A stretch of DNA of 33,592 bases, taken from positions 1 to 33,592 of the forward strand of contig CAIUOG010000031.1 of assembly GCA_903900705.1 (NCBI GenBank), read 5' to 3'. The notes beneath the pieces are model-generated. The model was not told the origin of the DNA, ran no database searches, and worked only from the letters and a program-made list of their open reading frames with translations. The position numbers were made by a program, and so were the translations under genes. Positions within the stretch are counted from its first letter, which is position 1. Every line of letters starts with the position of its first letter. Source of the DNA: an uncultured Acidobacteriia bacterium. GTDB taxonomy: Bacteria; Acidobacteriota; Terriglobia; Bryobacterales; Bryobacteraceae. This document shows, piece after piece, positions 1 to 33,592 of this stretch.

Positions 1-277
1 CATGCCGTGCAGCCAGGGCAGCAGGGGCAGGGACCACAATCCCTTCGCGTTCACGTCCTGGTTTGCGGGCGGCGGTTTCAAGGGCGGCAGCAGCTACGGG
101 CAGAGCGACGAATGGTCGTACAAGGTGGTGGAGAAGCCTGCCTATTGCTATGACGTGCACGCCACGGTGCTCCATTTACTGGGGATTGACCACAAGCGCC
201 TGACCTTCCGGCATAACGGTATTGATCGCCGCCTGACGGATGTTTATGGCGAGGTGATCCGGGAGATCATCGCGTAG
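1..277 (+). CDS. DUF1501 family protein, C-terminal fragment (5' end outside window)
   Basis: The reading frame is open to the window edge and ends at TAG 275-277. The visible ~91 residues match the C-terminus of DUF1501 proteins, the alkaline-phosphatase/sulfatase-like family abundant in Planctomycetes and Acidobacteria. Landmarks are [17 protein letters not shown] followed by [12 protein letters not shown], then [19 protein letters not shown] and [13 protein letters not shown]. In the family this region carries late core strands and the closing helix. The Met at position 2 is only an internal codon, because the family is about 450 residues long. The gene converges on the TPR/deiodinase-like gene and overlaps it by 11 bp at the 3' ends. 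DUF1501 genes usually follow a DUF1549/DUF1553 cytochrome gene, which would lie upstream of the window. Family assignment is confident; the biochemical role of the family is poorly defined. Confidence 0.88.
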
Positions 278-1775
278 TCAGGGCGGTGCGCAGCGCGGCT
301 TCGAGGGCTTTCCTGTCGAAATCCTGTTCAGTGAGCCCACTCGAATACAGCACGCGGCCGGACTTCGAAATTACATATACGCGGCTGGGCCAGGCACTGT
401 ACGCTTCCTCGGCCTTGTTGTCCAGGCCATCCACCACGGCGGGGAAACTGAGGTGCAGTTTCCGCTGACACAACATGGCGTAGTCCGTCTTTTGCGCGGC
501 GGTGGTGGCGGGCGTGAGCTCGATGTGTTCGCGTTCATTGCGGGTGCTCTGCCATTGATCGGTGGCGTGGGCCTCCCGGATGTAGACCTGCAGAAACGGG
601 AGCCTGCCCGCGTAGGATTTCGCCAGTTCATTCAGTACCGGCGCCGCGCCGCGGAAGTTCGGGCAACTGTAGCTGCCGAAGACCAGGACGGCGGGTTTAC
701 CGGCCTCGGGATTGGGGATTTCCGAGGCGGTTCCGTCAGCGTGGGAGAGTCGAAAATGCGAAGCCAATTCGCCGGGTTTGAGGCCGGCGGTCTGTAGGTC
801 GGGTTTGGCGGCGTACTGATCGGCCAGGGCCTTCTGCGCGGCTGCGGCGGTGGATCTGCCGGTCTTCGTGTAGGCGTCCGCGAGGAGCCCGTGGGCGGCT
901 CCGAACTGTGGGTATTCCTTGACCAGAGTTTCCAGCAGCGTCTCGGCGTCCTTCGTCCGGCCGATGGCGATCAGAGCCTGCGCTTTCGCGAAGCGTGCCT
1001 CGGCGGCCTGGGGGCGCAGGGCGATGGCGCGATCGAGCAGCGGGAGCGCGTCGGCATGCCTGCCGCGCCGCGCCAGAATCGCGCTGGATTGGTAGTTGGC
1101 ATCGTAGTCATTGGGGTCGGCGGCGAACTGCTTCCGGAAGGCCGCGAGAGCACGGTCGGGATCGCCGGTAAACAGCAGCGCCTGGCCGTAGGCCGACTGG
1201 ATATGCGGCAGCGCCGGATTGATGGCGATGGCGCGTTGAAAGGCTTTGACGGCGGAGGGGAAATCGCCGGTTGCGAAGGCCGAGACGCCGAGCGCGTAGC
1301 TGCCCTCGGCGGAGTTCGAGTCCTGGAAGAGCGGATCGAGAACGCGGATGGCTTTGGCGGGCTCGCCCGTCTGCAGGTAGCAATCGGCGAGCAGCAGGGC
1401 GAGGTCGCGGTCACCAGGCAGTTCGGCGAAAAGGCCGTCGAAGATCGGCGTGGCCTCGGCGAAGTGTCCGGACTTGTACCAGGCAAGGCCCAGGTTGCGC
1501 CGCAGGGGCTGCCGGAACTGCGCGGGTGCGGCTTTCAGGGCGGCTTCGTATTCCGGAATCGCCTCCGCGTAGCGGCCCAGTCCCGCGAGCGCCGCGCCCA
1601 GATTCGAGCGTGCGGCGATGCTGGATGAATCCACTATGAGCGCCTGCCGGTAGAGTTGAACGGCGCCCGCCAGATTGCCCTGGCGCTGCTGGTCCACCGC
1701 CTGGCGGTAGAGCGTGGCAGTGTCCTGCGCCAACCCGGCGACGGTCAATACCAGCAATGCGAGCGGACGCCTCAT
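267..1775 (-). CDS. Secreted TPR protein with C-terminal iodothyronine-deiodinase-like thioredoxin-fold domain
   Basis: The 502-residue protein starts with a short signal peptide ([17 protein letters not shown]). Residues about 20-325 are a run of TPR units (for example [26 protein letters not shown]). Residues about 335-498 form a thioredoxin-like domain whose landmarks are those of iodothyronine deiodinases: [10 protein letters not shown] at 366-375, where deiodinases have FGSCTU-P-F with selenocysteine; [11 protein letters not shown] at 398-408, matching the YIEEAH-SD-W block with its conserved His; and [15 protein letters not shown] followed by WPSRVYVI. Cys371 sits at the Sec position. 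ATG 1775 overlaps the stop of the preceding CRTAC1 gene as ATGA, so translation is probably coupled. The substrate is unknown; iodothyronine is unlikely in a soil bacterium, and a peroxidase, reductase or dehalogenase role are alternatives. Last gene of the six-gene set. Confidence 0.85.
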
Positions 1776-3460
1776 GCTTCCCTTACCGTCATGTAGCGGT
1801 CAAGCGGCGGATTTTCGATGCGCTGCACTTTGCCGCTCGGCTGCGGCCAGGTGATTTCCACCCAGTCGAGCTTTTCCGCCTTGCCGATCCCCAGCACTTC
1901 GCGCGGATCATGCGAGGAAAGATAGCTGCCGCCCGAATTCTTCATCCGCGACCGTACCACGCCACCGGCTGACCAGCGGATTTTTGCGCCGATGCCGTCC
2001 CGATTGCACTTCATGCCTTCCAGCTTCAGTCCCAGCCAGTGATTGCCAACGCCCGCGCGGTTTTTCAGCAGGACCGGCGGGCCGCCGTTAGTGCCGATCA
2101 GGATGTCGATCAGGCCGTCGTTATTGAAGTCGCCCGCCGCCAGGCCGCGCGCCGGATATGACTTGGTGAAGGCCGGGCCAGCCTCGGCGCTGACGTCCCG
2201 CAGCTTGCCGTTTTCCTGATGGAAGAGAAGCACAGGCTCCTTGTATTTCACCTGCGCCGAGTAGTCTTCAATCATGTCGTCCGGGTGGCCGTTGGCGAGG
2301 ATCAGGTCCACCGCGCCATCGTTATCGTAGTCGAAAAACTTCAGCCCCCAGCCGCTCAGCAGACGGGTGGATTGCGCCACGTTGTTGGCATGGGCGGCAT
2401 CGCGGAAGGTCTCGTTCTTCATGTTGCGGTAGAGCGAGAACATCTCCTGGTCCACGTTGGCGACGAAGAGATCCTGATAGCCGGAGTTGAAGACATCGGC
2501 CGCGTCCACGCCCATGCCGGAGCGCGCGCGGCCACCGTCGCTGTAGCCCACTTCGGCGGCCAGCGCCATCTCTTCCATTTGCAGCTTGCCGTTCTTATCT
2601 TTGCCGCGATTGACGAAGAGAAAGTTCTGCACGGTGTCATTCGCGACAAACAGGTCCATGCGTCCGTCGTTATTGATGTCGGTGGCCACCACGCCCAGGC
2701 CCTTACCCATAGCCTTATCGATGTCGGTGCCTTTGATCTGCGTGAAAGTGCCGTCGCCGTTGTTGTGATAGAGGAAGCTGGCGGTGCCGCGAAAGGCGCG
2801 GGGAATACAGTAATAGTGCCGCCCGAGTTTGTTGTCGCCGCAACTCAGATGCTCCGTTTTACCGTAGTCGACAAAGCTGCAGACAAAGAGGTCGAGCCTG
2901 CCATCGTTATCGTAATCAAACCAGACGGCGCTGGTGGTCCAGCCGGAGGACTGCAGGCCCGCCTTCTTTGTGACATCGGTAAATGTGCCGTCGCGATTGT
3001 TCTTATAGAGAATGCAATCGCCATAAGAGGTGACAAAGATATCGGGCCAGCCATCGTTGTCGTAATCGCCCACGGCCACACCCATGCCGAAGGTGCCGCC
3101 CGCGACTCCCGCCTTCTCCGTCACATCAGTAAATGTGCCGTCCCGGTTGTTCTTATACAGCGCGTTGCGTGGTGGCTTAGCCGGCTTATAGAAATCACAG
3201 GGGCCGCTGTTGACCAGATAGATATCCATCCAGCCGTCGTTGTCATAGTCGAGAAAAGCGCAGCCGGGGCCGAGCGTTTCAGGAAGAAACCGTTCGGGCG
3301 ACATGGCGTTGTCATGGGCCCAGTGAATGCCACTGACTGACGGTGGCACTTCTTCGAATAAGGCCGGTTTTTCAGCAGCGCTGGTAAGCCGCGACAGCCC
3401 CGCGCCCGCCGCCATCGCCATGATCTGACGTCGCGAGATTTTCATTGAAGAGTGACTCAT
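1772..3460 (-). CDS. CRTAC1 family protein with FG-GAP/VCBS repeats and ASPIC/UnbV domain
   Basis: The 562-residue exported protein has a twin-arginine-like N-terminus ([15 protein letters not shown]), suggesting Tat export. Seven repeats of an FG-GAP/VCBS propeller follow, with Ca-binding DxDxDG loops: [62 protein letters not shown], a degenerate [33 protein letters not shown] and [17 protein letters not shown]. The C-terminal ~90 residues are an ASPIC/UnbV domain ([44 protein letters not shown]). The family is secreted, calcium-binding and of unclear function. ATG 3460 overlaps the upstream TPR stop by 4 nt; a second in-frame ATG at 3445 (MKISRRQ) is an alternative start that would place the RR motif nearer the N-terminus. 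It sits between two TPR genes, a common neighbourhood for this family. Confidence 0.9.
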
Positions 3461-4581
3461 TTCACGTGTACACCCGGTTGTTTTTCCTGCGCTTCGGCAT
3501 TCAGCTTTGCGATGATGGCGCGCTCACGGTCCCCATCATCCTTGCGACGCAGCCGGTAATAAACGGTTGCCAGAGTGACATGGGCTTCCGTAAAGTTGGG
3601 AGCTTCCTTTAGCATCTTTTCGAGTTCCGCGCGGGCTTCCTCCACCTGGCCCAGACCGAAGGCAATGGAAGCCAGTTGATAGCGAACGCCAATGTCTCCA
3701 GGGCGGATGGAAAGCGATTTTTTCAGATACTTTTGCGCCTCGTCAAAATTCTCGTCGTTCTTCGCCAGCACGCCCAGCTGCAGGTTGGATTCAAAGTCGT
3801 TCGGGTTGCTTTCGAGCTCTTTCTGAAAGGCCTCGGCCGCACCTTTCTGGTCGCCGGTGCGCAGCAGTGAAATGCCGTAGTAAGCGTAGACATCCGGCAG
3901 CGATGGATTAATCTTCACGGCTTTGGTCAGGTCTTCCAGAGCGCCGGGGAAGTCGGCCGTGTTCAGCTTGATCATGCCCATCAGCAGGCGCGCTTCGGCG
4001 GACTCGCCATCGTGCAGGATGCGCTCAATGAGGGTTTGCCCGCGCTCCACCTGGTTATCGCGGATGAGCGCCGTCGCCAGAGAGTAGAGCACTGCCAGGT
4101 TCTGCGGTTTGCCGCCGGAGAACGGGGTAAGCAGCCCGACCACTTCCTTGTTCTTGCCGAGGTCGAGCCAGCAATTGGCCAGCAGGAGCGCGGGTTGCAA
4201 CTGATCGGGCGCGGCCTTGTGGACCTTCTCCAGAACCGGCGCCGCCTGGTCCGCGCGGCCGGTCTTGTACCAGGCCAGCGCGAGGTTGAGTTCCACGGGA
4301 GTATTGCCGGGCTGCATTTTCAGCGCCTGCTGATACTGCCGGATGGCGTCTTCGAACCGGCCCTGACGCGCGTAGGCCGCGCCCAGATTCGAGAGTGCCA
4401 GCGGTGAAGCCGGCCGGACCTTCAAATACTGTTCATAGCCCTGAATGGCCCCGCCGATGTCGCCCGCCTGGTGTCGTCCAATCGCCTGTTTCAGGATTTC
4501 TTCATTGGCATCGGACTGCGCGGCGCAGGCAATCAGTGCGCCTGCCACCAGCAGCAAAGCAGATCTGGAAAGCTGCCACAC
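3457..4581 (-). CDS. TPR protein, probable lipoprotein
   Basis: The 374-residue protein consists almost entirely of TPR units ([76 protein letters not shown]). The N-terminus has a hydrophobic segment ending in LIAC (residues 16-19), which fits a lipobox, so the protein may be lipidated at Cys19. The start is GTG at 4581, five bases after the VWFA gene stop, and the stop overlaps the next ATG, so it lies in the middle of the operon. The role is probably scaffold or protein-binding on the periplasmic side; no catalytic motif is visible. It resembles the TPR part of the last gene of the set and may be a paralogue of it. Confidence 0.85.
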
Positions 4582-4586
4582 TTCGG

Positions 4587-6701
4587 TTACTTTGCCTCGA
4601 TTCGCACGGTTGTCTTCGAATCCGCGGCACTCGCGCCCTGTTTGGCATGAGCCACCACTTCGTAGAGGCCGGGCGGGATGGAGGAGGCGGGAATCGTCAT
4701 CACATAGGGAATCTTACCCTGTGCGTCCGCCGCCGGCAGGGGCAACGGCACCTTCGTCAGGCTCTTGCCATCAAGCATGAATTCAATCTCCACCGCGGGG
4801 GCGGTTTTGATTGCCGGATCCTGATAGACGGTAAAGAACAGGCGCAGCGCCGACCCTTCCGCGCGGCTCACGCTGCTGTTCAGCGTGGGTGTGATGGAGC
4901 CGCCCTGATACTGAAACGGCTCTTCGGGGTCGAGCCCTTTTACGTTAGGCGTGTAAGACCGGATGGACGTCAGCGATGAGATCGCGACTCCACCGCGGTG
5001 CTGGGGTACCGTGAACTCCGCGCGCTGCACGCCGAGCCGATCACCTTCCACGTCCTTGACGACGCTCTCCAGCGTGTATTTGCCGGGGCTCAGCTCGAAC
5101 TGCGCCTTATCGACGAAATTCGCGGCTTTGAGCTGTTCCGGAGTGACCTGGAGCGCGCGGTCGCGCGTCATCTTCTGAACGACCTCGCCTTTGTCGTTTT
5201 TAACCAGCGCGCCGAGCGAGAAATGAATTCCGACATTCGGCTTCCCCGCTTCGGCTTTGGACTTCAGTTCATGCAGCGGCAGTTCCAGCATGAGGGAGAC
5301 GCGTGTGGTTTCGGCTTTCGGTTGCAGCAGGACGGCTCCGGCATGGAAGTTCACATCGGTGCTCAGCTTCCCGTCGGAGATCGCGCGCAGCAGCGGGAGC
5401 TCAAAGGTTTCGAGACCCGCGGCGCGGGCTTCGGGCGGCAGCGCGAAGTAGCCATTGCGGGCCTGAATGACGAGATCTTTGCGGCTGGTTGCCACGCTCA
5501 GCTTCCGGAACGAGCCATCATAGGTCTGGATACCCGGGTTGAAGGTCAGTTCGTAATAGCTCGCGATGTCCTCATTGATTTTCCGGATCGGACCGCGCAG
5601 ATCATTGCTGTCGGAAACGAGGAAGCCGCCGGTGGAATCGGCGAGTTCCGCGAGCTTCATACGGTCATTCATCCGACCGGAGTTTTCCGCGGTATCGCCC
5701 GCCAGAATATCTTCTTTCGTGGAACCGCCGGATACGCGCTGGGTGTCGGCCGCCGTCGCGGCGGCAGCCGAACGGAGGGCGCTGGTTGCGCCGCCATTGC
5801 CCGAGCCGCCGGAAACGCCCCGCGTGTCGATGGCATAGAAAGTCATGTTCGAACGGTTGGCTGTGCCGATGAGATTTCGCAGAATCTGATCGAGTTCAGA
5901 GGGAACCACCATGCCGGCCGTGAAGTACAGAATCGATTTTCTGCCGGCGATCGGCTGCAGGCCGAGCACCAGCGACTTCAGAACATTGAGCGAGAGCCGC
6001 GTTCCCACCGCCTGCGCGCCAGCATCGAGGCGCATCATGTCGAGCAGGACCTTCGCCAGCAGGATGTCCGTGTTGGGCGCTCCCTGGCCGCCCGCCTGGC
6101 CGGCAGCGTCGAACGCCGCCACCATCGCATTGGTGTCCTGATTGGAGCCTCCGCCATTGACGCCGAAGTGGCGGCTCATTTCCTGCACCAGGGAGTCGGA
6201 TTCGGAGATCAGTTTCGAATTCTGAGTGCCGGCGGTGGCCTTTTCGATGGCCGTCTGCAGCAGCGCCTTATCGCGGGTAAACTGCTGCAGAATGAGCAGG
6301 CGCGTGTTCGCCATCACGACCGAGTAGAAGACGTTGGTACCCTGTTCTCCCTTAATGAGATCGAGCGCGGCGGTGCGGGCCAGCTTGCGCTGCGAGGCGT
6401 CTCCCAGGGATTCGAAGGCCAGAGTGACGAGGCGCAACTGGTGCAACGGATCGAGTTTGGCGGACGCGCCGGAATCGGTGAGCGCCTCCGAGCCACGAAT
6501 CAGGCGGAAACCGAGTATTGATTGTTTGGCGCCGTTGTCAGAGACGGTAATGTCATCCTTCTTCAGGTCCGTAATGGGCTTGCCCTTCTTGTCGCGGGCG
6601 ATCAGATCAAGCACCACTTCATCGGAAGTTGCTTTGATGGTCTGCGCCGGCGATGGGAGTGCCAGAAAGAGAGCGGCGAGGATGATGGTGAAACGCTGCA
6701 T
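4587..6701 (-). CDS. VWFA-related acidobacterial domain protein (TIGR03436-like), secreted
   Basis: About 704 residues from ATG 6701, beginning with a clear signal peptide (MQRFTIILAALFLALPSPAQ). An N-terminal segment VVLDLIARDKKGKPITDLKKDDITVSDNG leads into a von Willebrand A-like domain at roughly residues 85-370, as in the VWFA-related proteins expanded in Acidobacteria. The usual DxSxS metal site is not intact: the equivalent first strand reads LVTLAFESLGDASQ. The later SILYFTAGMVVPSELD and FYAIDTRGVSGG match the family. The C-terminal ~300 residues are beta-rich without a recognised motif. The frame stays open upstream to 6839, but that extension overlaps the preceding TPR gene and lacks a signal peptide, so 6701 with its Shine-Dalgarno is preferred. 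Probably a periplasmic or surface protein-protein interaction module. Confidence 0.87.
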   Translation of the reverse strand: MQRFTIILAALFLALPSPAQTIKATSDEVVLDLIARDKKGKPITDLKKDDITVSDNGAKQSILGFRLIRGSEALTDSGASAKLDPLHQLRLVTLAFESLGDASQRKLARTAALDLIKGEQGTNVFYSVVMANTRLLILQQFTRDKALLQTAIEKATAGTQNSKLISESDSLVQEMSRHFGVNGGGSNQDTNAMVAAFDAAGQAGGQGAPNTDILLAKVLLDMMRLDAGAQAVGTRLSLNVLKSLVLGLQPIAGRKSILYFTAGMVVPSELDQILRNLIGTANRSNMTFYAIDTRGVSGGSGNGGATSALRSAAAATAADTQRVSGGSTKEDILAGDTAENSGRMNDRMKLAELADSTGGFLVSDSNDLRGPIRKINEDIASYYELTFNPGIQTYDGSFRKLSVATSRKDLVIQARNGYFALPPEARAAGLETFELPLLRAISDGKLSTDVNFHAGAVLLQPKAETTRVSLMLELPLHELKSKAEAGKPNVGIHFSLGALVKNDKGEVVQKMTRDRALQVTPEQLKAANFVDKAQFELSPGKYTLESVVKDVEGDRLGVQRAEFTVPQHRGGVAISSLTSIRSYTPNVKGLDPEEPFQYQGGSITPTLNSSVSRAEGSALRLFFTVYQDPAIKTAPAVEIEFMLDGKSLTKVPLPLPAADAQGKIPYVMTIPASSIPPGLYEVVAHAKQGASAADSKTTVRIEAK

Positions 6702-6707
6702 GGGGTG

Positions 6708-6713
6708 TCCTTT
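6708..6713 (-). promoter_or_regulatory. Shine-Dalgarno AAAGGA deciding the VWFA start
   Basis: On the minus strand AAAGGA lies 6 nt before ATG 6701. It supports that start over the longer open frame reaching 6839, and it fits between the stop of the upstream TPR gene (6718-6720) and the new start. Confidence 0.7.
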
Positions 6714-6717
6714 ACGG

Positions 6718-7827
6718 TCAGGGATGAGAGGCATCCACAATCTTTCGAAGTTTCCGGAATTCTTCCTGTTCGCGCTGCGCATCTTCTTTTCTGCCCAGCC
6801 GCGAGTATGCCGAGGCCAGGCTGTAGTGAGCGTCGGCACTTTCCGGTGCTAATTTTGTAGCCAGCCGGAGTTGATCCGCCGCGCGGGCGTCATCGCCGGT
6901 TTCGAGCAAGGCGCGACCGAGAGAGATGTGCGTGGCGAAGTCGCCGGGGTCCGCGGCGACGGCTTTTTCCGCGTATTCCTGTGCGGTGGCGGCCTCACCG
7001 TTTTTGAGGTAAATGGTGGATAAGCCGACCAGCGCCGGAATGTGTTTCGCGTCGAGCTCCAGTACTTTTTTCAATTCGGCAATGCCTTTTTCGGGCTGCT
7101 GCTGCATGAGGAATGCGCCGTAACGGAAGTGGAGGTCGGCCTGTCTGGGGAAGTCGTTCACCAGGGCCGCAAACTTTTCGGTAGCGGCCTTGGGATCCAT
7201 TTCCATGGCGCTGCCCATGGCATCGCCGAGGCGAGAGACCATCTCGCGGTCGCCCTCGGGAACTTCGCCGGGCAGCCAGGCTTTGCGCAGCCCGGCGATG
7301 CCTGCGGCGACGGAAATCTCCGGCGAACGCTTATCGATGCGGGTCAGTTCGGTGAGCGTGACGATGGCCTTTTCGAACGTTCCCGCTTTGGTGAGGCAGA
7401 GCGCGAAATGCAGACGGGCCGCGCGCGACAGTTCGGGGGGGCCATCGAAATGCAGCAGTTCGGAGCGGGCGAAGCTCTTGAGCGCGGCGCGGTAATCATG
7501 CGCGCCGTACTGGCAGAGGCCTTCCATGATCCAGCCGGGCGAGAGGTCCTGTTTGAGCGCCGTCAGCTTTGCGAAGGCGAGGGAGCAATCGGCGTACTGA
7601 TCGAGGTCATAGTGGAGGGAGCCCAGATTCCACCAGCCTTCGTCCCACGAAGGGCGCTGTTTTAGTGCCCGTTGGTAGAGAGCCACGGCCCCATCCAGTT
7701 TGCCGGCATCGCGCGCGGCCGCGGCCTGGCGCGCCAGGGTGTCGAAGGCGACCGCCGGCGCAGCGGTGGCCGGGGGCTTTGCGCTTTGTTGCGCGAGAAG
7801 GAGCAGAAATACCGGGAGAACCAGCAT
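6718..7827 (-). CDS. TPR protein, exported
   Basis: About 369 residues from ATG 7827. The N-terminus MLVLPVFLLLLAQQ is a short signal peptide or anchor, followed by a Pro/Ala linker and TPR units (AVALYQRALKQRPSWDEGWWNLG, ALKSFARSELLHFDGP, GIAELKKVLELDAKHIPAL, AQEYAEKAVAADPGDFATHISLG, AADQLRLATKLAPESADAHYSLA). The longer open frame to 8028 would overlap the cytochrome gene and hide the signal peptide, so it is rejected as the start. No strong Shine-Dalgarno is seen before 7827; the cytochrome stop is 26 nt upstream, so translation may depend on coupling. In related genomes such TPR segments can be fused directly to multiheme cytochromes, so this is probably a partner of the cytochrome encoded just upstream. 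Confidence 0.83.
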   Translation of the reverse strand: MLVLPVFLLLLAQQSAKPPATAAPAVAFDTLARQAAAARDAGKLDGAVALYQRALKQRPSWDEGWWNLGSLHYDLDQYADCSLAFAKLTALKQDLSPGWIMEGLCQYGAHDYRAALKSFARSELLHFDGPPELSRAARLHFALCLTKAGTFEKAIVTLTELTRIDKRSPEISVAAGIAGLRKAWLPGEVPEGDREMVSRLGDAMGSAMEMDPKAATEKFAALVNDFPRQADLHFRYGAFLMQQQPEKGIAELKKVLELDAKHIPALVGLSTIYLKNGEAATAQEYAEKAVAADPGDFATHISLGRALLETGDDARAADQLRLATKLAPESADAHYSLASAYSRLGRKEDAQREQEEFRKLRKIVDASHP

Positions 7828-7853
7828 ATTGAGTTGGGCCTGAACTATTGATC

Positions 7854-8933
7854 TTATTCCGGGTATTCGCCCTGAACCCGCACCACGCGAATCCAATGAT
7901 CGGGAAACGCATGATGGGCTTCCGGCGGCGAAACCTTCGGCATATGACAGGTCGTACAGTTCTCCTTCCCCACCGGGCAGAGCTTTTTGCCGGAGGTCAA
8001 TTCCGCCTTGTTGTGGCAGGCGGTGCATTTCGAATCGTAATAGCCGGCGTTCTTCACCAGCGGGGTGTGCGGATCATGGCAGGTGGTGCAGGCAATCCGG
8101 GGATCGTCCAGCGAAAAGCATTTGCTGTTGGTCAGCCGGTAGGAGGGGAACCGCGCCGTGTTGATGCCCTTGATGCCCATATTCATCACGGTGTCCCAGG
8201 TGCGGTGACAGACGCCGCAGAACTCGCTGGCTTCCTGTGGCCCCATGCCTTTTAAGGGCCGGATGGCGGTGGCTGCGCCTTTCGCTCCGGAAGCCATGGC
8301 TTCCACGTGTGACGCGCCGGCGCCGTGGCAGCTCTCGCACTGCACGCCGTTTTCGTAATGATCGAGCTGCAGGGATGGCCCCAGTCGCGCGCCGGTGGTG
8401 TGGCAGCCAAAGCAGTTGCGGGGTTCATTGCCATCCATGATGCGCCCGGCCGCCTCCAGCAGGTTGCGCGGTTTTGAGTTGCCTGCTCCCACGGTGAGGT
8501 CCAGTCCTTTGATATCGGCGTAATAGCTCACACGGCTCTCGTAGAACTTCCCCTCATGCCGGAACAGGTAAGTCTGGCCGGCCATGCCTTGTCCAAAGGC
8601 AAATTCAAGGGGTGCTTCGAAGTTTTCTTTTCCATCGGATACGCGGTAGAGAATTTTGTCTCCGTGGCGCACAATCGACCAGCTATAGTCTCCGCTCTGA
8701 AACGCGAAATGAATATCACCCCGCAGTGCCGCGCAATTCTCCACCGGGGAGAGCGCCCGGGACATAGTGCTTTCCCGATAGGGCTTCGCCTGTTTGTCGT
8801 GACACTGCGCGCAGCGATCAGACCCCACGTACTTCCCGTTCGCGCTCCAGTAGGCCGAGCCCACCGGGGCGCCGGACTGCGCCAGCGCTTGGAGTGCAAA
8901 CAGGACAGCGAGCGGAATGAGGCGCATTTGCAT
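7854..8933 (-). CDS. Multiheme c-type cytochrome with seven CxxCH motifs
   Basis: The 359-residue protein has a signal peptide (MQMRLIPLAVLFALQALAQ) and seven CxxCH heme-attachment motifs: CAQCH at 41, CFGCH at 174, CESCH at 199, CGVCH at 239, CTTCH at 282, CTACH at 303 and CTTCH at 326. The first heme is separated from the other six by about 130 residues of beta-rich sequence, so the protein has an N-terminal monoheme part and a C-terminal hexaheme cluster. The layout resembles cytochrome c554/doubled-CxxCH families. It is expected to be periplasmic and to carry electrons; the acceptor is unknown. It is the first gene of the six-gene set, and its ATG lies only 13 nt past a strong terminator hairpin. 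A second start at 8927 (MRLIPL) is possible. No catalytic heme environment could be assigned from sequence alone. Confidence 0.9.
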   Translation of the reverse strand: MQMRLIPLAVLFALQALAQSGAPVGSAYWSANGKYVGSDRCAQCHDKQAKPYRESTMSRALSPVENCAALRGDIHFAFQSGDYSWSIVRHGDKILYRVSDGKENFEAPLEFAFGQGMAGQTYLFRHEGKFYESRVSYYADIKGLDLTVGAGNSKPRNLLEAAGRIMDGNEPRNCFGCHTTGARLGPSLQLDHYENGVQCESCHGAGASHVEAMASGAKGAATAIRPLKGMGPQEASEFCGVCHRTWDTVMNMGIKGINTARFPSYRLTNSKCFSLDDPRIACTTCHDPHTPLVKNAGYYDSKCTACHNKAELTSGKKLCPVGKENCTTCHMPKVSPPEAHHAFPDHWIRVVRVQGEYPE

Positions 8934-8946
8934 TTATTCTATTCGT

Positions 8947-8984
8947 GGAAAAAGGGCGGACCCGGTAAGGTCCGCCCTTTTTCC
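8947..8984. terminator. Perfect 16-bp-stem bidirectional intrinsic terminator
   Basis: Positions 8947-8962 (GGAAAAAGGGCGGACC) pair without mismatch with 8969-8984, leaving a six-base loop. The stem has a GC core and an A5/T5 outer part, giving a U-tract on both strands. It lies 27 bp past the TonB receptor stop and 13 nt before the cytochrome start, so its obvious job is ending the receptor transcript. Confidence 0.85.
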
Positions 8985-9011
8985 GTACCGATGTCAACAG
9001 CAGGCGGTCGG

Positions 9012-12000
9012 TTAGAAGTAGAACTTGATCGCCAACTGTACGACTCTGTGACCCTGCTTCTCCGTGGTGGTACCGAACAAGGGCGTATTGACCTTGCCGG
9101 TGGTGCCGTCGAAGCCGAGATTCAGGTTGCCGCCGTTAAACGAATACAGCGGGTGATTGAGGAAGTTGTACCCGTTGAGACGGATCTGGATCTTCCTCTG
9201 TTCGCCAAGCTGGAAGTTCTTGAAGAGCCCCAGATCGGCGTTGAAGAAGGCCGGGCCGTAGATTGCGGGCAGCACACTGGGTCCGTTCTGTCCGACCTTG
9301 GTCGGAATGGCGAAACAGTTCGGGTTGATGTACTGATTCGCCGCCAGGCCGGACGAGGGGTTACAGGTCAGAATCGGGTTCAGCTGAATGTTCGTGGTAC
9401 CCAGAATCGAGGCGTTGCTGACGTTATACGTCGTCCCCGGAATGGTGTAACCGTTCAGATTCAGGCCGAAGTTCTGGCCCTGGAGGCCGGAGAGGTTCGG
9501 GCCGCTTTCCCACTGCAGAATGCCGGAAAGCTGCCAGCCATTGGCCGCATAGCCGAGAGCCTTGTTGCGCACCGGGTTCCCCAGCTCAGCCGAGTAGGCC
9601 ATGTTGAAGATGTGGGTGCGGTTGCTGGGCTGCACGCCGTAGTCGTTCCGCAGGTTGAACGAGTCGAGTGAAGGATTCACGATGCCCATCGACTTGCCGA
9701 ACGTGTAGTTCGCGTTGATGACATAGCGGCCCTTGGTGCGCAGATAGGTGACCTGCATGGCGTTGTAGTTGGAGTAGGTGCCGTTGGTGGCGAGACCGAG
9801 GTCGGAGAAGCCCTGCAGCGGACGGAAGTTGTTCGCCGTCAGACTGTTGGGGTCCACGCCGCCATTCTTCGACGACAGGAGCGACCCCACCGGAACCAGG
9901 TTGATGTTGCTGCCTGCACCGGAGGAGTAAGCAAGGTCGCGGCTGCGGTTGCCCACATAAGCGACTTCCATGAGGCCGGACCAGGGGACGCGCTGTGCCA
10001 CTGTGACGGAGTAGCTGTCCGTGTACGGCTGCTTGCTGTCCTTACTGTCGACCGCGGCGGGAGAAAGCGCCGCGCTTGCGAAGTTCAGCGAATCGAGTTG
10101 GCGAGCCAGCAGCGGTCCGCCGTTGAGACCCTGGTTGTTGCCGAGCGTGATGCTCTTCACCCCGGCAGCTACGTCCAGACCGCTGGTGAACTGCGCGGAG
10201 TGGTAGTAGAAGCGGCCCCAGCCGCCGCGGAGGACGGTGTTGCCGGTGCCGAAGACGTCGTATGCTCCACCCAGACGGGGCTGGTAGAAGGCCGACTTAC
10301 CGGGGAAGCCCGTCAGCGGGACGCTGGAATTGCGTTTGTTCCAGACGAAGCCGCAGTAATCGGTGGGCGCACAGGTGGACTTGTACTGGCTATAGTCGAA
10401 GATCGAATAGCCCGCGCCCGTTCTGTCGGTCCAGGGCGTAAAATGCGTGATGCGAATGCCGAGGTCGAGAGTCAGACGCTTGTTGACTTTCCAGGAATCC
10501 TGGACGAAGCCTTCCATCTGCCAGTAAGAGATGTCGTTGATGCGGTTGAACGACGTCTCGTTGTATTGGTCGAGGTTGCCCACCACCAGATCGGCGTATT
10601 CGTTGCCCAGAGTGTTCGAGTTGCCGCTCCAGACATTGAGGTTGCCGTTGGTATTGTTGTTGGCCGGCTGCGAGTTGCGGATCCATTCCCAGAAGATGCC
10701 GGCCTTCAGAGTGTGAGTTCCCCACACTTTGGAAACCGTATCGCTGAAGCTGGGCAGCCACTTATCGGCATAGAGACCCTGGCTTGCGCCGCCCGCTTCG
10801 AAGCCGCCCGGATTGAAGACGACCGAAGCTTCCTGGTTGGTCCAGCCGAGGCCGCCGAAGGACGGAATCTGTGAGACGCCATTCTTGTAGAGACCCTTAT
10901 AGTTGTAGCCAACGGTGGAGCGGCTCACTTTGCTCGGGTCCGCGAAGACGTTCGGGAAGCCGATGTAGGTGTAGCCGAAGACGAATTCGTTGGTGGTGGT
11001 GGGGCTGAAGACGTGGGTAACGGACGCCGTGATGGAGTCCGATTTGTTCTTGCCTTCGACCGGTGTGGGGTAGGGCACCTGATCGTTCTGACGCCACCAC
11101 AGGCCCACCGGGAACTGCTGGGTTTCGCGCTGCAGGTTGTAGCGGACGAACAGTTTAGTGCTGTCGCTGATGTTGTAGTCCATGCGGGACATCCACTGGA
11201 CGCTGTTCTGATTGAAGTTTTCCGCCTGCACGTAGTTGTAGCCGCCGTTGGAGTTCGGGTCGGCGTTGGGCTGCGGGTAGAGCTTCATCAGGGCCTGCAT
11301 GTTGGGATCGAGCACAGAGGTGGGAATGATCCCGCCCGGGTACTTGGCCATGTTGGCGGCGTTCAGCATGCCCGGAGGGCCACCGGATGCGGTGATGTTG
11401 CCTTCTTTCGCAACTTCAGCCGGTGAGAAGTTGCCGCCGATTTCGCCCGCGGTGGGAACCGTGGAACGAAGCAGGCCGGTATCGAGCACCTGATAGAAGT
11501 ACTCATAACCCGTGAAGAAGAATAACTTGTCGCGGTTGCGGTTGAACTTCGTGCCGGGGATCAGGACCGGACCACCCAGCGTGCCGCCCGGATAGTAATA
11601 CTTGTTCTGCGGAGCGCTCTGGCCGTTCTTGTTGAAGAGCCAGTCGTTCGCGTTCAGAGCATAGTTGCGGGCGTAGAAGAAGCCGGAGCCGTGGAAGTCT
11701 TTGCCGCCGGCCTTGGCCACCGAGCTGATTACCGCGGGACCCTTCTGGTTCTCAGCGCTGAAGTTGGAGGTCAGCACCTTGAATTCGGAAATCATGTCGG
11801 AGTTGGGGTTGACTGGCGTTGCACAGTTACAGCCCGGATCGGAAACGTGCGCGCCGTCCGCCGTGATGTCGAGCGAGTTGCCCGGCAGACCGTTGTAGGA
11901 GTACGCGTTATTGAGTGGGCTCTGGCTGCCGCCGTCGCCGTTGCCGTTGATGCCGATAGTTTCACCCGTGAAGCTCGCCTTGTTGGACGTGCCGTTCTGG

Positions 12001-12497
12001 ATGCCAAAACCGGGCATGATCTTGATGAATTCGGCGGCGTTGCTGCCCACGGTAATGAAGTTCTGCAGTTCCTTGGTGGAAAGGGTGGAGGATTTCTCGC
12101 CCGAGTCCACCGGAGCCAGCGCATCGACAGCCGTGGAGACTTCGACCGTTTCGGTGGTGTTGCCGACCTTGAGAGTGACGTTAATATTACGCTTCTCGCC
12201 GCCGCCCAGCACGATTCCCGGAACCTTGGAGGTATCGAAGCCCTTGGCCGTGATGGCTAGTTCATATGTGCCCGGAGGCACGGAGGCGAAGGTGAAGTAA
12301 CCTTCGTTATTCGTTGTTGAATCGCGAAGCGAGCCGGAACCGGTGTCCTTCAGCTTCACACTTGCATTGGCTACCAGCGCCTGCGATGGATCCGAAACCA
12401 CGCCGGTGAGCGTGGCGAATATCGACTGTGCCGGCAGTTGCGTGGCCAGTAATGCGGACAGAGCGGCTCCGGCGAGGAGCCTCGTCCATCTTGTCAT
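9012..12497 (-). CDS. Oar-like TonB-dependent receptor with carboxypeptidase-regulatory-like N-terminal domain
   Basis: The 1161-residue outer-membrane protein has a signal peptide (MTRWTRLLAGAALSALLATQLPAQ), then a carboxypeptidase-regulatory/CnaB-like beta sandwich at about 28-115 (LTGVVSDPSQALVANASVKL, YFTFASVPPGTYELAI). A plug-like region follows (residues about 130-260, with EFKVLTSNFSAENQKGPAVIS), then a long beta-barrel rich in aromatic strands. It ends in VVQLAIKFYF, a C-terminal Phe signature of outer-membrane barrels. Acidobacteria carry many paralogues of this type, usually thought to import oligosaccharides or bind peptides; the substrate cannot be read from sequence. The start is ATG 12497, preceded by an AAAGGGGAAG Shine-Dalgarno about 7 nt upstream. 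The gene ends before the terminator at 8947-8984. It is divergently paired with the malectin membrane regulator, which suggests a regulatory link. Confidence 0.93.
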   Translation of the reverse strand: MTRWTRLLAGAALSALLATQLPAQSIFATLTGVVSDPSQALVANASVKLKDTGSGSLRDSTTNNEGYFTFASVPPGTYELAITAKGFDTSKVPGIVLGGGEKRNINVTLKVGNTTETVEVSTAVDALAPVDSGEKSSTLSTKELQNFITVGSNAAEFIKIMPGFGIQNGTSNKASFTGETIGINGNGDGGSQSPLNNAYSYNGLPGNSLDITADGAHVSDPGCNCATPVNPNSDMISEFKVLTSNFSAENQKGPAVISSVAKAGGKDFHGSGFFYARNYALNANDWLFNKNGQSAPQNKYYYPGGTLGGPVLIPGTKFNRNRDKLFFFTGYEYFYQVLDTGLLRSTVPTAGEIGGNFSPAEVAKEGNITASGGPPGMLNAANMAKYPGGIIPTSVLDPNMQALMKLYPQPNADPNSNGGYNYVQAENFNQNSVQWMSRMDYNISDSTKLFVRYNLQRETQQFPVGLWWRQNDQVPYPTPVEGKNKSDSITASVTHVFSPTTTNEFVFGYTYIGFPNVFADPSKVSRSTVGYNYKGLYKNGVSQIPSFGGLGWTNQEASVVFNPGGFEAGGASQGLYADKWLPSFSDTVSKVWGTHTLKAGIFWEWIRNSQPANNNTNGNLNVWSGNSNTLGNEYADLVVGNLDQYNETSFNRINDISYWQMEGFVQDSWKVNKRLTLDLGIRITHFTPWTDRTGAGYSIFDYSQYKSTCAPTDYCGFVWNKRNSSVPLTGFPGKSAFYQPRLGGAYDVFGTGNTVLRGGWGRFYYHSAQFTSGLDVAAGVKSITLGNNQGLNGGPLLARQLDSLNFASAALSPAAVDSKDSKQPYTDSYSVTVAQRVPWSGLMEVAYVGNRSRDLAYSSGAGSNINLVPVGSLLSSKNGGVDPNSLTANNFRPLQGFSDLGLATNGTYSNYNAMQVTYLRTKGRYVINANYTFGKSMGIVNPSLDSFNLRNDYGVQPSNRTHIFNMAYSAELGNPVRNKALGYAANGWQLSGILQWESGPNLSGLQGQNFGLNLNGYTIPGTTYNVSNASILGTTNIQLNPILTCNPSSGLAANQYINPNCFAIPTKVGQNGPSVLPAIYGPAFFNADLGLFKNFQLGEQRKIQIRLNGYNFLNHPLYSFNGGNLNLGFDGTTGKVNTPLFGTTTEKQGHRVVQLAIKFYF

Positions 12498-13075
12498 ATA
12501 CAGTCTTCCCCTTTGAAAAGTAAATTCCCCTGGATATCCGGACCGATTGCTCTATCCGGATAAGCTCAGCGAAGAGCATTGAGGAATAGTATTAAACCAC
12601 TAGTCCGGGGGGAAGGTTAATGCTGTTAACGGGTGAAGGTCACTGTCTTAACATGAGGGAACTGCTTTCTTATGAATGGATTAGGCTGTCTGTGCAGTAT
12701 GCCGATCGCATTTTGGCCTGGCCGCGTGAGGCTTCGCTTGGCCCGGCGGGTGGTACTGCCGGTACCATGGTGGTCCGCGCCGTTGCGGTTTTCGGGTGCC
12801 CCACTCTCATTCGACCTCCGCCCACCGGATTGAATCGTTATAGAGCCTGAGTGGCTTGCCGGGGCCAAATGGATCGAGTCAGGCAGAACGCGTTAACCTC
12901 TTTATTGTTCCTTTTCGGGCGTCTGGTCAGCGCCGATAAAGTTTTTAGAATCAATGGGAAGTTTGGAACGTTAAGGTGATTTGTCTTGGGGTTAATTTTC
13001 CCGGCGGCGTTTCTTAACGTCCGATTTGCCCATGTTGTTATTCAAATGATACACTTCTAGCCGGTTGCCATCCCA
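12498..13075. other. Divergent intergenic region between TonB receptor and malectin regulator (578 bp)
   Basis: No convincing gene is present; short frames here lack a start signal and recognisable protein features. The region is richer in AT patches than its flanks and has TTAA at eight places between 12592 and 13017, several inside GTTAAC or CTTAAC. A pair of TATCCGGA repeats lies near the receptor start. It must carry the promoters for both flanking genes. A weak sigma70-like pair for the plus-strand gene is TTGCCC at 13026-13031 and GATACA at 13048-13053. Confidence 0.6.
12532..12562. repeat. Direct TATCCGGA repeats with overlapping palindromes upstream of the TonB receptor
   Basis: TATCCGGA occurs at 12535-12542 and 12553-12560, 18 bp apart. 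The first copy overlaps the palindrome GGATATCC (12532-12539) and the second lies in the palindrome TATCCGGATA (12553-12562). The spacing is not far from two helical turns. The location, 35-65 bp before the receptor start codon, would suit an operator, but no regulator is known. Confidence 0.4.
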
Positions 13076-14718
13076 GTGCAAACGATGCCACCGACAATAC
13101 TCTTTGAAAGAGAAAAGCAGGAACTCGAAGCAATCTGGTCGTCCGGGATTTTTTCCCGGGCAACCAATCAGGCGCTCCTGCTGAAGTATGTCTGCGCCAA
13201 ATACTTTGAGGGCGCGGCAGACGAAATCAAGGAATACAACATCGCGGTTGAGGCGCTGGGCAGGCCGGTCGAGTTCGACCAGAAGCGGGATGCCATCGTT
13301 CGGGTGGAAGCGCATGGTCTGCGGAAGCGGCTGCGGGAGTATTACGAAGGCGACGGCGCGGGGCACTCGGTTCACATTCTGATTCCATCGGGCCGCTACA
13401 CGCCCAGCTTTATATATAAGGATCAGGAAGCGGCTTTTCCGGGAGTTCCGGACGACGCCGCATCGGTGGCCAGCGCGGAATCGGGAAAGATCGGGCTGAG
13501 CGTGCTGCCTGCAGTTCCGGCTCCGGCTGTGGTGGAATCCGAGCCCGCTGCGGAATCCCTCAGTCTCGCCCTTCAGCCGGCGTCGACACAGTCGCCGGAT
13601 GTTCCGTCCGCCCCGTCCCGTCCCGTCCGGCTTTACGGATGGATGGGATTGTTGTTGCTTCTGGCCGGGTTGATCGCCGGCTACCTGGTGCTCCAGCGAA
13701 GGGGCTCAACGGAAAGTCCGGTCCAAACCGCCCCGCGTGTGGTTGCGCTGGATGATTCCGAGGATATCCGCATCATGGCGGGTACCGAACAGGGCGTCTA
13801 TGTCGACTCTTTCGGGCGGACGTGGCAAAGTGACCGGAACTATTCGGGCGGTTATGTGGCGGCCAACGCGAGGCCCCGGCCGATTCTGGGCACGCAGGAT
13901 TTCCGGCTATACCAAAACCGAAGAGAAGGCACTTTTCGTTATGATATTCCGTTAAAGCCGGGGCCGCACGAACTGCGTTTGTACTTTGCGGAAACAATGT
14001 TTGGCGAGAATAATCCCGCCGGCGGAGCGGAATCCACCCGGATTTTCGAGATTTCCATCAACGGCAGGAACGCTGTTTCGTCGTTCGACATCATCAGCGA
14101 CGCCGGACCGGGCGTCGCCGACGTGAAGGTGTTTAAGGACGTGACTGCGGCGGAGGATGGAAAGCTTCATCTGGAGTTTTCGCCCACCAACAACCCGGCC
14201 TTCATCAACGCCATCGAGATTCTGCCCGGGTTGCCTGGCAAGATGCGTCCGATCCGGCTCATCGCAAGGGAAAACGGAATCAAGGACAGCCAGGGCAGGT
14301 ACTGGGATCCTGACCGCTATGCGCGGAGCGGAAAGCCCGTGCCCCGACCGGATTCGAATGTCCCGAATGCCGACCCGGAACTGTTCCGCAGCGAGAGATT
14401 CGGGAATCTCAGCTATTCGATACCGGTGGTTCCGTCCGGTCGCTACACGGTAGTCCTCTATTTCTCGGAGAACTGGTTCGGACCGGGAATGCCTGGCGGT
14501 GGTGGGGCAGGCTCGCGGATTTTTGACATTCTGATTAATGGCGTTGCGGTCCGGCGCAAGTTCGATATCTTCCGGGAAGCGGGGGGGCCGGTCGGGCGGC
14601 GATTGTGTCCGTGAGCGGCGTGGAGCCGACTCACCAGGGCAAGATTGACATCTCAATGCCGCCGGCGGTCAATTATGCGTGCATCAATGCGGTGGAAATC
14701 CGGGACGAATCCCGATAG
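13076..14718 (+). CDS. Transmembrane one-component regulator candidate: DNA-binding-like N-terminus, TM helix, two malectin domains (frameshift at G7)
   Basis: Residues 1-115 match a winged-helix-like N-terminal domain common in Solibacter and some rhizobial cyclase/TPR proteins (LLLKYVCAKYFEG, EIKEYNIAVEALGRP, DAIVRVEAHGLRKRLREYYEG, IPSGRYTPSF). A Pro/Ala linker leads to one TM helix at about 184-205 (GWMGLLLLLAGLIAGYLVL). Two malectin-like carbohydrate-binding domains follow, about 222-388 (LRLYFAETMFG, RIFEISINGR, FINAIEILPG) and from 394. In frame 0 the second domain ends early at TGA 14612-14614 (512 aa). One base of back-slippage at GGGGGGG 14581-14587 restores it to TAG 14716-14718 with the expected ACINAVEI ending (547 aa). 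The start is GTG 13076 or ATG 13085; neither has a good Shine-Dalgarno. DNA binding is inferred. The gene is divergent from the TonB receptor. Confidence 0.8.
14581..14587 (+). other. G7 run at frameshift point (slippery-like G GGG GGG)
   Basis: In frame 0 the codons are GCG GGG GGG CCG, so the seven G form an X XXY YYZ heptamer. A minus-one slip reads GCC next and continues through a complete malectin C-terminus. An eighth G in the genome would give the same result. Loss of one G, a sequencing error, transcriptional slippage or programmed frameshifting all fit. Confidence 0.75.
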
Positions 14719-14748
14719 GCCTGGGGCGAAGCGCTTCCGTTGTTCAGT

Positions 14749-17136
14749 TCAGTTTGCCAACGCCGCCTGAACCGCGCACAGCAGCGCATCCGGGGAGAAC
14801 GGTTTGGTGAGGCAGTCGGTGCGGACATCGATGCCGCCCTGCGGGGTCAGTGCGTCGTTCGCGAATCCCGACATATAAAGGAGTTTCATGGTCGGTCTTT
14901 CCCCGATCAGTTTCTCGGCCAGTTCGCAGCCACTCATTCCCGGCATAACAACGTCCGTCAGCAGCAGATCCAGTTTGCCAGAGTGGACTTTGGCGATTTC
15001 GAGCGCCTCCTCGCCCGAGGCGGCGAGCAGGACGGAATAGCCCCGGGATTGGAGAACCTCCGCACAGTACTGACGAACCACGTCCTGGTCTTCCGTGACA
15101 AGAATGGAGGCGGAGCCGGGATCTCCGGACGGTTTTACGAGTTCGGCTGAAGCCAACTCCGGTTTAAGGTCAACGGCGGGGAAGTAAATCCGGAACTCAG
15201 TCCCCGCGCCCGGTTTGCTCCGGACATCAATATGGCCTCCCGCCTGGTGAACGATGCCGTGAACCATGGCAAGCCCCAGGCCGGTACCATGGCCAATCTC
15301 CTTGGTCGTAAAAAAGGGCTCGAAGATCTTTTCGAGAACATCGGGGTTCATGCCTTGGCCGGTGTCGGCGACGGAGAGCAGAATGCAGGGACTGGGAATG
15401 CCCGCGGGCGCTTCAGCCAGATTCGACGTGCGAATCGTCAGGTCTCCAACGCCGGACATGGCGTCCCGGGCGTTGGAGGCGAGGTTCAGGAGCATCTGTT
15501 TCAACTGCCCGGCATCGGCGAGTATGGGCCGCAGGGAAGGTTCCAGCACGGTCGTGAGTGTGACGTTATCGCCAATCAGGCGCTGCATAATGCGGGAGAT
15601 ATCCTCAATTACAGCGTTGAGTAGCACACTTCCGGGGGCAACGATCTGCTTCCTGCTGAAGGTGAGCAGTTGATTGGTAATTTCGGCGGCCTGTTCGCCT
15701 GCCTTTGCCACTTGAACGACATGTTCGCGTGACGGGTGGCCTTCGAGATCGGCAAGAATCAGGGAACTGTAGCCGTTAATGACGGTGAGCAGGTTGTTGA
15801 AATCGTGTGCGACGCCACCGGCGAGCCGGCCGAGAGTCTCCATCTGCCGGGCGCTGCGGAGTCTGTCTTCCAGTTCAAGTTGCTTTTCCTCGGCACGGCG
15901 CCGTTCAGTCTGGTCGCGGAGAATTCCCATGGCGCCTGAGACCCGGCCATTCCCATCGAGCGCGGGAATCAGCCTGTATTCCACGAACATGCCGGAGGGA
16001 AGCCGGAGTTCCCCGATTGCCATCTCGCCGGTACCGATTACCCGCTTCACGCTATCGAGATGCTCCGGCGTGGAAAGAAGGCCGGACAGGGCAACATCGG
16101 TTTGACGCCATCCGCCATCGCGAAGCGGCGCCGTGGGAGCCCCGGTGCGATCCACGCTGTAGAGCGTGTCGGGCAGCAATCCCACCAGTCCCTTGTAGTA
16201 GGCCTCGCTTTGCCGCACGGCGGATTCCGCAGCCACGAGCCTGCGCTGTTGTCGGCGCGAGCGGAACAGGCTGACGCTGAGGATCAAAATGAGAACGGCA
16301 GCCGCGGCAACGGCCGACAGCATCCGCTCTTCCCTGCGCTCCGTGTTCAGATTGTCGATGGACTCCATGCTCAGGCCGGGGAAATAGCCCCATTGGTCCG
16401 AGAGACGGGCGAGGCTGCCGTCGCGGGTCATCACCTTGATCTCTTCGCGAATCTCGTCGGCGACGGGGCCGACCGGAAAGGTCGAAGCCACGCCGAGGCT
16501 GATGCGGGGAAGCGGAACGGAAATCGGACGCATTTCGCGCGGGCCGCCTTCAAACAGCAGGGCGGCGGCGTTGAACTGTTCGATAAACACGGCATCCGCC
16601 TTACCGTCGATCACGGAATGCCAGGCGTTCCGATAGGTGGTAGCCGTAACGGTCGTCGGGTCGGGTGCGACCCGCCGCAGAAGTGTCTTGTAAATCTCCA
16701 CGTTGGGAAGGCTGATGCGGGCGTGCGTGAGATCGGTCCAGGTTCTGTAGGGGCTGTCGGAGAGGACGAAAAAGCTGTATTCGGTGATCAGGAAGGGGTC
16801 GGTGATGTGGATGATCCGGCGGTGCTCGGGCGTGTCCACCATGCTGACCCAGAGGTCGGCCTCGCCGTTGATGAGGGCGGGAATGCCGGGAGTATTGGAG
16901 TGGACCCAGTTGAGCCGGATCCCTTTGCGCCGGGCGGCTTCCTTTACAATGCCCGCCGCAAGGCCGGAAGGTTTGTCCTGCTGATCCTGGTTCTTAAGAG
17001 GCTCAATGCGCCCAAAGCCCATCCGATAGGTGCGGGATCTGTCAATGGACGGATGGAGGCGCACCCAGACTATCAGGCAGGAGAGCAGGAGGGTGACTGC
17101 GAGAAGAAAGCCTTTCAGGAATCCAGATGACTTCAA
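14749..17136 (-). CDS. Hybrid sensor histidine kinase with periplasmic solute-binding (SBP family 3-like) sensor and C-terminal receiver
   Basis: About 795 residues from TTG 17136. Order: TM helix ([17 protein letters not shown]); periplasmic SBP-3-like domain ([52 protein letters not shown]); second TM ([20 protein letters not shown]); PAS region; HisKA with the phospho-His in [17 protein letters not shown]; HATPase with N-box [12 protein letters not shown] and G-boxes VADTGQGM and [10 protein letters not shown]; receiver domain with the phospho-Asp in [10 protein letters not shown]. No output domain follows the receiver, so a separate response regulator or phosphorelay partner is needed; none is in the window. 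The frame is open to a GTG at 17271, but that would overlap the ATG of the divergent S41 gene, so a start inside is preferred. It converges on the malectin gene with a 30-bp gap. Confidence 0.88.
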
Positions 17137-17234
17137 GTAGTTGTACCACCATCCTCTACGGAGAGATATACGGGAAACGACAATTCTAACACTTGATTGG
17201 ACTTGCGGTGGCTCCGCGACTGCCTCGATCTGTC

Positions 17235-17255
17235 TATAATTTAAGGACCCAGGAG
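17235..17255 (+). promoter_or_regulatory. -10 box TATAAT and Shine-Dalgarno AGGAG for the S41 peptidase gene
   Basis: A perfect TATAAT is at 17235-17240, and AGGAG at 17251-17255 lies 8 nt before ATG 17264. No good -35 hexamer is found at the usual distance (17212-17217 reads CTCCGC). Because transcription would start near 17247, the leader would be very short. Confidence 0.55.
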
Positions 17256-17263
17256 CAATCCAA

Positions 17264-19588
17264 ATGAGCACCGCCGCCCAGCCCGTTCCTGATCCAAACT
17301 CTGAGCCTGAAACCGCGAGGCCCTCCGCCTTGTCGGTATTGCGGCAGTTGGCCGGCGCCGCTTTTCAGGGGGCGGAGAGTGCCCTGACGACCGCTTCCGC
17401 GCTGGAATCCGCGATTATCACCAGTCTGAATGCCGCCGGCGTTGAGACGGTTTCACTGCGGGAATTTGCCGCCGCCGCCGAAGCCGCTCCGCTCTCCCGG
17501 CAGGACCGGTTGACGCTGATTGACCAGGGCGTCATTCTCCTGACGCATCTTTACCCGCATTTGCCCTACAAACAGGCACGGTTTCAGGCGGACCCGTTCT
17601 CTGCGCTCGACGCTTTGAAGGCACTGGTGCTGAGCACGAATCCACCGTCCGAAGCGGACTTCCATACGTCATTGCTGGCGGCGTTCAATCAGGTTCGGGA
17701 TGTTCACACTTCCTACGTGCTGCCAGGCAACCTGTTTCCGTGCCCGGGCCTCCAGACTCAGGACGCACAGGTGAGTTACCAGGGCGCGGTTGCGTTTCTT
17801 CCATTTCGTGTGGGCGCGTATCTGGATGCTGACGGCGAACGGGTCTATGTCGTCTCGGCGATCAGCGGGATGGCGGTGGAGGGTTTCGAAGTCGGAAGCA
17901 CTTTGCTCAGCTGGAACGGCCAGAGCATGGATGCGGCCACCGCTGCGGCTTCGCGGCTCCGGCAGGGTGACAGCGATGAGGTCAATTACGCCCGCGGGGT
18001 CCAGCGTCTGACCGTGCGGCCGGTCTCGACCAACGGGATCCGGCTGGGTGAACTTTACGTCAGGATCGAGTACCTGCCGCCGCCGGCAGACAATGTGGTG
18101 GCGCAGGAAAAGAAGGTTGTGACGCTGCCGTGGCTGATTGGCACCAAACTCGGCGTCCTCAACACGATACCTTCGGCGGCGTTCAGCATGAATCCTGACC
18201 AGCAGACCGCATACTCGGCATCCGAAGCCCTTTACTGCAGGGCCGATCCTGGTACGGGCATGTACTCCACTTCGGCAGCACCCGACCCTGCCCTATTGCC
18301 TGGCACATTCAGCTTTACTTTCACCGGCGGACCCGAGGGGGACGATCTGAACCCCTCTGCGCTTCAACCTTCAGCGCCAGGGAGTGCCGTCAGGCCCGAC
18401 GCGCGATTTGGTTACATACGAATCAAGTCGTTCCTCAGCCCCGCCTCCGACCCGGCCACCAGTCTGGTGGACGCGTTTCAGCAGATTCTGGTGATGATGG
18501 AAACCAGCGCTCCGGATGGGCTGATTCTCGACATCCGCGGCAACACGGGCGGCGCCATCGAGGGGGCGGAGCGAATGCTGCAAATGCTCACTCCCCGCCG
18601 GATCGAACCGTCCCTGTTTCACCTGGCACTCACACCCCAGGTGGTCGAAATCCTCCGGGCGGTGGGCCCCTCGCAGGACTCTCAACTGAATCGCTGGGCC
18701 GCGGACACGCTGGCCGGTTTGAAGACCGCGGACGGACACCTATCCATCGGCAAGCCGCTGACGAATCCGAGTCAGGCGAACGAAATCGGCCAGATTTACC
18801 ACGGGCCGGTGGTGCTGCTGATCGATGGCCTGACTTATAGTGCGGGCGACATCTTCGCGGCCGGTTTCCAGGACAACGAGATCGGCAAGGTCATCGGCAC
18901 GGACAGCCGCACGGGGGGCGGTGGGGCTTCCGTCTGGCGTCACGATGAACTGCTGCAGCGGCTTCCCCCGAATAATCTGGGGCTGGCGCCTCTGCCGGGT
19001 AAGGCCGTCATCGGGCTGGCCATCCTCCGTACCTCGCGCGTGGGCAGGAACCGGAATGACCTTGAGCCGGTACCGATTGAGGATGTCGGGGTTTCGATTG
19101 ACCATCCGGACCTGCTGCACCGTCCCACGCTGCGGGACGTGCTGGCGGAATCGACCGATCTGCTGGGCTTTGCCTGCGATCAGCTGGCTGCCATGCCAGT
19201 CCACCGGATCGGCGGCATTTCGCTGCCGCTGCCACCTCGGGATGAGGACGACCCGGACCCGCCGTCCGCGCTTAATCCCCGGTTTGACGGTAAGGCTGTC
19301 CAGTTGACGGTGCAGACGACGGGTCTCGATTCCATCGACATCCTGCTGAATGAGAAGCCCGCGATGATGAATGTCGCGGTCAGCGATGGAGCCAGTCTGG
19401 ACCTGACGCTTCCGGTGGCGAGGCCACCTGCCCGGATGCGCATTCTTGGATACCAGCGCGCCGGCGGACCTCCGGGCGGCGGCGATACGCCGCTTGCGAT
19501 CCGCAATTTCGTGTTCCCGGTGTCGAAGGGTTTATCCCAGGCGCTGGCGCAGGCGGCGGCTTCGCAATTCACCGATTTTGGGATATAG
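17264..19588 (+). CDS. S41 family (C-terminal-processing/tricorn-type) peptidase
   Basis: The 774-residue protein has the S41 core: a PDZ-like segment around 195-275 (VYVVSAISGMAVEGFEVGSTLLSWNG), then YIRIKSFLS, LILDIRGNTGG near 418-428, and DGLTYSAGDIFAAGF with the predicted nucleophile Ser526, followed by GTDSRTGGGG. A C-terminal extension (about 640-770) has beta-sandwich-like strands and a Pro/Asp-rich linker. No signal peptide or membrane segment is visible, unlike most CtpA enzymes, so it may act in the cytoplasm or leave by an unusual route. The N-terminal ~120 residues are helical with no family recognised. ATG 17264 is supported by AGGAG 8 nt upstream. It is followed after 32 nt by the Ser/Thr kinase gene and probably co-transcribed with it. 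Confidence 0.86.
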   Translation: MSTAAQPVPDPNSEPETARPSALSVLRQLAGAAFQGAESALTTASALESAIITSLNAAGVETVSLREFAAAAEAAPLSRQDRLTLIDQGVILLTHLYPHLPYKQARFQADPFSALDALKALVLSTNPPSEADFHTSLLAAFNQVRDVHTSYVLPGNLFPCPGLQTQDAQVSYQGAVAFLPFRVGAYLDADGERVYVVSAISGMAVEGFEVGSTLLSWNGQSMDAATAAASRLRQGDSDEVNYARGVQRLTVRPVSTNGIRLGELYVRIEYLPPPADNVVAQEKKVVTLPWLIGTKLGVLNTIPSAAFSMNPDQQTAYSASEALYCRADPGTGMYSTSAAPDPALLPGTFSFTFTGGPEGDDLNPSALQPSAPGSAVRPDARFGYIRIKSFLSPASDPATSLVDAFQQILVMMETSAPDGLILDIRGNTGGAIEGAERMLQMLTPRRIEPSLFHLALTPQVVEILRAVGPSQDSQLNRWAADTLAGLKTADGHLSIGKPLTNPSQANEIGQIYHGPVVLLIDGLTYSAGDIFAAGFQDNEIGKVIGTDSRTGGGGASVWRHDELLQRLPPNNLGLAPLPGKAVIGLAILRTSRVGRNRNDLEPVPIEDVGVSIDHPDLLHRPTLRDVLAESTDLLGFACDQLAAMPVHRIGGISLPLPPRDEDDPDPPSALNPRFDGKAVQLTVQTTGLDSIDILLNEKPAMMNVAVSDGASLDLTLPVARPPARMRILGYQRAGGPPGGGDTPLAIRNFVFPVSKGLSQALAQAAASQFTDFGI

Positions 19589-19608
19589 GGAATTTTGGGA
19601 TATAGGGA
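19575..19608 (+). repeat. 17-bp perfect tandem duplication at the S41 stop / kinase leader
   Basis: ATTTTGGGATATAGGGA occurs at 19575-19591 and again at 19592-19608. The first copy contains the S41 stop codon TAG (19586-19588). The second lies in the spacer just before the kinase Shine-Dalgarno region (AAAGGATGGGG at 19608-19618). It looks like a recent slippage event. Confidence 0.85.
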
Positions 19609-19620
19609 AAGGATGGGGCG

Positions 19621-22242
19621 TTGAACGCAGGGGATACCATCTCGCGCTACCGCATCCTGGGGCAACTGGGAAAGGGCGGCATGGGTGTGGTTTACCGAGC
19701 CGAGGACCTGCGGCTGAACCGGACAGTCGCCCTGAAGTTCCTGCCGGGCGAGTCGCTGACGGAGATGGACCGGATGCGGTTTCTGAACGAAGCGCGGGCG
19801 GCCGCCATCGTTCACCATCCCAATATTTGCCCGGTCTACGATATCGAGGAAGAGGGGGGGACGTCATTCATCGCGATGGCGTGCCTCGAAGGAGAAACGC
19901 TCTCCCGGAAGCTGGCTCACGGCGCGCTGCCGGTTCGGGATGCGCTGCGGATTGCGATTCAGGTGGCAAGCGGGCTGGAATGCGCGCACGAATGCGGTGT
20001 GGTGCACCGTGACATCAAGAGCGGCAACATCATGGTGGGGCCGGATGGACACGTTTCGATCATGGACTTCGGTCTGGCGCTGCTTCCGGATGCGACGCGG
20101 CTGACGAATGCCGGCAGCGTGCTGGGAACGCCTTCCTACATGTCTCCGGAACAGGCGCGGGGGGCGGTGGTGGACCGGCGCAGCGATGTCTGGTCGCTGG
20201 GCGTGGTGCTGTACGAAATGCTGGCGGGAACTCTGCCGTTCCGTCGCGATCACAGTACCGCCGTGATTCATGCGATCGTCTTCGACCAGCCGCCGGGGCT
20301 GACCACGATTCGCCCCGAACTGCCGGAGGATCTCATCCGGGCAGTGGACAGGGCTCTGGCCAAGCGGCCCGAGGACCGCTGGCAGACCGCGCGGGAATTC
20401 GCGGCGGAGTTGCGGCGCATCGAAGCCGGTTCCGGCGGCGGACAGGCGCGGCATCTCAACGATTCACAGAGCACGCAGACCGTGGTCATGCAGCCGGACA
20501 GCGGGCTGGCCGCGCCGACGGGCGAAAAGCGCGTGCGGGGACGAGTCCCCTTCATTGCGGCACTCCTGGTCATCCTGCTGGGAGGTGTGGGGGGCGGCAC
20601 GGCCTGGTATCTGCGGTCACGCGCGATGAACGAGGCCGTTCCGGGGCCCGCGGAACAGCAGGTGGCGGTGCTCCCATTCACGGTCATCGGGGAAGGGGAG
20701 GGCACCCGTACAGTCTCCGATGGACTGGTGGAGATTCTGACTTCCGCGCTGTCCGACGTGCAACGTTTTCAGGGGAAAGTGGTGGCTGTGCCCGCGAGCG
20801 AAATCCGTCGCCGCAGGATCGGCAGCGCCGAGGAGGCCCGGCGGGTTTACGGCGTGAACCTGGCGATTACCGGCAGCGCGATCCCCTCCGGCAAGGCCGT
20901 TCAGTTTACGCTCAGTCTGGTGGATACGGCGAAGCTGCGGCAACTCGGGTCAAAGGCCTTTCTGTACGATCCCGCGAATCCGCTGGTGGCGCGCGACCAG
21001 GCCGTGAATGTGATGGCGCAGTTGCTGAACTTCCAACTGGAACCGGCCACCGCGACCGCCATCCGGGCCGGTGATTCCGGCACGCCCGGCGCCTATTCGG
21101 CGTATCTGGAAGCGCGCGGCCTGCTGGCCCGATTCGACGTGGCGGGCAACACGGACCAGTCCATCAGCGAATTTCAGAAGGCGATTGCGGAGGACCCGAA
21201 ATATGCGCTGGCCTACAGCGGTCTGGGTGAGGCCTACTACCGTAAGGCGCTGGCGACCGGGGATAAGCAATGGTCCGCGATGGCGGTTCGCAATGCGGAA
21301 AGAGCGGTGGAACTGGACGGCTCGCTGGGGCTGACGCATGTCACGCTGGGCTTTGTTTATGGCAGCGCCGGACGGGAGAGCGAGGCCGTTGCCGAATTGC
21401 AGAAGGCGATGAAGCTATCCCCGGCGAATGCCGATGCGCCTCGCGAACTGGCGCGGATTTATACGAATCTGGGACGGTTTGCCGAGGCGGAGGCGCTCTA
21501 CGTCCAGGCGGCGAATGCGCGTCCCACGGATTGGTATGGGCATTTTCTGCTGGGAGTCTACTACTTTCAGCGCGATCAGTTTGATCCTGCGGAACGGGAA
21601 ATCCGCAAGGCCAGTGATCTGGCGCCGGGCAACGACCTTGTTCTGCGAAGCCTCGCCGGGGTTTACACGACGGAGGGCCGGTATGAGGATTCCGTCGAAT
21701 TATTGAAAAAGTCGCTGACTTTGAAAGCAAATCCCAGCGCGTGGGTGAGTCTGGGGCTTGCCTACTACTATCAGCACAAGTTCTCCGAAGCTGTCTCGGC
21801 AACGGAGGCGGGCCTCGAAATGGATTCGAGCCAATACCGGTGGTGGGGTAATCTGGGTGCGTTCTGCAAGTGGGCTCCGGGCAATGAAAAGAAGGGCCAG
21901 GAGGCACTGCGGCACGCGGTCGAAATGGGCCGCCGCATGCTGAGCGCCACTCCCACGGATTACTCATTGCGCGCGAATCTGGCCGAGTATGAGGCGCGGC
22001 TGGGGCATGCCGACCGTGCCATGCGGGAGATTGCCGGCATCCCCGCGGCCGTGCGCCCCCGTTTTGGGAGCCGGCTTGCCGTGGCCTGGGAATTGACCGG
22101 CCATCGCAGGGAGGCTGTCGAGTTGATTCGCGCGAGTATGACGACGGCCGTCAGCCTGAACCAGATCCGGGATGATCCGGATCTGGCGGGTGTCTGGAAG
22201 GACCCCGCGGTACAGGCTTACGCGAGGTCCATCGGCCATTAA
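19621..22242 (+). CDS. Membrane Ser/Thr protein kinase with FlgO/TolB-N-like and TPR extracytoplasmic part
   Basis: The 873-residue protein starts at TTG 19621, preceded by AAAGGATGGGG. Kinase domain at about 10-270: glycine loop LGKGGMGVVYRA, Lys39 in VALKF, HRDIKSGN from 129, DFG 149-151, SPEQAR at 175-180 and DVWSLGVVLYEMLAG. All catalytic residues are present, so it should be active. One TM helix at about 309-331 follows (FIAALLVILLGGVGGGTAWYL). Then a domain with VAVLPFTVIGEGEGTRTVSDGL and VNLAITGSAI, typical of the region between kinase and TPRs in acidobacterial STPKs, and about eight TPR units from ~490 to the C-terminus. The topology places the kinase inside and the TPRs outside. Targets are unknown. 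A SpoIIE-type phosphatase gene lies about 370 bp downstream and could oppose it. Confidence 0.92.
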   Translation: MNAGDTISRYRILGQLGKGGMGVVYRAEDLRLNRTVALKFLPGESLTEMDRMRFLNEARAAAIVHHPNICPVYDIEEEGGTSFIAMACLEGETLSRKLAHGALPVRDALRIAIQVASGLECAHECGVVHRDIKSGNIMVGPDGHVSIMDFGLALLPDATRLTNAGSVLGTPSYMSPEQARGAVVDRRSDVWSLGVVLYEMLAGTLPFRRDHSTAVIHAIVFDQPPGLTTIRPELPEDLIRAVDRALAKRPEDRWQTAREFAAELRRIEAGSGGGQARHLNDSQSTQTVVMQPDSGLAAPTGEKRVRGRVPFIAALLVILLGGVGGGTAWYLRSRAMNEAVPGPAEQQVAVLPFTVIGEGEGTRTVSDGLVEILTSALSDVQRFQGKVVAVPASEIRRRRIGSAEEARRVYGVNLAITGSAIPSGKAVQFTLSLVDTAKLRQLGSKAFLYDPANPLVARDQAVNVMAQLLNFQLEPATATAIRAGDSGTPGAYSAYLEARGLLARFDVAGNTDQSISEFQKAIAEDPKYALAYSGLGEAYYRKALATGDKQWSAMAVRNAERAVELDGSLGLTHVTLGFVYGSAGRESEAVAELQKAMKLSPANADAPRELARIYTNLGRFAEAEALYVQAANARPTDWYGHFLLGVYYFQRDQFDPAEREIRKASDLAPGNDLVLRSLAGVYTTEGRYEDSVELLKKSLTLKANPSAWVSLGLAYYYQHKFSEAVSATEAGLEMDSSQYRWWGNLGAFCKWAPGNEKKGQEALRHAVEMGRRMLSATPTDYSLRANLAEYEARLGHADRAMREIAGIPAAVRPRFGSRLAVAWELTGHRREAVELIRASMTTAVSLNQIRDDPDLAGVWKDPAVQAYARSIGH

Positions 22243-22254
22243 CGAAGCGCTGGG

Positions 22255-22503
22255 CTATTGCTCTCCGACAAGCGGGTCAACGCCCACGCTCACCGCAGCC
22301 GCGTCGAGCGCCGCGATGACGTCCACGCGACATTGCTGCAACAGTGCTTTCGCACGGGCTTTGTCGGCGTCTGACGGCTGGCTCTGGCTCTTCACAAACG
22401 CGACGTACTGGGCGGCGAAGCTGAGTTCCACGGCAATGATCTGGAGCGGAATGCTCTCGGCCGGGGTGTCATTGGGGGAAGGTGTAACGGGCGATGCTGG
22501 CAT
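22255..22503 (-). CDS. Small unknown protein (82 aa)
   Basis: The frame runs from ATG 22503, with GAGAGGA at 22513-22519 nine bases upstream on the minus strand, to TGA or equivalent stop at 22255-22257. The protein has a Pro-rich start (MPASPVTPSPNDTPAES) and then an amphipathic helical part (LQIIAVELSFAAQYVAFVKS, DADKARAKALLQQCRVDVIAALDAAA). No family is recognised. The frame is open upstream to 22845, but that part is antisense to the phosphatase gene and is not natural-looking protein. It converges on the kinase gene (12-bp gap) and is divergent from the phosphatase gene. A signalling accessory role is conceivable from position only. Confidence 0.6.
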   Translation of the reverse strand: MPASPVTPSPNDTPAESIPLQIIAVELSFAAQYVAFVKSQSQPSDADKARAKALLQQCRVDVIAALDAAAVSVGVDPLVGEQ

Positions 22504-22610
22504 AGGTTTTGATCCTCTCTGGCAGTGTATGCGAAATAGAGCTGCGAGTTCCGCCACTTTTCTGATCTTTTTTGAATGGGACGAGGCGGATGCCGCATCC
22601 ACTGTGCTGA

Positions 22611-23390
22611 ATGACGTCACAGTTGCCGGAAAGACTCGCCTGCCTGGAAATCCGGGGCGGCAATCATCACGCCACTTATGAGGCGGAACTGTCCGGTCTG
22701 AAAGGGTGGATTCGCTGCCGGCCGCTGCGACCCTCCTGTAAAGGCGGAGACCTCTATTACCTTTCCGTCTGCAGCAGTGGAGCCCTTTCCCGCGTTGTGG
22801 TGGCCGACGTGGCCGGGCATGGTGAAGCGGTGAGCGTGGCGGCAAACCGCTTGAAAGATGCGCTGAGGCAGCACGCGGACAACCGCGACCATGCCGTGCT
22901 GCTGCGGGATTTGAATGACACTTTCCTCGGTGGCGCGGGCGCGGACGACATCGAATATGCCACCGCTTTTCTGGTGAGTTACTACGGCGAAACCGGGGAA
23001 CTGGTGTTTACCAATGCAGGACACGCACCACCGCTTTGGTATCACGCGGCGAACGGCGAATGGAGCTACCTGCGGGAGGAGTCCGGCGGGGCACGGGAGG
23101 CCACCGGCCTTCCTCTGGGGATGATTCCCGGCGTGGAATACAGCCAGGCCGCGGTGGCGCTCGAAAGCGGTGACCTGTTGCTGCTGTATACGGACGGCGT
23201 TATAGAGTCCGTCGACCCGGCGGGCGAGCAACTGGGGCAAAAGCGGTTGCTGCAAATGGCCCGGGGTCTGCCCGTCGGGCCGGCCGCCGCGGTGGGGGAA
23301 GCGCTTCTCCAGGCGGTGGAAGCGTTCCGCGGCGGGCCTTCCCGGGCCGACGATGAAACGATGGTGGCGATTGAGGCGCTGCCCCGCTAA
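22611..23390 (+). CDS. PP2C-type (SpoIIE/RsbU-like) protein serine/threonine phosphatase
   Basis: The 259-residue protein is a single SpoIIE/PP2C-like domain without membrane segments. Metal-binding landmarks: GGDLYYLSVC, VVVADVAGHGEAVS, FTNAGHAPPLWY, LLLYTDGVIES and ADDETMV. It belongs to the compact form with the CLEIRGGN N-terminal motif. In-frame TGA at 22608-22610 directly precedes ATG 22611, so this is the first possible ATG; no strong Shine-Dalgarno is seen. RsbU-type enzymes dephosphorylate STAS-domain antagonists in partner-switching, but no STAS or RsbW-type gene is in the window. Alternatively it reverses phosphorylation by the nearby kinase. It converges on the esterase gene with one base between the stop codons. 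Confidence 0.88.
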   Translation: MTSQLPERLACLEIRGGNHHATYEAELSGLKGWIRCRPLRPSCKGGDLYYLSVCSSGALSRVVVADVAGHGEAVSVAANRLKDALRQHADNRDHAVLLRDLNDTFLGGAGADDIEYATAFLVSYYGETGELVFTNAGHAPPLWYHAANGEWSYLREESGGAREATGLPLGMIPGVEYSQAAVALESGDLLLLYTDGVIESVDPAGEQLGQKRLLQMARGLPVGPAAAVGEALLQAVEAFRGGPSRADDETMVAIEALPR

Positions 23391-23391
23391 G

Positions 23392-24414
23392 CTACTTCGC
23401 CGCGGGTTGACGGAAAGAGCGTTCCGTCATATCGTTCGGGTCTGTGGAGACGGGGCCATCGCGCCAGAGCCAGCGCATCATTTCGGGCAGGATCATACCG
23501 CCGTACTTCTGGCCGTGCAGGTTCATGCTCCACGAGTAGTTGACGTCATAGCCCTTCTGCGTGAGCGCCTTCATGAGGCGGACGTTCTGGTAGAACCAGT
23601 CCCGCTTTTCGTCATAAGCGCCACCCCGACCGATGCCCCGGTTGTCATTACGGCCATCGCAAAGGAAAATGCGAAGGGGCTTTTTCGGGCTTTCGAGGAC
23701 GCGTTCCGGATAGACGTGCCCGCCGCGCAGGTTCACAAAACTGCCGACGTTGCTGAGCACCTTGCGGAACTCATTGGGGCGCTCCCAGGCGACGGAGAAG
23801 GCCGCGATGGCGCCGGAACTGGAGCCGCCAATGCCGCGCATTTCGGGGTCCTTCGAGATGTTGTAGTCCTTGTTGAGCGCGGGCATCAGCTCTTCGGTGA
23901 TGATGCGTGCGTATTTGTCATCCGGCGTGTTGTACTCAGCCGGGCGGTTGGTGGTGCGGTCGCCCCATTCCTGCAGATTCGGCTCCGGCTGCTCCGGGGT
24001 GCGGCCCGGGTTGATGAAGACGCCGATCATGACCGGGATTTCGCGGCGGTAGATCAGATTATCCATCACATGCTGGGCCCGCATGTCGCCCGCCTCGTCT
24101 TTGAAGGCCTGGCCATCCTGAAAGATCATCAGCGCGGCGGGGATCTTGGGGTCGTACTGCTTCGGCACATAGACCCAGTAGGTATGTTGCGTGCCGGGGT
24201 AAACGTCACTTTTGATAACGAAGGGTCCGCGGATTTCGCCCTGGGGAACGCCTTCCTGGGCCATGGAGTCCGGTCCGAGCCGATATTGCGAGTTCGGGTT
24301 CGGGCCCGGCGGCATGGGGGGCTGGAAGGTGGCGCGGCCAGGGCCAGGGGCCGGAGCCTGCGCGAAAACGGTTGCCGCGCCGAGGAGTGCGGTCAGTATC
24401 GAATACTTTGTCAT
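23392..24414 (-). CDS. Secreted alpha/beta-hydrolase esterase (esterase D / enterochelin-esterase-like)
   Basis: The 340-residue protein has a signal peptide ([19 protein letters not shown]) and a Pro/Gly-rich linker, then an esterase fold. The nucleophile elbow is GSSSG at 197-201 with Ser199. The candidate acid is Asp253 or Asp257 ([10 protein letters not shown]), and the candidate His is His300 ([10 protein letters not shown]). [11 protein letters not shown] and [11 protein letters not shown] match the family N-terminus. Related enzymes cleave siderophore or acetyl/feruloyl-sugar esters; the substrate here is unknown and the sequence context gives no iron-uptake link. It follows the AAA ATPase gene after 39 nt on the same strand, but without a visible Shine-Dalgarno, so co-transcription is possible rather than shown. 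Confidence 0.87.
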
Positions 24415-24453
24415 CAGGTGGCAAGCTATCAGATCGACCGGTCTCCGTCAATG

Positions 24454-25743
24454 TCACCACAACAACCAGGTGGCGCAGAAGTACAGTTCGGCGGCGCGGT
24501 CGATATCGGCGATATTGAGCGATGGAGTGCGTTCCTCGAAGGTACAGATGGAATCGATGATGCGGAACATATCGCGCGGATAACAGGGGCGCAGGTCACC
24601 ACCCCGGTTTTTGCAGAGTTCCCGGAGGTAGTCGGCCGCGCCGGGTTCGGCTGCCCAGTGCTGCGCTTCGAGGCGCCGGAGCACGATCTCGTCGAAGACC
24701 GGGTTGGCGACGGCGTCCACGAGGATCTTGTTCGGGATGCGGCGCAGAAAGGCTTCGTCGGCGAGTTCGGAGGGGTTCAGGTTGGTGGAAAAGACCACGA
24801 AGACTTCGAACGGGATTTCGAATTTCTGGCCGCTGGCGATGGTGAGGTAGTCGATGCGCCGGTCGAGAGGGACAATCCAGCGATTGAGCAGGTCCCGCGG
24901 GGCGATCAGCTGCCGGCCGAAATCGTCAATGACGAAGACGCCGTTATTGGCTTTCATGTGCAGGGGAGCGGTGTAGCTGCCGGTATCGCCTTCGCGGTGT
25001 GCTTCGAGCATGCTGGCCACCAACTCGCCTCCCACAATGATGCAGGGCCGGGAGCAATACATCCAGCGGGGATCACGGTCCGGCGGAGGGTCTGCAACGG
25101 GCGCGTGTACGGCGGGGTCAAACACCGTAATGATATTGCCATCCACTTCAATGGCGTGAGGGATGGCAATCGGCTCGTTGAAGACCCTCAGCAGGCGTTC
25201 CGCCAGGGAACTCTTGCCTGTGCCGCTGGGGCCGTAAAGGAACATGGACTTGCAGGAGGAAAGCGCCGGGCCGAGGCGGTTGAGCATGGACGGATCCAGC
25301 GTGAGGTCGCCATAGGCTTCTTTCAGTTTGGCGCGATTGACTCTGGTTTTGAAGACCTGCTCCCGCACGGCCTGCTGGTAGAGAGCCAGCGGCACCGGAA
25401 CGGGACCGGAATAGCGGGAGATCTGCAGGCGGTCCTGCACTTCCGCTTTACCCGCATGCGTCAGGACGAAGTTGTAGTCGTCGCCCGACATGCCCTTAAT
25501 CTCGACCATTTGCCGCGTCTTCATGCGGTGGAAGACGTTCTCCACCAGTTCCACGGGCAGGCAGAGCGTGCGGGCAAGGCCGTAAAGGCTCCCGCTGCCT
25601 TTCTGGAAAACGTGTTTCAGAAATAATTCCTGAACAAGAGCCTCGGAAATACCGAGTTCATATTCAGAAAGCGGGGCGCTGAAGATCGATCGCGGCGTGC
25701 TGTAGTCCGTAAATTCCGGGGTTTCGGGCAGAGTGCACGTCAT
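24454..25743 (-). CDS. AAA-type ATPase with winged-helix-like N-terminal region
   Basis: About 429 residues from ATG 25743. N-terminal residues ~25-110 form a helical segment like a winged helix (SEALVQELFLKHVFQKGSGSLYGLARTL, VELVENVFHRMKTRQMVEI). The ATPase core has Walker A GPSGTGKSS at about 172-179 and Walker B VFVIDDFG at about 269-276. An Arg-rich sensor-like segment follows (FSTNLNPSELADEAFLRRIPNKI). It lacks the GAFTGA loop of sigma54 activators. No fixed function is known to me; DNA-associated or remodelling ATPase activity is plausible. A start at 25770 is possible, but 25743 has a better Shine-Dalgarno. It is divergent from the cytochrome gene at 25826. Confidence 0.8.
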   Translation of the reverse strand: MTCTLPETPEFTDYSTPRSIFSAPLSEYELGISEALVQELFLKHVFQKGSGSLYGLARTLCLPVELVENVFHRMKTRQMVEIKGMSGDDYNFVLTHAGKAEVQDRLQISRYSGPVPVPLALYQQAVREQVFKTRVNRAKLKEAYGDLTLDPSMLNRLGPALSSCKSMFLYGPSGTGKSSLAERLLRVFNEPIAIPHAIEVDGNIITVFDPAVHAPVADPPPDRDPRWMYCSRPCIIVGGELVASMLEAHREGDTGSYTAPLHMKANNGVFVIDDFGRQLIAPRDLLNRWIVPLDRRIDYLTIASGQKFEIPFEVFVVFSTNLNPSELADEAFLRRIPNKILVDAVANPVFDEIVLRRLEAQHWAAEPGAADYLRELCKNRGGDLRPCYPRDMFRIIDSICTFEERTPSLNIADIDRAAELYFCATWLLW

Positions 25744-25748
25744 ATTAA

Positions 25749-25756
25749 CCTGCCTT
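25749..25756 (-). promoter_or_regulatory. Shine-Dalgarno-like AAGGCAGG deciding the AAA ATPase start
   Basis: On the minus strand AAGGCAGG ends 5 nt before ATG 25743, supporting that start over ATG 25770. Confidence 0.55.
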
Positions 25757-25825
25757 GAGGATATCGGCATTTGAGGCCGCTACCTTTATAGGATTTTCCC
25801 TGAAGACTACAATGTACTTTCCGGT

Positions 25826-28162
25826 ATGAAGACACTGGTTCTGTTTCTCGCGCTCGCCGGCGGCCTTGCCGCGCAGACGCTGATTGATTTTGATCGTCAG
25901 GTGCATCCGATTCTGGCGGCGAAGTGCCACATCTGCCACAGCCAGGAGAAGCGGTCAGGCGGGCTGTCGCTGGGGACGTGGAAGGATACGCTGGCCGGCG
26001 GCCGCAGTGGCGCCACGGTGAAGCCGGGCAATGGCGCCGGGAGTCTGCTGATCCAGCGGATGACCGGCGAAGCAAAGCCGCAGATGCCCCTGGGCGCGCC
26101 TCCGATGAAGGACGAAGAGATCGCGGTGGTGCGGACGTGGATCGACCAGGGAGCGCGCGCCACTCCGGCGTCGGCACCGGCGAAGCCGAAGTGGGAGGCG
26201 CCGCTGACGCTGACGCGACCGGACGTGCCGGCGGCGGTCTGGAAAGGGTGGGACGCTCCGGCGGACCGCTTCGTGGCGGCGTATTTGCAGCAGCACGGGG
26301 TTGCCGAACCGGCCGCGGTATCCGACGCCGTGTTCGCGCGCCGTGTGTGGCTGGACGTCTGGGGTTTACTGCCCCGGCCGGAGGAACTCAACGCGTTTCT
26401 GGCGGACCGTGCGCCGGATAAGCGCGCGAAACTGGTGGCGCGGCTGCTGGCGAATAACACCCGGTATGCGGAACACTGGATTTCTTTCTGGAACGATCTG
26501 CTGCGTAATGACGAAGGGGTGAATTACTACTCGGAAACGGCGTCGCGCAAGAGCATTACGCCGTGGCTGCTGGGTGCGCTCGAAAAGAACACGCCCTACA
26601 ACCAGTTCGTGGAGAAGCTGCTGAATCCCACCGAGCCGAGCGATCCCGAGGGCTTCCTGATTGGCGTCAACTGGCGCGGCACCGTGAATTCGAGCCAGAC
26701 GCCGGCCATGCAGGCGGCGCAGAATACGGCGCAGATCTTTCTGGGCGTGAATCTGAAGTGCAACTCGTGCCACGACAGCTTTATCAGCAAATGGAAGCTG
26801 AAGCAGGCCTATGCGCTGGCGAGCTATTTTTCCGAGGAACCGAAGCTGCAGTTATACCGCTGTGACGTGGCGCAGGATCAGTATGCGGAGCCGGGCTTCC
26901 TGTTTCCGGAACTGGATCGCGCGCCCGCCTCGCCGTCGCTGAAGGACCGGCATGCGGCGGCTGCCGCGACATTCCTCGATCCGCGCAACGGGCGGCTGGC
27001 CCGCACGCTGGTGAACCGCATCTGGGAGCGGATGGTGGGTCGCGGGCTGGTGGAGAATCCGGATGAGATGGATGGGGAGCCGTGGAGTCCGCAACTGCTG
27101 GACTGGCTGGCGGCGGACTTTGTGGAACATGGCTATGATCTGAAGCGGCTGATCGGGCTGATCGCGGAGTCGCGGACTTACCAGATGCCGGCGGTGCCGA
27201 AAAAGGGGGAGCCTGCGGAGGAATATGTGTTCCGGGGGCCGGAGGTCCGGCGTCTGACGGCGGAGCAGTTCGCCGACGCGGTGGGGGCCATCACGGGCGA
27301 CTGGCATGTTTATCAGCCTTCCGGCAACAAGCCCGGCGTGCCGAGCCGGGAGTGGCATGTGGCGGCGAATCCGCTGACGCGCGCGCTGGGCCGGCCGATC
27401 CGCGATCAGGTGTATTCGGAGCGCGAGACGCAGGCGACCACGTTGCAGGCTCTTGAACTGGTGAATGGCGAGACGCTGACGCACTGGCTGACGCGCGGGG
27501 CCAAAAAGATGTTGGGCGCACTGCCGCCCGATCCGGCGGCGCTGGTGGACAGGACGTGGGCGCAGAAGACCGGGTCGATGCCGTTTGAGGTGGATGTTAC
27601 GGGCGCGACGAAGGTCTGGCTGGTGATCAAAGATATGGGTACTTATTCGCCCGAAAAAGTGGAGGCGATCTGGGCTGATGCGGAACTGACGGGTCCGGCG
27701 GGGAGCGTGAAACTCGCGTCGCTCAAGCCGGTGGATGGCGGCGGGCTGCGGGAGAGCATGGAGACGTCCGGGGGCGTGCGCGTCAGGACTCCGTCTTTGC
27801 TGGCTTACGATTTTGCGGGGCGCGGCTTTACGAAGCTGCGCGGGAGCATGGCGCTGGAGAATAAAGACATCACTTCGGAGATCAATCCGCAGGTGCGGTT
27901 CTTTGTGTTCGATAAAGAACCGAACCTGGAAAGGCTGACGCCCGTGAGCGCCGAGGCTCCGTTGCCGGACCAGCCCGTACTGAAGACGGCTCCGGAGATA
28001 GTGGACCGCCTGTTCCGTTCCGCGCTGGGCCGCGCGCCCACGGCGGAGGAGCGGCGTTCGGCCGAGGCGGGGCTGACGGTTTCCGGTAAAGTCCGGGCCG
28101 AGGCGCTTGCGGATTTACTGTGGGCCATTCTGATGAAGCCCGAATTCCAGCTGGTGTATTAG
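25826..28162 (+). CDS. DUF1549/DUF1553 (PSD1-type) protein with N-terminal planctomycete-type cytochrome c domain
   Basis: The 778-residue exported protein has a signal peptide (MKTLVLFLALAGGLAAQ). A PSCyt1-like heme segment follows, with CHICH at 34-38 and GNGAGSLLIQRMTG. DUF1549 begins near residue 140 (DRFVAAYLQQHG, FARRVWLDVWGLLPRPEEL, RYAEHWISFWNDLLRND), with a second CxxCH (CNSCHDSF) near residue 312. DUF1553 occupies much of the rest (NGRLARTLVNRIWERMVGRGLVENPDEMD, WLAADFVEHGYDLKRLIGLIAESRTYQ, RRLTAEQFADAVGAITG). Two CxxCH motifs suggest periplasmic redox chemistry, but the reaction of the family is unknown. The DUF1501 gene follows 7 nt later, the usual pairing. Confidence 0.92.
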   Translation: MKTLVLFLALAGGLAAQTLIDFDRQVHPILAAKCHICHSQEKRSGGLSLGTWKDTLAGGRSGATVKPGNGAGSLLIQRMTGEAKPQMPLGAPPMKDEEIAVVRTWIDQGARATPASAPAKPKWEAPLTLTRPDVPAAVWKGWDAPADRFVAAYLQQHGVAEPAAVSDAVFARRVWLDVWGLLPRPEELNAFLADRAPDKRAKLVARLLANNTRYAEHWISFWNDLLRNDEGVNYYSETASRKSITPWLLGALEKNTPYNQFVEKLLNPTEPSDPEGFLIGVNWRGTVNSSQTPAMQAAQNTAQIFLGVNLKCNSCHDSFISKWKLKQAYALASYFSEEPKLQLYRCDVAQDQYAEPGFLFPELDRAPASPSLKDRHAAAAATFLDPRNGRLARTLVNRIWERMVGRGLVENPDEMDGEPWSPQLLDWLAADFVEHGYDLKRLIGLIAESRTYQMPAVPKKGEPAEEYVFRGPEVRRLTAEQFADAVGAITGDWHVYQPSGNKPGVPSREWHVAANPLTRALGRPIRDQVYSERETQATTLQALELVNGETLTHWLTRGAKKMLGALPPDPAALVDRTWAQKTGSMPFEVDVTGATKVWLVIKDMGTYSPEKVEAIWADAELTGPAGSVKLASLKPVDGGGLRESMETSGGVRVRTPSLLAYDFAGRGFTKLRGSMALENKDITSEINPQVRFFVFDKEPNLERLTPVSAEAPLPDQPVLKTAPEIVDRLFRSALGRAPTAEERRSAEAGLTVSGKVRAEALADLLWAILMKPEFQLVY

Positions 28163-28169
28163 AGGAATC

Positions 28170-29624
28170 ATGACTGCCGAAGAAAAACTCATTTATTCGC
28201 GGTTGAACCGCCGGGGCTTCCTGAGCGGCATTGCGCAGAACACCACGGCGGCGGCCACGCTGGCGGCTCTGACGGGCGTGGAGCCGGAGTTGGCCCGCGC
28301 CGCCACAACGCCGCCGGCGGCCACGGCGGATGCCGTGATTGTTCTGTGGATGGGTGGCGGCATGGCACAGACCGAAACCTTCGATCCGAAGCGCTATACG
28401 CCGTTTGCGCCGGGCGTGCGAACCGAGAAGGTGCTGAGCACGTTTCCGGCGATTGACACGGTGGTGGACAACATCAAGATCTCGCAGGGGCTGGAGCGCA
28501 TTGCGAAGGTGATGGACCGCGGGGCTCTGATCCGTACGTTTCAGGCGGCGGACCTCGGCTTCATTCTGCACTCGCGGCACCAGTATCACTGGCACACCGG
28601 TTATATCCCGCCGCAGTCGCTGGCGATGCCGCATCTGGGGGCGGTGATCTCGAAGACGCTGGGGCCGAGGAATGCGACGGTGCCGCCGTTTGTGGCGATC
28701 GGCCAGAATCTCGAAATCGGTGCGGAGAGTCCGGCGCTGAAGTCTTTCCATACGGCCGGGTTCCTCGGGACGGAGTACGGGCCGTTTCTGATCCAGAACC
28801 CGCAGGATGCGGCGTCCGCGGTGCGACCCCCGGCGGATCTGGGACCGGCGCGGTTTACGAGCCGACGGAAGCTCTATCAGGACCTGCTGGCGAAAGAGCC
28901 GGTTTATCAGTTTGCCGGCGATTTCCAGAGAGAGTCACTGGTGCGGTCGCTCGATGCGGCGGACCGGTTGCTGACGTCGCCTTCCGCGAAGGCGTTTGAC
29001 CTGTCGCTGGAACCGAAGAAGAGCTTTGACGCCTACAATACCGGGCGCTTCGGGCAGGGCTGCCTGCTGGCCCGGAGGCTGGTGGAGGCCGGGGCGAGGT
29101 ACGTGGAAGTCACCACCGAGTATGTCCCGTTCCGCTACTGGGACTCACACGAGAGCGGTCACGAGCGGGCGGAGATCATGAAACAGCAGATCGATGCCCC
29201 AATTGCGCAACTGGTGCTGGATCTGGAAGAGCGCGGCCTGCTGAATCGCACGCTGGTGATTCTGGCGAGCGAGTTCGGGCGGGATGCCATTACCGAGGGC
29301 AAGGTGGGCAAAGAGGTGAAGGATCAGGCGAAGACGCCGGATGTGATGAGCCTGCCGCGGCACTACGGGATGCACCGTCACTTCACGGCGGCCGGGTCTG
29401 TGCTGCTGTTCGGTGGCGGCATCAAACGCGGGACGCTTTATGGCAGGACGGCGGATGAGCGGCCGTGCACAACCATCGAGAATCCTGTTCCGATGGAAGA
29501 CCTGCATGCGACTCTTTACCGGGCGCTGGGCATCCCGGCGGACCAGGCGTTCATTGTGGAGAAGCGCCCGGTCTACGTCACCAAAGACGGCAAGGGCAAG
29601 GCGATCACGGATCTTTTCGCTTAG
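28170..29624 (+). CDS. DUF1501 family protein, Tat-exported
   Basis: The 484-residue protein begins with a twin-arginine motif (LNRRGFLSGIAQ, Arg14-Arg15) followed by an Ala-rich hydrophobic stretch, so export by Tat is expected. The family core is present: DAVIVLWMGGGMAQTETFDPK, ISQGLERIAKVMDRGALIRTF, FILHSRHQYHWHTGY, and LILASEFGR-like ILASEFGRDA with HYGMHRHF later. The C-terminal part aligns in layout with the fragment at 1-277 (DLHATLYRALGI against [12 protein letters not shown]), so the two are members of the same family in different loci. ATG 28170 has AGAGGA overlapping the stop of the DUF1549/DUF1553 gene, indicating coupled translation. Probably a partner of that cytochrome protein in the periplasm. 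Confidence 0.92.
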   Translation: MTAEEKLIYSRLNRRGFLSGIAQNTTAAATLAALTGVEPELARAATTPPAATADAVIVLWMGGGMAQTETFDPKRYTPFAPGVRTEKVLSTFPAIDTVVDNIKISQGLERIAKVMDRGALIRTFQAADLGFILHSRHQYHWHTGYIPPQSLAMPHLGAVISKTLGPRNATVPPFVAIGQNLEIGAESPALKSFHTAGFLGTEYGPFLIQNPQDAASAVRPPADLGPARFTSRRKLYQDLLAKEPVYQFAGDFQRESLVRSLDAADRLLTSPSAKAFDLSLEPKKSFDAYNTGRFGQGCLLARRLVEAGARYVEVTTEYVPFRYWDSHESGHERAEIMKQQIDAPIAQLVLDLEERGLLNRTLVILASEFGRDAITEGKVGKEVKDQAKTPDVMSLPRHYGMHRHFTAAGSVLLFGGGIKRGTLYGRTADERPCTTIENPVPMEDLHATLYRALGIPADQAFIVEKRPVYVTKDGKGKAITDLFA

Positions 29625-29644
29625 CCCGTTCTCCTGGCCCGGTC

Positions 29645-29667
29645 GCTTAGCTGGGTTGCTTAGCTGG
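29645..29667. repeat. Short direct repeat at the 3' ends of convergent genes
   Basis: GCTTAGCTGG occurs at 29645-29654 and 29658-29667. The second copy includes the TAA stop (29660-29662) of the minus-strand gene, and the first copy supplies a further TAA-like stop downstream of it. Confidence 0.6.
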
Positions 29668-30370
29668 CTTTTTTGAAATCGCAGGGCTGCGCGCCGGCGC
29701 CCTGCTTCCAGGTTCCCTTGATCAGGGTGCCGTCCGCATTGATCTCGCCGGTGTACTCGCCGCCGACCATGCGGATCTTCAGGGTCAGTGTGTTGTCCTT
29801 CTGCTCGATGGTGTCGACGGAGATCTGCGCGTTGCCCTGATCGATGCTGGTCATGACGGCGCTCGAAGTGTCGCCGGAGTTGGAGAGTTTCAGGTTCAGG
29901 CGCATGGTCTGCCCGCCTGCTTCGACGGTGCCGTTCCAGCTACCGGTGAAGGCGGCGGCGACCGGCAGATTCGGCTTCGTCATTTCAATCTTCGGATCGC
30001 CGGTGCGGGTGAGTTTTACCGGGAACGCTCCCTGGGGCGTGCTCAGGCTGGCCGTGATGGACTGACCATCGGCGGAAACCGCGCCGGAGACGACGGGCTC
30101 GGCTCCAGGAACGCCTTTCACGCGGAAAGAAAGCTTCTCCGCATCCACCACAATCTGGTCGACGGTGATGCCGGGGAGGTTCTGTTCGGGTACGGAGAGC
30201 GTGCCAATCCAGTCTTTGCCGGGTTTGTCGAGATCGACCTCTACCTTCATCTGGCGATTGGGGGTGTCGATGGTGCCGGACCAGTGGCCGCGCGGGGAGG
30301 CATCCCCTGCGAAGAGGCTGGTGGCGACCGCGAAGAGGCAGAGCGAAAGTGATTTGGCGTGGAAGGACAT
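29660..30370 (-). CDS. Secreted protein with two related beta-rich domains, function unknown
   Basis: The 236-residue protein has a signal peptide (MSFHAKSLSLCLFAVATSLFAGDA). Two similar segments follow. The first (about 27-125) has GHWSGTIDTPNRQMKVEVDLDKPGKD and SFRVKGVPG. The second (about 138-233) has FTGSWNGTVEAGGQTMRLNLKL, TLTLKIRMVGG, YTGEINADGTLIKGTWKQGAGAQPCDF. Both have the strand pattern of a small domain often found in front of alpha/beta hydrolases or alone in Acidobacteria. No catalytic motif is visible; it may be a binding or carrier domain. It is divergent from the lactate permease gene with 62 bp between start codons and has no recognised regulatory site. Confidence 0.8.
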   Translation of the reverse strand: MSFHAKSLSLCLFAVATSLFAGDASPRGHWSGTIDTPNRQMKVEVDLDKPGKDWIGTLSVPEQNLPGITVDQIVVDAEKLSFRVKGVPGAEPVVSGAVSADGQSITASLSTPQGAFPVKLTRTGDPKIEMTKPNLPVAAAFTGSWNGTVEAGGQTMRLNLKLSNSGDTSSAVMTSIDQGNAQISVDTIEQKDNTLTLKIRMVGGEYTGEINADGTLIKGTWKQGAGAQPCDFKKAS

Positions 30371-30432
30371 CTTTACCAGTCTAAGCCGGGATCAGCCCGG
30401 TCCGGAGGGACCGTGAGATATATTTGGACTCC

Positions 30433-32064
30433 ATGTGGCAACATAACTACGCTCCGATTGCAGGCAGTCTTCCGATTTCCGCTTTGCTGGCGGCGATCCC
30501 GATTTTTGTGTTGCTGCTGCTGCTGGGTGTGCTGCGCAAACCGGCGCTGATCTCGGCGCTTTCGGGGCTGGTTGCCGCGTCGCTGGTGGCTGTGGGCGTG
30601 TATGGCATGCCGGTGCGGAATCTGGTGGGCGCGATCACCTATGGAGCCTGCTACGGGCTCTTTCCGATTGGCTGGATTGTATTCGGCGCGATTCTGCTGT
30701 ACCGCATCACGCTTGAGACCGGGAAGTTCGAAATCATCAAGAATTCACTGGGCCATCTGACGGACGACCGGCGGATGCAGGCGCTGCTGATTGCGTTTGC
30801 GTTCGGCGCGTTTCTGGAGGGCGCTTCGGGTTTCGGGACGCCGATTGCGATTGCGGCGGCGATGCTGACGGGGCTGGGCTTCTCGCCGTTCTTCGCGGCG
30901 GCCATCTGCCTGCTGGCCAACACGGCTCCGGTGGCCTTCGGGTCCATCGGCATCCCGGTGGTGACGCTGGCCGGTATTACGGGGCTGCCGCTGGACCGGC
31001 TGAGCGCCGGCGTGGGGCGGATTGTTGCGCCGGTCTCGATGTTCATTCCCGCCTATATTGTGGCGGTGATCGGCGGCTGGAAGGGGCTGAAGGGCGTGCT
31101 GCCGGGCGCGATTGCGTGCGGTGTGGCGTTCGCGGCGACGCAGTTTGTGATGTCGAATTACATCGGCGTGCAACTGACGGATATTGCGGCAAGCCTGGTG
31201 ACCATGGGCGTGCTGGTGATCCTGTTGAAGGTTTGGAAGCCGAGTGACAATTTCACGCTGAAGGGCGAGCAGGAAACGGCACAGCAGGTGAGTGTGCCGC
31301 GCTACGGCACGTCGGAACTGCTGTGGGCGTGGAGCCCGTACCTGGTGCTGGTGGTGGTGGTGCTGTTATGGGGCGCGAAACCGGTGCTGGCGGTGCTGAA
31401 TCAGTATTCGATCCCGATCAAATGGCCGATGCTGCACAACGAAATCGCGCGTGTGCCGCCGGCGGTGCTAAAGGCGGGGGCATATGCGGCGATTTTCAAT
31501 TTCAACTGGTTGTCCGCGGCCGGCACGGGCTGCCTGATCGCTTCGGTGATCAGCGCGTTTCTGCTGAAGCTGAGCCCGGGGCGCTTCGCGAAGGTGGTGG
31601 GCGAGACGTTCAGGCAACTGGTTTCCGCTGAACTGACGATGGCGATTGTGCTGGCGGTGGCGTTTCTGATGAACTACTCGGGCGCGACCGGGACGCTGGG
31701 TCTGGCCTTTGCGGCGACCGGCGCGTCATTCCCGTTTTTCAGCGCACTGCTGGGCTGGCTGGGCGTGTTTCTGACGGGCAGCGATACGTCCGCCAACGCG
31801 CTGTTCGGCAATCTGCAGGTGGTGACGGCGAACCGGCTGGGGATGAGCGATGTGCTGATGGCGGCGTCAAACTCGGCGGGCGGCGTGATGGGCAAGATGG
31901 TGAGTCTGGCAAGCATCGCGGTGGCGTCGGCAGCGACGAACATGGCGCGTGAGGATGAATCGCGGCTGTTCCAGTTCACGATTCGGCACAGCGTATTCCT
32001 GGCGTCTGTGATCGGCGTGATGGTGCTGTTTTATGCGTACGTTGCGCCGGGGCTGGTGCCGTAA
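30433..32064 (+). CDS. lldP: L-lactate permease (LctP/LldP family)
   Basis: About 543 residues from ATG 30433, close to the family's usual length of ~550. It is a polytopic inner-membrane protein with about 12-14 hydrophobic segments. Family landmarks are WQHNYAPIAGSL at the start, FGAFLEGASGFGTPIAIAAAMLTGLGF, LLANTAPVAFGSIGIPVVTLAGITGL, FNFNWLSAAGTGCLIASV, FLTGSDTSANALFGNLQVVTA and ASNSAGGVMGKMVSLASIAVASAAT. The family performs proton-coupled uptake of lactate and sometimes glycolate. An in-frame TTG at 30424 is an alternative start, but the family begins with the WQxNY motif just after Met. No lactate dehydrogenase or regulator gene is adjacent. Confidence 0.93.
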   Translation: MWQHNYAPIAGSLPISALLAAIPIFVLLLLLGVLRKPALISALSGLVAASLVAVGVYGMPVRNLVGAITYGACYGLFPIGWIVFGAILLYRITLETGKFEIIKNSLGHLTDDRRMQALLIAFAFGAFLEGASGFGTPIAIAAAMLTGLGFSPFFAAAICLLANTAPVAFGSIGIPVVTLAGITGLPLDRLSAGVGRIVAPVSMFIPAYIVAVIGGWKGLKGVLPGAIACGVAFAATQFVMSNYIGVQLTDIAASLVTMGVLVILLKVWKPSDNFTLKGEQETAQQVSVPRYGTSELLWAWSPYLVLVVVVLLWGAKPVLAVLNQYSIPIKWPMLHNEIARVPPAVLKAGAYAAIFNFNWLSAAGTGCLIASVISAFLLKLSPGRFAKVVGETFRQLVSAELTMAIVLAVAFLMNYSGATGTLGLAFAATGASFPFFSALLGWLGVFLTGSDTSANALFGNLQVVTANRLGMSDVLMAASNSAGGVMGKMVSLASIAVASAATNMAREDESRLFQFTIRHSVFLASVIGVMVLFYAYVAPGLVP

Positions 32065-32072
32065 GACCCGCT

Positions 32073-33065
32073 CTAATTGTTCCGGTAGTTGGCGGATTTG
32101 CCTTCCCACGGGCCAAAGAAGACCACCATGCCGGGATGCGCGGCCTTCAACAGCGCCGCACCCTTCTCTGTAACCGCGGTGCCCTGAAGGTCGGCTTCGC
32201 GCAACGCCTTCATGGCGGCGAGTGTCTTCGCGGACTCATCGTCCACGCGCCCGCAGCCCTGCACTTTCAGCCGTTCCAGCTTCGGCAGGCCCGCGCCGAT
32301 CTTTTCGATCCACTTGGGCGTCACGGTCAGAAAGCTGATCTCGCCCAACCGGGTGCCTTCGATGCCAACGCCGACGGAGTTGCAGGCAAACCGAAGTTCG
32401 CGCAGGTCCTTCAGCGTGAGAACGGCTTCAAGGCCCACGTCTGACATGGCGATAGTCCAGACGTTCTTATCGGTGCCCTGCCGTCCGCTGAGGTCAAGGT
32501 AGGTCAGGCCCGGCATCTGCCGCAGCGCCTGCAGCCCGGCGTCGCCCAGTTCGTTGCCGCCCATGGTGAGTTCCTTCAACTTTGTGAGCATGGTGAGGCG
32601 TTCGAGGCCGACGTCCGTCATGAGCGTTGAGCCCACGTTCAGGACTTCGAGGGATGCGATTCCCGAGATGTGTTCAAGGCCGGTATCGCCCACCTTGGTG
32701 CCGTGCAGATTGAGCTTTCGCAGCTTCTTCCAGTCTTTAATGGCGGAGATACCCTCGTCCGTGACGTATTCACAGAAGTAGAGGCTCAGTTCGGTGATGC
32801 CGCGCAGACCCTTCAGATCGGCCATGCCCTGATCGGTGATGTGGGTCAGAGAGAGGTCGAGATAGCTCAGGTCGGGCAACTCGGTGAGCCGCCGGAGATC
32901 GGTATCGCCGAGCCATGCGCCGCGCAGGCTCACACCGGTCACGCGACCCTGGGTGTCACGGATGGCGGTACCGCCGAGGTCGGTGATCCACTGGATATCG
33001 GCCTGCTTCGGATCGGCGGCAAGCAGCGACAGGGCGCTCAGGAAAAGCAGGAAACTGGTTCTCAT
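32073..33065 (-). CDS. Secreted leucine-rich-repeat protein
   Basis: The 330-residue protein has a signal peptide ([19 protein letters not shown]) followed by about 9-10 LRR units of the type ITDxGLxxLxxLxxLxxLxLxxT, for example [41 protein letters not shown] and [19 protein letters not shown]. The repeats resemble bacterial and plant-like LRR proteins seen in Planctomycetes and Acidobacteria. No catalytic domain or lipobox is present, so a ligand-binding surface or periplasmic role is inferred. ATG 33065 overlaps the stop of the upstream LRR gene as ATGA, so the two are translated together. It converges on the lactate permease with an 8-bp gap. Confidence 0.86.
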
Positions 33066-33592
33066 TTCGGCCTCCGGGCGGGTAGTGCTGAATCACGGTC
33101 GAAAACAATCCGGCAGTCGGGCAGGGCTGCTTTGAGTTCGTTCATCGCCTTCTCCGTCACAAACGTGTGATAGAGGTTCAGGCTGCGCAGGCTGGTCATG
33201 GCCCGCAGCACCGGCAGGCTCTTGTCGGTAATGCCGGTTGTGTCGAGGCTGAGTTCGCGCAGTGGCAGATCTTTGAGCGCCTCCAGGCCCTGGTCGTTCA
33301 CGGACGTGTAATCCAGTTTCAGCGCCTTGAGGTTTTTGAGCGCCGCGAGGGCGGGCATGCCGGCGCTGGTCAGGCGGGTGCGGAAGAATTCGAGCCGTTC
33401 GAGTTGCCGCATGGGCGCAAGGAGCTTCAGGCCTTCGTCCGTGAGGCGATCATGATTCAGCTGGAGTTCGCGCAGGGTGGTCAGCGGCGTCAGTTGGCGG
33501 AGCCCTTCATCGGTGAGGTCGGTGCTGGTGAGGTCGAGCTTTTCGAGATGACGGAGTGACGCGAGGTTCGAAAGCGCCTTGTCACTGATTTC
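33062..33592 (-). CDS. Leucine-rich-repeat protein, C-terminal fragment (5' end outside window)
   Basis: The minus-strand frame is open to the window end at 33592 and stops at TGA 33064-33062. The visible ~176 residues contain seven LRR units with the same TDxGLxxLxxL pattern as the downstream gene (for example [40 protein letters not shown]). The Met at 33412 is an internal residue, as LRR units continue upstream of it. The C-terminus ([18 protein letters not shown]) is short and basic. Its stop overlaps the next gene by 4 nt. It is probably a paralogue created by tandem duplication. Confidence 0.83.

Follow-up and report, generated by a model that had tools for sequence, protein, structure and literature searches.

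A predicted transmembrane regulator with malectin domains and candidate CGTTAAC operator arrays beside an acidobacterial outer-membrane operon

In an uncultured Acidobacteriia bacterium, I found a gene for a membrane protein with a winged-helix-like N-terminus and two malectin domains, divergent from an outer-membrane barrel gene and separated from it by a region with CGTTAAC-like arrays. On its own, the protein probably detects a sugar-like ligand beyond the inner membrane and has direct control of the outer-membrane genes next to it. With reasonable confidence, it is proposed to be a kinase-free transmembrane one-component regulator that acts, via these arrays, on its own promoter and on the barrel/cytochrome operon. 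The window, that is, the whole stretch of 33,592 nucleotides analysed here, belongs to a 6.1 Mb draft genome, of which it is contig 31. The parts of the regulator gene are as follows.

13076..14614, plus strand: regulator gene as assembled, 512 aa, GTG start, in-frame ATG at 13085
13103..13414, plus strand: N-terminal winged-helix-like domain (family alignment A1)
13625..13681, plus strand: single transmembrane helix, residues 184-202, by hydropathy
13772..14182, plus strand: malectin domain 1, only part of malectin's aromatic positions kept
14264..14587, plus strand: the part of malectin domain 2 that stays in frame; relatives keep its aromatic positions
14581..14587, plus strand: run of seven G, frame break relative to relatives
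14590..14718, plus strand: last 42 residues of malectin domain 2, read in a different frame

The winged-helix-like N-terminus of the initial annotation gains support from structure prediction. When the predicted fold was compared with known structures, OmpR/PhoB DNA-binding domains ranked first, and no non-DNA-binding fold was indicated. In the Pfam scan, the window protein has no match to PF00486 (Trans_reg_C) at the cut-off of 26.2 bits; a paralogue scores 24.1 bits, and even at E 0.1 only 8 of 37 family members show a weak match. Taken together, sequence and predicted fold make a divergent OmpR/PhoB-type winged helix, one that falls under the Pfam cut-off, the most likely identity of the N-domain. 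A domain without DNA binding was rejected, since both the fold and the PF00486 signals stand against it. A sequence comparison of the domain profile with solved structures gave one match, the TetR protein 2nx4, at the chance level (E 1.3). Viral contigs were scanned three times with single N-domains, and no relative was confirmed.

The single transmembrane helix and the two malectin domains were borne out as well. In a model of the relative L038 the helix lies at 191-209, the full-length model being poor (mean pLDDT 58.5). PF11721 (Malectin) matches two stretches (whole protein E 1.8e-36, 126 bits where the cut-off is 23; separate domains 65 and 60.9 bits), and no further malectin match was found in the 6.1 Mb genome. 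Chance does not explain the layout, as 50 distinct genes have the N-domain and a malectin part in one frame.

Which of the two domains could hold a ligand? In the available part of PMC7783096, the ligand residues of Xenopus malectin are given as Y67, Y89, Y116, F117 and D186. On the malectin alignments Y67 was unplaced and D186 had no clear placement, so the comparison covers Y89, Y116 and F117, whose numbers I assigned from the adjacent YF pair and the 27-residue spacing. Domain 2 has an aromatic residue at these three positions in 49, 48 and 48 of 50 relatives, next to W, R, G and Y residues that are invariant. Domain 1 has a gap at Y89, with R as the next residue in 50 of 50 relatives; its Y116 position is mostly aliphatic, and the F117 position is F or Y in 40 of 50. 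Since the aromatic positions are kept in domain 2 and partly absent in domain 1, domain 2 is more likely to be the sugar binder, if either is. A glycan signal is plausible on the strength of the domain 2 aromatic positions. Animal ER malectin (PDB 2jwp, 2k46) belongs to the same domain family and shares three aromatic ligand positions with domain 2, but the sequence identity to the regulator domains is low.

Domain 2 is also the domain hit by a frame break in the window copy. The initial annotation had given the gene as 13076..14718; instead, the frame from 13076 ends at the stop at 14614, and the last part of domain 2 continues in another frame behind the 7-G run. The closest relatives have no internal stop and most relatives are unbroken. 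Thus, the window copy has a one-base frameshift near the C-terminus, either real or an assembly error. It may impair the regulator copy, or the assembly may have lost a base. That the gene is decaying, a frameshifted pseudogene that now senses nothing, would fit the broken frame at 14581-14587 with the end of domain 2 out of frame, and 8 rows listed in a larger family search likewise have an in-frame stop. I consider this unlikely, since the 42-residue tail in the other frame still resembles that of L038 and has a GC3 of 0.74, the break lies at a homopolymer of a draft assembly, and the operator-like arrays are present.

The initial annotation had also placed the gene divergent from an outer-membrane gene with a 578-bp shared region, which agrees with the map of the locus.

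12498..13075: shared divergent promoter region, 578 bp
9012..12497, minus strand: outer-membrane barrel with CarboxypepD_reg and OMP_b-brl_4 (PF25183), proposed target
7854..8933, minus strand: multihaem c-type cytochrome, which follows the barrel gene in the proposed target operon
6718..8028, minus strand: TPR protein
4587..6839, minus strand: acidobacterial VWFA-type protein (TIGR03436)
3457..4581, minus strand: TPR protein
1772..3460, minus strand: FG-GAP / ASPIC-UnbV protein
267..1775, minus strand: TPR and deiodinase-like protein

The beta-barrel domain matches PF25183 with 477.7 bits. The genes from 267 to 8933 on the minus strand form an operon-like run, which is partly conserved in L038-L040. 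The order of outer-membrane protein (OMP), cytochrome c, TPR, VWFA and TPR genes is kept in L038 and L039, and L040 has the same order with no detected cytochrome. On the other side, a hybrid histidine kinase with an SBP_bac_3 domain (14749-17271, minus strand) is convergent with the regulator; at E<=1e-20 no relative of it was found near the other 49 fusions. Farther away, a PSCyt1/PSCyt2/PSD1 protein is followed by a DUF1501 protein (25826-29624, plus strand), a combination typical of Planctomycetes. In the shared region, a promoter scan gave one sigma-70-like match against 0.5 expected.

Domain annotation recognised no carbohydrate enzyme in the neighbouring operon, and no plug family was among the Pfam matches of the OMP up to E 1, although a diverged plug is possible. 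With neither of these found, glycan sensing and oligosaccharide import stay an inference. An alternative keeps the same DNA-binding role and target, and lets the malectin domains read the state of the peptidoglycan or envelope, or a protein partner such as a periplasmic TPR protein or cytochrome. I regard it as possible, with some doubt. The lack of a recognised carbohydrate enzyme and the ligand positions missing from domain 1 would suit it, as would the report, in the available text of PMC11856585, that ChiS is reached via a chitin-binding protein; the retention of the domain 2 aromatics in 48-49 of 50 relatives, beside invariant residues, speaks against it.

Is the neighbourhood of fusion and OMP common in relatives? 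A search with the full-length alignment gave matches, some of them partial or to the N-domain alone, in 63 of 150 genomes of the bacterial family (E<=1e-40) and in 10 of 297 genomes of the phylum (E<=1e-30), the own genome being included in both. Four related loci are from Acidobacteria MAGs, one of them labelled Bryobacterales. In the neighbourhoods, genes were taken by open frames only, and OMP, N-domain and malectin genes were called by my own HMMs. Among the 50 distinct fusions, which were taken by best score and not at random, with close pairs such as L052/L053 among them, 29 are back to back with a PF25183-type OMP, three lie directly upstream of one, and 18 do neither. The link between fusion and OMP is thus conserved. 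Chance adjacency was considered and rejected. Thirteen of the 18 have an OMP or a relative of an operon gene (TPR, VWFA-type, ASPIC, cytochrome) within the fetched stretch, a weak figure, since TPR and ASPIC genes abound in genomes of this kind. No such gene was found in the fetched stretches of the other five (L041, L048, L220, L237 and L241), L237 and L241 having less than 300 bp of 5′ flank.

The N-domain was found to belong to a large and so far unnamed acidobacterial family, whose members carry various partner domains. The own genome has seven N-domain genes, and in a phylum sample at least one was found in 11 of 99 genomes (own included), with up to 19 per genome. The 81 distinct family members have one hydrophobic segment in 55 cases, none in 20 and two in six. 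Eleven of them are the malectin set; the other 70, less 10 with short flanks, leave 60 genes, one of which (L168) is a malectin fusion that was fetched again as L245. Within 1.5 kb, 20 of the 60 are divergent from an OMP, 11 lie directly upstream of one and 29 do neither. From about 65 PF25183 places in 6.1 Mb, such neighbours would be expected by chance for about 1-2% of genes. The own genome has 70 PF25183 matches at these places, a lower bound, as 65 of 97 candidates were scored. There, a PF25183 domain is found within 3 kb for three of seven N-domains, versus one of 14 Trans_reg_C domains.

The partners of the 31 OMP-linked members are PD40 propellers in three and TPR families in up to three. 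In most of the others the C-terminal part, about 230-310 residues long, has no Pfam family, and alignment suggests that this part is common to them (L046, L047, L060, L126, L127 and L151 are examples); it is probably a second, larger sensor class. The partners of the 39 other members are TPR (16), PD40 (five), FlgO (five) and Malectin (one).

In the window, the following CGTTAAC-like sites were found.

12615..12653: operator-like array on the OMP side, with GGTTAAT at 12615, GTTAACG at 12625 and CTTAACA at 12647
12891..12897, plus strand: single CGTTAAC site
12969..13019: operator-like array on the regulator side, with CGTTAAG at 12969, GGTTAAT at 12990 and CTTAACG at 13013; cores 21-22 bp apart

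Across 28 shared divergent regions of 60-700 bp (8.7 kb), CGTTAAC has 42 matches on both strands against 2.0 expected from dinucleotide shuffles, a tally in which the CGTTAACG palindrome counts twice. When counted once, the palindrome GTTAAC occurs at 36 places in 17 of the 28 regions, against 3.1 expected. The remainder of the same loci has 19 CGTTAAC in 373,626 bp, and their other intergenic stretches have one in 19,080 bp. In 16 promoter regions of non-malectin N-domain genes (5,046 bp), CGTTAAC was not found and GTTAAC occurs once; these regions are mildly enriched for CGTAAC (11 against 1.8) and CGTTAC (10 against 1.9), perhaps a related site. Only 10 of 378 region pairs align by blastn at E<=1e-3, so CGTTAAC has mostly been kept where its surroundings drifted. 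When one region per cluster of related proteins was kept, the four clustering thresholds gave 4.3, 3.9, 3.0 and 2.7 matches per kb. The strictest thinning leaves 10 matches in three of 11 regions, for which reason the best explanation is trusted slightly less.

The spacing of the sites also has a pattern. Distances from core to core are mainly 21-25 and 31-37 bp, with 9 bp in three pairs and 15 bp in one; 10 site pairs fall at 20-24 bp against 2.1 under random placement, and 11 at 30-35 bp against 2.4. GTTAA-N16-20-GTTAA occurs at three places in the 6.1 Mb genome, two of which are the arrays of the window and the third lies within open reading frames. Since the reversed control pattern is more frequent (six occurrences), it is the location of the arrays that is telling and not their number. 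Non-divergent loci still have spaced sites ahead of the regulator in L048 and L210-L214. In L214, the separate OMP gene is likewise preceded by exact sites, at a distance of 144-312 bp, and L245 has one exact site 24 bp ahead of its separate OMP gene. No GTTAA/TTAAC was found within 700 bp upstream in L041, L215, L219, L220 and L224. Several loci have exact sites elsewhere; those of L048 (near -1896 and -1860 from the start of the regulator ORF) and L241 (+1694 to +1765) are possible further targets.

Fusions differ at one residue of the recognition helix. CGTTAAC lies upstream in 22 of 29 fusions with A, two of 11 with V, I or M, and two of eight with others (two of the 50 had short upstream sequence and are omitted), and the V, I or M fusions more often have CGTTAC. 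The naive Fisher p for A versus V/I/M is 0.0025. This covariation was dropped as evidence, since the tree yields two independent pairs on starred branches and five on all.

The arrays are a candidate operator by sequence. They may instead be the site of another regulator, with the malectin protein acting elsewhere or off DNA. This seems quite improbable to me: the motif is absent from the non-malectin promoter regions and rare elsewhere in the loci, it stands ahead of the regulator in other synteny too, and the paired array of the own genome is intergenic here only. What speaks for another regulator is that exact CGTTAAC is present in 14 of the 28 regions, thus missing from half, and that the association of helix and motif is tied to descent.

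The preferred reading, direct control by the malectin protein, would work as follows. The cytoplasmic N-domain would act as a winged helix, one helix predicted by hydropathy would cross the inner membrane, and the two malectin domains would face the periplasm. Domain 2 would hold a ligand, most likely a saccharide, which may change the pairing or packing of the protein, the cytoplasmic winged helices included. Altered pairing would alter the occupancy of the CGTTAAC-like arrays, whose sites are two or three DNA turns apart. Since arrays stand at both ends of the 578-bp region, control of both promoters is probable, that is, of its own promoter and of the barrel/cytochrome c/TPR/VWFA/ASPIC operon. 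The proposal has no kinase step, and control may be by activation or by repression.

In a wider reading, Acidobacteriota would run many PF25183 operons via a modular kinase-free family with a winged helix, one transmembrane helix, an exchangeable periplasmic reader (the malectin pair, a beta-propeller, TPR, or the undescribed C-terminal part of about 230-310 residues) and a separate operator for each version, the malectin version reading a glycan via domain 2 at CGTTAAC arrays. I offer this tentatively, as close to an even judgement. Acidobacteriota are abundant soil bacteria, as stated in the available part of PMC3174227, the text of which does not contain malectin. In the open-licence literature, no description was found of how PF25183 genes are selected for expression, nor any report of an Oar-like/TonB-dependent receptor with a transcriptional regulator in Acidobacteria, or of malectin with a bacterial transcriptional regulator or one-component system; malectin together with a winged helix gave plant papers only. 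The candidate operator makes binding, target and signal each directly testable, and mapping the operator would provide a reporter with which to look for the ligand.

The initial annotation had suggested that this would be a new one-component design, which is not supported. Transmembrane transcription regulators are a widespread class according to the available text of PMC10269533, and for Vibrio cholerae two chitin-responsive examples are described, ChiS and TfoS, which bind promoter DNA while anchored in the membrane (PMC11856585, in part). With ToxR/CadC-type proteins (PMC10269533; CadC, PMC5430869) the regulator would share an OmpR-type winged helix, one transmembrane helix, a periplasmic C-terminal sensor and direct control from the membrane. 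They differ in that the winged helix here is below the Pfam cut-off and belongs to a separate acidobacterial family, the sensor is a malectin pair, and the proposed target is a PF25183 barrel operon. The survey in PMC10269533, in the part available, identified DNA-binding domains by Pfam models; surveys of this kind would mostly miss the N-domain family, given how few members match PF00486. ChiS and TfoS would be alike as membrane-anchored, saccharide-responsive, promoter-binding regulators, but ChiS has chitin targets besides its chitin-binding partner, and malectin is unmentioned in the available text (PMC11856585). Thus, the regulator is a variation on a ToxR/CadC-like theme and no new principle; new, as far as the literature was searched, are the winged-helix family, the malectin sensor and the candidate operator. 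In Bacteroides HTCS/SusR systems and in clostridial RsgI anti-sigma factors with carbohydrate-binding domains, sensing of outside glycans is coupled to the expression of outer-membrane or extracellular carbohydrate machinery. There a histidine kinase or an anti-sigma/sigma pair does the work, in place of malectin with a winged helix. The proposed coupling is alike, whereas the regulator here joins malectin to a winged helix. The modular family, if true, would be the phylum's counterpart of the Bacteroides HTCS/anti-sigma logic.
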